From contig NZ_QYUO01000002.1 of the NCBI RefSeq assembly GCF_003591035.1, positions 1,054,001 to 1,118,000 of the forward strand: 64,000 nucleotides of DNA, written 5' to 3'. Positions 1 through 64,000 of this stretch are shown here, in pieces. Within the stretch, counting starts at the first letter, position 1, and each line of letters begins with the position of its first letter. The notes beneath the pieces were generated by a model. That model did no database searches and had not been told where the DNA came from. It saw nothing but the letters and a program-made list of their open reading frames with translations. The stretch is from Noviherbaspirillum saxi (GTDB lineage Bacteria > Pseudomonadota > Gammaproteobacteria > Burkholderiales > Burkholderiaceae_D). The position numbers were made by a program, and so were the translations under genes.

Positions 1-81
1 ACGGGCCATTGGGCGCAATTCGAAAGTGCGCCGGAACATAACCGGGTGGTGGCGGAGTTTCTCCAGGCCGCTTCTGCCTAG
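1..81 (+). CDS. Alpha/beta hydrolase, C-terminal fragment (cut by window edge)
   Basis: The first 26 codons of the window form an open frame that ends in TAG and starts with residues TGHWAQFE. Gly-His-Trp followed by a Gln-x-Glu pattern is the catalytic-histidine region at the end of meta-cleavage-product hydrolases. The same region in the gene at 557-1381 reads GHWTQIE, so this is probably a paralogous hydrolase, possibly for another C-C bond substrate. The rest of the gene lies upstream of the window. A lipocalin-like gene starts 20 bp after its stop. Confidence 0.6.
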   Translation, partial: TGHWAQFESAPEHNRVVAEFLQAASA

Positions 82-101
82 CTCATTTCATAGGAATAAC
101 G

Positions 102-560
102 ATGTCGACCACAAACGAATTATGGGGACGATGGCTCGTCGTCTCATGGGAACAGCAATATGCGGACGGTAGGGTGGAGCGGCCGATGGGCGATCAACTG
201 GAAGGCTTCATTGACTACACCAGCGACGGCAACATGACTTGCATGATCAGCCGCAAGGATCGCGCCCGTTTCGAAAAGGGTGGTCAATGGAATGCTCCTG
301 ATGAGGAAAAGGCGCGCGCTTACGACTCCATGCTGTTTTATGCCGGCCGCTACCGTGTGGATGGCCAGACCATTGTCCACATGGTGGATATCAGCCTGTT
401 CCCGAACTGGAAGGGCGGCGAGCAAAAGCGCGAGTTCCAGTTCCAGCCCGACGGCACCCTCGCGCTGCTTGCCCGTCTGGAGCAGGGTACGCCCGAGGCA
501 CGGGTCTCCCGTCTTGTCTGGCGCCGTCATGAATCGAATGAGAAAGGTAACGCAGCATGA
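102..560 (+). CDS. Lipocalin-like domain protein
   Basis: A 152-residue protein with no signal peptide or membrane segment. It opens with a Leu-Trp-Gly-Arg-Trp motif followed by alternating strands, which is the pattern of the small lipocalin-like family (Pfam lipocalin_5 type) often found beside catabolic or secondary-metabolism genes. Members are thought to bind small hydrophobic ligands, but few have a proven role. The stop codon overlaps the start of the next hydrolase (ATGA at 557-560), so the two are translationally coupled and probably act on the same pathway. The family call rests on motif recognition only. Confidence 0.6.
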   Translation: MSTTNELWGRWLVVSWEQQYADGRVERPMGDQLEGFIDYTSDGNMTCMISRKDRARFEKGGQWNAPDEEKARAYDSMLFYAGRYRVDGQTIVHMVDISLFPNWKGGEQKREFQFQPDGTLALLARLEQGTPEARVSRLVWRRHESNEKGNAA

Positions 561-1381
561 GCAATCCGGAAATCGGCAAGACAATACAGTGCGGGGACGT
601 GACGACGAACTACCACGATCTGGGCGAGGGCGACGCAGTCCTGATGTTGCACGGCTCGGGCCCCGGCGTCAGCGCCTGGGCCAACTGGCGCCTGGTGCTG
701 CAACGCCTGCAAAGCGATTTCCGTTTGCTGGCGCCGGACCTCGCGGGCTTCGGCTATACGCAGACGCCGTCCGACATGCCGCTCACCCGGCAAAACTGGC
801 TCGATCAGATGGTGCGCTTCCTCGACGCGATGAAGATCGAACGTGCCCATGTGATCGGCAATTCCTTCGGCGGTTCAATGGCGCTCGCGCTGGCGATCGC
901 CCACCCGGACCGTGTGAACAAGATGGTGTTGATGGGCAGCGTCGGCGTGCCATTCGAGCTGACGCCGGGTCTTGATGCGGTCTGGGGCTACACGCCATCC
1001 GTGGAAAACATGCAGGCGATCATGAAGATCTTTGCCTACGACCAGAACCTGATCGGCGATGCCCTCGTGCGCATGCGTTATGAGGCCTCCATGCGTCCAG
1101 GAATCCAGGACGCGTATGCCAGCATGTTCCCGGCCCCGCGTCAGCGCTGGGTCGAGGCGATGTCCCATTCCGAAGCAAGCATTCGCGCGCTTGCGCACGA
1201 GACGCTGATCGTCCATGGGCGCGAGGACAAGGTGATCCCTCTGTCCAATTCGCTCACGCTGCATCAGTGGATTCTCAACAGCCAGCTGCACGTATTCGGC
1301 AAGTGCGGCCACTGGACCCAGATCGAGCACGAAGCTGCATTCTCGCGCCTGGTCTCGGATTTTTTTCATGAGCAGCGCTGA
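557..1381 (+). CDS. Meta-cleavage-product C-C hydrolase (alpha/beta hydrolase)
   Basis: A 274-residue alpha/beta hydrolase of the DmpD/XylF/BphD group. It hydrolyses the ring-opened product of extradiol dioxygenases to a 2-hydroxydienoate and a carboxylic acid. The nucleophile elbow GNSFGG places Ser103, HGRED places Asp224 and GKCGHW places His252; the oxyanion motif HGSGPG lies near residue 32. Length and motif order are normal. It starts inside the stop codon of the lipocalin-like gene and is followed 23 bp later by the hydratase, so it heads a meta-pathway operon. The exact acyl substrate (semialdehyde or aryl ketone) cannot be read from sequence. Confidence 0.88.
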   Translation: MSNPEIGKTIQCGDVTTNYHDLGEGDAVLMLHGSGPGVSAWANWRLVLQRLQSDFRLLAPDLAGFGYTQTPSDMPLTRQNWLDQMVRFLDAMKIERAHVIGNSFGGSMALALAIAHPDRVNKMVLMGSVGVPFELTPGLDAVWGYTPSVENMQAIMKIFAYDQNLIGDALVRMRYEASMRPGIQDAYASMFPAPRQRWVEAMSHSEASIRALAHETLIVHGREDKVIPLSNSLTLHQWILNSQLHVFGKCGHWTQIEHEAAFSRLVSDFFHEQR

Positions 1382-1404
1382 ACGGCGCATATCGAGGAAC
1401 CATC

Positions 1405-2205
1405 ATGAGTGTTAATCGCCACGCCAATGCGGCGGAAGCTCTGCGCGCCGCCGCGGAATCCGGCCAGTACATCAAACCCTTGACGGAACAGTATCCGGAT
1501 TTAGCTCTTGAGGATGCCTATGCCATTCAACGGATCAATACCGAATATTGTCTTGCCGCAGGTCGCAGACGGGTTGGCTGCAAGATCGGCCTGACTTCCC
1601 CCGCGGTGCAACGGCAGCTCGGGGTGGACCAGCCAGATTTCGGCATCCTGTTCGATGACATGGGCTTTGACGAAGGCTTGCCGATTCCCTTCTCCAAACT
1701 GCATCAGCCCAAGATCGAAGCCGAAGTTGCATTCGTGCTTGGCCGTGACCTGGACATGGAAGAACCGGGACTGGTGGATGTGATGCGTGCGATCGAGTTC
1801 GCCTTGCCTGCACTGGAAATCGTCGGCAGCCGGATTCTCGACTGGAAGATCCGTCTGGTTGACACGGTGGCAGACAATGCATCCTCATCAGGCTACGTGC
1901 TGGGCAGTTCGCCCCGCACCCTCGCGCAACTCGACCTTCGCAACTGCACGATGGCGCTGCAGCGCAACGGTGAGATCGCCTCTTCCGGTAACGGCAGCGC
2001 CTGTATGGGTAATCCCTTGAATGCGGTGGTGTGGCTGGCGCGGACCATGGCGCGCATGGGCGCACCCTTGAAGGCCGGCGAGCTGGTGTTGTCGGGAGCG
2101 CTGGGGCCCATGCTGGAGGTACGCCTCGGCGATGCCTTTGTCGCGGAAATCCAGGGCCTCGGGTCCGTGTCGGCCTTGTTCGACACCGTGCCGGAAGCGC
2201 GTTGA
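1405..2205 (+). CDS. 2-keto-4-pentenoate hydratase
   Basis: A 266-residue member of the MhpD/DmpE/BphH hydratase family (fumarylacetoacetase-like fold). It adds water to 2-hydroxypenta-2,4-dienoate, giving 4-hydroxy-2-oxovalerate for the aldolase two genes downstream. The family signature runs from GCKIGLTS near residue 57 through PKIEAEVAF near residue 100 to the DTVADN region near residue 151, which carry metal and substrate ligands. A Shine-Dalgarno-like GAGGAA lies about 6 bp before the ATG. It sits between the hydrolase and the acetaldehyde dehydrogenase, the canonical order of meta-pathway operons. Confidence 0.92.
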   Translation: MSVNRHANAAEALRAAAESGQYIKPLTEQYPDLALEDAYAIQRINTEYCLAAGRRRVGCKIGLTSPAVQRQLGVDQPDFGILFDDMGFDEGLPIPFSKLHQPKIEAEVAFVLGRDLDMEEPGLVDVMRAIEFALPALEIVGSRILDWKIRLVDTVADNASSSGYVLGSSPRTLAQLDLRNCTMALQRNGEIASSGNGSACMGNPLNAVVWLARTMARMGAPLKAGELVLSGALGPMLEVRLGDAFVAEIQGLGSVSALFDTVPEAR

Positions 2206-2226
2206 CCAGTTAAGGAAATCTTTGTG

Positions 2227-3177
2227 ATGGTTAAAAAAATCAAAGCAGCAATCATCGGCAGCGGCAACATCGGCACGGATCTGATGATCAAGATTCTCCG
2301 CCATGGCCGCAATATCGACATAGCGGCCATGGTCGGTATCGATCCGGCCTCGGACGGCCTTGCTCGTGCCGCGCGCATGAATGTGGCGATTACGCCGGAA
2401 GGCGTCGAGGGCCTGGCCAGGATGCCGGAGTTCAAGGACATTGGCATCGTGTTCGACGCGACCAGTGCATCGGCCCATGTCCGGAACGATGCATTCCTGC
2501 GCGGACTGAAGCCGGAAATCCGCATGGTCGATCTGACGCCGGCGGCCATCGGCCCGTACTGCATTCCGGTGGTGAACGGCGATGCACATCTCGACGCAAT
2601 GAACGTCAACATGGTCACCTGCGGCGGACAGGCCACGATTCCGATGGTCGCGGCCGTGTCGCGGGTCGCCAAGGTCAAATATGGCGAGATCGTCGCCAGC
2701 ATTTCCAGCCGCAGCGCGGGGCTGGGAACGCGCGCCAACATCGACGAGTTCACGGAAACCACATCGAAGGCAATCGAGGTGATCGGAGGCGCGGAACGCG
2801 GCAAGGCCATCATCATCATGAATCCCGCCGAGCCGCCGCTGATCATGCGCGACACGGTCTACACCCTTAGCGAATTCGCCGACGAAGCGGCGATCGCCGA
2901 ATCGGTGGAGAAGATGGCGGCAGCGGTCCAGGCGTATGTGCCCGGTTACCGGCTCAAGCAGCGCGTGCAGTTCGACCGTATCGAGCAGGACCGTCCGATT
3001 CGCATTCCCGGGGTGGGCGACCGCCTGGCCGGCTTGAAGACATCGATCTTTCTCGAGGTCGAAGGCGCTGCCCATTACCTGCCTGCGTACGCGGGCAATC
3101 TCGACATCATGACCAGCGCGGCGCTGCAAACGGCCGAGCGCATGGCCGAGCGTCTGCTTCTCGCGGAAGCGGCATAA
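2227..3177 (+). CDS. Acetaldehyde dehydrogenase (acylating)
   Basis: A 316-residue member of the MhpF/DmpF/BphJ family. It oxidises acetaldehyde (or propanal) to the acyl-CoA with NAD+ and forms a channelling complex with the aldolase encoded next. The N-terminal Rossmann motif GSGNIGTDL and the catalytic cysteine region [10 protein letters not shown] near residue 125 are intact, as is the C-terminal dimer region. An adjacent in-frame GTG at 2224 could also initiate; the ATG was chosen because the AAGGAAA ribosome site then has a better spacing of about 8 bp. The aldolase begins 9 bp after the stop. Confidence 0.94.
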
Positions 3178-3186
3178 GGATTTCAG

Positions 3187-4242
3187 ATGAACAAAAAGCT
3201 CTACATTTCCGACGTGACGCTGCGCGATGGCAGCCATGCGGTACGCCATCAGTACAGCGTCGAACAGGCCATGGTCATTGCCAAAGCGCTTGACGAGGCC
3301 AAGGTCGATTCGATCGAAGTCGCCCACGGCGATGGACTGCAAGGAGGCAGCTTCAACTACGGCTTTGGCGCGCACACCGATCTCGAATGGATCGAGGCCG
3401 TGGCCAGCGTCGTCAAGCATGCCAAGATTGCCACGCTGCTGTTGCCGGGCATCGGCACAGTACACGATCTGAAGGCTGCCTATGAGGCCGGCGCGCGCGT
3501 CGTCCGCGTGGCCACGCACTGCACCGAAGCCGATATCTCGAAGCAGCACATCGAATACGCACGCCACCTCGGCATGGAAGCTGTCGGCTTCCTGATGATG
3601 AGCCACATGCAGACGCCGCAGGGTCTGGCCCAGCAGGCCAAGCTGATGGAGAGTTACGGGGCGACCTGCTGCTATGTGGTCGATTCCGGCGGCGCGCTGA
3701 ACATGAACGATGTGCGGGATCGCTTCAAGGCCTTCAAGGACGTGTTGAAACCCGAGACCCAAACCGGGATGCATGCGCACCACAATCTCAGTCTTGGCGT
3801 GGCCAACAGCATCGTTGCGGTCGAGGAAGGGTGTGACCGCATCGACGCCAGCCTGGCCGGCATGGGTGCGGGCGCGGGCAACGCGCCGCTGGAAGTGTTC
3901 ATCGCCGCCGCCGCGCGCATGGGCTGGAATCATGGATGCGATCTGTACAAGTTGATGGATGCGGCCGATGACATCGTGCGTCCGCTGCAGGACCGTCCGG
4001 TTCGCGTCGATCGCGAAACGCTCGCGCTGGGCTACGCCGGGGTGTACAGCAGCTTCCTGCGTCACGCCGAAGCAGCGGCTGGGAAATACGGATTGAAAGC
4101 CGTGGACATACTGGTCGAACTGGGCCGCCGTCGCATGGTCGGCGGGCAGGAAGACATGATCGTGGACGTGGCCCTCGACCTCCTGAAGACGCGCGAGCAA
4201 GAGCGCGTGCACGGCAGTTCCGTTGCAAGTGCAGCCGCGTGA
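3187..4242 (+). CDS. 4-hydroxy-2-oxovalerate aldolase
   Basis: A 351-residue class II pyruvate aldolase of the MhpE/DmpG/BphI family. It splits 4-hydroxy-2-oxovalerate into pyruvate and acetaldehyde and passes the aldehyde to the dehydrogenase encoded just upstream. The N-terminal TLRDGSHA motif supplies the catalytic Arg and a metal-binding Asp. The MHAHHN motif near residue 198 supplies the two metal-binding histidines, and a C-terminal helical communication domain follows. Full length, with AAGGA about 6 bp before the ATG. With the hydrolase, hydratase and dehydrogenase it completes the lower meta pathway. Confidence 0.95.
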
Positions 4243-4284
4243 ACTTTCGCACGGTGAAATAGAGATAACAAGGAGGAATGACAC

Positions 4285-5421
4285 ATGACTGCAAAGCTGG
4301 ATACGGCATCCATGAAGGTGCTGATCGTTGGCGGCGGCACGGGAGGACAATCCTGCGCGCTGGCCCTCCGCCGGCTCGGAGTGGATGTCGAACTGATCGA
4401 CATCAATACCAAATGGGGCGCCTCGGGTGCCGGGATCACGATCACTGGACCAACCCTGCGCGCGCTGCGTGACCTTGGCGTCTATGACGATGTCGCCGCC
4501 GAGGCGTATGTCGGCGAAGGCATTCGGGTGTGTGACGTGAACGGCAACGTCTTGCGCGAACTGGCCACACCGATGCCTCCGGGCGTCGGTGTGCCGGGCA
4601 GCGGTGGAGTGACCCGCCCGACCCTGCACGGGATTCTGGCGCGCCGCATCAAGGCCGCTGACGTAAAGATTCGCCTGGGCATCACTGTCGATGGCCTGAC
4701 TGAGGAGGCCGATGGCGTGCGCGTCAAGTTCAGCGATGGCAATGTCGGCAAATACGATCTGGTGATCGGCGCGGATGGCCTGTTCTCCCGCGTGCGCGAA
4801 CTCATCATGCCGGATGCCCCCAAGCCAGAATTCACCGGTCAGAACTCCTGGCGCGTGACGGTCGACCGCCCGGCCTCGATCGAACGGCGCACCTACTACC
4901 TTGGCGGTCCGTACAAGGCCGGCTTCACTCCCGTGTCAGCGACCAAGATGTACATGTTCGTGCTGGACAAGTCGCCTCAGATGTATCGCCCGCCCGAAAC
5001 CCTGCACACGGAACTCGCAATCATGCTGAAGGACTACGGCGGCGAGGTCGGCAAGGTGCGCGATGGACTCAATCCGGATTCGGAAATCGTGTACCGTCCA
5101 CTCGAAGCCTTCTACCTGCCGGCTCCGTGGTATCGCGGCCGCGTGCTGCTGGTAGGCGACGCTGCCCACCCGACCACACCGCAACTGGCGTCCGGCGCCG
5201 GGATGGCTGTTGAAGACGGCCTGGTGCTGGCCGAAGAATTGTCCAATGCTACCAACGTGTACGAAGCGTTGTTCATGTTCATGCGTCGGCGTTTCGAGCG
5301 CTGCCGGCTGGTCACCGAGAGCTCGCTGGAAATCGGCCGCCTGGAACAGGCGCGCGCGCCCGTCGAAAAGCAGACGGCGGTGGTCGAACGCGCCTTGCTC
5401 GCGCTGAGCGAGCCGGCCTGA
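4285..5421 (+). CDS. FAD-dependent aromatic monooxygenase (first of three paralogues)
   Basis: A 378-residue class A flavoprotein hydroxylase, similar in layout to salicylate or 3-hydroxybenzoate hydroxylases. The N-terminal dinucleotide fold reads VLIVGGGTGG. The FAD/NADPH motif is GADGLFSRVR near residue 163, and the second FAD motif is LVGDAAHPTTPQ near residue 287. No membrane or signal segment. A strong AAGGAGG lies 8 bp before the ATG. It belongs to the same paralogue family as the genes at 20112-21242 and 33282-34412 but is the most divergent; the other two share GQGxWRAxLPR, where this one has GQNSWRVTVDR. Substrate unknown; presumably a hydroxylated aromatic intermediate. Confidence 0.85.
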   Translation: MTAKLDTASMKVLIVGGGTGGQSCALALRRLGVDVELIDINTKWGASGAGITITGPTLRALRDLGVYDDVAAEAYVGEGIRVCDVNGNVLRELATPMPPGVGVPGSGGVTRPTLHGILARRIKAADVKIRLGITVDGLTEEADGVRVKFSDGNVGKYDLVIGADGLFSRVRELIMPDAPKPEFTGQNSWRVTVDRPASIERRTYYLGGPYKAGFTPVSATKMYMFVLDKSPQMYRPPETLHTELAIMLKDYGGEVGKVRDGLNPDSEIVYRPLEAFYLPAPWYRGRVLLVGDAAHPTTPQLASGAGMAVEDGLVLAEELSNATNVYEALFMFMRRRFERCRLVTESSLEIGRLEQARAPVEKQTAVVERALLALSEPA

Positions 5422-5483
5422 TCGCTCCGGCGGGGCGGTCGAGTTAACAACACAGAAGCCAACACAGAAGCACAGAGACAGTA

Positions 5484-6431
5484 ATGAAACTAATCGTTCA
5501 ATCCGTGACGCCGCGGGCGGAAGGCATCGTCGAACTGGAATTGCGGTCGCCCGAGGGCACGCCGCTGCCGGCTTTTACCGCCGGCGCCCATATCGATCTT
5601 CATCTCGATAACGGCATTACCCGATGCTATTCCCTGGTCAACTCACCGCACGACGTCGAGCGTTACGTCGTCGCCGTCAACAAGGATCCGGCCAGCAAGG
5701 GCGGCTCGCGCTACGTGCACGAGGTCTTGCGGCCCGGCATGTTGCTGCAGGTCGGCGAGCCGAGGAACAATTTCCCCCTGGTCGAAGATGCGCCGATGGT
5801 CGTGTTTTTTGCAGGCGGTATCGGCGTCACCCCGCTATGGTGCATGATCCAGCGTCTGGAAAGCCTGGGACGCCCATGGATGCTGGTGTACGGTGCGCGC
5901 AGCAGAAAGCATTGCGCCTACATGGACGAGATTGGCGCATTGGGCGAACGGCTTCCCGGGCGTATCCGGTTTCATTTCAATGACGAGCACGGCGGTCAGC
6001 CAATGGACCTGAATGCGCTGATCCTGGAAGTACCGGCCGATGCCCATCTGTATTGCTGCGGTCCGACACCGATGCTGGAGGCCTTTGAGCAGGCAACCGC
6101 ATCGCGGCCGGCCGGCACCGCGCACGTGGAGTACTTCGCCGCCAAGCATGCCGCGGCAGTCGGCGGCGGCTACAAGGTGACGCTGGCGCGCCGCAACCGC
6201 ACGCTTGAGGTCGCGCAAGGCAAGTCCATCCTTGACGTCCTGCTCGAATCGGGTGTCGATGTGCCTCATGCCTGCAAGGAAGGGATTTGCGGCGCGTGCC
6301 AGACCACGGTACTGAAGGGCACACCGGATCATCGCGATTCTTATCTGTCGCCCGGCGAAATGAAGAGTGGCAAGACCATCATGATCTGCTGCTCGGGCAG
6401 CAAGTGCGAAGAATTGGTGCTGGATCTCTGA
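5484..6431 (+). CDS. Phthalate-dioxygenase-type reductase (FMN, NAD, 2Fe-2S)
   Basis: A 315-residue PDR/VanB-family reductase that passes electrons from NADH via FMN to a C-terminal plant-type 2Fe-2S centre and on to a Rieske oxygenase. An FMN-binding motif RCYSLVN lies near residue 52, the NAD-binding FFAGGIGVTPL near residue 110, and YCCGPTPML near residue 190. The ferredoxin cysteines are in CKEGICGACQ with the last ligand in the CCSG tail. The natural partner in the window is the dioxygenase at 34543-36443, about 28 kb away. The leader 5443-5475 holds two copies of AACACAGAAGC of no known role. Confidence 0.9.
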   Translation: MKLIVQSVTPRAEGIVELELRSPEGTPLPAFTAGAHIDLHLDNGITRCYSLVNSPHDVERYVVAVNKDPASKGGSRYVHEVLRPGMLLQVGEPRNNFPLVEDAPMVVFFAGGIGVTPLWCMIQRLESLGRPWMLVYGARSRKHCAYMDEIGALGERLPGRIRFHFNDEHGGQPMDLNALILEVPADAHLYCCGPTPMLEAFEQATASRPAGTAHVEYFAAKHAAAVGGGYKVTLARRNRTLEVAQGKSILDVLLESGVDVPHACKEGICGACQTTVLKGTPDHRDSYLSPGEMKSGKTIMICCSGSKCEELVLDL

Positions 6432-6537
6432 GCGGGAAACTGTATTGGCAGGAATGCCGGCGTGCTCTGGAACAAATTGCAGAAGCCGAGCGCGCAATTG
6501 CCGAAATATCGCTCTCACCGCTCTCTACGACGTTGAA

Positions 6538-6567
6538 TTGACTTCCTTTCCTTGAAGAAAATATATT
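6538..6567 (+). promoter_or_regulatory. Candidate sigma-70 promoter of the GGDEF-EAL gene
   Basis: TTGACT at 6538-6543 and TATATT at 6562-6567 each match the vegetative consensus at five of six positions, with an 18 bp spacer. They lie 36 bp before the ATG of the GGDEF-EAL gene, in an AT-rich stretch unlike the neighbouring coding DNA. Sequence match only. Confidence 0.45.
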
Positions 6568-6602
6568 TATAGACAATGGGGTAAGAATTGTATTAGCCCT
6601 TC

Positions 6603-8960
6603 ATGAGTCTAATTCCTCCTATTGCCATTGGAGTCGGCACGATGGGAAGGAAAGGATATCAATTCAGCTCGCAGCGAATTGCCGGCATAACAGCTGGAAT
6701 CTACTTTATCGTCGGAATCCTCTGGATTTTGCTCAGCGATCGAGCGGCCTTACTGCTTGTCACCGATGTCCAGCGCTTGACGACGCTGCAACATTACAAG
6801 GGTTGGATATTCGTAGCGCTGACAACGGTGCTTTTGCATGGGATTGTTACTCGCCTGCTTCGCTCGGTCCAACAAGTCAATAAGCGATTGGTAATCAGCG
6901 AAGAGCGATTTCGCCTGCTTAGCGAGGCCAGTCCCGACGGGATGCTGGTAGCACGTGACGGCTGCCTCGTCTATGCCAATCCGGCAGCGGCCGGTTTACT
7001 TGGCGCTGACAGTCCAAAGACGCTGGTCGGCCGAAAAACCGTTGATTTCATCACACCGGAATCTCTTGATGCCGTCATGGAGGTTCGGTCGCAGCTCGTC
7101 GAACTCGGTCAAAAAACTCCCTTGCACGAAATACAGATGCGACGTCTTGACGGCATGCTGATTCCGGTTCAGGTGACCTGTGTCAAGTCTGTGTGGGAGG
7201 GCGAACCTGCCGTTCAGCTCATGTTGAGGGATATTTCCGAAATACGGCAAGCAGAGAAAAAGTTGCGACGCCTGAGCGAGCGCCTGCAACTGGCAATCGA
7301 GGGAACCGGCGAGGGGATATGGGACTGGGACATAGGACGTAACGAGTACACCTTATCAGGGGGCATTTCACATGTACTCAGCAAAGACGCGGTCCTGCAA
7401 GGCAAAGGCAGCGACTGGACAAGTCTGATCCATCCCGACGATCGGGTGCGGGTATCCAAGGAATTCAAGTCAACACTGAGCGGAAGTTCGCCCATGTTTG
7501 GATGCGAGTATCGTCTGCGCATGCATGATGGCAACTGGAAATGGGTCTGGGTGAGAGGCGTGGTTGTCGACCGCGATCCGGATGGCAAAGCTCTGATGGC
7601 GACCGGCACCTTGACCGACATTTCGGTGCGCAAGGATTCGGATGAAATGGTGTGGCGCCACGCCAATCTCGATGCACTCACCACACTCCCGAATCGCCGC
7701 CTGTTCCTCGAACGTCTTGATCTCGAATTGCAAAAGAACAGGCGCACCGCTAATCGCCTGGCGTTATTGTTCATCGATCTGGATGGCTTCAAGCAAGTCA
7801 ACGACATGTTCGGACATGATGCAGGTGATCTGCTCCTTATGGAGGCGGGGCGTCGGTTAAAAGGAGGTACGCGGAATACCGACCTGGTTGCCCGATTAGG
7901 TGGCGATGAATTTGCTGTCATGCTGACTGAGCTGCATGACTCGGATCATCTGGAAATCGTCTGCCAGCATATATTGGCGAGCCTTGCAGAGCCCTTTCAA
8001 TTAAGTCATGAGATCGGCTACGTCACAGGCAGCATTGGCATTAGCATGTCCCCGCTTGATGCCCTTGGAGCAGAGGAATTGATTCGTAAGGCAGACCAGG
8101 CCATGTATGCAGCCAAGCGTGCCGGGAAAAATCAATTTCGATACTTTACCCAAGAGATGGATCAGCGTGCCCATCTGCGCCTGCAGATTAGCAATGACTT
8201 GCGCTATGCAATGCGTAATCGGCAACTGAGCATTTATTACCAGCCGGTTGTCGATCTTAGCGATGGCCGGATTGTGAAGGCTGAAGCACTACTGCGCTGG
8301 TTCCATCCCACCCTTGGCAGTATTGAGCCAGCCAGTTTTGTTCCTATTGCAGAGGAATCGGGGTTGATCCAGCCCATTGGGAACTGGGTGTTCAGGGAGG
8401 CAGCGCAGTACGGTCAACGATGCTGCGATCAGCTACACATGCCATTTCAGATAAGTATCAACAAATCCCCGGTTCAATTCATGTCGGCAGAAGGTGACGG
8501 TGATTGGCTTGCCTATTTGACAGTGCATGGCATTCCGGCAAACCTGATTGCAATCGAGATCACTGAAGGCGTCTTGCTGCAGGCAGCATCCACGGTCACG
8601 GACATGTTGCATGCATATCGTAAAGCTGGCATCCAGATGGCGCTGGATGATTTCGGCACTGGCTATGCTTCATTGTCCTATTTGCAGAAGTTTCAAATTG
8701 ACCTGGTAAAGATCGATCAGTCCTTTGTGCAGAATATGACGGTCGATCCCAGTAGCCGGACTATCGCGGAAACCATCATCGTCATGGCGCATAAACTCGG
8801 CAAGCGAGTCGTCGCCGAGGGAATCGAGACGAAGGACCAACTGCAATGTCTCATGGCGGCCGGCTGTGACTACGGCCAGGGATATTTATTCTCAGGTCCA
8901 TTGCCGGCGGAAGATTTCACGCGCATGCTGGCTCGGTCGTCATGTGTGCGGATTCATTAA
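6603..8960 (+). CDS. Membrane PAS-GGDEF-EAL cyclic-di-GMP protein
   Basis: A 785-residue signalling protein. Two hydrophobic segments at about residues 26-47 and 68-85 anchor it in the inner membrane. Two PAS domains follow at about 100-220 and 225-345, then GGDEF at about 350-510 and EAL at about 525-775. The cyclase motif GGDEF (433-437) is intact and an inhibitory RNTD site (424-427) sits five residues before it. The EAL signature (561-563) and the DDFGTGYASL loop are also intact, so both synthesis and hydrolysis of cyclic-di-GMP are possible. Met14 is an alternative start. It stands alone between the catabolic operon and the protease island. Confidence 0.92.
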   Translation: MSLIPPIAIGVGTMGRKGYQFSSQRIAGITAGIYFIVGILWILLSDRAALLLVTDVQRLTTLQHYKGWIFVALTTVLLHGIVTRLLRSVQQVNKRLVISEERFRLLSEASPDGMLVARDGCLVYANPAAAGLLGADSPKTLVGRKTVDFITPESLDAVMEVRSQLVELGQKTPLHEIQMRRLDGMLIPVQVTCVKSVWEGEPAVQLMLRDISEIRQAEKKLRRLSERLQLAIEGTGEGIWDWDIGRNEYTLSGGISHVLSKDAVLQGKGSDWTSLIHPDDRVRVSKEFKSTLSGSSPMFGCEYRLRMHDGNWKWVWVRGVVVDRDPDGKALMATGTLTDISVRKDSDEMVWRHANLDALTTLPNRRLFLERLDLELQKNRRTANRLALLFIDLDGFKQVNDMFGHDAGDLLLMEAGRRLKGGTRNTDLVARLGGDEFAVMLTELHDSDHLEIVCQHILASLAEPFQLSHEIGYVTGSIGISMSPLDALGAEELIRKADQAMYAAKRAGKNQFRYFTQEMDQRAHLRLQISNDLRYAMRNRQLSIYYQPVVDLSDGRIVKAEALLRWFHPTLGSIEPASFVPIAEESGLIQPIGNWVFREAAQYGQRCCDQLHMPFQISINKSPVQFMSAEGDGDWLAYLTVHGIPANLIAIEITEGVLLQAASTVTDMLHAYRKAGIQMALDDFGTGYASLSYLQKFQIDLVKIDQSFVQNMTVDPSSRTIAETIIVMAHKLGKRVVAEGIETKDQLQCLMAAGCDYGQGYLFSGPLPAEDFTRMLARSSCVRIH

Positions 8961-9187
8961 AGCGACAGGCCTCGTTCCATGGTGGCCGATCTTCGTTACA
9001 AGCACTTAACACATCACGACATCAATTGCATTTCCTTCGCGAGTAAAAAAAATACCTTGCTTAAACCCTGCGAATTTTGACAGGGGCCGGCTTTGTTTAA
9101 TCTCAAACGCGACAAGCCACAGGAGCATAAATTGTGAACACCGCGCGCGTAACCAGAAGTTAAAACTCTCCTTTACGTGAGGAAGCC

Positions 9188-10393
9188 ATGAATGCGAAGT
9201 ACGTCGTGTTAAGAAACAACCGCTTACTGACAAGCGATCCGTTTGCGCGGGCATTTGGAATGGCCGAGGCAACGCCTGCAGGGACAGCTGTCCCTAGCGG
9301 CTTTTCAATCGAGGTTAGTGATCTAAGGAAAAAGGACTTAGTTGCAAAAAACCGCGAGGCCGATGTGGAAATCATTGCTCCGGTAATGCGCATGAAGCTG
9401 ATAGAACCGCATGCCACGACCAACGAAGAACGTGTGCAAGCGGCGTCGCCCAATGTTGCGTGGGGCATAGAGGCCATTGGCGCGGACACTTCACCTTTTA
9501 CAGGAGAGGATATTGTTGTCGCAGTGCTCGATACCGGCATCGATGCCGGACATCCCGCATTTGCCGGCGTACAAATTATCGAGAAGGACTTCACTGGTGA
9601 AGGGAACGGTGACCAGAACGGCCATGGAACCCATTGCGCCGGAACCATTTTTGGCCGTGACATAAACGGCAAGCGTATCGGTGTTGCAAGAGGAGTTAAA
9701 AAGGCATTGATCGGCAAGGTCTTGGGAGAGAGAGGCGGGGGATCCACTGAAGGAATTTGTGAGGCAATTCAATGGGCGATCCAGAACGGTGCCAACGTCA
9801 TATCCATGTCCCTGGGTATGGACTTCCCTGGTTGGGTTGCGCAGTTAAAAGCGGGGGGAATTCCTGAAAATGTTGCAGTATCGATGGCCTTGGAAGACTA
9901 CCGTAAGAACGTAATGCTTTTCGAAAGGCTGGCGTCATTTATAAAGGCCAATGGTGCGTTTTCGCAGACCGCGTTGATTGTTGCCGCAGCTGGCAATGAA
10001 AGTGGCCGCAGACCGCCCAAGCCTTGGGAGATTTCGGTGTCGCCGCCGGCGGTCGCAGACGGGATTGTGTCGGTCGGCGCATTGGGGGTAGCTGCAAATG
10101 GATTTGCGGTGGCACCGTTCTCTAATACCGGGCCAAATATATCAGGCCCCGGCGTCGACGTATTCTCAGCCTGGAAGAATGGCGATACGAAATCATTGTC
10201 CGGAACCAGCATGGCGACGCCGCATATTGCTGGAGCGGCAGCACTCTGGGCTGACAAGCTGAAGAAAGCAGGCAACTTCACAGCCGTTCAATTAGCGGCA
10301 AGCTTGATAGGATCCGGATCGACCAATAAATTTATAGATGAATTCGATCCGACCGATGTAGGCGCTGGAATGGTTCAATGCCCGCAAGATTAG
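9188..10393 (+). CDS. Subtilisin-like S8 serine protease, apparently cytoplasmic
   Basis: A 401-residue S8 peptidase. The catalytic triad is complete: Asp115 in VLDTGID, His146 in GHGTH and Ser341 in SGTSMATPH, with the oxyanion Asn270 in AAGNES. About 95 residues precede the catalytic domain and look like a prodomain or regulatory segment. There is no signal peptide, which is unusual for a free subtilase and fits intracellular proteases of conflict systems. GAGGA lies about 6 bp before the ATG. TTGACA at 9077-9082 could be part of its promoter, but no good -10 element follows. A strong terminator at 10451-10488 ends the unit, so it is transcribed separately from the downstream trypsin/NTPase genes. 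Confidence 0.9.
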   Translation: MNAKYVVLRNNRLLTSDPFARAFGMAEATPAGTAVPSGFSIEVSDLRKKDLVAKNREADVEIIAPVMRMKLIEPHATTNEERVQAASPNVAWGIEAIGADTSPFTGEDIVVAVLDTGIDAGHPAFAGVQIIEKDFTGEGNGDQNGHGTHCAGTIFGRDINGKRIGVARGVKKALIGKVLGERGGGSTEGICEAIQWAIQNGANVISMSLGMDFPGWVAQLKAGGIPENVAVSMALEDYRKNVMLFERLASFIKANGAFSQTALIVAAAGNESGRRPPKPWEISVSPPAVADGIVSVGALGVAANGFAVAPFSNTGPNISGPGVDVFSAWKNGDTKSLSGTSMATPHIAGAAALWADKLKKAGNFTAVQLAASLIGSGSTNKFIDEFDPTDVGAGMVQCPQD

Positions 10394-10450
10394 GCTGATG
10401 GCAGCAGCACAAAGTTTGTGCCTAAGCATCAATGACATGGTTAGTACGTT

Positions 10451-10488
10451 CCGCCGAGCTGCACCGGTTTCAGCTCGGCGGTTTGTTT
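10451..10488 (+). terminator. Rho-independent terminator after the S8 protease gene
   Basis: CCGCCGAGCTG at 10451-10461 pairs perfectly with CAGCTCGGCGG at 10471-10481 (11 bp stem, 9 nt loop), followed by TTTGTTT. It lies 58 bp after the protease stop codon. Confidence 0.85.
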
Positions 10489-10581
10489 CAGTCATTGCTC
10501 ATGCTGAAGAAAGAGGAAGGTCAAGGAAACGATCAAAAGAGAAAGGTAAGGGCAACGAAGTAGCGTGGTGAGGGAGAACAT

Positions 10582-11742
10582 GTGCGAATTAACCCAGCTG
10601 TGTTAATGGGGATTTTTATGAGCTTCTCGTTTCTGCCTATGGGTCCGGCGCGTGCCGAATCCGAATCCGGAACGCTAAAGGCGTTCTTCTTTTACGCAAC
10701 AGAGGAAATCCCGACAGGTCTCGCGGACAAATGTCCTCCACGACCGGAAGTCGAGATGCCGGTTGCTGTTGCAGGCATCGTCACCGATATTGCCGTGAGC
10801 CTGATTGGCAAGGCGGCGGAAAGCCTTGTCGACGCCGTGGCGGCCCGAACGCAGGCCGAGGCGACGACTCTCGATGTCACCCTGCCGATCGAGGGCTTCT
10901 TTACCGAGAAGGGTTCGGTCGCAGTTACTGGCGGGTGTTTATTGTTCCACAACGGGAATAACGCCGACGCGAGCGATGCGAGTCTGTTGATGTCTCTTGC
11001 GCTGGTTCCTTCATTCGACGGATCGGCCTTCCGCTTCAACGTCTTTCAGTGGCGCTTCAACCGGTTCCTGAACCCGAACCCGTCGCATTTCTTTCAGAAT
11101 TCCAGGCTACGCGATGTCGTCCTCAAGATCGAATTCCTGACTCCTAGTTCAGCAGGACTCGGAACGAGGGCCGTGTTCGTTGAACATGTATTTCAGGGAG
11201 TCGACCAGAAAGCTGTGGAAAACGCCTTTCTCACCAATCAGCGTTTGCCGTGGTTCGCGTCTCCATCGAAACCGACGCTTCCCTCCAGCACGCCTCCAGG
11301 CAGGTACGGCCCGTTGAATGTCCGCATCACCATCATCGAGACCACGCGACCGAATCAGTTCGCGCGGTGGGTTCAGGATATCGCCAAGGAAAAGAGGACC
11401 GATATTGCGAATGCCGCAAAAGGTGCATTGCGTCAATCGCTTGATTCCAACTTCGCGGCGACTGAACAAATGAAATTGAACGATGCCGCCGCCACGGCAT
11501 ATACCGGCTACAAGACGGCATGGGACGATGCGATAACTTACCGCGGACAGAAACCGAAGAAGCTCGATGCCGCGGCAGATCAAGCCGCGAAGGAAAAGTA
11601 CAGCGCGGACTTGCTTGCCTGGCAAAGTAATCTGACTGTGAAGAGCCAAAACGTGAGCGCCAAGAGAACGCTCGCGAGATCCGCTTTTGAGGCGGCCGAT
11701 CTGAGCTGGCCGGGCGATCTGCCGGCGGTGAATATCGATTAG
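10582..11742 (+). CDS. Unknown exported protein in the protease island
   Basis: A 386-residue protein not recognised as a known family. The N-terminus is a Sec-type signal peptide: a short basic start, a hydrophobic core to about residue 20, and cleavage probably after ARA near residue 25. The middle is a strand-rich domain with a glycine-cysteine segment near residue 114. The last ~120 residues are helical, charged and Ala/Lys-rich (possible coiled coil). GTG is the likely start with AGGGAG about 6 bp before it; in-frame ATGs at codons 9 and 13 would truncate the signal peptide. It lies 36 bp upstream of the protease-remnant ORF and may be the first gene of that operon. Confidence 0.6.
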   Translation: MRINPAVLMGIFMSFSFLPMGPARAESESGTLKAFFFYATEEIPTGLADKCPPRPEVEMPVAVAGIVTDIAVSLIGKAAESLVDAVAARTQAEATTLDVTLPIEGFFTEKGSVAVTGGCLLFHNGNNADASDASLLMSLALVPSFDGSAFRFNVFQWRFNRFLNPNPSHFFQNSRLRDVVLKIEFLTPSSAGLGTRAVFVEHVFQGVDQKAVENAFLTNQRLPWFASPSKPTLPSSTPPGRYGPLNVRITIIETTRPNQFARWVQDIAKEKRTDIANAAKGALRQSLDSNFAATEQMKLNDAAATAYTGYKTAWDDAITYRGQKPKKLDAAADQAAKEKYSADLLAWQSNLTVKSQNVSAKRTLARSAFEAADLSWPGDLPAVNID

Positions 11743-11766
11743 CGAACATGCCTTCTCCGCAACTGA

Positions 11767-11829
11767 AAGGAGTGCTTTATGGACAGCAATGACGATATCG
11801 ATGATCGTCTTGATCTCACCGCCCACTTT
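11767..11829 (+). repeat. Direct repeat, copy 1: ribosome site and first 17 codons of the type-A protease
   Basis: This 63 bp segment (SD AAGGAG, ATG and 16 further codons) matches 16953-17015 almost base for base. It marks the 5' end of a degenerate copy of the trypsin-like protease gene whose intact copy is fused to the NTPase downstream. Confidence 0.9.
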
Positions 11830-11913
11830 GAGACCGACGGCAAATCGCCGCAGATCTTGCGCGAGGTGTTGAAATCCCGCGGTGTCGTGCTGGTTGACAG
11901 CCTTTGCGGCTGA
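11779..11913 (+). pseudogene. 44-codon internal-deletion remnant of the type-A trypsin-like protease gene
   Basis: A complete short ORF with a good ribosome site (AAGGAG, 7 bp before ATG). Its first 17 residues (MDSNDDIDDRLDLTAHF) match the start of the protease module at 16965, and its last 27 (from ETDGKSPQ to the stop) match the end of the same module at 18102-18185. Since 17+27=44, the ORF is that 406-residue protein with 362 residues removed exactly in frame. The whole peptidase domain is gone. Because both termini, the ribosome site and the 12 bp spacer to the next gene are preserved, it may still be translated and couple expression to the gene at 11926. Called pseudogene, but a retained peptide function cannot be excluded. 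Confidence 0.85.
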
Positions 11914-11938
11914 TCTGGAAGCACCATGCTGCCCATCG
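11830..11938 (+). repeat. Direct repeat, copy 1: end of type-A protease, spacer and start of type-B gene
   Basis: This 109 bp matches 18102-18210: the last 27 codons plus stop of the type-A protease, the 12 bp spacer TCTGGAAGCACC (CCTGGAAGCGCC in the other copy) and the first codons ATG CTR CCC ATC of the type-B protein. It shows that the A-to-B gene junction once existed twice. Confidence 0.9.
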
Positions 11939-13821
11939 AAAACATAGCCGCTTCGATTTTCGCGTCGCGCTCGTCGTTCGGCCGGCTGTTCCTGCAGGTG
12001 CAGGTGGATCATGTCGCCGATCCTGCGCTTCGCACTGCCTTCGAGGCGGTCGGACTGTCCGGAGTGGATAGAGAGGCATACAAATCCGCGCTGGAATATG
12101 CACAGGCGAACGGATGGCTGGAACCGCTGGTGCATGCGTTGGTCGAGGAGAATCTGGAGGATGGCGAGATTGCAGGATCTCTCGTCGAGAGCGCTAGTGC
12201 TTCGGGCGAGAGACGTGCCAAATTGCAAGCCATGACCAATCTCGCGCGAGGATTCGACAATCCCGCGCTCATCTATCGCGGCATCGCGAGCGGCATGCGC
12301 TGGACGGTGAAAGTGATCGTGAATGGAGAGGTGAAAGGCACCGGCATTCTTATCGGTCCGCATCTGGTTCTGACTGCATGGCATGTCGTGAGTGCACTTT
12401 TCTCGCATGGTGTTAGTGGCGGTTATGAGCCGGTCGCGACCGCTGGGTCGAAACTCCGGGTCGAGTTCGACGATTTTCTTGCCTTGGTTAGTTCTGGAGC
12501 ATTCGCGCCGCGCTCAACCTTAACAGTGCCGGCGCACAAGGAATGGTGTGTCATCTTCAGCCACTGTCATGCGGCTGAGTTAAATGACACACTTCCAGAC
12601 GACCTGAACGAGCTCGACGGGCTGTGGGATTACGCGGTGATTCGTCTTGCGGAATGCCCGGGTATCGAGCGACGTTGGGCATCGCTCGATGCGCGAGCTG
12701 TAGTTCCCAGAGCCAATTCAAGAATCATCGTGTTTCAACATCCCGCCACACAGCCACTCAAAACCGATCAAGCCGATATTGTGGTAGCGGAGGCGGCTAC
12801 GGCCGCTGCCATTCCGCGTTTGCGTTTTCTTCATGCAGCGAATGCGACTGGCGGATCGTCGGGCGGTCCTTGCTTTGATAAGACGTTCATGCTGTTCGGT
12901 TTGCATCAGGGGGTATGGACGCAGTCAACTGCCAACCGCACGATCAACCGTGGCGTGCCTATTCAGCGTGTGATCGAAGACTACAAGGAGAAGATAAAAG
13001 ATCTTCCCGTTCCCGATCCGTCCGACAGTCCAATCTGGCGTGTAGCAGATTTAAGCGCGCCGGTGATCGGCTGCGATGTTTTCCAGACTATGGTCTGGCG
13101 ATCCGCGATCGCCGGCATGCCGCGAGTGATTTCCATTCAGGGTGAAGCCTTCACGGGGAAGACGTTTCGTCTCGCTGTGCTTTCCGCCATGCTTTCAGAT
13201 GGCAGCCATCTGAAAATCGAGCTTGACGCAACGACAATTTCCAAATTGAACGCAGTAGAGTTGGCGCAGGAAATCTGTAAGGCTGCGGGGGTAGCGGATC
13301 ATCCCATTTTTGCGCCGGTCACAGAATTTGCTTCGACTCCCGCGGCTTGGCTGCGCGGCGAAGTGCTGCCTAAGCTGATGGCAGCCCTTGATGCCGCGCG
13401 GGCCGGCCGCCTTGTGTGGCTGACTATCGCCGAGCTCAACAAGACCGACATCCAGGGTGAGAATGCTTCGGCATTGCTGCTTTCGATCTATGGACAGACT
13501 CGCTCCTCCGAATGGTTACGCATCGTGCTCGACGGCATGAAGGGCGATTTGCCCGCCGCCATTCACCCGCTATCCGATCGCGATGACGTTATGCCGCTCG
13601 ACGTGGACGACATAAAAGTCTATGTGAGGCGGGCAATTGTGGGAATGGAACTTCAAGTGCCGAACGAATTTCTGGTCAGCGTGCTCGCCGAGATGACGAT
13701 GACGGACTACCGCAAGTGGCGCATCGGAGATCCGTCAAGTGCTCTGAGTCTTCTTGCCGAGCGCGTGAGTTTCATCGTCCGGATTTACCTCAAAGATGCC
13801 GCTGCCGGAGGCTACTCATAA
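11926..13821 (+). CDS. Trypsin-like protease with N-terminal helical adaptor and C-terminal P-loop module (type B)
   Basis: A 631-residue protein. Residues 1-95 are helical and resemble effector-associated adaptor domains found on bacterial STAND/protease conflict proteins (inference). Residues 110-345 are a trypsin-like peptidase with His153 in TAWH, Asp235 in LWDYAV and Ser312 in GGSSGGP, so it should be active. Residues 390-631 contain a P-loop GEAFTGKT (406-413) but are short for a full STAND ATPase and may be a degenerate or adaptor NTPase. No signal peptide, hence cytoplasmic. The stop overlaps the start of the next gene by one base (TAATG at 13819-13823), indicating coupled expression and probably a physical complex. 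Confidence 0.8.
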   Translation: MLPIENIAASIFASRSSFGRLFLQVQVDHVADPALRTAFEAVGLSGVDREAYKSALEYAQANGWLEPLVHALVEENLEDGEIAGSLVESASASGERRAKLQAMTNLARGFDNPALIYRGIASGMRWTVKVIVNGEVKGTGILIGPHLVLTAWHVVSALFSHGVSGGYEPVATAGSKLRVEFDDFLALVSSGAFAPRSTLTVPAHKEWCVIFSHCHAAELNDTLPDDLNELDGLWDYAVIRLAECPGIERRWASLDARAVVPRANSRIIVFQHPATQPLKTDQADIVVAEAATAAAIPRLRFLHAANATGGSSGGPCFDKTFMLFGLHQGVWTQSTANRTINRGVPIQRVIEDYKEKIKDLPVPDPSDSPIWRVADLSAPVIGCDVFQTMVWRSAIAGMPRVISIQGEAFTGKTFRLAVLSAMLSDGSHLKIELDATTISKLNAVELAQEICKAAGVADHPIFAPVTEFASTPAAWLRGEVLPKLMAALDAARAGRLVWLTIAELNKTDIQGENASALLLSIYGQTRSSEWLRIVLDGMKGDLPAAIHPLSDRDDVMPLDVDDIKVYVRRAIVGMELQVPNEFLVSVLAEMTMTDYRKWRIGDPSSALSLLAERVSFIVRIYLKDAAAGGYS

Positions 13822-16800
13822 TGACGATGCGCAATCAGAATGCCGTTGATTTCGCGGCAAGCGTGGAGCGAGCTCTGCGTGCCAGACGGGGCGAAACCGA
13901 ACCGGTTACCGTTTCCAGCGATGACTCGATACGTACACCGGTTAGTGCGGTGTTGTTTTGCGAGGTCGAAGCGCGTGCTGCCTTGTCGGGTCATTTCGAA
14001 CCCGGCAGTATCCTTGGCCCTGATTTGACGAAAGGCGAACGGATTGCGGTCCTGAGTCGCCTTGCCCCTTTATGCGTGGTGCGCACTGACCAATCCGCCA
14101 CGCGGTGGCTCATGCAGGCAAAGGAACGAACCAGAGTGTTGCAGCAGCTCGCCGCGCATCGCCAGTTGCAGACGCGGCTCGCAGAGCCGCTACCCGAGAC
14201 CGACCGCTTCGGTGAGATTCTTCGGGAAATGCTCAAGACAGGTTCGGTGTCGGATCTCGACAGATTGTCGCGTTCCGATCTGCTCGCGACGGCCTCTGCC
14301 TGGGAGATCCTGTCCAGCCTGAACCTCGTGACACTGGACGAAAGCAAACTCCGGCGCTTGATCACGCAGGCAGAGTTTTTGGCTGATTACGATGCGCTCC
14401 TGGAGGATGGCTTCCTTGGACGCGAAGAGCAGTTGAATTCGTTGCGCGACTTTCTTGGTGGGGCTACTGACAACACAAACCCGTCTCGCCTGAACAGCAT
14501 GATCCTGACCGGCCTCGGCGGCGCGGGAAAGTCGACGCTGCTCGCAAAGTTCGCGCGCGAGATCACTAGTTTTGGCACTGCCACCCTGGTGGTTCTCGAC
14601 TTCGATCGCCCGGCCATCGATGCCGGCGACACCTATTGGCTGGAAATGGAAATTGCCCGCCAGGTAGGCTGCCAGTATCCCGATCTGGATGAGAGCTTGC
14701 GCCATGTTCGCGAAACTATTCGTCACTTCAAGGGCGATACGGAAAAAGGCACAGCATCCTTTACTCCCGAGTACGCGTCGTTAGAGCGCGGTTTTCGCAG
14801 CGTCATCGATGGCGTTCGTGATGCATTACGATCCGTCTCAGGGCATCACCGTCCCATCTTGCTGATTCTCGATACCTTTGAAGAAGTTGCGCAACGTGAT
14901 CTGATCGACAGAATGATCAATTGGTTACGCGAGATTGCAGACCGATTTTTTCCCATTCCACTGAAAGTAATTTTTTCAGGACGGCTGTTCGACAGAGCGC
15001 TTGCGAGGCTCAAGGATCACGGTACGGGGGAGTCTTTGAACGTTGATGCACTGGATCCCATACTTGCCGAGCAACTGCTGAAGCAGCTCGATGTGCCGGA
15101 TACCTGGGCTCGGCGTCTAGCCTATTCCGAGGTGCTGCCGCGCCGGCCGCTAGAGCTCAAGTTGCTCGCACGCCTCATTAAATCGAGCGGTGATGAGTCC
15201 ATCGACACGCTCGAAGAAGAAATTCGCAATGGCGGGCCGGCGGCAAGCGAGCTCTTCGCAGGACTGGTGTATCGCCGCGTGCTGCTTCGCGTCAGCGAAG
15301 AGGCTCGCTCGCTTGCCTTTCCGGGACTGGTGTTGCGATACCTGACGAAGGAACTGATTCAGAATGTTCTTGTGCCGGCATTGGATCTGACTCCCATCGA
15401 CGAGGAAAGTGCGGGCAAGGCGCTGGATGCTCTCGCCGGATACGAATGGCTCGCGTATCGCCAAGGGGATGAAGTCTGGCACCGCAAGGACCTCCGGCGC
15501 TCGATGCTGAAAGCAATGGTTGCGAAAGAACGTGAACGGGCAAGAAAAATCAACCGGCAAGCGGTCATCCACTTCAGCGAAGAATCCGACGGCCGATCAC
15601 GCTCGGAGGCGATATACCACCGCTTGATGCTGGCGGATTCAGCGGACACGCTCGAGAATCTTGAGCACGGAGAACTGGCTAGAGCGAATGAGCACATAGG
15701 GGGAGACATTGTCGATCTGCCACCTGCCGCGCAAGCGCTCCTGCGCTTTGCGGCTGGCATGGAGGTGCGGATGGATGATGTGCCGCTGCTGCCGCAGAAA
15801 TACCGGTACGAGGCATACAGTAGCCTGGGAAGCCGGAACACCGGCGATCGTGAATTCGGGCTTGCGCTGAGACTGATCCGTACAGCTCGCGACTCCCAAG
15901 CGCAGCTCTTGCCATGGGAACGTGAGACTTTGTTCGCAACCGGATCGTGGGACGAACTGTGCAAGTGGCCACCGAAACTTGAACCGGGCGGCTTTCGCAG
16001 GCTGGCCTACGCGTTCTATCCGGCTGCGATCGTCGCACCGGAAGTGCTGGATCCGGTCATGCGGGAGAGGATGCTTGTCGAGACGCCCCGACCATCCCGG
16101 TTCAATCTGTTGACGTCCGAGCGGCAGACGCTGTTGGAACGCTTCGCTCTTGGTGTGGTGCTTGCCAATGACTATAGAGCTTTGAGGCGTCACGAACATG
16201 ATGCGCTAAGCAAACTGATGAGCGCCATCGATCAGGACGAAAAGAACTTTCCTGCTTCGCCGTCGACACAACGACGATTCTTTCTCCTGGACTTGATTTG
16301 CGGCTCGACGAACCGGGAGCGCATGGTGGCCCTTACACCATTCCATGTGAAGCTCGATCCGCGATGGCTTCGGCGCGCCTCCGAAATCACAAAGCGTTTG
16401 GCCGATTCCACTGCGCGTAACGATATGGAAGCGTTCATTGCACGTGTGCATTCGGTTCTAGCTTCCTCTGAAAATGTCTCAGCCCGCGCGATGCTGGGCG
16501 CCGTTTCCGCACTTGCCACAGCGGAAAAACAACTTGCCGAAGTCTGGTTTCCGCTTACGGGGCTGGACGCGCCCGATGTTCTCGAACTGTTGCAGGGGCC
16601 GGACCCTGAATTCAGAAACCCATGCCGCTTTGCGCTCTTGAATGCATTCTCGGGATCAGCCGACTATGCGGTACTGAGCAAGATTTTCGCAACGTCTTTT
16701 CCGCTGCCAGTGGCCGATGTCCAGACCGATATCTTTCAGAGTACGGTCTCGACAGACCCCGAACATGGTCTTGAAGCTTTCGTCGAGCTTGCCGACCGCA

Positions 16801-18185
16801 GCGGTACGCTGTGCCAAGTGATGCAGCTTGCCTGCCGTGCCAAACCACAATCGAAGCAGCTTGCAGAAGTCGCCAGCGCGCACGAACGTTGGAGGATGGC
16901 TGTCCGCCGTCTCTTAACCAAATCCCGGGAAACTCGCATTCTTCACAACCGCAAGGAGAGCTTTATGGACAGCGATGACGAGATCGATGATCGTGTGGAT
17001 CTCACCGCCCACTTCCTGACTACGCTGAGAAGCGGTCCGCGTAAGGCAGCCGGCCTTGAAATAGTGAGCGATACCGGCGAGGTCGACTTATCCGACTCCG
17101 CTATCAAGAATCGGCTCGGTGAAACGGAGGCGGAACTGGGGCGCATTATCAAGGATTATCTGAACGACCGGCCCGAGCTCTATCGTGTTGCCGATGAGAT
17201 CCTGAAGACGGGCGACACCGCGCTTCGGATGCTGCGTGACGGAGACGATCAAGCACTACGACGAGATCGACGTATCTTGGCGAGCCTGGAAACCATCGTT
17301 CGTGTCGACGGCTCTCGCCCTTCGTTTCTCGTCCGAAAGGGTGAGGTAGATCGCAAGTCGAGTCCGCTCGGCAGCTGGGGAAACACGCTGGACGCCAGCG
17401 AGAGTCTGCTCACGGACGCATTTTCCTGCGTCGGCCGGATCGACGATCCGGCTGCGGAACAAGGATTTCAAGGAACAGGCTTTCTGGTTGCAGAGAATCT
17501 CATTGTTACCAACCGCCATGTCTTGCAAATGATTGCAGCGCGTGATGCCCATGGGGTCTGGCAAATCAGTCCCCAGGTAAGGATCGACTTCGGCCATGAG
17601 TTCCGCGGTAACGAAAGTGTGACACCGCGTGCGCTCAAGTCGGTTGTCTTCGCCCGGCCTGAGGCGATTGCGAGCGCTGCGCCGATCGACCACGCCAAGC
17701 TCGATCTGGTCCTGATCGAACTTGCACCTGCCGCCACCGCCGACCGGCCGCGGACCGTTCTGTCGGTCGATATCGCGCGCGACTGGGCGCAACCGATGCT
17801 GACGACATTCGTTGTAGGTTACGCGGGAAATCCCGGTTTCGATGCCTTCACGCCCACGCTGCTGGAGCAACTCTTTAAATCGACATTCGGGTTCAAGCGT
17901 GTGGCACCGGGACTCACCATGGCATCGCAAGCTTCGGTACAGCCCTGGACGTTTGCGCATGATGCAACGACCCTGGGCGGCAACTCTGGCTCGGTGGTTT
18001 TGGTGGCGGGCCGCGAGACAATTGCGGCCGGTCTTCACTATGGCGGCAGGCGAGCCGATCCGCGAGAAAACTGGGGACATGTGCTCGGGTTGACGCTTGA
18101 TCAGACCGACGGAAAATCACCGCAGACCTTGCGTGAGGTGTTGAAGTCGCGCGACGTTGTGCTGGTGGACAGTCTTGGCGGCTGA
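13821..18185 (+). CDS. Giant STAND-like NTPase fused to a trypsin-like protease (type C fused to type A)
   Basis: A 1454-residue protein. The ATG overlapping the previous stop was chosen; the frame stays open 35 codons further upstream but those lie inside the type-B gene. Residues 1-200 are helical. A STAND/AAA-type NTPase follows, with Walker A GLGGAGKST (231-239) and Walker B ILLILD (346-351). Winged-helix and TPR-like helical regions extend to about 1034. Residues 1049-1454 are a second protease module: a helical lead, then a trypsin fold with His1233, Asp1295 and Ser1389 (GGNSGS). Residues 1035-1048 are translated former intergenic DNA including the protease gene's own ribosome site. The architecture suggests an NTP-driven sensor that activates a protease, as in antiviral STAND or related systems; that role is inferred. 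Confidence 0.8.
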   Translation: MTMRNQNAVDFAASVERALRARRGETEPVTVSSDDSIRTPVSAVLFCEVEARAALSGHFEPGSILGPDLTKGERIAVLSRLAPLCVVRTDQSATRWLMQAKERTRVLQQLAAHRQLQTRLAEPLPETDRFGEILREMLKTGSVSDLDRLSRSDLLATASAWEILSSLNLVTLDESKLRRLITQAEFLADYDALLEDGFLGREEQLNSLRDFLGGATDNTNPSRLNSMILTGLGGAGKSTLLAKFAREITSFGTATLVVLDFDRPAIDAGDTYWLEMEIARQVGCQYPDLDESLRHVRETIRHFKGDTEKGTASFTPEYASLERGFRSVIDGVRDALRSVSGHHRPILLILDTFEEVAQRDLIDRMINWLREIADRFFPIPLKVIFSGRLFDRALARLKDHGTGESLNVDALDPILAEQLLKQLDVPDTWARRLAYSEVLPRRPLELKLLARLIKSSGDESIDTLEEEIRNGGPAASELFAGLVYRRVLLRVSEEARSLAFPGLVLRYLTKELIQNVLVPALDLTPIDEESAGKALDALAGYEWLAYRQGDEVWHRKDLRRSMLKAMVAKERERARKINRQAVIHFSEESDGRSRSEAIYHRLMLADSADTLENLEHGELARANEHIGGDIVDLPPAAQALLRFAAGMEVRMDDVPLLPQKYRYEAYSSLGSRNTGDREFGLALRLIRTARDSQAQLLPWERETLFATGSWDELCKWPPKLEPGGFRRLAYAFYPAAIVAPEVLDPVMRERMLVETPRPSRFNLLTSERQTLLERFALGVVLANDYRALRRHEHDALSKLMSAIDQDEKNFPASPSTQRRFFLLDLICGSTNRERMVALTPFHVKLDPRWLRRASEITKRLADSTARNDMEAFIARVHSVLASSENVSARAMLGAVSALATAEKQLAEVWFPLTGLDAPDVLELLQGPDPEFRNPCRFALLNAFSGSADYAVLSKIFATSFPLPVADVQTDIFQSTVSTDPEHGLEAFVELADRSGTLCQVMQLACRAKPQSKQLAEVASAHERWRMAVRRLLTKSRETRILHNRKESFMDSDDEIDDRVDLTAHFLTTLRSGPRKAAGLEIVSDTGEVDLSDSAIKNRLGETEAELGRIIKDYLNDRPELYRVADEILKTGDTALRMLRDGDDQALRRDRRILASLETIVRVDGSRPSFLVRKGEVDRKSSPLGSWGNTLDASESLLTDAFSCVGRIDDPAAEQGFQGTGFLVAENLIVTNRHVLQMIAARDAHGVWQISPQVRIDFGHEFRGNESVTPRALKSVVFARPEAIASAAPIDHAKLDLVLIELAPAATADRPRTVLSVDIARDWAQPMLTTFVVGYAGNPGFDAFTPTLLEQLFKSTFGFKRVAPGLTMASQASVQPWTFAHDATTLGGNSGSVVLVAGRETIAAGLHYGGRRADPRENWGHVLGLTLDQTDGKSPQTLREVLKSRDVVLVDSLGG
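16953..16967 (+). promoter_or_regulatory. Internal ribosome-binding site and start codon for a separate 406-residue protease
   Basis: AAGGAG at 16953-16958 lies 6 bp before ATG 16965-16967, in frame within the 1454-residue ORF. The same ribosome site precedes the remnant ORF at 11779, so it is the original start of the type-A protease gene. A free protease (16965-18185) may therefore be made in addition to the fusion protein. Confidence 0.7.
16953..17015 (+). repeat. Direct repeat, copy 2: ribosome site and first 17 codons of the type-A protease
   Basis: Second copy of the segment at 11767-11829, here in frame inside the large NTPase-protease ORF. Only a few substitutions separate the two, mostly at third codon positions. 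Confidence 0.9.
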
Positions 18186-18210
18186 CCTGGAAGCGCCATG
18201 CTACCCATCG
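18102..18210 (+). repeat. Direct repeat, copy 2: end of type-A protease, spacer and start of type-B gene
   Basis: Second copy of 11830-11938, of identical length (109 bp). Homology to the type-B gene stops abruptly after its first four codons. Confidence 0.9.
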
Positions 18211-18267
18211 CGCCGGCAGCATGAACGTTGGAGGACAGCCGTCCACCGCCTATTAGGCAAATGGTAA
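18198..18267 (+). pseudogene. Scar of a deleted second type-B/type-C gene pair
   Basis: ATG CTA CCC ATC at 18198-18209 is the start of a second type-B gene, placed 12 bp after the protease stop exactly as at 11926. After the fourth codon it switches to the 3' end of a type-C gene: 18223-18267 encodes ERWRTAVHRLLGKW and TAA, matching ERWRMAVRRLLTK at residues 1022-1034 of the large protein. Everything between (roughly 5 kb if copy 2 resembled copy 1) has been lost. The scar also shows where the unfused type-C protein used to stop, one codon past the conserved lysine. Confidence 0.85.
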
Positions 18268-18298
18268 CTACGTCAATTTCACCATCAGGAGAATAGAA

Positions 18299-19222
18299 AT
18301 GACCGCTGATCTGACCCGCCAGGCGACGCTCAAAGACATGATCCGGATCGGTCCGGATCCATTCGAAGACCTGGAGAGGGCTGGCAGGGAACCGACGACT
18401 TCCGCCGACGAATTCCATGGCCGATCCGGTTATGAACCCGAGTTCCTGAGCGGCTGGCAGATACTGCTGCCGCAGCCATCGGATGACGTACGTGAGCTGC
18501 GTCGTGGCGGACCCGGCATCGAGCTTAAGTACCAGAACTTTTCTGTGATCATGTCTGCATCGCGTCGCCTGCCGATCATCACTGCGGCGAACATTGACGG
18601 CTCGCAGTCGCGGCGCGTGCCACGCATCAGCACCTGGAGCTTCGATGGCCGCCTTGACAAGGAAGACCAGTGGGGCGACGCGCTCTACGACGGTAACGCT
18701 CTCGATCGCGGCCACATGGTCAGGCGTGAAGACCCGATATGGGGCAGCCGCGCAGAAGCAAATACCGCCAATGCGGATACGTTCCACTTCACGAATAGCT
18801 GCCCCCAGATGGCCGGCGTCAATCAAAAGGTCTGGCTCGGCCTCGAAGATTATGTGTTGCAGCATGCCAGGGTCGACCGGATGAGGGTGTCTGTATTTAC
18901 CGGCCCCTTCTTTGGAAAGAATGACCTGGCGTATCGCAGTGCCCTGGTCCCCAAGGCATTCTGGAAAGTCGTCGCGATCGTCACCGAGGATGGCAGACCG
19001 TCGGCGACCGCATACAAAGTCGATCAGGTAAAGGAACTGGAAGAGCTCGAATTCGTCTACTCGGCGTACAAGACCTTCCAGATCAGTATCAATCAGGTGA
19101 TGAAGGCAACAAAGATAGACTTCAGCGGGTTGGTGCCGTTTGATGGATTCTCGCAACATGAAAATGCCACGGGAACCGACCTGATCGAACGGCTCGATTC
19201 GCTCGAGAGCGTTCGGGTATAG
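18299..19222 (+). CDS. DNA/RNA non-specific endonuclease (beta-beta-alpha metal finger, EndoG/NucA family)
   Basis: A 307-residue nuclease. The family signature DRGHM gives the catalytic His139. Downstream, FTNSCPQMAGVNQKVW gives the Mg2+-binding Asn175 and the following Trp. There is no signal peptide, unlike the secreted nucleases of this family, so it would act inside the cell unless held in check. A Shine-Dalgarno AGGAG lies about 9 bp before the ATG, and the gene follows the deletion scar by 31 bp, in the same direction as the protease/NTPase genes. This suggests the toxic effector of the module (inference). Its 3' end converges on the dehydrogenase gene at 19275. Confidence 0.87.
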   Translation: MTADLTRQATLKDMIRIGPDPFEDLERAGREPTTSADEFHGRSGYEPEFLSGWQILLPQPSDDVRELRRGGPGIELKYQNFSVIMSASRRLPIITAANIDGSQSRRVPRISTWSFDGRLDKEDQWGDALYDGNALDRGHMVRREDPIWGSRAEANTANADTFHFTNSCPQMAGVNQKVWLGLEDYVLQHARVDRMRVSVFTGPFFGKNDLAYRSALVPKAFWKVVAIVTEDGRPSATAYKVDQVKELEELEFVYSAYKTFQISINQVMKATKIDFSGLVPFDGFSQHENATGTDLIERLDSLESVRV

Positions 19223-19274
19223 TCTCCGGCCCGGCGCATCCCTCGCTTGAAACCTTGGATTGCAGGAAGATTAT

Positions 19275-20084
19275 TCAGCCCCGGCTATGCAAGACAGGCC
19301 GATTCAGGAGTCCCTGATCGGCCACGACGGTCTGACCGGTCATGATCTTGTTGTAGCGCGACGCGAGGAACGCGTAGATCGGTCCATGGTCTTCGGGCGT
19401 AGGCAAGTCCTGCAGCAGACTCAGCGACCTGAACATCGACAGGAAGGCATCCTTCGGGATGTCGGACTGCTTCTGCTCATCGAGACCAAGGGAGCGTGGG
19501 CCCCTGAGCTGGCTGTTGGCGATACCGGCCGGAGCCACACCGTTCACGCGCACGTCGGGGGCGAACTCGAAGGCCAGCTGGTTCACCAGACTGCGCACCG
19601 CGCCTTTCGTTGCGGTATAGACGACTCCGCCTCCGTCGGCCGCATAGGCAGCCGTCGAGGTCGTCAGCACCATCGCGCCGTTGTTCGCTTGAAGCAGGTC
19701 GAAGAAGATACGTGCGGACAGTAAATAGCCCTTGACGTTGACATGGAAAATCTCATCGAACAGTCCGTCCATGCGGTCCACGGGTGTCTGCAAGAGAGGG
19801 ACATTCCCATCGAAAATGCCCTGTGCGCCAATCAACGCATTGAGCTTGCCGTGGCGCTCGAGAATGGCCGCGCGACATGCCTGCAAATCGTCCACCTTGG
19901 TCACATCGCCCTGCATGACGAGCACTTCGGGACCGAGTTCTTCTTTAAGTTGCCGTACCTTTTCCGTGGAAACATCGAGAATGACAATTTCGGCGCCTTC
20001 AGCCCGGCAGTGCCTTGCAACACCCAGCCCCAGTCCCGAACCGCCGCCGGTCACGAGAACAACATCGCCATTCAGTAATTGCAT
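19275..20084 (-). CDS. cis-Dihydrodiol dehydrogenase (short-chain dehydrogenase, BphB/HcaB-like)
   Basis: A 269-residue SDR that re-aromatises the cis-dihydrodiol made by a ring-hydroxylating dioxygenase, giving a catechol. TGGGSGLG near residue 13 binds NAD+, and the catalytic motif YTATK lies near residue 155. Stretches such as FHVNVKGY and LAFEFAPDVRVNGV match biphenyl- and phenylpropionate-dihydrodiol dehydrogenases closely. The frame opens four codons earlier at a TTG, but the ATG at 20084 has GGAGAAG just upstream and is preferred. It lies downstream of the flavin monooxygenase gene on the same strand, separated by 27 bp. Confidence 0.82.
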   Translation of the reverse strand: MQLLNGDVVLVTGGGSGLGLGVARHCRAEGAEIVILDVSTEKVRQLKEELGPEVLVMQGDVTKVDDLQACRAAILERHGKLNALIGAQGIFDGNVPLLQTPVDRMDGLFDEIFHVNVKGYLLSARIFFDLLQANNGAMVLTTSTAAYAADGGGVVYTATKGAVRSLVNQLAFEFAPDVRVNGVAPAGIANSQLRGPRSLGLDEQKQSDIPKDAFLSMFRSLSLLQDLPTPEDHGPIYAFLASRYNKIMTGQTVVADQGLLNRPVLHSRG

Positions 20085-20111
20085 GAACTTCTCCAAATAG
20101 TGGGTTGGGAA

Positions 20112-21242
20112 TTAAACAGGCTGGGCGAGCGCCAGAAACGACTCGCGCATGATGCGTGTGTGTTCTGCCTTGTCGCCTCCGCTGATTTCGATTTCCCCCA
20201 GTCGTGCGGAGTTTTGCACAACCATCCTGCACCGTTCCCATCGTCGATGTTGAAAGCGCTGCAGCGCAGCGTCCAGCTCAGATGCGCGTGACAGCTCGTC
20301 GGCTAATACGATCGCGTCCTCGATGCCAATGCAGGCTCCGGAAGCGAGATGCGGCGTGGTTGCATGCACGGTGTCACCGATCAGCACGACACGTCCACGG
20401 TACCAGGGCTGCGGCACAAGTAAGCCTTCCAGCGGCCGGAAGACGACCAGTGATTGCTCATTCAGCTGTTCACTCGCCGTTCGAACGGTCGGCGCGGAGA
20501 AGGGCGCGAGCAACTGCCGTAGCAGAGGCAGGAAGCGCTCCGGCGGCACAAATTCGTTCACCGGGCGATCCTCGTTGACGAACAAGTACATCTCACGCTC
20601 CGATACCGGATTCAGGCCAACTTTCACCCTCTCGCCAACCCAAAGCATCGTACGCACGACGTTCTCACGACGGGGCAAAACGGCCCGCCATACACCCTGC
20701 CCACTGTAGTGCGGCTTCGGCGCATCCGGCATGAGCTTCTCGCGCATGGCCGAATACAGTCCATCAGCACCAATCACCAGATCGTAGCGGCTGGAACTGC
20801 CATCGGTGAAATCCACATCGACGCCTTCGGAGTCTTGTCTCAATGCCGCCACCGTACAGCCGAGACGAATGAGGGTGCCGGCCGCGCAGCTTGCATCAGC
20901 AAGAATCTTCGCCAGTACCGGCCGCATGACCGCGCCGTTACCGGGCACGTCGTCGCCGGCGATGCGCGGTGTCGGTAGGTGAGTCAAGAGCCTGCCTTCA
21001 GTCGAAAATATGTCGACGCCGTCACAGGCATATCCCTCGCCCAGGAAGCGATCGAGAATGCCAAGCGTGCGAAAGGCGCGCAACGTGGCGCCCCCGATAC
21101 TGATGCCGGCGCCGTAACTGCCCCAATCCTCCGAGATCTCGACAAGATCGACGGCAACGCCGCGCTTGCGCAGTTCGATTGCCGCCGACATGCCAGAAAA
21201 ACCACCGCCTACGATCAGTGCGTTGCGAATTAGTGTGTCCAA
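20112..21242 (-). CDS. FAD-dependent aromatic monooxygenase (second paralogue)
   Basis: A 376-residue class A flavoprotein hydroxylase. ALIVGGGFSGMSA is the FAD fold at residue 8, GADGLYSAMREKL lies near residue 157 and LIGDTVHATTPHL near residue 282. The start appears to be TTG at 21242, with AGGAGAAG about 4-9 bp upstream; no better in-frame start precedes the Rossmann motif. It is closest in the window to the gene at 33282-34412. It is transcribed divergently from the ornithine-cyclodeaminase-like gene, with a shared 278 bp promoter region, and is probably co-transcribed with the dihydrodiol dehydrogenase. Confidence 0.83.
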   Translation of the reverse strand: MDTLIRNALIVGGGFSGMSAAIELRKRGVAVDLVEISEDWGSYGAGISIGGATLRAFRTLGILDRFLGEGYACDGVDIFSTEGRLLTHLPTPRIAGDDVPGNGAVMRPVLAKILADASCAAGTLIRLGCTVAALRQDSEGVDVDFTDGSSSRYDLVIGADGLYSAMREKLMPDAPKPHYSGQGVWRAVLPRRENVVRTMLWVGERVKVGLNPVSEREMYLFVNEDRPVNEFVPPERFLPLLRQLLAPFSAPTVRTASEQLNEQSLVVFRPLEGLLVPQPWYRGRVVLIGDTVHATTPHLASGACIGIEDAIVLADELSRASELDAALQRFQHRRWERCRMVVQNSARLGEIEISGGDKAEHTRIMRESFLALAQPV

Positions 21243-21423
21243 ACTTCTCCTCCATTCTATTTATTGACTGATATATATCTGCAAGGCAGTGCAAGCATGT
21301 GCCCCATTGTTCAGTCAGTGTAAAAGCCGTGCCTCGACCACGCCAGCCATGAAGCTGGAAATCAGTTTTCCAGTTTTCGGATATCAGTTCCGCTCCGCGC
21401 CAACGCCGGTCTTCACAAATGAA

Positions 21424-21446
21424 AGATATCCATTTAATGGATATCT
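21424..21446. promoter_or_regulatory. Perfect inverted repeat in a divergent promoter region (candidate operator)
   Basis: AGATATCCAT at 21424-21433 and ATGGATATCT at 21437-21446 are exact inverted repeats around TTA. They lie 75 bp before the ornithine-cyclodeaminase-like gene and about 180 bp upstream of the divergent monooxygenase. Just upstream, two ATCAGTTT/ATCAGTTC half-repeats (about 21360-21392) add symmetry. A 10+3+10 palindrome of this kind fits a dimeric regulator site, but no regulator gene lies nearby and no -35/-10 pair was confidently placed. Confidence 0.5.
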
Positions 21447-21520
21447 GCTTTCACCGCCTTGGTCTGGCTCCCCGCCGTGGTGCCTTGTATCGTGAGCACC
21501 ACTAACGATGGAGCACAAGA

Positions 21521-22540
21521 ATGAGTGACAACCCAGAGACATCAACAAAGCAAATCTCCCCCGTATTCGTCACGGATGACGCGGTGACGGCTGTGGCCGA
21601 CTGGCGTGCGGCCGTCGCCGTGCTCCGTGACGCATATTCCAGACCGATGGCGCCCGAGATGGTGCCTCCACGCACGATGGCCCGGGGACAGGGCTTTTGG
21701 CTGCGCGGCCTCTGTGCAATCTCGCCATCCGGCGAGTACATGGGCTGCAAGCTGATTGCCGCGTCGCCCAAGATTCATCGCGCAAGTTACCTGATTTCCC
21801 TGTTCGACCAGCGGACCATGGATCTGGCTGCTCTGGTGGACGGAAACCGTGTCACTGGAATCCGTACCGCTGCCACATCGGCCGTGGCAGTTGACTTGCT
21901 GGCGCCCCAGCGTCCCCTGCGGATCGCGATCATCGGTTCTGGCTTTGAAGCCAAAGGCTTGCTGGAAGCCGTCCTGTCGATCCGCGAGGTGGCGGAGGCT
22001 CGGGTCTTTAGCCCGACCCCGGCCAGCCGGACCCGGTTCGCCGATAGTTTCCGGCAACAGGCCGGGCTCAACATCACGGCAGCCGATTCGGCGGAACAGG
22101 CAGTTCGCAATGCCGACGTAGTGTTATGCGCGGCACGCAGCCGGGATGAAACCCCGGTGATGCGCGGCGAATGGCTGAGCCAGGGCGCGACGGTGGTGTC
22201 GATTGGCTCCACGCTGCCGGAACAGCGTGAAGTCGACGAGACGACTCTCGGCCGCGCGCACCGGATCGTCGCCGACATGCCCGAGGAAGTTGCGCATGAC
22301 ACGGGCGATGCGCTGGCAGCCAAGGCCGCCGGCATCGATGTGGAGGGCAAGATGGTCTCGCTCGCCGATGTCGCAAGCGGTCGTGTACAGGGACGCACGT
22401 TCGACTCGGAGATCGTGATTTACAAATCCGTCGGCTCTGCCCTGCAGGACGTGGTGATCGCGGAGATGTTGCTCAAGCGGGCTAGTCAGGAACGCCTGAC
22501 GACGGCCATGCCGGCAACTGTTCTGACGATCGACAAGTGA
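21521..22540 (+). CDS. Ornithine cyclodeaminase/mu-crystallin family protein
   Basis: A 339-residue protein with the family's Rossmann motif IAIIGSGFEAKGL near residue 138 and the upstream substrate-site region GNRVTGIRTAATSAVAV. Members include ornithine cyclodeaminase, alanine dehydrogenase and imine reductases. In a catabolic cluster it more likely reduces a keto or imino intermediate than makes proline (inference). It is the first gene of a unit with the DHDPS-family aldolase (29 bp later) and the aldehyde dehydrogenase. It is divergent from the flavin monooxygenase. Confidence 0.82.
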   Translation: MSDNPETSTKQISPVFVTDDAVTAVADWRAAVAVLRDAYSRPMAPEMVPPRTMARGQGFWLRGLCAISPSGEYMGCKLIAASPKIHRASYLISLFDQRTMDLAALVDGNRVTGIRTAATSAVAVDLLAPQRPLRIAIIGSGFEAKGLLEAVLSIREVAEARVFSPTPASRTRFADSFRQQAGLNITAADSAEQAVRNADVVLCAARSRDETPVMRGEWLSQGATVVSIGSTLPEQREVDETTLGRAHRIVADMPEEVAHDTGDALAAKAAGIDVEGKMVSLADVASGRVQGRTFDSEIVIYKSVGSALQDVVIAEMLLKRASQERLTTAMPATVLTIDK

Positions 22541-22569
22541 TTTCAACCCTATCAAGCAATAGAGGATTC

Positions 22570-23589
22570 ATGGCCAAATATCAACGCAAGGATGCCCGTT
22601 CCTGGGCAAAGGACTACCTGGTCGGTTGCTCGTCGGTGACCATTCCCAGCTATAGCGCCGACCTGAAACGGCTCAACGAGCGCGGCATCCGCCACGATGT
22701 CCAGCGCGTCGTCGACCTCGGGTTCAAGTACACGCTACTGTGCACCGAAGTGGCGATCACTCCGGAAGAAAACGCTCGGTTCACGGCCTTGGCCCGCGAC
22801 ACTGCGGGTGAGCGCATGGGCTTGTTCTTCCACGCCGGCTTCGGCACGCTGCAGGAAAACATCGAAGCCGTGAAGCTGGCCGAAAAGGCGGGTGCCGACG
22901 TCGTGTTGCTGTCCTACCCGTCGAACTTCTGGCCGACCACCGAGCAGGAAATCTACGACTACACCAAGGCGTTCTGTGACGCCACCGAGCTGGCCGTGAT
23001 GCTGTTCCCGATACCTCTGTGGGGTTTCGAGCGTGTCCACCCGGCCGGCATGTCCAACGAACTGGTCCGCCGCCTGCTCGACGACTGCCCGAACATTGTC
23101 GCGATCAAGGCCGAGCAAGGTTTCCCCCATATCGGCGGCCTGATCGAGTCCTACCATCTGTTCCGTGAAGAAGTGATCATCAGCTGCCCCATCGAGAGCG
23201 ACATCATTCCGCTGATGAGCCTGATGAAGGTGCAGTTCTCCGGCACCAGCTACACCCAGTGGATGGGTGACTATTTCCCGAAGGCTTTCGATCTGGCCCG
23301 CAACGGCAAGTGGGAAGAAGCAATGAAGCTGTACTGGCAGGTTCAACCCGCACGTCAAGCAGTTGGAGTCGCCACCGGATCCTATATGCCTGGCGCCAAT
23401 TTCATCAACCGCACGCACTGGAAATACATGGACTGGCTCGCCGGCTTCAACGGCGGCCCGCTGCGCGCGCCCTCTCAGCGTATCCCCGATCGCTGGATGA
23501 AGACACTGCGCCAGGGCCTCGTAGCCTCGAAGCTGGAAGTCACGTCGGACGCCGATAGCGAATTCCTGGTCGGTCGATTCCCTTGCTGA
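22570..23589 (+). CDS. Dihydrodipicolinate synthase family aldolase or hydratase-aldolase
   Basis: A 339-residue class I aldolase of the DHDPS/N-acetylneuraminate lyase superfamily. The Schiff-base lysine is Lys180 in VAIKAEQG. The ATG at 22570 is preferred over an opening 11 codons earlier because GAGGA stands 4-5 bp before it. It is longer than lysine-biosynthetic DHDPS (about 290 residues) and in the size range of hydratase-aldolases such as NahE, which cleave benzylidene-pyruvates to an aromatic aldehyde and pyruvate. With an aldehyde dehydrogenase 8 bp downstream, side-chain removal from an aromatic intermediate is a reasonable guess, not proven. Confidence 0.8.
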   Translation: MAKYQRKDARSWAKDYLVGCSSVTIPSYSADLKRLNERGIRHDVQRVVDLGFKYTLLCTEVAITPEENARFTALARDTAGERMGLFFHAGFGTLQENIEAVKLAEKAGADVVLLSYPSNFWPTTEQEIYDYTKAFCDATELAVMLFPIPLWGFERVHPAGMSNELVRRLLDDCPNIVAIKAEQGFPHIGGLIESYHLFREEVIISCPIESDIIPLMSLMKVQFSGTSYTQWMGDYFPKAFDLARNGKWEEAMKLYWQVQPARQAVGVATGSYMPGANFINRTHWKYMDWLAGFNGGPLRAPSQRIPDRWMKTLRQGLVASKLEVTSDADSEFLVGRFPC

Positions 23590-23597
23590 GGTGACCC

Positions 23598-25079
23598 ATG
23601 AGTAAGCATTTGCTGCAAGACCAAGGGCTTTGGCGTGAAGGTGCGCTGATCAACGGCGAATGGGTGACCGAGACTGCGCACGGCACCTATGATGTGCGCA
23701 ATCCAGCCAACGGTGAACTGCTGGCCAGGCTGCCGCGTTGCCAGAAAGAAGAAACCGTCAGGGCGATCGAGAGCGCTGATGCCGCCTTCCGCAAGTGGCG
23801 CCACACCACGGCAAAGCAACGTGCCGAGATCATCAACCGCTGGTACCAACTCATGGTGCAGCACAAGGAAGACCTTGCGAAGATTATCACGCTGGAAGAG
23901 GGCAAGCCGCTGTCCGAAGCACGTGGTGAGATGGACTACGCCTCTTCCTTCGTGCAATGGTTTGCCGAAGAAGCCAAGCGTGTGCGCGGAGACGTTATCC
24001 CGGCACCCAAGGTCACACAACACATCGTGGCGCTCAAGCAGCCCGTGGGCGTGTGCGCGGCCATCACGCCCTGGAATTTCCCCGCGGCCATGATCACGCG
24101 CAAGGCGGCCCCCGCGCTGGCCGCGGGTTGCTCCATCGTGGTCAAGCCTGCAAGCCAGACACCCATGACCGCTTTTGCCCTGGGCGAGTTGGCGATTCGC
24201 GCCGGTATTCCGGCCGGCGTGTTCAACGTCCTCAGCGGTAATGACACGCGGATCATCGGAGGCTTGTTGACCTCGCATCAATTGGTACGCAAAGTCACTT
24301 TCACCGGCTCCACCGAAGTGGGTCGTGTGCTGCTGCGCCAATCGGCTGAAACCATCAAAAAATGCTCGATGGAGTTGGGTGGAAATGCGCCGTGCATCGT
24401 GTTCGACGATGCCAACCTCGACCTCGCCGTCGAAGGTGTGTTGGCGGCCAAGTACCGCAACACAGGTCAGTCCTGCATCGCCGCCAACCGCGTGCTGGTG
24501 CAAGACAATATCTACGATGCCCTGGCGGAGCGCCTGGCCGAACGTACCCGTGCCTTCAAGGTGGGCAATGGGTTGGAAGAGGGCGTGCAGATTGGCCCGA
24601 TGATCGATGAGGCAGCGGTGGCCAAAGTGGAGGAACACCTGGCAAACGCAATAGCAGGCGGCGCCAAAATCCTCGCCGGTGGTCGTCGGCACGCCTTGGG
24701 AGGAGCCTTCTTCGAGCCGACGGTGGTGGCTGGCGTGTCCCGCGACATGACGATCGCACGCGAGGAAACTTTCGGCCCGGTCATGCCGCTGATCCGCTTC
24801 AAGACCGATGCCGAAGCGATCGAGATGGCCAACGACACCGAGTTCGGCCTCGCATCCTACCTGTACAGCGAGAACGCGTCGCGTATCTGGCGCACTGCCG
24901 AGGCGCTGGAGTCTGGCATGGTCGGCATTAACACCGGGCTGATCTCGACGGAAGTGGCGCCGTTCGGCGGCGTCAAGCAGAGCGGCCTGGGCCGGGAAGG
25001 ATCCCATTACGGCATCGATGAATTCCTCGAAATTAAGTACATGTGCTGGGACGGGTTGCGTCCGGCAGGAGCGCTCTGA
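23598..25079 (+). CDS. NAD(P)-dependent aldehyde dehydrogenase (succinate-semialdehyde dehydrogenase-like)
   Basis: A 493-residue aldehyde dehydrogenase. Glu259 in MELGGNAP is the general base, Cys293 in NTGQSCIA is the nucleophile, and the C-terminal FGGVKQSGLGREG loop is intact. The LEEGKPLSEARGE segment and QSCIAANR are typical of the GabD group. Because it sits 8 bp behind a hydratase-aldolase-like gene, its substrate could instead be an aromatic or short-chain aldehyde released by that enzyme. Full length, soluble, and the last gene of the unit; a 156 bp gap follows before the membrane-protein set. Confidence 0.9.
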   Translation: MSKHLLQDQGLWREGALINGEWVTETAHGTYDVRNPANGELLARLPRCQKEETVRAIESADAAFRKWRHTTAKQRAEIINRWYQLMVQHKEDLAKIITLEEGKPLSEARGEMDYASSFVQWFAEEAKRVRGDVIPAPKVTQHIVALKQPVGVCAAITPWNFPAAMITRKAAPALAAGCSIVVKPASQTPMTAFALGELAIRAGIPAGVFNVLSGNDTRIIGGLLTSHQLVRKVTFTGSTEVGRVLLRQSAETIKKCSMELGGNAPCIVFDDANLDLAVEGVLAAKYRNTGQSCIAANRVLVQDNIYDALAERLAERTRAFKVGNGLEEGVQIGPMIDEAAVAKVEEHLANAIAGGAKILAGGRRHALGGAFFEPTVVAGVSRDMTIAREETFGPVMPLIRFKTDAEAIEMANDTEFGLASYLYSENASRIWRTAEALESGMVGINTGLISTEVAPFGGVKQSGLGREGSHYGIDEFLEIKYMCWDGLRPAGAL

Positions 25080-25235
25080 GCCGATGGCTGCCGTTTTATT
25101 GAAGTAAGGAAGCAAGAAGAGAGACACACGGACCGGGGCAGAAACGTTCGCCGGCCCCGCGACACTCGACAGAAAAAAACAATGTGAGCAACACCTGTCG
25201 GATGTCGCGGTTCAATCAATTAGAGGAGACCAAGC

Positions 25236-26948
25236 ATGACCAAATGCGTTAATCGCACGGGTATCCGTACGGTTCCGCGCGCCATTGCAATGGCGGCGCT
25301 GATGACAACCCTGCCCGTAACACACGCGGTGGAGTTGTCCGGGCCGGATGATGATGTTTCTGTGACGTGGAACAACACCATCCGTTACGGAATGGCCTTT
25401 CGCGTCAAGGGCCAATCGCCCGCCCTGACCGCCAATCCGAATGCCGACGACGGCGACCGCAATTTCGACAAGGGCCTGATTTCCAATCGCGTGGAATTGC
25501 TTACCGAGTTCGACGTCAAGTCCAACCGTGGCTTCGGTGCACGCGTCAGCGCACAGGGCTGGTACGACTCGGTCTACAACAGCAGCAACGACAATCCCGG
25601 CTTTGCCGGCGGCGCGGTACCGAACAATACATCGGTGGCGCCGAATGAATTCAACCCCACCACGCGCCGTCTCCATGGCCGTGATCTTCAGCTGCGCGAT
25701 GCCTTCGCGTTCTTCAATTCGGACGTGGACGGCAGGCCGGTCACGCTGCGTCTTGGTCAGCATGCGCTGGTCTGGGGTGAATCCTTATTCTTCGCGGGCA
25801 ACGGCATCGCCGGGGCGCAAAACCGCTTTGACATTGCGCGTCTCCAGGCAGACCCGACGGCGCAGGCAAAGGAATTCGTATTGCCGGTGCCCCAGCTTTC
25901 CGGACAGGTTCAGGTCACGCCGGAAGTGACCATTGGCGCTTATTACCAGCCGAGATGGGAGCCGAATCGCTTCCCGGCAGTGGGCAGCTATTTCTCCGTT
26001 GGCGACCTGTTTGGCCCGGGTGCCGAAAACATGTGGACCGGGCCGTTTTCTTCAGCGCCCCGCCTGGCCGACATGAAGGCCAAGAACTCGGGGCAGGGCG
26101 GGGTTCAGTTGCGCTGGCGCGCCGACGAAACCGACTACGGCGTGTACCTGATGCAGTTCCACGACAAGACACCGCAGATCGTTACTCAGGTCGGGCCAAG
26201 AGGTCCCACCGGCTTCTATCACGCCTATCACGAAAACACCAAGCTGTTGGGTGCAAGTGCGAGCCGTACCTTTGGCGATGCCAACGTTGCGCTCGAAGCG
26301 TCGGTCCGCCGCAATCAGGCGCTGGCTTCGTCCGGCGGCACGGTCGATGTGACACCGCTGTTGCGGGCATTGCCGTTCCCGGTACCGATTCCGACCGTGG
26401 ACAACGCGGACAACCCTGCGTATGCCGTCGGTAATACGGCGCATGTGAACCTGTCGACCATCTGGTCGCTGCCGCCGAATGGGCTGTTCCGCGAATCAAC
26501 CCTGGTTGGCGAAATCGCCTGGAATCGCATGCTGAGCTGCAAGAAACACTGCGTACCCGGCGCACCGGGCGTACCTGCGGCGCTGGATCCGAACGGCAAG
26601 CGCGATGCCATCGGCATGCGTATGGTGTTTACCCCGACCTACCGCCAGGTATTGCCTGGCATGGATCTGTCCATTCCGGTCGGCTTGAGCTATGCCCCGA
26701 AGGGTTCACGTTCGCTGGCGCTCGGCCCGGGCGTGCTGCCTCCTAACAATGGTGGCGACTTCACGCTTGGAATGAGCGTGGTGTACGACGCGACCTGGTA
26801 TTTCGATGCGGCCTACACCCATTTTTACGGAAAGGCCGACACCCTCCTGAGTTCCGATCCGACCAGAGCCACGGCGCCGCCCTTTACCTACGGCCAGAGC
26901 CTGAGGGATCGCAACTTCCTGACCCTGACGCTGCGGCGGACCTTCTGA
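25236..26948 (+). CDS. DUF1302 outer-membrane protein
   Basis: A 570-residue protein with an N-terminal signal peptide (hydrophobic stretch around residues 12-30, then THAVEL). Alternating strands rich in aromatic ends close with a terminal Phe (LTLRRTF), as in outer-membrane beta-barrels. Length and sequence fit the DUF1302 family. These genes co-occur with DUF1329 and RND genes in clusters for steroids, terpenes and other hydrophobic compounds. The likely role is passage of the substrate or its acyl derivatives across the outer membrane; direct evidence for the family is limited. AGAGGAG lies 7 bp before the ATG. First of a four-gene set. Confidence 0.85.
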   Translation: MTKCVNRTGIRTVPRAIAMAALMTTLPVTHAVELSGPDDDVSVTWNNTIRYGMAFRVKGQSPALTANPNADDGDRNFDKGLISNRVELLTEFDVKSNRGFGARVSAQGWYDSVYNSSNDNPGFAGGAVPNNTSVAPNEFNPTTRRLHGRDLQLRDAFAFFNSDVDGRPVTLRLGQHALVWGESLFFAGNGIAGAQNRFDIARLQADPTAQAKEFVLPVPQLSGQVQVTPEVTIGAYYQPRWEPNRFPAVGSYFSVGDLFGPGAENMWTGPFSSAPRLADMKAKNSGQGGVQLRWRADETDYGVYLMQFHDKTPQIVTQVGPRGPTGFYHAYHENTKLLGASASRTFGDANVALEASVRRNQALASSGGTVDVTPLLRALPFPVPIPTVDNADNPAYAVGNTAHVNLSTIWSLPPNGLFRESTLVGEIAWNRMLSCKKHCVPGAPGVPAALDPNGKRDAIGMRMVFTPTYRQVLPGMDLSIPVGLSYAPKGSRSLALGPGVLPPNNGGDFTLGMSVVYDATWYFDAAYTHFYGKADTLLSSDPTRATAPPFTYGQSLRDRNFLTLTLRRTF

Positions 26949-26966
26949 CATCAAATTCTGGAGACA

Positions 26967-28337
26967 ATGAAAATGAAGCGAAGCAAACTGATACCTGGCC
27001 TGCTCGTAGTGGGCGCGCTGCTGACCTCGATGCATGCGCTGGCCGAGACCAGCCCGGCCGAAGCGGCCAAGCTGAAAAGCGAACTGACCCCGTTCGGCGC
27101 CGAAAAGGCCGGCAACAAGGACGGCACCATACCCGCATGGAATGGCGGCTTCACCACCCCGATCGCGGGCGATCGTCCCGGCGGTCGCCGCGGCGATCCG
27201 TTCAAGGATGAGAAGCCGCTGTTCAGCATCACGTCCAAGAATGCGGACCAGTATGCGGACAAGCTGACCGACGGCGTCAAGGCCATGTTGAAGAAGTACC
27301 CGGACAGCTACCGCGTCGACGTGTACAAGACCCACCGCACCGCGGCGGCGCCGCAGTGGGTGTATGACAACACCTTCAAGAACGCCACCCGCGCCAAGAT
27401 CGTCGACGGCGTTCCGCGCGGCACCTACGGCGGCATTCCGTTCCCGGTTCCGAAGAACGGCGAGGAAGTGATGTGGAATCACATCCTGCGCTGGGGCGGC
27501 GAGTCCGTGAAGTATCTGGGCAACTGGTACGTGCTGTCGTCGGATGGCCGTTCGATCCTGGTCTCCGATACGGTCAACGATCAGCAGTTCCCGTACTACT
27601 ACAAGGATGGCACGCAGGAGCAGTTCGAGAAGGGTGACGGCAATTACTGGCTGGTGCGCATCACCAGCATCGGCCCGGCGATCCGCAAGGGTGAAGCGCT
27701 CCTGGCCCACGAGAACGTAGAGCCGAACAAGCTGTCGACCTGGGTCTACATGACCGGCCAGCGCCGTGTGCGCAAGCTGCCCAATGCCTGCTGCGATGCG
27801 CCGACACCGGCGGCGTCAGGCGTGATGACTTTCGACGAGATCGATACCTGGACCGGCCGCCTGGACCGCTTCGACTGGAAGGTGATCGGCAAGAAGGAAA
27901 TGATCATTCCGTATAACGGCAACCGTTTCCTGCAGCCGAAGACCGACGAGGAAGTGCTCTCCAAGCATCACTACAATCCGGATCACATGCGCTGGGAATT
28001 GCACCGCGTCTGGGTGGTGGAAGCCAACCTGAAAGCAGGCCAGCGCCATCAGGCTCCGAAGAGCCGCTACTACTGCGATGAAGATACCTGGATCTGCGTG
28101 CTGGCGGACCGCTGGGATGCCAATGGCCAGCTCTGGAAGACCTTGTGGACGCAGGTCATTGTCGCCCCCGACCTGCCGGGACTGCTGCTCGGCTCGTTCG
28201 GCTTTAACGACCTGCTGGCAGGTACAGGCTTTGCAGGCGTGATCATGAACAGCAAGTCGAGCCACGTTGCGGTCCAGACGCGTCGTCCGGACAGCCATTT
28301 CACGCCGGATGCACTGGCCGGCGAAAGCCTTCGTTGA
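26967..28337 (+). CDS. DUF1329 exported protein
   Basis: A 456-residue protein with a signal peptide (residues 1-24, ending ALAE) and then the DUF1329 family body, including the N-terminal LTPFGAEKAGN and IPAWNGG segments. The fold is thought to resemble LolB/LppX-type lipid-binding proteins, so it may carry hydrophobic substrate through the periplasm (family inference). It starts 18 bp after the DUF1302 gene, and the two families occur together almost universally. Trp-rich motifs such as RWELHRVWVVEA are typical of its C-terminal half. Confidence 0.87.
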   Translation: MKMKRSKLIPGLLVVGALLTSMHALAETSPAEAAKLKSELTPFGAEKAGNKDGTIPAWNGGFTTPIAGDRPGGRRGDPFKDEKPLFSITSKNADQYADKLTDGVKAMLKKYPDSYRVDVYKTHRTAAAPQWVYDNTFKNATRAKIVDGVPRGTYGGIPFPVPKNGEEVMWNHILRWGGESVKYLGNWYVLSSDGRSILVSDTVNDQQFPYYYKDGTQEQFEKGDGNYWLVRITSIGPAIRKGEALLAHENVEPNKLSTWVYMTGQRRVRKLPNACCDAPTPAASGVMTFDEIDTWTGRLDRFDWKVIGKKEMIIPYNGNRFLQPKTDEEVLSKHHYNPDHMRWELHRVWVVEANLKAGQRHQAPKSRYYCDEDTWICVLADRWDANGQLWKTLWTQVIVAPDLPGLLLGSFGFNDLLAGTGFAGVIMNSKSSHVAVQTRRPDSHFTPDALAGESLR

Positions 28338-28344
28338 GTTGAGC

Positions 28345-29421
28345 ATGGCCATCAAGTCATTTCAAGCAAAGCGCCGGGCCCTGCTGGGCCTGGTCATGAT
28401 GTGCGGTGCGCTGGACGCCAGCGCACTGGGCGCGGTGGGCGAAGCGCTTGTCCGCCCGGCACTGAATGCACGCCGGCCTGATCAAGCCGTTCTGCTGGGT
28501 GCTGCAAAAGCCGGCACCCGGCTGGTAGCGGTAGGCGAACGGGGACTGGTTCTGTTGTCCGATGACCAGGGCAAATCCTGGCGTCAGGCGCCGACCCCGG
28601 TCAGCGTGACGCTGACTGCGGTCCGCTTCCATGATGCGGCCCACGGCGTGGCGGTCGGCCATGGCGGCGTCGTTCTGACATCGAGCGACGGCGGACAGCG
28701 TTGGACGCCACGCCTTGATGGACGCAAGGCGGCCGCGCTCGTGCTCGATGCAGCACGCGCCTCGCGTCAAGAGTCGGCCATCGAGGACGCCGAAAGGCTG
28801 GTTGCGGATGGACCGGACAAACCCTTCTTCGACGTCCTGATGCTTGATACCAAGCACTTGATGGCGGTGGGCGCCTACGGCCTTGCGCTGGAATCGCGTG
28901 ATGGCGGCGAGACCTGGCGTGCCTGGATGAACCGTCTCGACAATCCGAAGGGCTTGCACTACTACGCAATGCGCCGGCATGGCGATACCTTCCTTATCGC
29001 CGGCGAGCAGGGGATGGTGCAGCTGTCCACTGACGCAGGGCGCTCATTCAGGCGGATCGAGACGCCGTACAAGGGCAGCTTCTTCACCGCGGAACTGCTG
29101 AACGGGCAGGAACTGTTCGTGGCCGGCCTGCGCGGCAATGTCTGGCGCAGTCGCGACGGCGGGCAGAATTGGGTGAAGCTGCCCGCCCCGGTGGCCGCAT
29201 CGATCACTGCGTCGGCGCTGCTGCCCGGCGGCAAACTGGTCCTGTGCAATCAGGCCGGCATGCTGCTTGCGCCGGACGGCGACCGGCTCCAGGCGATCAA
29301 AGCCGCGCCGCTACCGTCCTTGAACGGTCTGCTTGTGCTCGATGACCACAGCATGCTCGCGCTCAGCGCCCAAGGGGCAGTCATTATGGATTCCATTACT
29401 GTAAAGCAGGCGTCAAATTGA
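28345..29421 (+). CDS. Ycf48-like beta-propeller exported protein
   Basis: A 358-residue protein if started at ATG 28345, 7 bp after the DUF1329 stop; an open frame 26 codons longer lies inside that gene and is unlikely. It has a signal peptide (about 1-28, ending DASALG). The rest is a series of propeller blades with the SxDGGxxW repeat (for example SSDGGQRW, SRDGGETW, SRDGGQNW) typical of BNR/Ycf48-related proteins. In DUF1302/DUF1329/RND loci this protein regularly accompanies the transporter and may act as its periplasmic partner. The RND gene overlaps its stop codon. Confidence 0.82.
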   Translation: MAIKSFQAKRRALLGLVMMCGALDASALGAVGEALVRPALNARRPDQAVLLGAAKAGTRLVAVGERGLVLLSDDQGKSWRQAPTPVSVTLTAVRFHDAAHGVAVGHGGVVLTSSDGGQRWTPRLDGRKAAALVLDAARASRQESAIEDAERLVADGPDKPFFDVLMLDTKHLMAVGAYGLALESRDGGETWRAWMNRLDNPKGLHYYAMRRHGDTFLIAGEQGMVQLSTDAGRSFRRIETPYKGSFFTAELLNGQELFVAGLRGNVWRSRDGGQNWVKLPAPVAASITASALLPGGKLVLCNQAGMLLAPDGDRLQAIKAAPLPSLNGLLVLDDHSMLALSAQGAVIMDSITVKQASN

Positions 29422-31850
29422 ACGTATCAAAGACCACTTCCGATGGGCAGGTCACCGGCGGCGCGGATTTCGATTCGCAATCCGGCTCGCTGGTTGAGCG
29501 CCTGTTGTTCAACAACCGTATCGTCGTCGTGATTCTGTGCGTGTTGATGACGGCCTTCATGGCCTTCCAGGCCAGCCGTGTCGAACTCAACGCGAGCTTC
29601 GAAAAGACCATCCCGCAGCATCATCCGTATATCAAGAATTATGTTGCGCATCAGGCGGACCTGGTAGGACTGGGCAATGCGGTGCGGATCGCGGTGGCCA
29701 ATCCAAAGGGCACGATTTACGACGCAGCCTATCTGGAGTCGCTGCGCCGGCTGAGCGAAGAGATCTTTCTTGCGCCGGGCGTCAACCGGGTCCAGATGAA
29801 ATCCTTGTGGACACCGTCCACCCGCTGGGTCGGTGTGACGGAAGACGGGCTCGAAGGCGGTCCCGTGGTCCCTGACGGCTACGACGGCTCGGCACGCAGC
29901 CTGCAGCAGATGGAAGCCAATATCGCCCGCTCCGGCGAGATCGGCCAGCTGGTGGCATTGGATCGGCGTTCCAGCGTGATTTATGTGCCGCTGCTTGCCA
30001 AGGATGCGGACGGACAGGCGCTGAACTACGCCGAGTTCGCGCAACGTCTGGAAACCTTGCGGACGAAATACGAGCAGGAGGGCGTGCAGATCCATATCAC
30101 GGGTTTTGCCAAGATCGTCGGTGACCTGATCGAAGGGGTACGTGCGGTCCTGTTGTTTTTCGGCCTGGCTGTTGTGATCGCGACCGCGTTCGTGTTCTGG
30201 TACACGCGCTGCGCCCGCTCGACCGGCCTGGTGGTCGCGGTCTCGCTGGTTGCGGTCATCTGGCAACTGGGGATGCTGCCGACCCTGGGCTATGCGCTTG
30301 ATCCTTACTCAATCCTGGTGCCCTTCCTTGTGTTTGCGATCGGGATGAGCCATGGCGCCCAGAAAATGAACGGCATCATGCAGGACGTTGGGCGCGGCAT
30401 GCACAAGCTGGTAGCTGCCCGCTTCACCTTCCGACGCCTGTTCCTGGCCGGCCTGACGGCTCTGGTAGCGGACGCGGTCGGTTTCGCCGTGCTGCTGGTG
30501 ATCGACATTCAGGCGATCCGTGAATTGGCGATTGCCGCTTCGGTCGGCGTGGCGATGCTGATTTTCACCAACCTCATCTTGTTGCCGATTTTGCTCAGCT
30601 ATACCGGGGTCAGTGCAGCGGCCGCAAGTCGCAGCCTGCGCGATGAAGTCGCGGATACGGCGAGTGGCGAAAAGCAAAAGCTCTGGGCCTGGCTGGATGA
30701 GTTTACGCAGCGGCGCTGGGCGGCGATCGCGGTCTTCATCGCCGTCAACCTGGCGGCGGCGGGCTTTATCGCCTCGACCCACCTCAAGATCGGCGACCTC
30801 GATCCCGGTGCCCCCGAGCTGCGTGCGGACAGCCGCTACAACCAGGACGTCGCCTTCCTCAACGAGGCTTATGGCGCTTCCAGCGATGTGCTGGCGGTGA
30901 TGGTGAAAACCCCTGAGGGACAGTGTTCCCAGTATGCGACGCTGAACAAGGTGGATGCGCTGGAGTGGCAGTTGCGCCAGCTGGACGGCGTCGAGAGTAC
31001 CAGCACTCTGGCCCTATTGAATCGGCGCGTGCTGACAGGGGTGAACGAAGGCAATCCGAAGTGGTACGAGTTCCTGCCCAATCAGGACATGCTGAACATG
31101 GTGACGGCCGGAGCGCCGCGCGGACTGTATAACGACAGCTGCTCCCTGCTCACGATCTACGTCTACCTGCGCGACCACAAAGCAGTGACGCTCAATCGGG
31201 TGGTGGAACTGGTCGATCAATTTGCAAGCGTCAACGACACTAAGGATGTCAAATTCTTGCTGGCCGCCGGCTCGGCTGGCATCGATGCCGCGACCAATAT
31301 CGTGGTGCGTGACGCGTGGCGCCAGATGTTGTTCCTGGTCTACGGCGCCGTAGTGGTGTTGTGCTTTGTCACATTCCGGAGCTGGCGCGCTGTAATGGTG
31401 GCGATCCTTCCCCTGGTGCTCACCTCGATTCTGTCCGAGGCGCTGATGGTCGCCCTTGGCATCGGGGTAAAGGTGGCGACGCTGCCGGTCATCGCGCTGG
31501 GCGTCGGTATCGGCGTGGACTATGCGCTGTACATCCTCTCGGTGACGCTGGCGCAGATGCGCGAGGGAAAGAGCCTGTCCGAGGGGTACTACCACGCGCT
31601 GCTATTCACCGGCAAGGTGGTGATGCTGACTGGTATCACCTTAGCCATCGGCGTCATCACCTGGGTGGCCAGCCCGATCAAGTTTCAGGCCGACATGGGC
31701 TTGCTCCTCGCCTTCATGTTCCTCTGGAATATGCTCGGAGCCTTAATCCTGCTGCCCGCGCTGGCCCATTTCCTCCTTAAAACCAAAGCAGCGCCGGCCC
31801 CGGAAGCGGAAGCGTTCGGCGAGGCAACGACCAAATTTAACCACGCATAA
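29418..31850 (+). CDS. RND/MMPL-family transporter
   Basis: An 810-residue inner-membrane protein with the RND layout. One transmembrane helix lies near residue 35, a periplasmic loop runs to about 230, five helices follow to about 400, and the pattern repeats in the second half (helix near 440, loop, helices 635-790). Helix motifs such as GVGIGVDYALY match hydrophobe exporters of the MMPL/HpnN type. Translation appears to start at TTG 29418, which overlaps the previous stop (TTGA), giving tight coupling to the Ycf48-like protein. It probably moves a hydrophobic substrate or intermediate together with the three upstream proteins. Confidence 0.87.
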   Translation: MNVSKTTSDGQVTGGADFDSQSGSLVERLLFNNRIVVVILCVLMTAFMAFQASRVELNASFEKTIPQHHPYIKNYVAHQADLVGLGNAVRIAVANPKGTIYDAAYLESLRRLSEEIFLAPGVNRVQMKSLWTPSTRWVGVTEDGLEGGPVVPDGYDGSARSLQQMEANIARSGEIGQLVALDRRSSVIYVPLLAKDADGQALNYAEFAQRLETLRTKYEQEGVQIHITGFAKIVGDLIEGVRAVLLFFGLAVVIATAFVFWYTRCARSTGLVVAVSLVAVIWQLGMLPTLGYALDPYSILVPFLVFAIGMSHGAQKMNGIMQDVGRGMHKLVAARFTFRRLFLAGLTALVADAVGFAVLLVIDIQAIRELAIAASVGVAMLIFTNLILLPILLSYTGVSAAAASRSLRDEVADTASGEKQKLWAWLDEFTQRRWAAIAVFIAVNLAAAGFIASTHLKIGDLDPGAPELRADSRYNQDVAFLNEAYGASSDVLAVMVKTPEGQCSQYATLNKVDALEWQLRQLDGVESTSTLALLNRRVLTGVNEGNPKWYEFLPNQDMLNMVTAGAPRGLYNDSCSLLTIYVYLRDHKAVTLNRVVELVDQFASVNDTKDVKFLLAAGSAGIDAATNIVVRDAWRQMLFLVYGAVVVLCFVTFRSWRAVMVAILPLVLTSILSEALMVALGIGVKVATLPVIALGVGIGVDYALYILSVTLAQMREGKSLSEGYYHALLFTGKVVMLTGITLAIGVITWVASPIKFQADMGLLLAFMFLWNMLGALILLPALAHFLLKTKAAPAPEAEAFGEATTKFNHA

Positions 31851-31904
31851 AACCGGCTGACTGAACGCAATGTCACGAATAAACCCAGGAAGGAGAAACA
31901 AGCG

Positions 31905-32855
31905 ATGAACATCATAGGACCCGATGCGCTGATTTTTGCCGTCGACGATATCGAAGGCACGACGAAGTATTTAACCGACTATGGCCTGACGGCGGTCAAT
32001 GCAGGCGCTGGCGGCGGCCGGTTCGAAACGCAGGATGGCACGGCGATCGTCATTGCCGCGATGGATGATCCGTCCCTGCCGCCGCCGCTGCCCTCGGGCA
32101 GTTCGGTCCGGAAGATGGTCTACGGGGTCGACACTGCCGAGACCGTGGAGGCCATCGCCGCCGAACTGGGCAAGGACCGCGAGGTGCGTCGCTTGGCCGA
32201 TGGCGCGATCGAAGCGAAGGACGACAACGGCTTCACCATCGGCTTTCAGGTCACCATCCGCCGTCCTCTGGATCTGCCGGCCGAACCGATCAATGCGCCC
32301 GGCGCCAAGCCGCAGCGCGGTCCCAACCAACTCGGTGTGGATGTGCAAGCCTCGCCCAAGCCGAGGTCCCTGTCGCATTTCGCCGCCTTTACGCCGGATG
32401 CGGCCAAGGACGAAGCTTTTTACGTGAACCGCCTCGGCTTCCGCGTGACCGACCGCTTGCTGGGCGCGGGCATGTTCCTGCAACCGGCCGGCACCCTGGA
32501 GCATCACGCACTGTTTCTGATCAACACGCCGCCGCACATGCAGGGGATCGAGCACATCGCATTCCACCTCGGCGGACCCAATGACGTGATGGTGGCCGGG
32601 ACCCGCTTCCTGAAGCTTGGCTATCAGAGCTTCTGGGGCCCGGGCCGCCATACTTTCGGGTCCAACTGGTTCTGGTACTTCAACAGTCCGCTGGGTTGCC
32701 GCTTCGAGTATGACGCGGATATGGACCTTCACGACAAGAACTGGGTACCCCGGGAAGTCCAGGCATCGGCGGATGCGACCCAGGTCTATCTGTTCCAGCA
32801 TCGTGAGAAGTGGGCACCTGTCGGCGGCCCGCCGCCCGGTAAGGATGGTCACTAG
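31905..32855 (+). CDS. Type I extradiol ring-cleavage dioxygenase (VOC superfamily)
   Basis: A 316-residue two-domain vicinal-oxygen-chelate protein. The N-terminal domain (about 1-120) lacks metal ligands, as in BphC-type enzymes. The C-terminal domain has His158 (LSHFAAF), His217 (IEHIAFH) and Glu268 (CRFEYD) in the 2-His-1-carboxylate order, plus His201 and His250 in active-site positions. It should open a catechol ring by meta cleavage and so feed the hydrolase at 557-1381. AAGGAG lies about 9 bp before the ATG. It is more divergent than classical biphenyl enzymes, so the substrate is uncertain. Confidence 0.78.
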   Translation: MNIIGPDALIFAVDDIEGTTKYLTDYGLTAVNAGAGGGRFETQDGTAIVIAAMDDPSLPPPLPSGSSVRKMVYGVDTAETVEAIAAELGKDREVRRLADGAIEAKDDNGFTIGFQVTIRRPLDLPAEPINAPGAKPQRGPNQLGVDVQASPKPRSLSHFAAFTPDAAKDEAFYVNRLGFRVTDRLLGAGMFLQPAGTLEHHALFLINTPPHMQGIEHIAFHLGGPNDVMVAGTRFLKLGYQSFWGPGRHTFGSNWFWYFNSPLGCRFEYDADMDLHDKNWVPREVQASADATQVYLFQHREKWAPVGGPPPGKDGH

Positions 32856-32880
32856 TCCAGATTGCGGCGAGACATATTCG

Positions 32881-33285
32881 ATGAACAGCACAGCGACGCT
32901 TTGCCGGCTAGAGGATATCCCCGATGGGGAGGCTCGCGGCTTTGATCCGGCCGGGGTGGGCAGGGACACGCTGTTCATCGTCCGACAAGGCCAAGGGCTG
33001 CATGGCTGGTATGACCGCTGCCCTCACGAAGGGGATACGCCATTGCCGTGGCGTCGCCACGGCTACCTGAATAAAAAGCGGACCCGGATCGTGTGTTTTG
33101 CCCATGGCGCCCAGTTCGAGATTGCATCGGGAATGTGCATTCTCGGGCCTTGCCTGGGTGAACGGCTCGATCCGGTGCAACTCGTTATCCATCCTGATGG
33201 CGAAGTGGTAATGATGGCCGTCCCGCCAATGCCTGCTGCACCGTGTCCCGGTCCAGGCTCTGATATGAGGTGCAAGAACGTATGA
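32881..33285 (+). CDS. Small Rieske [2Fe-2S] protein
   Basis: A 134-residue soluble protein with the Rieske ligands Cys47/His49 (CPH) and Cys72/His75 (CFAH). Residues MCILGPC (Cys86, Cys91) follow, as in ferredoxin-like COG2146 proteins. The frame is open further upstream inside the extradiol dioxygenase gene, but ATG 32881 starts 25 bp after that stop and gives the correct domain. It is probably an electron carrier for an oxygenase. The last four bases overlap the start of the flavin monooxygenase gene (ATGA, 33282-33285), tying the two together. Confidence 0.82.
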   Translation: MNSTATLCRLEDIPDGEARGFDPAGVGRDTLFIVRQGQGLHGWYDRCPHEGDTPLPWRRHGYLNKKRTRIVCFAHGAQFEIASGMCILGPCLGERLDPVQLVIHPDGEVVMMAVPPMPAAPCPGPGSDMRCKNV

Positions 33286-34412
33286 CCAGACTCGTCCAGA
33301 ACGTATTGATTGTCGGAGGCGGGGTTTCCGGATTGACGACTGCAATTGCGCTGTGCAAGCACGGCATTGCCGTCGAGGTTGTCGAACTGGAGCCGGACTG
33401 GCTGACTGACGGGATAGGCATCAGCCTGGTCGGCGCCGCGTTACGGGTGTTTCGAAGCCTGGGCATCCTGGATGCCTTTCTCGCGCACGGGCATGCCAGC
33501 GATGGAATCGACCTGTTGACGCCTGACGGAAGCTTGCTGGCGCAGTTGTCGACACCCCGGGTCGCCGGTCCTGAAGTACCCGGGGGAGGAGCGATCAAGC
33601 GGCGGAACCTCGCCAGGATTCTTGGCGACGAGGCGCTCAACCTGGGTGCGAATGTCCGCCTCGGAAGCACCTTCCGCGCGTTGCGCCAGGATGGCCGGTC
33701 CGTCGAGGTGGAATTCGCGGACGGCCATTGCCGTCGCTACGACCTGGTGATCGGTGCGGACGGCATCCGCTCCAAGGTGCGGGAGGCAGTGCTGCCCGAG
33801 GTCTACCAACCTGAATACTGCGGCCAGGGGTGTTGGCGGGCACTGCTTCCGAGAGCGCCGGAAATCGAGCGGACCACTTTGTGGGTCGGAGGTAAGGTAA
33901 AGGCCGGTGTATGCCCGGTCTCGGATACCGAGATGTACCTGTTCATCAACGAGCATCGTCATTCAGCCGCCCACGTGTCAGATGCAAAACTCCTGCCGAT
34001 GGCCAAGAGGCTGTTGGCGGAGATGCCCAACAAGACCTTGCAGATGATCGGCGAACAGATCAATGCGCGGTCCTGCCTGGTGTTTCGTCCGATGGAAAGT
34101 CTGCTCGTACCCCTGTCCTGGCATCAAGGCCGGGTGGTCCTGATCGGCGACGCTGTCCACGCGTCGACGCCGCATCTGGCCGCCGGCACTTGCCTTGGTG
34201 TCGAGGATGCGGTCGTCCTGGCAGAGGTGCTGAACAGCGCGGCATCCGTTCCCGAGGCCCTTCAGCAGTTCGAACAACGGCGCTGGGAACGCTGCCGGAC
34301 GGTCGTCGAGAATGCGCGCCGGCTGAGCCAGATCGAAATCGAGGGCGAGGGCGGTTCCGCCCATGTGGGCCTGATGGAAGCGTCGTTCGCACGCATGCTG
34401 GATGAAATCTGA
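33282..34412 (+). CDS. FAD-dependent aromatic monooxygenase (third paralogue)
   Basis: A 376-residue class A flavoprotein hydroxylase, started at the ATG that overlaps the Rieske stop; a GTG four codons earlier is possible. VLIVGGGVSGLTT is the FAD fold, GADGIRSKVREAV lies near residue 157 and LIGDAVHASTPHL near residue 285. It shares many blocks with the gene at 20112-21242, including GQGCWRALLPR and LVFRPMESLLVP, so they are recent paralogues. No ferredoxin is needed by this enzyme class, so the coupling to a Rieske protein more likely reflects shared regulation than electron transfer. Confidence 0.84.
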   Translation: MTRLVQNVLIVGGGVSGLTTAIALCKHGIAVEVVELEPDWLTDGIGISLVGAALRVFRSLGILDAFLAHGHASDGIDLLTPDGSLLAQLSTPRVAGPEVPGGGAIKRRNLARILGDEALNLGANVRLGSTFRALRQDGRSVEVEFADGHCRRYDLVIGADGIRSKVREAVLPEVYQPEYCGQGCWRALLPRAPEIERTTLWVGGKVKAGVCPVSDTEMYLFINEHRHSAAHVSDAKLLPMAKRLLAEMPNKTLQMIGEQINARSCLVFRPMESLLVPLSWHQGRVVLIGDAVHASTPHLAAGTCLGVEDAVVLAEVLNSAASVPEALQQFEQRRWERCRTVVENARRLSQIEIEGEGGSAHVGLMEASFARMLDEI

Positions 34413-34542
34413 CATTGGAACGGCGCCGCATGAAGCCGGACTCCGGTTGTTCGATGTCTTTCCAATTTGATCGGTCGTGCCGATATGGCGCGATGTTGAA
34501 AGTGTCCGCGAGAGCAGGATGCAATGAGAAGAGGAGCAGGAG

Positions 34543-35916
34543 ATGTATAAATTCGATTCTGTCGCTTCGGGCGGAGAAAATGAGGGCCTGAACAAGCTGT
34601 TCGGGCGGGTGGAAGGGGCGCTCGAGCAAGGCCTGTTGCCGGTCGAGGTGTTTTGCGACGACAAGGTGTTCCGCGCCGAGATGGACCGGATTTTCACGCG
34701 CAACTGGGTATTCGTCGCGCACGACTCGGAAATTCCGACCAAGGGTGATTTCGTCCAGCGCCGGATCGGGCTGGACCAGGTCATCGTGATCCGCGACGAA
34801 ACGGGGAAGGTCAACGTGCTGCTGAACCATTGCAGCCACCGCGGGAGCGAGGTGTGTCACGAGGACCAGGGGAACGCCAAGCACTTCAAGTGCCCGTACC
34901 ACGGCTGGGTCTACAAGATCAACGGCGACTTTGCCGGCGCGCCCCACTTCAACGATGCCTACGCTGGCTCCCTCGATGCGAAAAAATGGGGCCTGCGCCG
35001 CGCACCGAAAGTGGAAAGCTATCACGGCTTTATCTTCGCCTGCCTGGACGAGAACGCGGTCAGCCTGAAGGAATACCTGGGCGAGGCAACCTGGGCGCTG
35101 GATGCGATCTTCGGCCTGCATCCGCAAGGAATGAAAGTGATGGCACCGCCCGAGCGCTTCATCGTCAAGGCCGACTGGAAGAGCGGCGCGGAAAACTTCT
35201 GCGGCGACGCCTATCACGTCAGCACTGCCCACATCGCGGCTGAATTGTCCGAGTTCATTCCCGGCATTCGCGAGGTCAGCACGATAGCCCGCGGTTATGA
35301 CTTCGGCAACGGCAACAGTTTCATCGGACATGAACTGACCCAGTGGGGGCCAACATTTGAAATGTGGGCCTATCCGCCGGAGACACGCGCGCAATTCGAT
35401 CTATCCGGGTTCGATCCCGTTCAGGTGGACATGATCAAGAATACGCCGCCGACGATCGGGACCATTTTTCCGAACTTCAGCTACCTGCGCTTCCCGCAGC
35501 CGGCCACGCCCGGCGGGAAGCCGGTGCCGTTCACCAATATCCGGATGTGGCAGCCTGTTTCGCCAGGCGTCATGGAAATGTGGACCTGGGAATTCGAATA
35601 TGCCTTCCTGTCCGACGAAGACAGAAAAGAAGCCTATCTCGCCGGCCAGTTCGGCTTTGGCTCCGGCGGTATTTTTGAAATGGACGACACGGCGGTCTGG
35701 GAAGGTATCGCCAAGATGGCGGCCAGCCCGTGGAGTCGCCGCGCCGGTGCGATGCTGAACTACCAGCAGAAGCGTGGCGGTCCCGATCCGGAATGGAAGG
35801 GGCCAGGCCAATTCCACAAGTCGATTTACGGAGAATATCTGCAGCAAGGTTTCTGGCGCCGCTGGCTGAGGGAGATGAGGGAAGGCGATGCTGCCAGGGA
35901 AGGGAGCAAGCAATGA
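34543..35916 (+). CDS. Ring-hydroxylating dioxygenase, alpha (catalytic) subunit
   Basis: A 457-residue Rieske non-heme iron oxygenase subunit. The Rieske cluster ligands are Cys97/His99 (CSH) and Cys117/His120 (CPYH). The catalytic region NFCGDAYHVSTAH gives bridging Asp222 and iron ligands His225 and His230. Length and spacing match the toluene/biphenyl and naphthalene classes. It inserts O2 into an aromatic ring to give a cis-dihydrodiol. AGGAG lies 6-8 bp before the ATG, and a 130 bp gap upstream may hold the operon promoter. The beta subunit starts within its stop codon. The only reductase found is at 5484-6431. Confidence 0.93.
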   Translation: MYKFDSVASGGENEGLNKLFGRVEGALEQGLLPVEVFCDDKVFRAEMDRIFTRNWVFVAHDSEIPTKGDFVQRRIGLDQVIVIRDETGKVNVLLNHCSHRGSEVCHEDQGNAKHFKCPYHGWVYKINGDFAGAPHFNDAYAGSLDAKKWGLRRAPKVESYHGFIFACLDENAVSLKEYLGEATWALDAIFGLHPQGMKVMAPPERFIVKADWKSGAENFCGDAYHVSTAHIAAELSEFIPGIREVSTIARGYDFGNGNSFIGHELTQWGPTFEMWAYPPETRAQFDLSGFDPVQVDMIKNTPPTIGTIFPNFSYLRFPQPATPGGKPVPFTNIRMWQPVSPGVMEMWTWEFEYAFLSDEDRKEAYLAGQFGFGSGGIFEMDDTAVWEGIAKMAASPWSRRAGAMLNYQQKRGGPDPEWKGPGQFHKSIYGEYLQQGFWRRWLREMREGDAAREGSKQ

Positions 35917-36443
35917 GTCAAGTGAACAGCACCGCCTACAAACCGGCGACGCCGGAGCAATTCGCCATCGCCCAGCAATTCCTTTCGTGGGAAGCCAAGC
36001 TGCTGGATGAACGACGTTACTGGGAATGGTTCGACCTGATCGATGACAGCATCGAATACCTCGTGCCGCTCCGCGTCGCCAAGGCCAACTACGCGGACGA
36101 GACACCGGCGGGCGCCTTCCGCATCTTTGACAGCAAGGACTTGATCAAGGTCCGCATCAAGCGCCTGGATTCCGGTGCGGCCTGGGCCGAAACACCTCCC
36201 TCGCGTACTTTGCGCGTGGTCGGAAGTCTGCTGGTGCAGCAGACCGAACAGGCCGACGTCCTGGCCGTCGAAAGCGCGCTGATCATCTATCGTCAGCGCG
36301 GTCACGATGAACGGGGCGACATTATCCCGGTCCGTCGCCAGGACCAGCTTCGCCTGACAGACAACGGCGCGCGGCTGCTCAAGCGCAACGCGCTCGTCAC
36401 CGAAGTAGTGCTTAACACGCCAAACCTCGGCGTGTTCCTGTAA
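35913..36443 (+). CDS. Ring-hydroxylating dioxygenase, beta subunit
   Basis: A 176-residue small subunit with the NTF2/cystatin-like fold of dioxygenase beta subunits. Typical blocks are FLSWEAKLLDERRYWEW near residue 22 and the strand region ESALIIYRQRGHDE. It has a structural role in the alpha3-beta3 oxygenase. The start ATG overlaps the alpha stop (ATGA), and AAGGGAG stands 6-7 bp before it. A very stable hairpin follows 5 bp after the stop. Confidence 0.9.
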   Translation: MSQVNSTAYKPATPEQFAIAQQFLSWEAKLLDERRYWEWFDLIDDSIEYLVPLRVAKANYADETPAGAFRIFDSKDLIKVRIKRLDSGAAWAETPPSRTLRVVGSLLVQQTEQADVLAVESALIIYRQRGHDERGDIIPVRRQDQLRLTDNGARLLKRNALVTEVVLNTPNLGVFL

Positions 36444-36448
36444 AGATC

Positions 36449-36475
36449 GGCGTCCCGCGGATGGCGCGGGACGCC
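36449..36475 (+). other. Strong intercistronic hairpin
   Basis: GGCGTCCCGCG (36449-36459) pairs perfectly with CGCGGGACGCC (36465-36475) around a 5 nt loop. No T-tract follows, so it is a poor Rho-independent terminator. It may stabilise the 3' end of the dioxygenase message or attenuate transcription of the next gene. Confidence 0.65.
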
Positions 36476-36517
36476 GCTGCGCAACTGCATACAAACCTGA
36501 AGGCACGGAGTACATCA

Positions 36518-37057
36518 ATGAGCAACAACCCCCTGAATTTCCTGGCTCGAAGCTTCGACCAGATCTGCTTTGTCGTGGAAGACCTCGACGAGGCCGTCGA
36601 ATTCTGGCGCAAGACCAACGGTATCGATGCCTGGAACATCGCTGAGAACCTGGCGAAGGAACAAACGGAAAAGGAATACCGCGGCAAGCCGGGCGATTTC
36701 CAGTTCAGCTGCGCCTATGGCTTCGCCGGCGACACGCTGATCGAACTCGCCCGCCATGATGGCGGCAGCAGCGTGTACAAGGACTGGCTCGATACCAATG
36801 GAAAGGGACCGCACCATGTCGGCTTCCGCCTGGCGAACGCGGAAGAATACGCACAGGCCGAGCACCACTACCTGGATTGCGGCATCGAAAAGTCCATGGC
36901 GGGTTTCTTCCAGGGACCGTTCGGGAATTGCCGCTGGTCTTATTTCGATACACGCGAGACGATCGGCTGCTACACGGAACTGTATTACGTGGACGGCGAG
37001 CTGGTCGAACGCCTGATGCGCTTGAAGAGCGGCGAGGTGGTCAGCATTACGTCGTAA
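36518..37057 (+). CDS. VOC-family (glyoxalase/extradiol-like) protein
   Basis: A 179-residue single vicinal-oxygen-chelate protein. The ATG at 36518 was chosen over a frame opening 19 codons earlier. The first beta-alpha-beta unit starts at DQICFVVEDLDEAVEFW. Candidate metal ligands are the histidine at HHVGFRL (near residue 110) and a glutamate in CYTELYYVDG (near residue 164). Single-domain VOC proteins may be isomerases, lyases or dioxygenases. In this place, after the ring-hydroxylating dioxygenase, it probably acts on a pathway intermediate. A hairpin at 37078-37105 probably ends the operon. Confidence 0.72.
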   Translation: MSNNPLNFLARSFDQICFVVEDLDEAVEFWRKTNGIDAWNIAENLAKEQTEKEYRGKPGDFQFSCAYGFAGDTLIELARHDGGSSVYKDWLDTNGKGPHHVGFRLANAEEYAQAEHHYLDCGIEKSMAGFFQGPFGNCRWSYFDTRETIGCYTELYYVDGELVERLMRLKSGEVVSITS

Positions 37058-37077
37058 GGCGCGGTGCCTAAGCCAAC

Positions 37078-37108
37078 TCCCGGATGGAATGGAAACTATC
37101 CGGGATTT
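37078..37108 (+). terminator. Probable terminator after the dioxygenase operon
   Basis: TCCCGGAT (37078-37085) pairs with ATCCGGGA (37098-37105) around a 12 nt loop, followed by TTT. A moderate stem and short T-run; placed 20 bp after the last gene of the catabolic block. Confidence 0.5.
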
Positions 37109-37149
37109 CGCCGCCTGCGTCCGGTTGCGGATTGGGCCAGGCAAAGCAA

Positions 37150-37175
37150 GGGAGGCAAGGGAGGCAAGGGAGGAT
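37150..37175 (+). repeat. Tandem 9-bp repeat containing three Shine-Dalgarno cores
   Basis: The unit GGGAGGCAA occurs twice in full and a third time as GGGAGGAT, directly before the bacteriohemerythrin start at 37180. Each unit carries a GGAGG core; only the last has correct spacing to the ATG. Confidence 0.8.
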
Positions 37176-37179
37176 AGGT

Positions 37180-37641
37180 ATGAATGCAGCGACGGTAGCG
37201 GAAATTGATTTCCCATGGACCGATCAATATCTGCTCGGCTTCTCGCCGATGGACGCACACCATCGCGAGTTTGTCGACACCTTGAATGCGCTGGCCACGG
37301 CCGCGCAGGACGACGTGTTGACGATGCTGGACAAGTTCATCGAGGCGACGGAAGAACATTTCCACCAAGAGAACGACTGGATGGTGAAGCATGCCTTTCC
37401 GCCGCGCGACTGTCATATGGCCGAGCACCAGGCAGTGCTGCGTACCCTGTATGAAGCACGGGGCATGGTCGTGATGGGAAGGACGGATTTTTTGCTCGGC
37501 ATGATCAAGGCATTGACGGAGTGGTTCCCCGGGCATGCGGATCACCTCGATTCGGCGCTGGCGCAATGGATGACCAAGAAGACGCATGGAGGCATCCCGG
37601 TGGTGCTGAAACGGCTTGCGCGCGAACAGACCGCTGAATAG
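37180..37641 (+). CDS. Bacteriohemerythrin
   Basis: A 153-residue non-heme di-iron oxygen-binding protein. The ligand set is complete: His27 or His28 in HHREF, His60 and Glu64 in HFHQE, His79 and His83 in HMAEH, and His119 and Asp124 in HADHLD. The ATG at 37180 follows the GGAGG repeats; the frame is open 32 codons further upstream but without a ribosome site. Single-domain hemerythrins bind O2 or sense it and can supply oxygenases. Its place right after an oxygenase cluster is suggestive only. Confidence 0.9.
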   Translation: MNAATVAEIDFPWTDQYLLGFSPMDAHHREFVDTLNALATAAQDDVLTMLDKFIEATEEHFHQENDWMVKHAFPPRDCHMAEHQAVLRTLYEARGMVVMGRTDFLLGMIKALTEWFPGHADHLDSALAQWMTKKTHGGIPVVLKRLAREQTAE

Positions 37642-37781
37642 CAGCGGCGCTTCGCGGTTCCGAAGGGCGGTGCTCGGCATATTGTTCCTGCGCTTGCGCG
37701 CCTTTGTCCCGCCACGCTCAACGCATTTTTCAACATCCCTAGACAGTTCAATCAACCGCAATACAACGAGAGATCAACAGA

Positions 37782-37949
37782 TGGATGTCATTCAGCTGTG
37801 CAATTGGCGTTACGCCACCAAAAAAATGGTTCCCGGGAGAGCAGTCCCGCAGGAGAAGCTTGACCGGATCCTCGAAGCGGCCCGGCTCGCTCCATCGTCG
37901 AGCGGCTTGTAGCCTTATGAAATTCTGGTGATCTCCGATTCCGCACTGC
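37782..37949 (+). pseudogene. Nitroreductase-family gene, nonsense-mutated and truncated
   Basis: The first 43 codons (MDVIQLCNWRYATKKM to SSSGL) match the start of NAD(P)H-dependent nitroreductases of about 210 residues. A TAG at 37911-37913 stands where the family has Gln (SSGLQPYEI). The frame continues as PYEILVISDSALR for about 12 more codons and then breaks off into a chemoreceptor sequence near 37950. One point mutation plus one deletion make it non-functional; FMN-binding residues from the later part are missing. Confidence 0.85.
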
Positions 37950-38414
37950 GCCGGCGAACAGGGCAGGGGTTTTGGCGTGGTGGCCAGCGAAGTGCGCGGT
38001 CTCGCGCAACGTTCGGCCAGTGCGGCAAAGGAAATCAAGTCGCTGATCACGGACTCGGTCAGTGAAGTACGCGCCGGTAGCGAATTGGTCGGCGATGCCG
38101 GGCGCACCATGCAAGAGATCATGGAACGCGTGCGGCGCGTGACGGACCTGATGAGCGAGATCAGTGCCGCCACGGCTGAACAAAGCAGCGGCATCGACCT
38201 GATCAATCAGGCGGCAGGAGAAATCGAAGGGGTTACCCGCCAAAATGCCCGGCTGGTGAAGGAAACGGCCGACTCGGCAAACAGCCTGCAGCAGCAATCG
38301 CAGCAACTTGCGGAGCTGGTTTCGGTTTTCAAGGTGGCGGCGCCGGAAGCCGTCACGGCCGGGATGCCTGTACCCGGCATCGAAATGCCCCGGACATTGC
38401 GGTTACCTGGATGA
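37950..38414 (+). pseudogene. Methyl-accepting chemotaxis protein, C-terminal fragment
   Basis: Starting at AGEQGRGFGVVASEVRGLAQ, this is the last ~154 residues of a chemoreceptor signalling domain (second half of the hairpin, followed by helical repeats and a Pro-rich tail). The membrane, ligand-binding and HAMP parts and the first half of the hairpin are absent. The fragment begins directly at the nitroreductase junction in a different frame. A GTG at 37977 could start a 145-residue product but has no convincing ribosome site. It is a deletion by-product. Confidence 0.85.
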
Positions 38415-38589
38415 TGAGTATTGTCGATGGTGCAAACGCGCCTGCCGATGGAGCCACGTTCTGCCCGGTGACCCCAAATTTACTATTCATCAGTTCGTTT
38501 CTATACTGAAGGCGTCCCTGTTATGCATCGAAGGAGAGCGTCCCGGCTCGGCATAGTTCACTCAACAACTACATTGAAGATTGACAATC

Positions 38590-39549
38590 ATGATTTCATC
38601 GGCAGGCCGTCGCGCCTTACTGGTTACCATTCTGGCTACCGCTTCGGGCCTGGCATCGGCCACGGAACGAACGTATCTGAAGATCGTCGTGCCGTTCAGC
38701 GCGGGCGGCATAACGGACCAGACGGCACGCATGCTCGCCGACAAGATGGCGTCGCAGTTAGGTCAAGCCATCATCATCGAAAACAGGCCGGGCGGCGGCA
38801 GCCGGATAGGCATTGAGGCAGTTGCCAAGGCCGCTCCCGATGGTATGACGCTGCTGTTCACCAATATCAGTTACAGCATCCTGCCTGTGATCGAGCCGAA
38901 CGTTCCATTCGACCCGATGACCGGCCTCACACCGGTGACGACGGCAGCAGTCTATGGCTTGGGGATAGTGACCAACAATAACGTACCTGCCAAGTCGCTC
39001 CCCGAATTCATTCAGTACGCCAGGAAGCATCCCGGAAAACTGAACTACGGCAGCGCCGGCCCCGGTAGCGGTGCACATTTTGCGGGAGAATTTTTCAAGT
39101 CGCTCAGCGGGACCGATCTCGTACATGTTCCCTATCGCTCGACTTCGCAGGCGCTCGCCGATGTGGCGGCTGGCGTACTGGAGCTTGCATTTGATGCCTC
39201 GGTGAAGCCTTATGTTGACGCGGGCAAGGTCAAACTGCTGGCGGTAACCGGTTCAGAGCGCGATCCGCGCTTCCCGAATGTACCGACTGCAGTGGAAAGC
39301 GGGCTGCCGAACTTTGTCCAGGTATCCTGGCTGGGATTTCTCGCGCCGCCCGCGACATCGCCTTCAGTAGTCGAACGGATTGGCAAGGCCGCCAATCTTG
39401 CTCTGAGAGATGTCGCATTGCGCACGCGCATGCAGAGCATGGGACTGACGCCGCAAAGCAGTACCCCGGAACAGTTCAGCCAACAGATTCGCAGCGATAT
39501 TGCGACCTACCGAAAGATTGCCGCCGAGTCGAAATTGAAATTTGAATGA
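38590..39549 (+). CDS. Tripartite tricarboxylate transporter substrate-binding protein (Bug family)
   Basis: A 319-residue periplasmic receptor. Signal peptide at residues 1-27 (ending ASATE), then the Bug signature IVVPFSAGGITDQTAR and ENRPGGGSRIG, and later GKLNYGSAGPGSGAH. Bug receptors bind carboxylates such as citrate, succinate, nicotinate or aromatic acids. A TTG three codons earlier could also start it; ATG is preferred. No TctA/TctB membrane genes lie beside it, which is common for orphan Bug proteins in Burkholderiales. A 175 bp stretch without a recognisable gene separates it from the chemoreceptor fragment. Confidence 0.9.
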   Translation: MISSAGRRALLVTILATASGLASATERTYLKIVVPFSAGGITDQTARMLADKMASQLGQAIIIENRPGGGSRIGIEAVAKAAPDGMTLLFTNISYSILPVIEPNVPFDPMTGLTPVTTAAVYGLGIVTNNNVPAKSLPEFIQYARKHPGKLNYGSAGPGSGAHFAGEFFKSLSGTDLVHVPYRSTSQALADVAAGVLELAFDASVKPYVDAGKVKLLAVTGSERDPRFPNVPTAVESGLPNFVQVSWLGFLAPPATSPSVVERIGKAANLALRDVALRTRMQSMGLTPQSSTPEQFSQQIRSDIATYRKIAAESKLKFE

Positions 39550-39616
39550 CAATGGCGGGCGTTCCTGCTGTTTCCCGCATCCCAAATCGGCAAGGGCTAT
39601 CAGTCCAGGCAGCCTG

Positions 39617-41245
39617 TCATCCGTTTTCAATCATATAGCGAGTCACCAACGGTGCGGCATCGCCTATATGAAACGCAAGCTTTCGTTCTCGCAGCGCAAC
39701 GTCCGACGCCGTCACCCGATCGAAACGGCGCAAATGTTCCGTCCATGATTCGTCCACTATCTGTTCGATATAGCGACCGGGCTGCGCGATGTCGTGAAGC
39801 AAGTCCCATTTCAACGCACCTTGTCGCAGGCGACTGCGGCGGCTCTCTTGCATAAGTTGTTGAAATTCGGTCGCATGCCTGGGATCGATGACATATTCGA
39901 TCGTGACCACGACATTGCTTTTTTGAATCGGCAGATCCAGGACTGGCGCTTTCAGTTGACGGGATGGGGTCAAATCCTCTTCGATATCCCGGTCCACCGC
40001 GAACCGTTCGGCGGCAAGCATGGCCACCGTCCCTGTTACCGCGGCGATGGCCAAACTGATCTGTACGGTCTGCAGCGTCGCCACCTGTCCCCAAACGGCA
40101 GCGCCGGTGGCGCTTGCCCCCATGATTGCCATTTGATACATGGACATGCCGCGTGCACGTACCCAATCCGGTAGACCTAGCTGGGCTGAAACGCTCAGTG
40201 AATTGGCCGTGGTGATCCAGGCCATACCTGCAAAGAACATGGCGGCTACAGCGACATAGACATTCGGGGCAAAGGCAACGACCAACGTCGACGCCGATTG
40301 CAGTGTGGCGCCACGGACCACGAGCGCATCCCGAGACATCAGCCGGCGCAAGCGCGGCAGAAACATGGCTGCAACGATCGCACCGGATCCCATGGATGCG
40401 AGGAGGACGGTGAACGTACCGGCGTCGCCGCCTTGCAGTCCGCGCGCGACGAGGGGTAATAGTGCGAGTAACGCGGTCGAATGAAAAAAGAAAAGGAAGA
40501 TCCTTAACAATACCGCTTTCAGCCTGGACGACTGCCTTACAAACTGTATTCCGACCCGCATTGCACTGATCAATCGCTCCCGCTCCAGCGTACTGGGAAC
40601 GCGCTCGTAGCGCCACCGCATGATCACAAATCCGCAGATCAGGGACATGAGGGCATTCAGAATAAACACATACGCGCTGCCGGCACTGGCAATGATTGCG
40701 CCCGCAATCAGCGGTCCGACAATACGGGATGCGTTCATCGCTATGCCGTTGAGAGCGAGGGCGGCAGGCAGTTCCGGGCGCGGTACCAGATCAGGAACGA
40801 TGGCGGCAAAAACAGGCCAGCGCATCGCAAGGCCGATACCATTGGCAAACGTCAATGCCAGCAATAGCCACGGGGTCATCAAGTCGGCCAGGACCGCGAC
40901 GGACAGAATGATGGCAACTGCGGCGACCCAGAACTGTGTCAGGATGAAATAGCGGCGTCGGTCGAGAATGTCCGCAAACGCGCCGCTTGGCAGCCCAAGC
41001 AGGAACACGGGCAGAGTGGAGGCCGTTTGGACCAGTGCCACCCATATCGGCGATGCAGTCATTGACGTCATCATCCACGCGGACGCGACGTCGTTCATCC
41101 ACATAGCGATATTGGCGGTCAGCCATACGCTCCATAACATGCGGAAGACCGGACGCTTGAGCGGCAAAAATGGCGAAAGCGACTCTGGTCCTGAACGGGG
41201 AGGCTGACTTGACAAAACAGGTTCGGGAAGTGGCTCGATTGGCAT
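39617..41245 (-). CDS. MFS exporter with C-terminal monooxygenase-like (ABM) domain
   Basis: A 542-residue inner-membrane protein. Residues 30-430 form a 12-helix major facilitator of the EntS/transmembrane-secretion-effector type, with the GAFADILDRRR motif between helices 2 and 3. Residues 445-540 are a soluble ferredoxin-like domain of the antibiotic-biosynthesis-monooxygenase type (VVVTIEYVIDP... then WDLLHD and WTEHLRRFDRVT). This fusion is known in the family, but the job of the tail is not. Substrate unknown. It converges with the Bug receptor gene; a weak GC stem in the 67 bp between them might terminate both. Confidence 0.87.
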   Translation of the reverse strand: MPIEPLPEPVLSSQPPRSGPESLSPFLPLKRPVFRMLWSVWLTANIAMWMNDVASAWMMTSMTASPIWVALVQTASTLPVFLLGLPSGAFADILDRRRYFILTQFWVAAVAIILSVAVLADLMTPWLLLALTFANGIGLAMRWPVFAAIVPDLVPRPELPAALALNGIAMNASRIVGPLIAGAIIASAGSAYVFILNALMSLICGFVIMRWRYERVPSTLERERLISAMRVGIQFVRQSSRLKAVLLRIFLFFFHSTALLALLPLVARGLQGGDAGTFTVLLASMGSGAIVAAMFLPRLRRLMSRDALVVRGATLQSASTLVVAFAPNVYVAVAAMFFAGMAWITTANSLSVSAQLGLPDWVRARGMSMYQMAIMGASATGAAVWGQVATLQTVQISLAIAAVTGTVAMLAAERFAVDRDIEEDLTPSRQLKAPVLDLPIQKSNVVVTIEYVIDPRHATEFQQLMQESRRSRLRQGALKWDLLHDIAQPGRYIEQIVDESWTEHLRRFDRVTASDVALRERKLAFHIGDAAPLVTRYMIENG

Positions 41246-41468
41246 GGAAGTGAATAGCTGATGCAGTTAACCACAATATTTCATGTAATGCCAAAAACAG
41301 TTCAGGCCTTCGCAAAGAAGTCAGCTTTATTAACAGCGCCTGGCCGTATTGCTGCAAAGGATGAGCAATGGTAACAGGTTTGCCATTGCCCAAAATAGGG
41401 ATAAGGTGCGATCACAGTGAACTGGTTTGCTTGCCGTCTCTGTGCCGAGATCAGCAGACCACCATATC

Positions 41469-42680
41469 CTATCGCGGCGAGTATGCGCGAACTCCGGTTG
41501 GCAAGCCTTCCGAGTCGAACGCCCTGGCAATCTGAACCTCGCGAACGCCAATCGCAATCAAGCCGTCTGCGCGATCAGCGATGGCGCTTTCCATGGTCTC
41601 CGCTTGGTTTGCCGGTCCATCGACGTTGCCGATCAAGGTGCCCGTAGACCTCGCATGCAAGCTTATCCGTAACACCGATTCATCATTCAATACCATGGGC
41701 CCGATAATCGCCCTGGCTTCATCCGGACCCGTCTCGTGCAATTCCAGCGTACCTTGAACTTCCGATAGCAGACGGAGTACTTCCATTTCCGCCAATGCCG
41801 CGTCCTTCCCGCCAAAGAACAAGTCCTGATACAGGAAGTCGATCTGCATGTCACGCCCGTCGGTGACGAGACAGCGTCGCAGCAATGGCGTCGCCTGCTT
41901 CGACCATTGTCGAAAGCGCTCGGCACGCTCGTCGAAGTAGCGGTCGGCCGCCGCTTCTTTTTCCGGCACATGGTAGAACGCATCGTCCATGGCTTTCAGC
42001 GCAAAGCCCAACAGGAAACGCAGTTCCAGCGCATGATCGTCCGGCGCGAAGTGAGACGGCGGCCATCCGCGCATGCTGCCAACGATCGCATCGGCGGCAA
42101 CAAGCTTCTTGCGTGTCATCGCGCCGGTCGCTTCATGGACCATCGCATTTAACTGGCAATAGGCGATATGCCTGATTTCGTCAGGATGATAGGCATGGCT
42201 CACCAGCATCACACTAGCTTTACGGCTTTCCAGGCCACTGTCGATAATACTTTCCCGGAGCCGGTTGAATGCGTCTTCGTCCTGAAAGCACTGTTCGCTG
42301 TTCAGGCCACCCGTCGTATGGATGAAGAGAGGAATCACGAAGGCATTCACTTCCAGTGCGGCCTTGTCATCGCGGTGGAGCAGTGCAGTGCCGGCCAGGT
42401 CTTCTATGTTTTCGCGTAATACATGATGGGCCTTGGCATCTTCCTCGTAGCTATAGTCAAGTGCATCCGCAAGCACTTGTTCGCGCTGTTGCAGCAGGCA
42501 TTTCCTGACTACTTTGCGCAGATCGGCCTGCGTTTTGCGCTCAGCTTCGCCGAGTACCGCGTAAGCGTCGGATTCCCGTAGACTGTTTGCCAATGCAAGC
42601 AGTCGGTCCGCTAGCTCTTCGTCCGGTTCCTCTACCGCTGAACTGGCTTTCGTGGCGGACGGATATTTTGTCTTCTTCAT
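41469..42680 (-). CDS. Conserved hypothetical protein, possibly DUF2863 family
   Basis: A 403-residue soluble protein without signal peptide, membrane helices or a motif I can tie to an enzyme. The N-terminal 15 residues are basic and Ser-rich; then come a helical region with many acidic residues and a mixed alpha/beta body. Size and layout recall the DUF2863 proteins of Burkholderiales, but I am not certain. It reads toward the MFS gene, separated by 223 bp with no clear terminator. The other side is divergent from the persulfide dioxygenase gene. Confidence 0.5.
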   Translation of the reverse strand: MKKTKYPSATKASSAVEEPDEELADRLLALANSLRESDAYAVLGEAERKTQADLRKVVRKCLLQQREQVLADALDYSYEEDAKAHHVLRENIEDLAGTALLHRDDKAALEVNAFVIPLFIHTTGGLNSEQCFQDEDAFNRLRESIIDSGLESRKASVMLVSHAYHPDEIRHIAYCQLNAMVHEATGAMTRKKLVAADAIVGSMRGWPPSHFAPDDHALELRFLLGFALKAMDDAFYHVPEKEAAADRYFDERAERFRQWSKQATPLLRRCLVTDGRDMQIDFLYQDLFFGGKDAALAEMEVLRLLSEVQGTLELHETGPDEARAIIGPMVLNDESVLRISLHARSTGTLIGNVDGPANQAETMESAIADRADGLIAIGVREVQIARAFDSEGLPTGVRAYSPR

Positions 42681-43092
42681 GGCTTGGTCGTTAAACTATG
42701 TTTGTTAAGCAGGAATTGTAGCGACGTGTCGCTCCTTGCTGTCTGGCACGGGTTAAGGCCAAGATGTTAAGGCAAATATGATTGCACAGACAGGAAAAGA
42801 TGGTTGCAACCGCGTGATAAGGTCTTCCAATTTCTCGGAAAGAATCGGCGCCGAAAAGGGTGAATCGCAGCCGGTTGAGGCCAGGAACGGATTTTATGCC
42901 AATCTCAAGCCATCACTTGATCACTTGATATCCAGCAATCGTCATCCTGCTTTCTCAAAACCTGGCAAGCATAATTAGTTTGAAAGACCCCTATGCGCAT
43001 CTACAATCAACTCATTGCGCTTGCCGTCAATTCGATTGATCAGATGCAATGTTCTTGTGTAGCACGAATGCCGGCCCCAATGGAGGTAGGTC
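42681..43092. other. Divergent intergenic region, 412 bp
   Basis: This holds the promoters of the DUF2863-like gene (leftward) and the persulfide dioxygenase gene (rightward). A 66-codon frame at 42778-42978 has neither a ribosome site nor recognisable sequence and is not called. GGAGGTAGGTC just before 43093 is the ribosome site of the next gene. No clear palindrome or promoter pair was found. Confidence 0.5.
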
Positions 43093-44133
43093 ATGATTTT
43101 CGAACAGATCACTACAGGCGGTTGCCAGTCCTATCTGGTCGGATGCGCTGACACCTGTGCGGCGGTGGTCATCGATCCGGAAAAGAGTCAGATCGACCGT
43201 TATCTAGCCCTTGCGATGCGCCACGGATTGCGTATCCGTTACCTGCTTGACACACATACGCATGCCGACCATTTTTCCGCGAGCCGGCAACTGGCTCGGC
43301 AGCTGGACGCGCCCCTGGTGATGCATCGCGCAAGCCCGGCGCCCTTCGTGGACATGCGCCTGGACGACGGCGAAATGCTGGCGGTCGGCAGGCTGCGCCT
43401 GCAGGCGCTGCACACGCCCGGCCACACGATGGATTCCATGTGCCTGATTGCGGAAGACCGGATATTCAGCGGCGATACCCTGCTCATTGGCGCCACCGGG
43501 CGGAGCGACCTGCCCAGCGGCGATCCGGAAGCGCTGTACGACAGCCTGTTCAATCATATCCTGCATCTGGACCCGGCCCTCAAGGTATATCCGGCCCACG
43601 AGTACAAAGGCCGCAGCCATTCCACGATTGGTCAGGAAATCACTGACAATCCTCGGCTGCAGAAGCGTGATCGCGCCGAGTTCGTCGAAATGATGCGCAG
43701 TCTTAACCTGACCATGCCGACGCATATTACCGAGGCCTTGCGCACCAATATGAGCGGCGGCAAGACCGTCGCCGATTTGCTTTCCGAGGCTGCCGAGAGG
43801 GTTCCTTTCATGTCGTTGGGCGAACTGAAGTCGCGGGTCGACGCCGGAGACGACGAGTTGATCATCCTGGACATTCGCGAGCGTGAGGCTTATCTCACCG
43901 CGCATATTCCGGGCGCCCGTTTGCTGCCACGCGGCCAGCTCGAGCTGCGCGTCAATCAGGAGTTGCCCGATCCTACGCGCCACATTTTGACGTGTTGCGA
44001 GTTGGGTCTCATTTCCACACTCGCGGCTTCGACGCTGCGAACCATGGGTTATCAGCGCGCTGTTGCCTTGGATGGCGGCATGAAGGCGTGGCGGGCCGCC
44101 AGCTATCCGGTCGAACACGGGCCTGCGCAGTAA
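43093..44133 (+). CDS. Persulfide dioxygenase-rhodanese fusion protein
   Basis: A 346-residue protein. Residues 1-235 are a metallo-beta-lactamase fold of the ETHE1 type with HTHADH (His55, His57, Asp59, His60), His111 (HTPGHT), Asp128 (FSGDTL) and His169 (PAHEYKG). These enzymes use one iron to oxidise glutathione persulfide to sulfite. Residues 240-346 are a rhodanese domain with Cys302 in the CELGLIS loop, which can move sulfur to or from thiosulfate. The fusion has been described from Burkholderia. It serves sulfide detoxification. A palindromic repeat begins directly after the stop codon. Confidence 0.88.
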   Translation: MIFEQITTGGCQSYLVGCADTCAAVVIDPEKSQIDRYLALAMRHGLRIRYLLDTHTHADHFSASRQLARQLDAPLVMHRASPAPFVDMRLDDGEMLAVGRLRLQALHTPGHTMDSMCLIAEDRIFSGDTLLIGATGRSDLPSGDPEALYDSLFNHILHLDPALKVYPAHEYKGRSHSTIGQEITDNPRLQKRDRAEFVEMMRSLNLTMPTHITEALRTNMSGGKTVADLLSEAAERVPFMSLGELKSRVDAGDDELIILDIREREAYLTAHIPGARLLPRGQLELRVNQELPDPTRHILTCCELGLISTLAASTLRTMGYQRAVALDGGMKAWRAASYPVEHGPAQ

Positions 44134-44290
44134 GGCGTCGCGCAGGAATAACTTGCACAATTTTGTTGGCCGTAGCGGGCGCGCTGCGGCGTTGTTCGTC
44201 ATCGCCATAGCTCGCTATGACTCCTCCTCTCGCCTTGCATCGCCTCCCGCGACGCCCGCCAAATTGCACAAGTTATTCCTGCGCGGCGCC
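44134..44290. repeat. Palindromic MITE-like repeat, subtype 2
   Basis: 157 bp bounded by 30-bp terminal inverted repeats (44134-44163 and 44261-44290) that differ at one position; they contain GCGCAGGAATAACTTGCACA. The inner part is also largely self-complementary. The core around 44196-44237 (GTCATCGCCATAGC...GACTCCTCCT...GCCTTGC) resembles the core of the subtype-1 elements at 51036 and 52199, so all three belong to one family. It starts immediately after the TAA of the persulfide dioxygenase gene and encodes nothing. Confidence 0.85.
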
Positions 44291-44388
44291 TAAGCTTCTA
44301 TCGCGAGCCGGTACTGCGGCGCGGTGTTCGGCGTTCACGCGGCACCCGAATGACCTTGTACGGGTGTCCGCTGTAGCCGCCTGATAAA

Positions 44389-46806
44389 ATGTTTGAGCGC
44401 GTTCATTCTGACAGCCGCGTTAAAGGCAGCACCTTGGTTCAACTAAAGCAGGGGTTCTTATTGACTCGACACTGGCGTGATACGGCCAGTGGTACGGAAG
44501 TCGACTTTTGGCTGGCGACCGATGAGGGGCCGCGCCATATCCGGCTTGGACCTCAGCGATCGGTAGCCTTCATTCCCGCCGAACAGCGCGAGCAGGCAGA
44601 GTCGCTGCTATCCGGTGAACGTTCGTTCGAACTGCGTCCCCTCGCTCTGAACGATTTCCGGCAACGCGCGGTGCTGGGCCTGTATTGCCGGCAGTATCGC
44701 CACTTGCTCAAACTGGAAAAGCGTTTGCGCGAAAACGGCATCGATGTCTACGAAGCCGATGTACGGCCGCCGGAACGCTATCTGATGGAACGTTTCATCA
44801 CAGGGCCGGTATGGTTCGACGGCCAGCCTGATCCAGGTGGCAATGGTCTGCTGCTTGACAGCAGGATGAAAGCAGCGCCTGGTTACCGCCCCCAACTGAA
44901 AGTGGTATCGCTGGATATCGAAACCAGCATCCACGGCGAACTGTACTCAATCGCACTGGAGGGTTGCGGCCAGCGCCAGGTGTACATGCTGGGTCCCCCG
45001 AACGGCGGCGATGATCGGCCGGACTTCGATCTGGAATACTGCGACAACCGTTCGCAGATGCTGGAGCAACTGAATCGATGGGTGGAACGGCACGATCCCG
45101 ACGCCATCATCGGCTGGAATCTGGTGCAGTTCGACCTGCGTGTGCTGCAACGACACGCGGAGCTCTATCATATTCCGTTGCGCTTTGGGCGCGACCGCAG
45201 CGTAATGGAATGGCGCGAACACGGCGGCAAGCAACAGCACTACTTTGCAGCCATCGCCGGACGCCTGGTCATCGACGGTATCGAAGCACTCAAATCGGCG
45301 ACCTGGAGTTTTCCCTCATTTAGCCTGGAACATGTCGCGCAAACATTGCTGGGCGAAGGCAAGTCCATCGACAATCCTTACGCGCGGATGGCGGAAATCG
45401 ACCGTCGATTTGCCGAAGACAAGCCTGCCCTTGCGCGCTATAACCTGAAAGACTGTGAACTGGTCACGCGCATCTTTGCCAAGACCGAACTGTTGACCTT
45501 CCTGCTGGAACGTGCCAGCGTCACAGGTCTGGCCATTGATCGCAGCGGTGGTTCGGTAGCCGCCTTCGAGCATCTGTACATGCCGATGATGCATCGCCAG
45601 GGTTACGTGGCGCCCAACCTCGGCGACGTAGCAGGAGAAAACAGCCCCGGCGGCTTTGTGATGGATTCTCGATCCGGATTGTACGATTCGGTGCTGGTTC
45701 TCGATTACAAAAGCCTTTATCCGTCGATTATCCGCACGTTTCTGATTGACCCGGTCGGCCTGGTGGAAGGCGCGCACAACATCGACCCCAATGCAACGGT
45801 GCCGGGTTTTCGCGGGGCGCGCTTTTCTCGCGACAAGCATTGTCTTCCTGCTATCGTCAGGCAAATCTGGCAGGGGCGTGAAGCGGCCAAGCGCGAGCGC
45901 AACAATCCGCTGTCGCAGGCACTGAAAATCATCATGAACGCGTTGTATGGCGTGCTGGGATCGAGCGGCTGCCGTTTTTTCGATCCTCGCCTTGCATCCT
46001 CGATCACATTGCGCGGTCACGAGATCATGCACCGCACGCGTGAACTGATCGAAGGCCAGGGTTTTAAAGTCATCTACGGCGATACCGACTCCACCTTTGT
46101 CTGGCTAACAAGCGCGCATACGGAAGAGCAGGCGGTCGAGATCGGCCGCGTGCTGGTCGATCATGTCAATCAATGGTGGGATCGGCACTTGCGGCTGGAA
46201 TTCGGGCTCGACAACGCACTCGAACTTGAGTTCGACACGCATTACCGCCGTTTTTTGATGCCGACCATTCGCGGTTCGGAGCAGGGCAGCAAAAAGCGCT
46301 ACGCGGGTTTGATCGTCAAGCCCGACGGTAGCGAGGAAATGGTGTTCAAGGGAATGGAAACGGTGCGTACCGACTGGACGCCGCTGGCGCAGCAATTCCA
46401 GCAGGCGCTGTACCTGCGCATTTTCAAGGCCGAAGCGTATCGGGACTATGTACGCGACTATGTCCAGCGCACGGTCAGCGGCGAGTTCGATGCGCTGCTG
46501 GTATACCGCAAGCGCTTGCGCCGGCCGCTGGACGAGTATCAGCGCAACGTGCCGCCGCATGTGCGTGCCGCGCGCATCGCCGACGAATACAACCAGCGTC
46601 ATGGCCGTCCTGTGCAATATCAGAATGGCGGGTGGATTCGTTATGTCATGACGGTAGCCGGTCCCGAACCGTTGGAGACCCGACGCTCAGCTATCGATTA
46701 CGAACACTATGTGACACGTCAGCTGCAACCGGTGGCTGACGCCATACTGCCTTTCCTGGGCGATGATTTTGCAACACTGACCAGCCGCCAGCAAGTCTTG
46801 TTCTAA
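44389..46806 (+). CDS. polB: DNA polymerase II (family B)
   Basis: An 805-residue B-family polymerase, close to the length of E. coli Pol II (783). The 3'-5' exonuclease motif VVSLDIETS lies near residue 168. The polymerase motifs are DYKSLYPSI (about 440), the Kx3NxxYG region KIIMNALYGVLGS (about 518) and YGDTDSTFVW (about 563). It is a damage-induced enzyme that restarts forks and bypasses lesions. No LexA box of the standard CTGT-N8-ACAG form was seen upstream. It stands alone, between the palindromic repeat and the convergent small envelope genes. Confidence 0.95.
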   Translation: MFERVHSDSRVKGSTLVQLKQGFLLTRHWRDTASGTEVDFWLATDEGPRHIRLGPQRSVAFIPAEQREQAESLLSGERSFELRPLALNDFRQRAVLGLYCRQYRHLLKLEKRLRENGIDVYEADVRPPERYLMERFITGPVWFDGQPDPGGNGLLLDSRMKAAPGYRPQLKVVSLDIETSIHGELYSIALEGCGQRQVYMLGPPNGGDDRPDFDLEYCDNRSQMLEQLNRWVERHDPDAIIGWNLVQFDLRVLQRHAELYHIPLRFGRDRSVMEWREHGGKQQHYFAAIAGRLVIDGIEALKSATWSFPSFSLEHVAQTLLGEGKSIDNPYARMAEIDRRFAEDKPALARYNLKDCELVTRIFAKTELLTFLLERASVTGLAIDRSGGSVAAFEHLYMPMMHRQGYVAPNLGDVAGENSPGGFVMDSRSGLYDSVLVLDYKSLYPSIIRTFLIDPVGLVEGAHNIDPNATVPGFRGARFSRDKHCLPAIVRQIWQGREAAKRERNNPLSQALKIIMNALYGVLGSSGCRFFDPRLASSITLRGHEIMHRTRELIEGQGFKVIYGDTDSTFVWLTSAHTEEQAVEIGRVLVDHVNQWWDRHLRLEFGLDNALELEFDTHYRRFLMPTIRGSEQGSKKRYAGLIVKPDGSEEMVFKGMETVRTDWTPLAQQFQQALYLRIFKAEAYRDYVRDYVQRTVSGEFDALLVYRKRLRRPLDEYQRNVPPHVRAARIADEYNQRHGRPVQYQNGGWIRYVMTVAGPEPLETRRSAIDYEHYVTRQLQPVADAILPFLGDDFATLTSRQQVLF

Positions 46807-46859
46807 CGCCGGCCGTCGTGCAACTCCGTGCCGGGAAAATGCATCAAAAATAGAGACTT

Positions 46860-46908
46860 CCTCTGCCGACCGGGCAGCAGAGGAGCATTCAGCCGACGGG
46901 GCGTCGGC
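46860..46908. terminator. Two hairpins between convergent genes
   Basis: CCTCTGC/GCAGAGG (46860-46866 with 46877-46883) and GCCGACG/CGTCGGC (46892-46898 with 46902-46908) lie between polB and the convergent gene at 46910. On the minus strand the first is followed by an AT-rich run with TTTTT some 9 nt later. A bidirectional terminator is plausible but not strong. Confidence 0.4.
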
Positions 46909-46909
46909 A

Positions 46910-47509
46910 TCATCGATAACGCCTTCCATTCGACATCATTCTTTCAACGTCTTCGTTCAACATGGCGACTTCATCGCGCAACTGCTGACGTTCGCTACGG
47001 GTGACATAACCGTCGGCTTGAAACGCCGCCTCGTGACGCTGCAGGCGCTGTTCCTTGGCGAACAGTATGTCGGCCTCGCGCCGGGTAATGTCGCCGCTGC
47101 GCATGCCCTGTTCTATCCTTGAGCGGATCAGGTATTGCGCATGATCGATGCGGTTTCCACCATCGGTATGAGAGCCGGCGGTGCGGCGATTGAAGATGCT
47201 TTCTTCGACTTGCGCGCGCATCTGTTCCAGGTCGTGACGCAGTTGCTCGCGTTCCTGCGGTGTGGCCATGCCATCGCTCTTGATCCTCATTTCATGCATG
47301 TGTATTTCCCGCTCGCGCCGATACAACGCCTGGGCCTCTGCCTGGGTGATCTGTCCGGATGAAACACCTTGCTGGATGCGCGCATGGATTTCCTGCTGCG
47401 TGGCGTCGATGCCCGGCGTATGCGTATCGCGCGCAAATGCGGACGCCATGGAGACGCCGACCAGTACGGCGGAAGCAACAAGGGAGACGGCGAATGATTT
47501 GATCTGCAT
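46910..47509 (-). CDS. Periplasmic helical protein with two ~75-residue tandem repeats
   Basis: A 199-residue protein of no recognised family. A signal peptide covers about residues 1-27 (ending AFA-RD). The mature part is two copies of one unit: residues 34-109 (starting IDATQQEIHARIQQG) and 121-195 (starting IDHAQYLIRSRIEQG). Each has the order I-x-x-G-x-x-S-G-x-I-T, then a helix rich in Arg/Glu/Gln/His, then DG-x-x-T-x-x-ER-x-QLR. The DG-x-x-T segments resemble loose EF-hand-like loops, so metal binding is possible. AGGAAAA precedes the ATG. It lies 51 bp downstream of a small lipoprotein gene on the same strand. Confidence 0.75.
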   Translation of the reverse strand: MQIKSFAVSLVASAVLVGVSMASAFARDTHTPGIDATQQEIHARIQQGVSSGQITQAEAQALYRREREIHMHEMRIKSDGMATPQEREQLRHDLEQMRAQVEESIFNRRTAGSHTDGGNRIDHAQYLIRSRIEQGMRSGDITRREADILFAKEQRLQRHEAAFQADGYVTRSERQQLRDEVAMLNEDVERMMSNGRRYR

Positions 47510-47559
47510 GATGGATTTTCCTGAAATATGAATCGGACTGCCGAAACTGCTCTAATGCA

Positions 47560-47760
47560 TCAGTAACGATAGGGATTGTTCGGGCGGCGGTCGTACCGGT
47601 TCGGCACGCCGTCCCCGTCGCGGTCGCGGCGATAGGAATGGCCGGCGCTTCCGGACCGGACTGTGCCGGATACGTGCACGCCGGCATCGCTGACGGGGAC
47701 CGCGATGCAACCGGATAAAAGGCCGCAGGCCGCGGCGATGGACAACACCAGTTTCTTCAT
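47560..47760 (-). CDS. Small lipoprotein with Asp-rich calcium-type loop
   Basis: A 66-residue lipoprotein. MKKLVLSIAAACG is the signal sequence, and LLSGC is the lipobox with the lipidated Cys18. The tail DRDGDGVPNRYDRRPNNP is a thrombospondin type 3-like calcium-binding loop. A GAGGAG ribosome site lies 7 bp before the ATG, so the longer upstream frame is not used. Lipoproteins with this tail are common near YXWGXW- or RcnB-like envelope genes in Burkholderiales; function unknown. Confidence 0.75.
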   Translation of the reverse strand: MKKLVLSIAAACGLLSGCIAVPVSDAGVHVSGTVRSGSAGHSYRRDRDGDGVPNRYDRRPNNPYRY

Positions 47761-48241
47761 TATTTCTCCTCTGTGAGTCGGGCTGGTCGCGCTCGCCGAA
47801 GCGGCTGCTGCCGGGCGCCGGCTGCGCATTCGACGTAGCTGTATTACAAGCGAGCGCAGGCATTTCGCCTATCAGGAATCGGTAAGGGCGGTTACAGGAT
47901 GTATGTAGCGAAATGTACCCATGTATCAATCCGTCGAAGCGTCAGGGGCCGGCCGGTATAACCGGTATCAATCCCCCATGCTGGGCATCTTTCCCGATAA
48001 ATGCGAAAATACCGGCTTGAACTGATGCGACAAGTGCAAATCAGGACAGAAAAACAATATCGCGACAAGTTGAAACGGTGCGGCACCGCACCCGTCTCTT
48101 GCGCGGGACCGTCCTGCCAGATGCTGTCGCTCTGCATTTCGGCACTCATGCCATTGGCATTTTTCCATCAGTACGGCGTCGGACGCCGCACACCAATTGC
48201 CAGAATGACGTAAGCACGTCGGATTACTCCGGGAAACGATC
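47761..48241. other. Intergenic region, 481 bp, between divergent units
   Basis: This separates the leftward lipoprotein gene from the rightward queE. Short open frames here (for example 85 codons leftward at 47892-48149) have no ribosome site or recognisable sequence. GGGAAACG about 6 bp before 48242 is the likely queE ribosome site. No preQ1 riboswitch was recognised. Confidence 0.5.
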
Positions 48242-48873
48242 TTGACCTACAGTGTGAAAGAAATTTTTTATACCTTGCAAGGCGAAGGAACGCATGCGGG
48301 TCGGCCTGCGGTGTTTTGCCGCTTTTCGGGCTGCAATCTCTGGTCGGGGCGCGAATCCGACCGTGCATCCGCCGTCTGCAGGTTTTGCGATACCGATTTC
48401 GTCGGCACCGACGGCGAACGCGGCGGCAAGTACGATGCGGCACAGCTTGCCGGCATCATCGATTCCTTCTGGCCAGCCGGGTATGCGGATACAAAGTTTG
48501 TCGTATTTACCGGCGGCGAACCCTTGCTGCAGCTTGATCGCGCCCTGATCGATGCAATGCACGCCCAAGGTTTCACCATTGCCATCGAAACCAACGGCAC
48601 CCTGCCGGTGCCCGAGGGAATCGACTGGATCTGCGTCAGTCCCAAGCATGGCGCGCCGCTCAAGGTTGTCAAAGGCAATGAACTGAAGGTGGTGATTCCG
48701 CAGCCGGGCCAGCCGCTCGACGAGTACGCGCAGCTCGACTTCGAGCATTTTTACCTGCAGCCGATGGATGGCCCGGAAGCGGAAAACAATACCCGTCTGG
48801 CGATAGAACTCTGCAAACAAAAGCCGCGCTGGAAACTCAGCCTGCAAACCCACAAGCTACTGCACATACCCTG

Positions 48874-48874
<1 letters not shown>
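48242..48874 (+). CDS. queE: 7-carboxy-7-deazaguanine synthase (radical SAM)
   Basis: A 210-residue radical SAM enzyme that contracts 6-carboxytetrahydropterin to 7-carboxy-7-deazaguanine on the way to queuosine. The [4Fe-4S] cysteines are split by an insert (CNLW, then 14 residues, then CRFC), the variant cluster motif of proteobacterial QueE. The SAM-binding GGEPLLQ lies near residue 88. The N-terminal YSVKEIFYTLQGEGTHAG is in register with the family. The start is TTG at 48242, as no ATG precedes the conserved region. The stop overlaps the queD start (TGATG). Confidence 0.93.
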
Positions 48875-49844
<970 letters not shown>

Positions 49845-50148
49845 TTCTCTCTTTTTGACGTGACGGGCAGAAAGATTGCCGGTCGTGTACAGTCAACAGG
49901 TCAACCGCTCACGCGTCGGCAGATTTTTCCGCCTTGGTATAAATATTACCGGCCACAGCGCGGAACGCATTCTGGACTGACATCGCCCGGATGATCGCAG
50001 TGATCAACGTTCAGCCGTCAACTTATGGCACGCCCCTTGCTGGAGTTCCGGCTTGTCGAAGTTTCAGGTCAATGAACAAATGATTCACGCCGTATCTTCA
50101 AGCGATATCTCCGGTGCTTGGCAATGGATTGAAAATTGGGAGGTTTGA
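49845..50148. other. Intergenic region, 304 bp
   Basis: A run TTCTCTCTTTTT directly after tadA may help termination. Nothing else was recognised until GGGAGG at about 50138, the ribosome site of the following hydrolase. Confidence 0.5.
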
Positions 50149-51060
50149 TTGCGTATTATTGAAGCCAACGGTCTACAGCTGGCCTGCGACGACCAGGGCG
50201 ACCCGAATGGGGAGCCGCTGCTGTTGATCGCCGGCCTCGGACTCCAGTTGATTTCCTGGCCCGACAACTTTTGCAAGACATTGGTAGACCAAGGCTTTCG
50301 AGTCATCCGTTTCGATAATCGCGATTGCGGCATGTCGACCAAGCTGAGCCATCTCGGCAAGCCTCACCTGCATCAGGCGTTTTTCCAGTCGCTGTTTCGC
50401 ATGCCGCTGTTTAGCGGCTACACCCTGTATGACATGGCGAAGGATACGATAGGCTTGCTCGATGCGCTGGAAATCCGCAAGGCGCATATTGTCGGCGCAT
50501 CGATGGGCGGCATGATTGCGCAAATCATTGCCGCGCGCTATCCGGACCGCACGCATACCCTCACATCGATCATGTCGACCAGCGGTCGCCCCGGTTTGCC
50601 GGGGCCAAGCTTTGCTGCAAACAACGCAGTGTTTTCCATGCCCCGCAATCCGCGCGATATCAATGCGGTCGTCGAGCATTTCGTTCATCTGTTCCGCGTC
50701 ATCGGCAGTCCCGCGTATCCGACGCCGGAGCCGCTGCTGCGCGAGCGCGTGATGGAAAGCGTACGCCGCAACTCGACCATCAATGGCACTTCGCGCCAGA
50801 TGATGGCGGTAGCCTCGTCCGGCGATCTGGTGGCGCAACTTCGTACGATTCGCCTGCCGGCGCTGGTGATCCACGGCAGCGACGATCCATTGGTGCCGGT
50901 TGCCTGCGGACGCGATACCGCACGCTGGATTCCCGGCGCGATCATGCACGAAATCGAAGGCATGGGACATGACATTCCGCCCGCGCTGGAAGAACCGATC
51001 GCCAATCTGATTGCCGCGCATGCCCGTCACGAGTTATACCAATCCCAACCCATAACGTGA
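50149..51060 (+). CDS. Alpha/beta hydrolase whose C-terminus is encoded by a repeat element
   Basis: A 303-residue alpha/beta hydrolase. GASMGGM near residue 122 is the nucleophile elbow, VIHGSDDPLVPV near residue 243 carries the Asp and GMGHDIPP near residue 267 carries the His. The likely start is TTG at 50149, with GGGAGG 5 bp upstream. The substrate is not evident; the family includes esterases and haloperoxidase-like hydrolases. The last eight codons (YQSQPIT and stop) lie in the left end of the palindromic repeat at 51036, so the natural C-terminus was probably replaced when the element inserted. The catalytic core is unaffected. Confidence 0.85.
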   Translation: MRIIEANGLQLACDDQGDPNGEPLLLIAGLGLQLISWPDNFCKTLVDQGFRVIRFDNRDCGMSTKLSHLGKPHLHQAFFQSLFRMPLFSGYTLYDMAKDTIGLLDALEIRKAHIVGASMGGMIAQIIAARYPDRTHTLTSIMSTSGRPGLPGPSFAANNAVFSMPRNPRDINAVVEHFVHLFRVIGSPAYPTPEPLLRERVMESVRRNSTINGTSRQMMAVASSGDLVAQLRTIRLPALVIHGSDDPLVPVACGRDTARWIPGAIMHEIEGMGHDIPPALEEPIANLIAAHARHELYQSQPIT

Positions 51061-51193
51061 CAAATGAAATCGATGGATTTTTTCGACTGGCAAGGCGCAG
51101 GAGGAGTCAATAGCGGGCTATTGACGACGAGTGCAACGCAGGCAGGCGGAAAAAGACGCGATTTCATGGCACGTTATGGGTTGGGATTGGTAT
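51036..51193. repeat. Palindromic MITE-like repeat, subtype 1, copy a
   Basis: 158 bp with 24-bp perfect terminal inverted repeats (51036-51059 and 51170-51193, containing ATACCAATCCCAAC). The two arms meet at GTCAATAGC/GCTATTGAC (51106-51123). It has no coding capacity. It is an inverted copy of the element at 52199-52357, and the two flank ldcA. It supplies the last codons and stop of the upstream hydrolase. Confidence 0.9.
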
Positions 51194-51263
51194 TAGCCCC
51201 CGAGGCGCGTCACGCCTGATGTGACCTGTCGAATTGCCAATACAGTGTATTAATTAAGTAACC

Positions 51264-52193
51264 ATGTCACACCATCCAGATTTGTCCGGTTTGACCGTCG
51301 CCATTGTGGCGGCCAGCGGCTATGCCGCGGATCCACATGCGGTCGGCCGTGCGACTGCTCGTCTCGAAGACCGAGGCTGTCGGGTAAAGAATTTTTATGA
51401 CGCCGGTGCCCGCCACCAGCGTTTTGGCGGCACCGATGCGGTCCGGCTGCAACAGCTCAATGATGCAATCGTCGATCCGCAGGTCGATATCGTCATCGCG
51501 TTGCGCGGCGGCTATGGCTTGTCGCGCCTGCTGCCGATGCTGGAGTGCGAACGCCTGGCCGCCAGCGGCAAGCTGCTTGTCGGCCACAGCGACTTTACCG
51601 CGTTGCACATGGCCATGCTGGCGCAGGGCGGCACCATCAGTTTTGCCGGGCCGATGATTTGCGACGATTTTTCGCGCGACGAGCCCAGTGCCTACACGCT
51701 AGACAGCTTTTGGAATTGCATGACGCGGAGCGAGCATACGATTGCCTTTGAAGCGCGCGACAATCCTTCTGTCGACGTGTCGGGCATTCTCTGGGGCGGC
51801 AACCTGACCATGCTCACGCATCTGGTAGGCACGCCTTATCTGCCGCGTATCGAGGGTGGCATTCTGTTCATTGAAGACGTCAACGAACATCCTTACCGGG
51901 TCGAGCGCATGCTGCTGCAGCTTGCGCATGCCGGCTTGTTGCGACAGCAGGCGATCGTCCTTGGCGATTTTTCCGCATATCGTCTGAACGAGTACGACAA
52001 TGGCTATGATTTCGACGCCATGGTCGGCTATCTGCGCGCAAGGCTTGGCATTCCCATCCTGACCGGTCTTCCCTTCGGACACATCCGCGACAAGGCGACG
52101 CTGGCGGTCGGCAGCCAGGCCAGATTGCATTGCAATGGCAGTAATGCGATGCTGACGATGAGCGGCTATCCGACGCTTGCAGCAAGGGTTTGA
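51264..52193 (+). CDS. ldcA: LD-carboxypeptidase
   Basis: A 309-residue S66-family muramoyltetrapeptide carboxypeptidase. It removes the terminal D-Ala from tetrapeptides during murein recycling in the cytoplasm. The nucleophile is Ser109 in GHSDFTAL; the Glu lies in LFIEDVNEHPYRVER and the His in GLPFGHIRDK, giving the Ser-Glu-His triad. RGGYG near residue 81 and WGGNLTML near residue 175 are family signatures. It is full length and sits between two inverted copies of a palindromic repeat. Confidence 0.93.
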   Translation: MSHHPDLSGLTVAIVAASGYAADPHAVGRATARLEDRGCRVKNFYDAGARHQRFGGTDAVRLQQLNDAIVDPQVDIVIALRGGYGLSRLLPMLECERLAASGKLLVGHSDFTALHMAMLAQGGTISFAGPMICDDFSRDEPSAYTLDSFWNCMTRSEHTIAFEARDNPSVDVSGILWGGNLTMLTHLVGTPYLPRIEGGILFIEDVNEHPYRVERMLLQLAHAGLLRQQAIVLGDFSAYRLNEYDNGYDFDAMVGYLRARLGIPILTGLPFGHIRDKATLAVGSQARLHCNGSNAMLTMSGYPTLAARV

Positions 52194-52198
52194 ATCTA

Positions 52199-52357
52199 AT
52201 ACCAATCCCAACTCATAACATGACATGAAATCGCGTCTTTTTCCGCCTGGCCGCGTTGCACTCGTCGTCAATAGCATGGCTATTGACTCCTCCTGCGCCT
52301 TGCCAGTCGAAAAAATCCATCGATTTCATTTGTCACATTATGGGTTGGGATTGGTAT
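52199..52357. repeat. Palindromic MITE-like repeat, subtype 1, copy b (inverted)
   Basis: 159 bp with 24-bp terminal inverted repeats (52199-52222 and 52334-52357). Read on the minus strand it matches the copy at 51036-51193 almost throughout. It lies 5 bp after the ldcA stop. Its right end encodes the last codons and stop of the aldose-epimerase gene that reads in from the right. Confidence 0.9.
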
Positions 52358-53252
52358 AAGCCGTATTCGACGCGGCGCTCACGAGAAACTTCGCACGCAA
52401 AGCCAGGCTGTCGCCGTGCCCAAGCACGGCCAGCCCCGGCTGATTCTTCATGTGGAATGCATTGATAGGATGGGTGATAGGCTCGAAGCAGAAATAGTCC
52501 AGCCCCGGCGGCCTGTACATCAGGCTATACCCATTACAGTCAGGCATCACCATGGTCAGCGTCAGTGCCCGGTCAGGATAGGAAATGATTGCCTTCCCAT
52601 TCCAGCCGCTGAAGCAATTGTCGATCATCGGCCCTTCCAGCGGCGACGGCGTGTTGTAATCCCAGGTTTCCGGAAATGCCGTGACATGCTCGACCGGGAT
52701 AGGATCGTCACCCGACAGCCATACGCCCTCCGCCTTTGCCATCAGGCGCGTATGCGCATTGCGCATGAAATACGGATGCAGTCCCAGACCGTAGGGCAGG
52801 GTTTTCTGGCCGAGATGCGTTACCGTCAAATCGATCTGCAAACCATCGGGCAGTAGCAGAAAGGTTTGGCTGCTGCGGTAATGATAGGGATTACCGTCGA
52901 AACGGTCGGATTCAAGTGATAACTTGATCCGGCTGTCATTGCGTTCTGCAAGCTGCCACGCCTGTAGCCAGCCATCGCCATGGATGGGATAGGTTTCGCC
53001 TTCACGATTGGGACGAATCGGATGGAAAACGCCCTCATGCTCGAAGCCGCCTCCGGTAATCCGGTTGGACCATGGCACCAGGGGAAAGCAGGCCAGGCTG
53101 TAACGGTTGCCGGAGACGCTGTCCCATGGCCGAAATAGCGCAGACCATTCCTTGCCGAGCTTCCAGTCCCAGCCGACAACACTGCCGCCGAGTTCGGGTG
53201 CAATGCGTAAACGTTGTGTATCGGATTCGAGCGTAATGATGTCGGTTTTCAT
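52338..53252 (-). CDS. Aldose 1-epimerase
   Basis: A 304-residue galactose-mutarotase-fold protein that interconverts the anomers of an aldose. The catalytic His pair lies in IHGDGWLQAW (near residue 91) and GLGLHPYF (near residue 158), with the general-base Glu in FCFEPITHPINAFH (near residue 265). The final residues YTNPNP and the stop are encoded by the palindromic repeat at 52199-52357. It is the first listed gene of a sugar-catabolic set and lies 9 bp downstream of the SMP-30 gene on the same strand. Confidence 0.88.
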   Translation of the reverse strand: MKTDIITLESDTQRLRIAPELGGSVVGWDWKLGKEWSALFRPWDSVSGNRYSLACFPLVPWSNRITGGGFEHEGVFHPIRPNREGETYPIHGDGWLQAWQLAERNDSRIKLSLESDRFDGNPYHYRSSQTFLLLPDGLQIDLTVTHLGQKTLPYGLGLHPYFMRNAHTRLMAKAEGVWLSGDDPIPVEHVTAFPETWDYNTPSPLEGPMIDNCFSGWNGKAIISYPDRALTLTMVMPDCNGYSLMYRPPGLDYFCFEPITHPINAFHMKNQPGLAVLGHGDSLALRAKFLVSAASNTAYTNPNP

Positions 53253-53261
53253 GGCGGCATG

Positions 53262-54134
53262 TCACCCACGGAACTGGTTGGCGGGAACCCCGGCAATATC
53301 GAGGTCTAGCGCAAATAGACCGCCGGCGAGCGGTTCGCGTTCCAGTTGCTGTGGTGACAGTCCGTCCGCAGCGGTAGTGATGAACATCGTGGTTAGCCCC
53401 GGCCCGCCAAACGCGCAACTGGTCACCTGGCTGCAGGGCAGCATGACGGTCCGCGTAATCTTGCCTTCCGGATCATGCCGCGTCACTTTGCTTGCGCCCC
53501 AATGCGCGATCCAGAGACCGCCTTCGGCATCGGTTGTCATGCCGTCCGGCGAACCGTCTTCCTTGCTGAATTGCAGAAAGGTCCGCTTGTTCGAGATCTC
53601 GCCACGCTCCAGGTCAAAGTCGAACGCATAGACCCGTCCATTGACACTATCGTTGTGATACAGCGTTTTGTAGTCAGCCGACCAGGCAGGGCCGTTGGTC
53701 ACCGCATACCCGGAATCCATGCGTGTGCAGGTGAGATCGGGGTCGAGGCGATAGAGCGAGCCCGTGGGTTTGGTACAGCCAAAGTCCATCGTGCCGGCCC
53801 AGAAGCGGCCAAGGCGGTCGCACTTGCCATCATTGAAGCGATTGTCGGGCATGCCGGTCTCTGCTTGTGTCAGCGGCTGCATTTCTTCGGTGGCGGGATT
53901 GAAGCCGGCAAATCCATGGCGGCGCGTCATGACTAGTCCGGGCGCATCCGCGCGCTCCGCGAGCGCCGATACTTCTTGATCGAATTGCCAGGTCCGCTGC
54001 CCTTCCGCAGCGGAATACCGGTGCAAGCGATGACCAAGAATATCGACCCAGTACAAGGCCTTTTCCCTGACCGACCATAACGGTCCTTCGCCCAGCGCCG
54101 CATGGGCATTCCAGATACATTCAGGAGTGTTCAT
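53262..54134 (-). CDS. SMP-30/gluconolactonase family sugar lactonase
   Basis: A 290-residue six-bladed propeller lactonase. Metal ligands are the Glu in LGEGPLW (near residue 15), the Asn in NGPAWSADY (near residue 147) and the Asp in SPDGMTTD (near residue 195). It hydrolyses an aldonolactone to the aldonate, after the sugar dehydrogenase and before the dehydratase encoded next to it. Gene order (dehydratase, lactonase, epimerase) and tight spacing point to one transcript. Confidence 0.9.
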   Translation of the reverse strand: MNTPECIWNAHAALGEGPLWSVREKALYWVDILGHRLHRYSAAEGQRTWQFDQEVSALAERADAPGLVMTRRHGFAGFNPATEEMQPLTQAETGMPDNRFNDGKCDRLGRFWAGTMDFGCTKPTGSLYRLDPDLTCTRMDSGYAVTNGPAWSADYKTLYHNDSVNGRVYAFDFDLERGEISNKRTFLQFSKEDGSPDGMTTDAEGGLWIAHWGASKVTRHDPEGKITRTVMLPCSQVTSCAFGGPGLTTMFITTAADGLSPQQLEREPLAGGLFALDLDIAGVPANQFRG

Positions 54135-54164
54135 TCGGCCACCTTTATGTTTGTCTTTTCGTTC

Positions 54165-55886
54165 TTAGTGCGATTCACGCGGCACCGGCGCGCCGCTGCT
54201 GCCGACCAGGAAGTCAAGGTCCGCACCCAGATGCGCCTGCTGCACGTGTTCGACATACAGCTTCACATAGCCGCGCGTAGGCACTTCGGGCGGCACCCAT
54301 TCCGATTTGCGGCGCGCCAGTTCTTCATCGCTGACTTCCATGTGCAGGCTGCGTTCGCGCACATCGAGCTGAATCATGTCGCCGGTGCGCACCAGCGCCA
54401 GCGGCCCGCCTATCGCGGCTTCGGGCGAAGTGTGCAGTACCACGGTGCCGTAGGCAGTGCCGCTCATGCGGGCATCCGAGATGCGCACCATGTCGCTGAA
54501 ACCCTTTTGCAGCACCTTGCTTGGCAATGGCATATTGCCGACCTCGGCCATGCCGGGATAGCCGCGCGGGCCACAGTTTTTCAGGACCATCACGCAGTTT
54601 TCATCGATGTCCAGGGCAGGATCGTCGAGCCGTTCGCGCAAGTCCTCGATCGATTCGAATACCACCGCACGGCCGCGATGTTTGAGCAGATGCTTCGATG
54701 CGGCCGACGGTTTGATCACCGCACCATCCGGGGCAAGATTGCCGCGCAAGACCGCGATGCCGGCCTTCTCCATCAAGGGTTGATCGAGAGGCTTGATGAC
54801 GTCGCGGTTGTAGCAGGGCGCTTCCGCGATGTTCTGTCCTATCGTATTGCCATTGACGGTCAATGCATCGCAGTGCAGCAGATGCTGAATGTCACGCATC
54901 ACAGCCGGCACGCCGCCCGCATAGTAAAAGTCTTCCATCAGATAATGGCCGGACGGTTGCAGGTTGACCAGACAGGGCATTTCGGCACCGATCCGATCCC
55001 AGTCATCCAGTGTCAGTTTAACGCCGATGCGAGCTGCGATTGCCAGCATGTGAATCACCGCATTGGTGGACCCGCCGATCGCGGCATTGACGCGTATTGC
55101 ATTTTCAAAGGCATGGCGCGTCATGATTTTGTCCATCGTCAGGTCTTCCTCGACCATTTTTACGATACGTCGACCGCTGATTTGCGCGAGCCGGTTGCGT
55201 CGCGTATCCGGCGCGGGTATGGCCGCATTGCCCGGCAAGGACATGCCGAGTGCTTCGACCATGCTCGCCATCGTCGATGCCGTTCCCATGGTCATGCAGG
55301 TGCCGGTGGAACGGTTCATGCATCCTTCGGCTTCGGTGAATTCTTCCTGCGTCATCTGCCCGCCGCGCACCATTTCCGACATCATCCACACCCCTGTGCC
55401 CGAGCCGATATCCTTGCCACGGAATTTGCCGTTCAGCATTGGCCCGCCGGAGACACCTATTGTCGGCAAACCGCAACTCGCCGCGCCCATCATTAATGCC
55501 GGTGTTGTCTTGTCGCATCCCATCAGCAAGACCACGCCATCGATAGGATTGCCGCGTATCGATTCTTCGACATCCATGCTGGCCAGATTTCGAAACAGCA
55601 TCGCCGTTGGGCGGATCTGGGTTTCGCCGGGAGACATGACGGGGAACTCAAGAGGGAATCCGCCTGCCTCAAGTACACCCCGTTTGACGAACTCGGCCAG
55701 TTCGCGGAAATGACTGTTGCAAGGTGTTAATTCGGACCAGGTGTTGCAGATGCCGATCACGGGGCGGCCGTCGAACTCATCCGGCGGATGGCCGGCTTTC
55801 TGGGTCCAGCTCCGATGCACGAAGCCGTCGCGATCCTGTTTTTCGAACCACGCGCGGCTGCGACGTTTGGGCTTTTCGGTGGTCAT
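54165..55886 (-). CDS. IlvD/Edd-family sugar-acid dehydratase
   Basis: A 573-residue Fe-S dehydratase that removes water from an aldonate to give the 2-keto-3-deoxy acid. Cluster cysteines are in CNTWSELTPCN (near residue 48), MGCDKTTPA (near residue 130) and TGTCMTMG (near residue 200). The C-terminal part with WVPPEVPTRGY matches the L-arabonate/galactonate-type branch rather than IlvD of branched-chain amino-acid synthesis. Neighbouring dgoK/dgoA homologues suggest galactonate or a related acid. First gene of the leftward unit; divergent from the SDR across 93 bp. Confidence 0.9.
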   Translation of the reverse strand: MTTEKPKRRSRAWFEKQDRDGFVHRSWTQKAGHPPDEFDGRPVIGICNTWSELTPCNSHFRELAEFVKRGVLEAGGFPLEFPVMSPGETQIRPTAMLFRNLASMDVEESIRGNPIDGVVLLMGCDKTTPALMMGAASCGLPTIGVSGGPMLNGKFRGKDIGSGTGVWMMSEMVRGGQMTQEEFTEAEGCMNRSTGTCMTMGTASTMASMVEALGMSLPGNAAIPAPDTRRNRLAQISGRRIVKMVEEDLTMDKIMTRHAFENAIRVNAAIGGSTNAVIHMLAIAARIGVKLTLDDWDRIGAEMPCLVNLQPSGHYLMEDFYYAGGVPAVMRDIQHLLHCDALTVNGNTIGQNIAEAPCYNRDVIKPLDQPLMEKAGIAVLRGNLAPDGAVIKPSAASKHLLKHRGRAVVFESIEDLRERLDDPALDIDENCVMVLKNCGPRGYPGMAEVGNMPLPSKVLQKGFSDMVRISDARMSGTAYGTVVLHTSPEAAIGGPLALVRTGDMIQLDVRERSLHMEVSDEELARRKSEWVPPEVPTRGYVKLYVEHVQQAHLGADLDFLVGSSGAPVPRESH

Positions 55887-55979
55887 AAGTTTCTCGTGGA
55901 GCTATTGAACTGTGAAGGAGGGGTTTCGACTTAGCATCAATATTGAGTAGTCATCGTTTCGAAAGTTCAGGAGAAAATC

Positions 55980-56756
55980 ATGGCGGCACAGAGCCAGTTG
56001 GCACGGTTCGGAAGTCTTCAGGGCAAACGGGTATTCGTCACCGGCGGCGGCTCAGGCATCGGAGAGAGCATCGTCGAGGCATTCGCCGAGCAGGGGGCCA
56101 AGGTGGCGTTCATCGATATCGCCGTCGATGCCAGTCTCTCGCTCTGCGAGAAAATCGCGCTGGCCGGATATGAAAAACCCGTGTTTCGCGAATGTGATAT
56201 TCGCGATATTCCGGCGCTGCAAGATGTGATGCGTTCGATTGCCGCAGATATCGGCGACTTCGACGTGCTGGTCAATAACGCGGGCAATGATCAGCGCCAT
56301 ACGCCCGAAGAGGTTACGCTCGAGTTCTGGAACGACCGGATTGCGATCAACCAGCGGCCGATGTTTTTCACCTGCCAGGCCGTGATCGAAGGCATGAAGA
56401 AAAAAGGCGGCGGCTCCATCATCAATCTCGGCTCGACCAGTTGGCATATCGCCAATGGCGGCTATCCTGTGTATACCACGACCAAGGCATCGGTCAGCGG
56501 TCTGACGCGCGGACTGGCACGCGACCTCGGTCCCTATAATATTCGCGTCAACACGGTCACGCCCGGCTGGGTCATGACCGAGCGCCAGTTGCAATTATGG
56601 GTGGACGAGGAAGGTGAAAAGCTGATCGACCGCAGCCAGTGTCTGAAGGGCAGGGTGCAACCCTGGCATGTGGCGCGTATGGTGCTGTTCCTTGCGTCCG
56701 ATGATGGCGCAATGTGCAGCGCACAGGAATTCATTGTCGATGGCGGCTGGGCCTGA
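55980..56756 (+). CDS. Short-chain dehydrogenase, probable aldose dehydrogenase
   Basis: A 258-residue SDR with the NAD(P)-binding TGGGSGIGES (near residue 19), NNAGND (near 99) and catalytic YTTTK (near 165). CAGGAG lies about 7 bp before the ATG. In this setting the probable reaction is oxidation of a sugar such as D-galactose or L-arabinose to its lactone, the step before the SMP-30 lactonase. Some relatives instead act on sugar acids or alcohols. It starts the rightward unit with dgoK (17 bp later) and dgoA. Confidence 0.85.
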   Translation: MAAQSQLARFGSLQGKRVFVTGGGSGIGESIVEAFAEQGAKVAFIDIAVDASLSLCEKIALAGYEKPVFRECDIRDIPALQDVMRSIAADIGDFDVLVNNAGNDQRHTPEEVTLEFWNDRIAINQRPMFFTCQAVIEGMKKKGGGSIINLGSTSWHIANGGYPVYTTTKASVSGLTRGLARDLGPYNIRVNTVTPGWVMTERQLQLWVDEEGEKLIDRSQCLKGRVQPWHVARMVLFLASDDGAMCSAQEFIVDGGWA

Positions 56757-56773
56757 CGGAAAGCGAAAAAACG

Positions 56774-57676
56774 ATGACTGATCCAGATACAAGCCGGCTT
56801 GGCATTGACTGGGGCACGAGCAACCGCCGTGCCTATCTGCTGGATGCGCAAGGCGGCCTTATGCGCCAGCATAGCGACGAAGCAGGCATCCTGCATGTCA
56901 ACGGCGATTTTGAAGGCTCGCTGCGGCAACTGCTGCAGACCCTCGGGCTGCAGCGCGCAGATATCGTCATGTCCGGCATGGTAGGCAGCCGTAACGGATG
57001 GCATGAAGTGCCTTATCTGTCGATGGAGCAGCCGCTGACTGCGCTGCATGACAACCTGATGGAAGTGCGCACATCGCTCCCCGAGGTCCGTTGCCGCATT
57101 GCGCCCGGCTATAAATACATCGATGCCAATGGCATTCCCGATGTCATGCGCGGCGAAGAGACGCAGGTGCTGGGAGCCTTGTCGCTTAGTGCGGCGAATG
57201 GATGGTTCCTGCTGCCTGGCACGCACAGCAAATGGGTGCGGGTTGAAAACGGCGGCATGATCGAATTCCTGACATTCATGACCGGCGAACTTTTTTCATT
57301 AATGTCACAGCACGGTACGCTCTCCAAGGTGATGACCGAGCAGCAATCGGTGCCGGAAGCCTTTGCCGCAGGGGTGCAAGCGGCGCGGCATGGTTCATTT
57401 ACCCACACCGCATTCTGCTGCCGCGCGCTGGTGGTGACCGACATGATGCCACCCGATCACACGGCGTCATATCTGTCCGGTCTGCTGATCGGCACCGAGG
57501 TATACGACATCCTGAAAAGGACAGACGCGCCGCAGCAGTCGGCGGTGCAGGTGGTCGGCAGTCCGGCACTGTCGGCACGCTATCTGAGCGCGCTGGAACT
57601 GCTCGGAATAGAAGCGCGCGCATGGCAACCCGACGCGGTTTATCTTGCCGCGCTGCGCGCATTGTTTTCACCTTAA
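56774..57676 (+). CDS. dgoK: 2-dehydro-3-deoxygalactonokinase
   Basis: A 300-residue member of the DgoK family. It phosphorylates 2-dehydro-3-deoxygalactonate at C6 with ATP. The N-terminal phosphate-binding motif GIDWGTSNRRAYLLD, the LPGTHSKWV segment near residue 153 and FMTGELFSL near residue 172 are family hallmarks. ATG 56774 is preferred over a frame opening 20 codons earlier inside the SDR gene. It is followed 10 bp later by its partner aldolase. Confidence 0.92.
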   Translation: MTDPDTSRLGIDWGTSNRRAYLLDAQGGLMRQHSDEAGILHVNGDFEGSLRQLLQTLGLQRADIVMSGMVGSRNGWHEVPYLSMEQPLTALHDNLMEVRTSLPEVRCRIAPGYKYIDANGIPDVMRGEETQVLGALSLSAANGWFLLPGTHSKWVRVENGGMIEFLTFMTGELFSLMSQHGTLSKVMTEQQSVPEAFAAGVQAARHGSFTHTAFCCRALVVTDMMPPDHTASYLSGLLIGTEVYDILKRTDAPQQSAVQVVGSPALSARYLSALELLGIEARAWQPDAVYLAALRALFSP

Positions 57677-57686
57677 AGGTTCTACC

Positions 57687-58322
57687 ATGGCTAATGATGC
57701 ATTTCATCCTTTCCCCTGTCCGTTGGTGGCGATCCTGCGCGGCCTGACGCCTGACGAAGCGCCCATGGTCGGGCGCGTGCTGTTTGGAGCCGGATTCCGC
57801 ATGCTTGAGGTGCCGCTGAACCGGCCGGGCGCAATCGAGGCCATGCGCATATTGATCGAGATGGCGCCGGACGATGCCGTGATCGGAGCAGGCACCGTGC
57901 TTACGGTCGCAGACGTGGAGGCTGTCAAGGACGCCGGCGGCACGCTGATCGTTTCGCCCCATTGCGCGGAAGACGTCATTTCGCATGCAGCGCGCAACGG
58001 CATGATTGCGCTGCCCGGCGTCGCCACGCCGACCGAAGCCTATCGCGCGCTGGACGCCGGCGCGCGCGGCCTGAAGCTGTTTCCCGCCGAGATGATTCCA
58101 CCGCCCGCAGTCAAGGCCATGCGCTCCATTCTTCCCGCCGATACGCCGCTGCTGCCGGTCGGCGGCATCCATACCCAGAACATGGCCGCCTATATCGCGG
58201 CCGGCGCGACCGGATTCGGCATAGGCGGCCAGTTGTACCAGCCGAAGGTAGAGGAAGCGACATTGAAACGCTCCGCCGACGCCTTCATGGCGGCGCGGGA
58301 AAAACTGCTGCAGGGGGCGTGA
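57687..58322 (+). CDS. dgoA: 2-dehydro-3-deoxy-6-phosphogalactonate aldolase
   Basis: A 211-residue class I aldolase of the KDPG/KDPGal family. It yields pyruvate and glyceraldehyde 3-phosphate. The Schiff-base lysine lies in GLKLFPAE near residue 129. The substrate Glu/Arg come from LRGLTPDEA near residue 16 and EVPLNRPG near residue 40. It completes a De Ley-Doudoroff-type route: dehydrogenase, lactonase, dehydratase, kinase, aldolase all lie between 52338 and 58322. Confidence 0.93.
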   Translation: MANDAFHPFPCPLVAILRGLTPDEAPMVGRVLFGAGFRMLEVPLNRPGAIEAMRILIEMAPDDAVIGAGTVLTVADVEAVKDAGGTLIVSPHCAEDVISHAARNGMIALPGVATPTEAYRALDAGARGLKLFPAEMIPPPAVKAMRSILPADTPLLPVGGIHTQNMAAYIAAGATGFGIGGQLYQPKVEEATLKRSADAFMAAREKLLQGA

Positions 58323-58372
58323 CCGGACGCGCCAGCGATTGCGCTTGCCTCCGCATTGTCAAAACATCCATG

Positions 58373-58561
58373 CTATTTCCAGTTTGGCGGTGGCCGCCTG
58401 GGCTGGCCATATCGCCAAGGCCATAACGTGGCGTCCTCGCGCTCTTCGATTGACTGAAACGGCGTGAGCTTCCAGTTGATGATGCGGCGTGTTTGTGACT
58501 TGAATCCGTCCAGGATGGCGCGCACCATCGGCGCGCTGAAAAGGATAGGGCATTCTTTCAT
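58373..58561 (-). pseudogene. Remnant of a phage morphogenetic/ASCH-like protein gene
   Basis: A 62-codon frame starting MKECPILFSAPMVRAILDG and continuing with SQTRR. This is the conserved N-terminus of prophage-encoded 'morphogenetic' proteins, normally about 150-250 residues. After about 45 codons it runs into an Arg/Pro-rich tail and stops, so the rest is missing. No other prophage gene is nearby. Likely a decayed prophage trace. Confidence 0.6.
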
Positions 58562-58593
58562 GCTAGGATCCTTACAAGGCGATGGAGGTAAAA

Positions 58594-58839
58594 ATGTCCA
58601 AACGATATGAATATCGAGGGGTTGGATACGAGATTGGAGCGACTATCGATGGCAATGGCGCTTGGGTCGGAGAATTCATTACTTTCAAGAAATCCTCCGA
58701 TGGATCTTCCGTTAAGGATTCTCCCTACATACAGGCGCCCGGAGAGTTCGCAAGTGAATCTAAGGCGAGGCTTGCTGCCGACGCAGACGCGAAAAGGTTC
58801 ATCGATGAGCTGATCTTGAAGAATCAGAGCGCGCAGTAA
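58594..58839 (+). CDS. Hypothetical small protein
   Basis: An 81-residue soluble protein, not recognised. The ATG at 58594 follows GGAGGT by 4 bp; an in-frame ATG four codons earlier overlaps that ribosome site. The N-terminal half is strand-rich (YEYRGVGYEIGATI), the C-terminal half a helix with Ala/Asp/Lys (SKARLAADADAKRFIDEL). The layout recalls small CV_2116-type domains, with low certainty. It is divergent from the phage remnant. Confidence 0.55.
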   Translation: MSKRYEYRGVGYEIGATIDGNGAWVGEFITFKKSSDGSSVKDSPYIQAPGEFASESKARLAADADAKRFIDELILKNQSAQ

Positions 58840-58891
58840 TGCGCATCTGCATGCCGGGCATCCTGGGAAGGTATAGGTGGTGATTGGAGGA

Positions 58892-59233
58892 TCAGGAATC
58901 TTTCCCTTGAGCGTACAACTTCTCTCTTGCTGCTAACTGGAGACTGTAAACTCGTGCGGCGATGTGCGCGGCGGTCCGATTCTGCATTTTCCCCAAGGTT
59001 GCTTCTACGGAGCCTTTGTAGTTATCGCCATTGTAATCAACGACTGGGTCTTCCTTGGTTAGCTCACCCATAATCCACTCATAGTCCGACTGTAGCTCAG
59101 AGGGGAAATCTGCGGTGCGTAAAGTACTGAAACACATGTAAGCGGTAATCAGACGTGATCGCACGTCTCCCTCCCCAACGGCCAGAGCGTGTACCGCAGC
59201 ACTGAGTTTTTCATTAACGTAATCGAGAGACAT
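58892..59233 (-). CDS. Hypothetical protein
   Basis: A 113-residue protein from ATG 59233, preceded by GGAGGAGG; the frame is open 24 codons further upstream to an ATG at 59305 without a ribosome site. Mostly helical, no signal peptide or membrane segment. It contains a run FPSELQSDYEWIMGELTKED and ends in a helix ARVYSLQLAAREKLY. Not assigned to a family. It converges with the small gene at 58594. Base composition is more AT-rich than its neighbours, as expected for acquired DNA. Confidence 0.6.
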   Translation of the reverse strand: MSLDYVNEKLSAAVHALAVGEGDVRSRLITAYMCFSTLRTADFPSELQSDYEWIMGELTKEDPVVDYNGDNYKGSVEATLGKMQNRTAAHIAARVYSLQLAAREKLYAQGKDS

Positions 59234-59412
59234 ACCTCCTCCATTCGCAAATGCAGAAGCTGTTATTTTACGCCTGCCTCTTACTATCGTAGTCGTTTCA
59301 ATCAATCTACCGTCCCTTATTCATTGGCTAACACCTTCGTCGAATTCGTTTGAAATCCAGTTGTAAGTCATTGATATTCAAGGTTCCATACAGTGATTCA
59401 TGGTGAGTGTCG

Positions 59413-59418
59413 TATAAT
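59413..59418 (+). promoter_or_regulatory. Candidate -10 element upstream of the ABC-F gene
   Basis: TATAAT at 59413-59418 is a perfect -10 hexamer 52 bp before the ATG at 59471. The -35 position (ACAGTG, 17 bp spacer) matches poorly. Confidence 0.35.
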
Positions 59419-59470
59419 GTCGGATTCCGCTTTAACTCAATGATTTGATTCAGAAAAGAACCAGTTCTCA

Positions 59471-61072
59471 ATGCTTTCCACCGCAAATATCACGATGCAG
59501 TTCGGCCCCAAGCCGCTGTTTGAAAACATCTCTGTCAAGTTCGGCGACGGCAATCGTTATGGCCTGATCGGCGCCAACGGCTGCGGCAAGTCAACTTTCA
59601 TGAAAATCCTCGGCGGCGACCTGGAACCAAGCGCGGGTAACGTCATGCTCGACGTTAACGAGCGACTGGGCAAGCTGCGCCAGGACCAGTTCGCTTACGA
59701 GGAAATGCGCGTGCTCGACGTCGTAATGATGGGGCACACCGAAATGTGGGCGGCGATGAGCGAGCGCGATGCGATCTACGCCAACGCGGACGCCACCGAT
59801 GACGATTACATGAAGGCGGCCGATCTGGAGGCCAAGTTCGCCGAATACGACGGCTATACCGCCGAGGCGCGCGCCGGCGAATTGCTGCTGGGGGTCGGCG
59901 TGCCGACCGAACAGCACCAGGGTCCGATGAGCAATGTCGCACCGGGCTGGAAACTGCGGGTCCTGCTGGCGCAGGCGCTGTTTTCCAATCCCGATATCCT
60001 GCTGCTGGACGAACCGACCAACAATCTCGACATTAATACCATCCGCTGGCTGGAAGACGTGCTCAACGAGCGCAATTCCACCATGATCATCATTTCCCAC
60101 GATCGTCACTTCCTGAACCAGGTATGCACGCACATGGCGGACATGGATTACGGCACGCTGAAGGTCTATCCGGGCAATTACGATGACTACATGCTCGCGT
60201 CGTCGCAGGCGCGTGCGCAGCAGTTGGCGGTCAATGCGAAAGCCAAGGAACGTGTCGCAGAGCTGCAGGAATTCGTCCGCCGCTTCTCGGCCAACAAATC
60301 CAAGGCGCGCCAGGCCACATCGCGCGCCAAGCAGATCGACAAGATCAAGGTGGACGACATCAAGCCGTCGAGCCGGCAGGATCCGTTCGTACGCTTCGAG
60401 GGTGAAAAGAAACTGCACCGCCTCGCAGTCGAAGTGCAAAGCTTGTCGAAGGCTTACGACAGGCAGCTTTTCAGGAATCTCAACCTGATGGTCGAAGCCG
60501 GCGAAAAGATCGCGATCATCGGCGCCAACGGGGCCGGTAAGACTACGCTGCTGCGCTCGATCGGCAGCATGGATATCTGCGGGCTGCAAGCCGACAGCGG
60601 CATCACCAAGTGGGCGGAAAACGCCAACGTCGGCTATATGCCGCAGGATCCGACCGAAGAGTTCGCGGTCGACAAGAACCTGACCGACTGGATGGGTCAA
60701 TGGACCAAGGAAGGCGATGACGATCAGGCGGTACGCTCGATTCTCGGACGCCTGCTGTTCGGCGGGGACGATGTCAAGAAGTCGGTCAAGGTGCTGTCGG
60801 GCGGTGAAAAAGGCCGGATGATGTATGGCAAGCTCATGCTTGGCCGGCACAATGTGCTGTTGATGGACGAGCCGACCAATCACATGGATATGGAATCCAT
60901 CGAGTCGCTCAATATCGCGCTCGACAAGTATGCGGGCACATTGATTTTCGTATCGCACGACCGCGAATTCGTGTCTTCGCTCGCGACCCGCATCCTTGAG
61001 GTGAAGGAAGGCGAGATTATCGATTTCCAGGGCAACTACGAAGACTATCTGACGAGCCAGGGCATCGAATAA
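59471..61072 (+). CDS. ybiT: ABC-F family ATPase, YbiT-type
   Basis: A 533-residue soluble protein with two ABC ATPase domains and no membrane part. Walker A sites are GANGCGKST (near residue 35) and GANGAGKTT (near 352). Walker B sites [11 protein letters not shown] and [11 protein letters not shown] are followed by switch histidines ISHDRHF and VSHDREF. The linker between the domains (about 240-300) carries the helical P-site tRNA interaction motif rich in Arg/Lys/Ala. ABC-F proteins bind the ribosomal E site and act on stalled translation. Length matches E. coli YbiT (530). Confidence 0.92.
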
Positions 61073-61092
61073 GGTGCTTGGTTACGCGGGCA

Positions 61093-61121
61093 GCATGCCG
61101 GCAGCAATTCAGCCGGCATGC
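61093..61121. terminator. Hairpin between convergent genes
   Basis: GCATGCCGGC (61093-61102) pairs perfectly with GCCGGCATGC (61112-61121), 9 nt loop, 21 bp after the ybiT stop. No T-tract on either side, so it may be a Rho-dependent or mRNA-stabilising end. Confidence 0.45.
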
Positions 61122-61163
61122 GCCGGCGATTGCAACAACGCAGCAGCTTAACCGGCGGTAAGG

Positions 61164-61781
61164 TCAGCCGTTGATGCCGCTGATGCCGATGATCGTTGTC
61201 ATCGGCGGTGCCGTTTCATTCAGATACAGAAGCTGATCGAGCCGCTCGCGCAGGCTACGCGCCATTTCCGGCCCCTGCGCCTTCAGTACGCCTTCCAGAT
61301 AGGCTTGACGTATCTGCCGGAATTCGTCTATCGATGAGGCTTTTTCGACTTTCAGCTGCAAGCCGTAGCCGCGCAATCCAATCGTGCTTTTGATGGTTTC
61401 GGTATAAAAGCGGTAGATCGCTTCAAACTGCGACTGGCCTTCCGCAAGCACACTGCTCGGTGTGCCGCCCGCCGAATTTGCTGCTGGCGTTGTGGCCGGC
61501 GCTTCCGTAGCAGTTGTCATTGCTGCCGGCACTGCGGCTGGAACTGGAATTGCAGTGTCGGCAACAACTGGTTCCGCCGCTTTCTGAATAAAGCCTTGTT
61601 CCAGAAGTTCGTTCAGGTTATCCGCTGTCAGCCCGATTCCGGCTACCTTGTGCAATAAATCTTCGGCGCTGTGCTTTCCGTCAACCATGACGAGTAAGGT
61701 ACGAAGCCGTGATGCCACATGGTATTTCCGCGTAGCGATCTCTTCACGGCCCTTGTCGGTTTTATCGAACACTGTGCTCAT
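61164..61781 (-). CDS. Hypothetical protein with N-terminal winged-helix-like region
   Basis: A 205-residue soluble protein started at ATG 61781, with AAGGAAG about 9 bp upstream; a longer frame of 22 codons is not favoured. Residues 1-70 are helical and include TLLVMVDGKHSAEDLL and a following helix, a pattern seen in PatA/PilZ-associated or winged-helix regions. Residues 75-120 are a low-complexity linker rich in Ala, Pro, Thr and Val. The C-terminal 85 residues form helices that end in TIIGISGING. Function unknown. Confidence 0.6.
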   Translation of the reverse strand: MSTVFDKTDKGREEIATRKYHVASRLRTLLVMVDGKHSAEDLLHKVAGIGLTADNLNELLEQGFIQKAAEPVVADTAIPVPAAVPAAMTTATEAPATTPAANSAGGTPSSVLAEGQSQFEAIYRFYTETIKSTIGLRGYGLQLKVEKASSIDEFRQIRQAYLEGVLKAQGPEMARSLRERLDQLLYLNETAPPMTTIIGISGING

Positions 61782-62161
61782 AAGTTTTGCTTCCTTGTGC
61801 GGCGCAACATCCTGCTGCACATCCCCAGTTATTTTCCGGCATGGCAAAAAAATGCCAAGGGTTGTCTATCAGTTTCCTGGAATTCTGTCTTGCAGGCAAT
61901 ATTGCCGAATCTTTATTTATAACGAAGTCAGGCAAACAGAGTTTGATATTTGTCAGTCCTAGTATGCTATCGATTAGATCGCCGGTAAATACAATAAAGA
62001 TCCAACCGGATGCATTGTTGTTTCCAGCGATCAATATTTTGCGGTCTCCGCACTGCCAGAATACCTGTTCCAAGATGTTTTTTGTTTATGCTCAATGACG
62101 TGGTATCAGGCATACTCCCGTTTCTGTTTACTGGCATCGACGCCGCCTGGAAATCGACATC
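61782..62161. other. Intergenic region, 380 bp, upstream of nadA
   Basis: Relatively AT-rich. Open frames of 103-104 codons occur on both strands, but none has a ribosome site or recognisable sequence. It holds the divergent promoters of the hypothetical gene and nadA. No conserved NadQ or NrtR operator was identified with confidence. Confidence 0.5.
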
Positions 62162-63301
62162 ATGCAGATCCAACCCATTAAAACGATAGAATTTGAACGC
62201 CCACAGATGGATATGGGCACGAGTTGCACCGCAAACGCCTGGGCACGCGTACCCGCAGAGCCATCCCCATCCGAGAAGCTGGCCCTGAAAGCCCGTATAC
62301 GCCGTCTGTTGCAAGAAAAACAAGCTGTTCTGGTGGCGCACTACTATGTCGACGCCGACCTGCAGGATCTGGCGGAAGAAACCGGCGGTTGCGTATCCGA
62401 TTCCCTGGAAATGGCCCGTTTCGGCCGCGATCATCCGGCCAAGACCCTGGTGGTTGCCGGCGTCAAGTTCATGGGCGAAACCGCCAAGATCCTCAGCCCT
62501 GAAAAAACCGTGCTCATGCCCGACCTGGACGCGACGTGTTCGCTGGACCTGGGTTGTCCGACGGATGAATTCGCCGCCTTCTGCGATGCCCATCCTGACC
62601 GCACGGTCGTGGTCTACGCCAACACCAGCGCGGCGGTAAAGGCGCGTGCGGACTGGATGGTCACGTCGTCGATCGGTTTGCAAATCGTCGCGCATCTGCA
62701 TGCACAAGGCAAAAAAATCCTCTGGGCTCCCGACAAGCATCTGGGCAGCTATATTCAGAAAAAGACCGGCGCCGACATGCTGCTGTGGCAGGGCTCCTGC
62801 CTGGTACATGACGAATTCAAGGGAATCGAGCTGGAACTGCTCAAAAAGGAGCATCCTGGCGCAAAAATCCTGGTCCATCCGGAATCGCCGGAAGCGGTCG
62901 TGGCGCAAGCCGATGTCGTAGGGTCGACATCCCAGTTGATCGCCGCAGCCCAATCGCTCGATGCGCGCGAATTCATCGTCGCGACCGATAACGGCATCCT
63001 GCACAAGATGCGCATGGCGGCGCCCGGCAAGATCTTCATCGATGCGCCGACCGCCGGCAACAGCGCCACCTGCAAGAGCTGCGCGCATTGCCCGTGGATG
63101 GCGATGAACGGTTTGCAGAATCTGGCCGATGTGCTGGAATCGGGGCGCAACGAAATCCACGTCGATCCGGAAACCGGCCGCAAGGCTTATGTCTGCATCG
63201 ACCGCATGCTCGCTTTCGCCGCTGCGCAAAAAGCGAACGTGCGCCCGGCCAGCGATCTGGCAAAAGAACAAACACTGTTTGCAGGAATCGGTCCGGCATG
63301 A
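62162..63301 (+). CDS. nadA: Quinolinate synthase
   Basis: A 379-residue [4Fe-4S] enzyme that condenses iminoaspartate with dihydroxyacetone phosphate to quinolinate in NAD synthesis. The three cluster cysteines are in [10 protein letters not shown] (near residue 122), [11 protein letters not shown] (near residue 300) and the CAHCPWM motif following it. The substrate motif [16 protein letters not shown] lies near residue 58. Start ATG 62162. The stop overlaps the nadC start (ATGA, 63298-63301). Confidence 0.95.
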
Positions 63302-64000
63302 GTACATTGAAAAATCCCTTCGCCCCTTTTGATGCCGCGTTGACGGCCGCTTTCGAGGCCAACATTCGAGCCGCGCTGGCGGAAGACGTCGGCAGCGGCG
63401 ACCTTACCGGCAAGCTGGTGCCCGAGCATGAATCGGTAAAGGCGCATGTCATCGTGCGCGAAGCCGCGGTGCTGTGCGGCGCTCCCTGGTTCGAAGCCGT
63501 GATGAAGCAACTGGATGCGCGCATTCGCATCGAGTGGCGCTATGCCGAAGGCGCGCACATGGCCGCGGATTCCGAGGTGTGCGCGATCGAGGCTCCGGCG
63601 CGTGCGCTGCTGACTGCGGAACGTACCGCGCTGAATTTTCTGCAGCTGTTGTCGGGGGTGGCGACTGCGACGCGCGAGTATGCCGACGTGGTGCAAGGCA
63701 CTCGCGCATCGATACTCGATACGCGCAAGACATTGCCGGGTCTGCGGCTCGCGCAAAAGTATGCAGTCCGCGTCGGCGGCGGCAAGAACCAGCGCCTCGC
63801 GCTATACGATGGCATCCTGATCAAGGAAAACCATATTGCGGCAGCCGGCGGCATTGCACCCGCCATGCGTGCGGCGCAGGCGCTACACGCTGGCGTATCG
63901 ATACAGATTGAAGTGGAAAACCTCGCCGAACTGCAGGAAGCGCTGGCGGCTGGCGCCGTGTCTATACTGCTCGATAATTTTTCACTCAATATGATGCGCG
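63298..64000 (+). CDS. nadC: Quinolinate phosphoribosyltransferase, 5' part (cut by window edge)
   Basis: The frame opens at the ATG overlapping the nadA stop and stays open to the end of the window (234 codons of an expected ~290). [14 protein letters not shown] near residue 26, [16 protein letters not shown] near residue 104 and the substrate-binding TRKTLPGLR (near residue 142) with [13 protein letters not shown] are hallmarks. It uses PRPP to turn quinolinate into nicotinate mononucleotide, the step after NadA. The C-terminal end lies outside. Confidence 0.95.

Follow-up and report, generated by a model that had tools for sequence, protein, structure and literature searches.

Genes and remnants at the locus

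The window analyzed here, a 64,000-nucleotide stretch of the Noviherbaspirillum saxi genome, carries genes for a trypsin-like peptidase (A), a trypsin-like peptidase with a P-loop domain (B), a STAND/NLR-like ATPase (C) and an endonuclease (NUC), as well as remnants of a second set. Copies are numbered by their position, and the features are as follows.

9188..10393, + strand: upstream gene for an S8 subtilisin-like peptidase, possible accessory (Pfam Peptidase_S8, E 3.2e-40)
10582..11742, + strand: uncharacterised gene whose stop lies just 5' of the A1 leader (Pfam and NCBIfam without matches at E 0.01)
11745..11828, + strand: scar, leader bearing the ribosome-binding site and first A1 codons (matches 16931-17014)
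11779..11913, + strand: A1 remnant, a 44-codon ORF with its junction at 11829-11830 (362 codons lost in frame)
11831..11938, + strand: scar, last A1 codons, spacer and B1 start (matches 18103-18210)
11926..13821, + strand: B, six-helix bundle, trypsin-like peptidase and P-loop domain (Pfam Trypsin_2, 1.1e-10)
13821..18185, + strand: C::A, a single open frame of 1454 codons plus stop
13821..16922, + strand: C, STAND/NLR-like ATPase (AAA_16, 1.3e-8)
16923..16964, + strand: C-A linker of 14 residues, largely translated A leader (from the sequence)
16965..18185, + strand: A2, trypsin-like peptidase (Trypsin_2, 6.3e-8)
18198..18210, + strand: scar, B2 start (12/13 nt as in the B1 start)
18219..18267, + strand: scar, last C2 codons (HERWRTAVHRLLGKW) and stop (repeat match to 16880-16923)
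18299..19222, + strand: NUC, Endonuclease_NS, likely effector (PF01223, 4.2e-43)

Self-comparison of the window revealed three ungapped repeat pairs: 11745-11828 with 16931-17014 (84 nt, 86% identity), 11831-11938 with 18103-18210 (108 nt, 86%), and 16880-16923 with 18219-18262 (44 nt, 80%). All three were recovered by blastn (79 nt at 87%, 108 nt at 86%, and 44 nt at 80%), and their ungapped scores of 60, 78, and 26 were far above the maxima of 14, 15, and 14 reached by random controls (30 first-order Markov sequences per pair), so the matched segments reported in the first-pass annotation are real. The first pair had been placed at 11767-11829 and 16953-17015; the match itself stood, but its start lies further upstream, at 11745, and takes in the ribosome-binding leader of A. 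The second, given as 11830-11938 and 18102-18210, was retrieved over its 108 ungapped nucleotides. A second B start had been announced at 18198-18209, and indeed 18198-18210 differs from the opening 13 nt of B at a single position. Likewise, the end of a second C, expected at 18223-18267, was found at 18219-18267, with its TAA at 18265-18267. A1 retains 44 of 406 codons, in agreement with the claimed in-frame loss of 362. The notion that the segments might be a widespread short repeat unrelated to these genes, which the same annotation had raised, was discarded, as no further copy exists in the 6.5-Mb genome: the scar queries each found four places, of which one and two, respectively, lay off the locus, with E values of 0.31 to 0.36.

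One complete set has kept its motifs. In B, the predicted model (pLDDT 90.7) shows six helices within residues 4-92, and a trypsin-like peptidase and an ATPase domain share the one protein: the peptidase residues H153, D235, and S312 are invariant in all 57 aligned rows, and the P-loop motif GEAFTGKT is present. Trypsin_2 was matched in 57/57 B rows, AAA_22 in 38 and AAA_16 in 31 (E up to 1), neither of the latter two in the window's B. No death-fold family appeared among the 25 shown of the 60 Pfam families matched by B rows. Foldseek and VIA-align searches with the N-terminal domain returned lists filled by matches to the protease part, and thus scarcely probed the domain itself. C carries GLGGAGKS (Walker A) and LILDTFEE (Walker B), as does an NLR-like STAND ATPase, and its model gave weak matches to Cdc6/ORC, CED-4, NLRP2, and Avs4 (TM by query at most 0.2 in each case). 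The motifs TNRHV, LDLVLIE, and GGNSGS of A2 and DRGH and TNSCPQ of NUC are intact. One working set with A fused behind C had been described before, which the intact motifs and the open C::A frame bear out, except that the nuclease had been omitted as a fourth gene. NUC, whose position directly after the C2 end mirrors the nuclease following C in several relatives, belongs to the set and is its likely effector; among 120 proteins in the matches listed, 6 have Endonuclease_NS, here the gene next to C::A, fused to C. The upstream S8 gene is a possible accessory, because S8 is fused to or adjoins A or B in some relatives; in loci L025, L028, and L029 it was annotated together with the A-bearing protein. 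The N-terminus of the gene at 10582..11742 resembles, by eye, a signal peptide. PADLOC labeled individual proteins alone, with S8 as "subtilase", B as "trypsin-like", and A as "nacht", and an NCBIfam search gave no name for the system.

Gene order in relatives

A-B-C(-nuclease) is the commonest order among the relatives read: A stands ahead of B in 17 of the 24 loci, and three of these (L009, L036, and L086) hold the unfused A-B-C-nuclease arrangement. C is followed by the nuclease in L009, L023, L036, and L086. The nearest locus of known order, L008 of Caballeronia, reads A-B-C, and the window groups with it in both the A tree (99/91) and the C tree (100/95). The position of A ahead of B in most loci, together with the three unfused ones, argues that the B-C::A-nuclease order of the window is most likely derived. 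The unfused A-B-C order foreseen for relatives was thus encountered, whereas the intact tandem copies also sought there were not: no A-B-C-A-B-C array occurs in the loci examined. A second C on a Hymenobacter plasmid was rejected as such an array, since its record begins and ends with 20.7 kb of sequence that is 98.8% identical, other genes included; these stretches therefore represent the redundant ends of an unclosed contig.

Other arrangements were also seen. B-C-A-nuclease, without scars, is found in L022 and L087 (the Hymenobacter plasmid and a near copy). In another lineage, protein P0189 joins C to A, while its sister protein is a C::nuclease fusion; P0189 and P0194 are identical at 866 of 1076 aligned columns over C, one being fused to a protease and the other to a nuclease. 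Further orders occur in the distant relatives L012 and L015, where B matches are partial. Parsimony required three order changes and rejected a single origin. Five relatives that were self-compared show no scars, so that among these and the window, only the window keeps them and the route can be read directly there alone.

Probable doubling and loss, and the alternatives

We consider it highly probable that a CARD-NLR-like immune operon was circularly permuted here through tandem doubling and complementary losses. Two A-B-C sets would have stood in tandem ahead of a single nuclease gene; losses would then have emptied the first A of its interior and deleted the second B and C almost entirely, and the remaining complete set would be B, C::A, and the nuclease. 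The A1-B1-C1-A2-B2-C2 reconstruction, proposed in the first-pass annotation, accounts for every scar. Indeed, each lost gene's remnant sits where the doubled block predicts, and the undoubled ancestral order exists in relatives, as predicted. Both the 12-nt A-B spacer and the gene ends that bear ribosome-binding sites would have escaped deletion, such that B and the nuclease would stay translated. As for the fusion, the A1 leader has an in-frame TGA at 11764-11766 and the A2 leader a CGC at the matching site. Most likely, the fusion began at the junction between the two sets and not by deletion; if the A1 leader represents the older state, it would also have required loss of the leader TGA. 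A's own ribosome-binding site is still present inside C::A, which is why free A may be produced beside the fusion.

The copies differ by about 14%, without indels in the matched parts. Of the 26 differences, 15.5 are synonymous (dS ~0.57, dN ~0.08), a share with p ~1e-4 under neutral decay. Neutral decay of the scars was thereby ruled out, and the copies diverged while coding. Tandem copies within one genome tend to collapse or become homogenised. A dS of ~0.57 is high for such copies and counts against the explanation that we favor. Given this divergence, mainly at synonymous sites, the second set may have been imported in a diverged state instead of duplicated in place: an A-B-C set, or part of one, that had already diverged as working genes would have come from a related cell and recombined beside the resident set, after which the same losses would have followed. 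Such an import modifies the preferred explanation rather than opposing it, and we give it a chance only slightly below even. The patchiness of the system speaks for it, B being detected in 5 of the 196 related genomes searched (E 0.001) and in 5 of 398 genomes from across the phylum (E 1e-8), the window's own genome included in both counts. No donor was found, however, and over the short scar parts A1 and A2 appear by eye closer to each other than to P0246, the closest known A, so that a recent common source is also possible. When the class was searched with the C alignment (E 1e-20), 1 genome in 369 matched, solely the window's own; phage records searched with B yielded no match, and IMG/VR searched with B and with the C alignment yielded no relative.

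That B-C-A-nuclease might instead be the old state, with an A fragment inserted later upstream and B and C fragments downstream, seems to us very improbable. The scar-free Hymenobacter-type loci do show this order, and LypABC-type loci (L024, L026, L083, L085, and L089) read B-C-trypsin::nuclease. Yet A stands ahead of B on many separate branches, the nuclease-fused trypsin of the LypABC-type loci forms a clade apart from A (100/99), and the inserted fragments would have had to hit the exact sites predicted by an A-B-C-nuclease ancestor. Doubling with complementary loss, in place or after import, concerns the history of the operon; its present role is another matter, and it may have become a lysis or housekeeping device that is no longer anti-phage, like LypABC, which serves as a functional precedent in that gene transfer agents took it over (accessible text of PMC13236601). 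The ten neighboring proteins tested have metabolic, signaling, or unknown roles and none is a known defence protein, but the patchy spread across phyla and the carriage on plasmids resemble defence, and we regard such a change of role as unlikely.

Known systems and significance

The genes appear to belong to the known CARD-NLR/LypABC-like/"System 3" family. CARD-NLR anti-phage systems of Lysobacter enzymogenes and Azospirillum, as described in the accessible part of PMC13236601, share with the window an NLR-like ATPase, a trypsin-ATPase with an N-terminal helical domain, and a separate effector, for which endonucleases are reported as alternatives to gasdermin. The window differs by its permuted order, the C::A fusion, and the remnants of a second set, and its CARD-like domain is putative. 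In LypABC of Caulobacter crescentus (same source and extent), LypA corresponds to B and LypB to C, and trypsin and nuclease come last; L083 is a Caulobacter genome with this arrangement. LypC, however, is a single trypsin::nuclease protein, whereas A and NUC are separate genes in the window, and the window's A falls outside the clade of nuclease-fused trypsins. LypABC was therefore dismissed as an instance of the same permutation, the two orders being different events. "System 3" (Kaur et al. 2020; PMC7159879, seen in excerpt) combines multiple peptidases with a NucA-type endonuclease, which is proposed to be activated proteolytically; it has, like the window, trypsin-like and S8 peptidases, Endonuclease_NS, and a STAND NTPase, and the window does hold a NucA-type endonuclease with trypsin-like peptidase(s). 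In that excerpt, EAD1 is found on one trypsin only in a subset of systems; it had no match in the window's B and matched 2 of 57 B rows (best E 0.067). Duplication or permutation, present in the window, is not reported for "System 3" in the same excerpt. The window would operate in the manner of the Hachiman and AVAST nuclease-protease pairs, in which a trypsin-like protease activates a pro-nuclease and a sensor holds control, but those have a nuclease of the metallo-beta-lactamase type in place of Endonuclease_NS (PMC12799240, accessible part).

C would sense infection and assemble through its ATPase; B would be recruited via the helical domain at its own N-terminus, and the peptidase of B would then be switched on. 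A and B might act in a protease cascade by which the nuclease is activated or set free, whereupon the infected cell would die; the C::A fusion would tie one protease to the sensor. A finding on C. crescentus LypC counts against this cascade, since lysis there does not need the nuclease catalytic residues (PMC13236601, accessible text).

Tandem duplication followed by random loss is a mode of gene-order change in mitochondrial genomes, where a block is doubled and complementary members are lost. The window differs in that it concerns a bacterial immune operon, the ends of the lost genes are readable, and a fusion arose as a by-product. In the literature searched, largely without subscription journals, no account was found of CARD-NLR or other defence operons being permuted or duplicated, and the accessible part of a gene-order paper (PMC12190745) does not treat tandem duplication.

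Whether doubling and complementary loss is a recurrent route for reordering and fusing CARD-NLR operons, followed on three or more occasions (the window, the Hymenobacter type, and the P0189 type), seems to us evenly balanced. If so, protease A would leave its position at the head of the operon and come to lie beside the sensor, or fused with it, and the module wired to the sensor would change without inversion or transposition; the window would be the one case with a still readable intermediate. The pair P0189 and P0194 shows that the downstream partner of the sensor can switch while the sensor itself stays ~80% identical. Because the Hymenobacter and P0189 lineages display a similar change, the route can be put to the test. 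Swapped or fused modules are known in defence operons, and preserved intermediate steps are rare. At the window locus, the ends of the lost genes give the order of the steps, and this DNA still shows how such immune operons can be rearranged.

Remnants of a second protease-ATPase set

The cassette holds two trypsin-like proteases (A and B), a STAND/NLR-like ATPase (C) and a nuclease gene, in the following present order:

11926-13821: B, Trypsin_2 domain and P-loop
from 13821: C, STAND-type ATPase
16965-18185: A (A2, the second copy), second trypsin-like peptidase
18299-19222: nuclease, Endonuclease_NS

This one complete set retains its catalytic and nucleotide-binding motifs, as read from the sequence. 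The AlphaFold2 model of B (mean pLDDT 90.7) has a six-helix N-terminal part (residues 4 to 92), followed by the peptidase and an ATPase-like domain. That of C (83.9) is consistent with an NLR-like protein: its best matches among solved structures were Cdc6/ORC, CED-4 and NLRP2, at low TM-scores and E-values of 3e-5 to 1e-3. The PADLOC model PDLC03010 ("nacht") hit the trypsin-like A (16965-18185, E 8.6e-23) rather than the ATPase; its label therefore looks misplaced.

The first-pass annotation had read pairwise matches at 11.7-18.3 kb as scars, that is, leftover ends of gene copies lost from an A1-B1-C1-A2-B2-C2 ancestor. Three ungapped repeat pairs were indeed present: 11745-11828 with 16931-17014 (84 nt, 86%), 11831-11938 with 18103-18210 (108 nt, 86%) and 16880-16923 with 18219-18262 (44 nt, 80%). 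Their ungapped scores were 60, 78 and 26, against best random values of 14, 15 and 14 (30 first-order Markov sequences each), and blastn recovered all three. The matches might have belonged to a widespread short repeat; in the 6.5-Mb genome, however, scar DNA was found only at this locus, hits at 1 and 2 other places having E-values of 0.31 to 0.36.

What survives of each lost copy agreed with the proposal. The A1 stub consists of the leader, the first 17 codons and the last codons, so that 44 of 406 codons are left and 362 have gone in frame. Both copies have a 12-nt spacer between the A stop and the B start. Of the B2 start, 12 of 13 nt are identical, and the C2 end lies directly behind it, its frame reading HERWRTAVHRLLGKW and then TAA, 31 nt upstream of the nuclease start. 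The genome encodes a single B and a single full-length A, besides a 27-residue match within the A1 stub. Directly ahead of this stub, 9188-11742 holds a lone S8 peptidase and a probably exported uncharacterised protein, both possibly linked to the system.

Nei-Gojobori counts over the A and C scar codons were 15.5 synonymous differences at 38.8 sites and 10.5 non-synonymous ones at 132.2 sites, giving a dS of about 0.57, a rough value from few sites, and a dN of about 0.08. As many synonymous differences would arise in a neutral stretch with p about 1e-4, which argues that the copies diverged mostly as coding DNA and that the deletions came later. The second set may have been duplicated in place or imported from a diverged relative, both being compatible with the large dS.

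Fusions of C and A

C and A share a single open frame of 1454 codons, bearing out the claim that A is now fused behind C. The linker between C1 and A2, SRETRILHNRKESF, is mostly translated A leader and retains the A ribosome-binding site. Because its frame is closed in the A1 leader by a TGA (11764-11766) where the A2 leader has CGC, fusion would have needed loss of the leader stop as well as of the C1 stop at the join, provided that the A1 leader is the older state.

Of the 146 C relatives (window included), 120 were listed; two of these were C::A fusions, the window's (P0126) and P0189, and six were C::nuclease fusions (P0137, P0162, P0194, P0197, P0208 and P0232; domains as listed, three of the six re-scanned). 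The C parts of P0189 and P0194 are identical at 866 of 1076 aligned columns, after which P0189 continues abruptly with A and P0194 with the nuclease. A distant C relative, P0242, carries EAD1 and, behind the ATPase, a trypsin assigned to neither A nor B; it is a further sensor-protease fusion of different make. An A-type trypsin is fused in P0286 to an N-acetylmuramoyl-alanine amidase domain, a candidate for another effector of the family.

Gene order in relatives and the number of changes

The count of gene orders rests on 24 loci with an assignable A-type protein, B and C. They came from the full set of 13 genome-collection loci, 9 of 35 plasmid records and genomes from further searches. Loci with one type missing, partial or unclear (L012, L015, L017-L020, L027 and L084 from the same plasmid, L030, L039-L042) were left out, as were short match loci repeating counted places. 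The 24 are not all independent: L028 (C broken) and L029 are close, as are L009 and L086.

A preceded B in 17 of the 24, and the unfused arrangement sought among relatives, A-B-C-nuclease, occurred in Fibrella (L009), L036 (the window's own genus, B about 31% identical) and L086. Six A-first loci (L013, L023, L025, L028, L029 and L037) have A at the C-terminus of a longer protein. B-C-A-nuclease was found in two, L022 (a Hymenobacter plasmid) and L087, counted as one case because their cassette DNA is 95.5% identical. The remaining five (L024, L026, L083, L085 and L089) have B-C-trypsin::nuclease, the arrangement of LypABC from Caulobacter crescentus.

An extra trypsin lies behind C in the A-first locus L088: its minus strand (4953-13323) reads A-B-C-trypsin-nuclease, the second trypsin being of the type of LypC, the trypsin::nuclease protein of LypABC, and the locus may be intermediate between the two subtypes. 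LypC-type genes also lie beside a separate A-B-C set (L038, 2513-4903) and in two stretches where no C was found (L039, 7550-9613; L040, 8043-10394), perhaps as a movable module. Further orders occur among distant relatives with weak, partial B matches: nuclease-A-C-B (L012, 4190-12970) and nuclease-C-B-A (L015, 6102-14870).

Five relatives compared with themselves (L087, L022, L009, L086 and the Caballeronia locus L008) showed no repeats of A, B or C ends. Weak self-matches fell inside genes in L008 (16 nt, E 0.44), L009 (35 nt, 80% identical; E 0.13) and L086 (two matches, 21-22 nt long; E 0.08 and 0.27); the stronger repeats of L009, L022 and L086 lie outside A, B and C. The Fibrella locus L009 has a 109-nt direct repeat (78%; 14045-14148 and 22167-22275), which begins at the nuclease gene's end, recurs 8 kb on and perhaps bounds an inserted cassette. 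In the Hymenobacter record NZ_CP095048.1 (L022, L063) one 20.7-kb stretch with split ORFs stands at either end, the two copies being 98.8% identical with 247 gap positions. The record is an unclosed, error-rich circular contig, and a second C within these redundant ends was not counted as an extra copy.

In the A tree (50 rows) the window's A grouped with the Caballeronia A-B-C locus (99/91), and nuclease-fused trypsins split from A proper (100/99); the LypABC order was therefore rejected as the same event as the window's. A first C tree (120 rows) and a careful one gave the window the same neighbours. The latter has 34 rows covering 18 of the 24 loci, with L013, L016, L025, L026 and L029 dropped for long branches and L028 as broken. 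It joined the window with P0127 (99/87), then Caballeronia (100/95), and P0189 with P0194 at full support. Order is known for 17 of the 34 rows and needed three changes, still three when C::nuclease rows were counted as A-first. A single origin of the four B-C-A rows, a group defined by gene order though named after earlier trees, was rejected (p-AU 5.8e-31). A-first would be ancestral, since it is spread over separate branches of a tree whose root was not inferred.

Known systems and the standing of the locus

The protein set is already known: Kaur et al. 2020 (PMC7159879) describe it as "System 3", and PMC13236601 covers CARD-NLR systems and LypABC; the N-terminal bundle of the window's B is a candidate CARD. 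A trypsin-like protease activates a pro-nuclease in Hachiman and AVAST (PMC12799240), and the nuclease residues of LypC are described as dispensable for lysis (PMC13236601). By analogy with CARD-NLR, System 3, LypABC and Hachiman/AVAST, the operon may encode a cell-killing cascade.

The window thus holds an ordinary member of the family with an unusually legible history, and the reading first put forward, of two tandem sets, complementary loss, a permuted order and a new fusion, is well supported. A similar order change likely arose independently in two other lineages, where the route is not visible.
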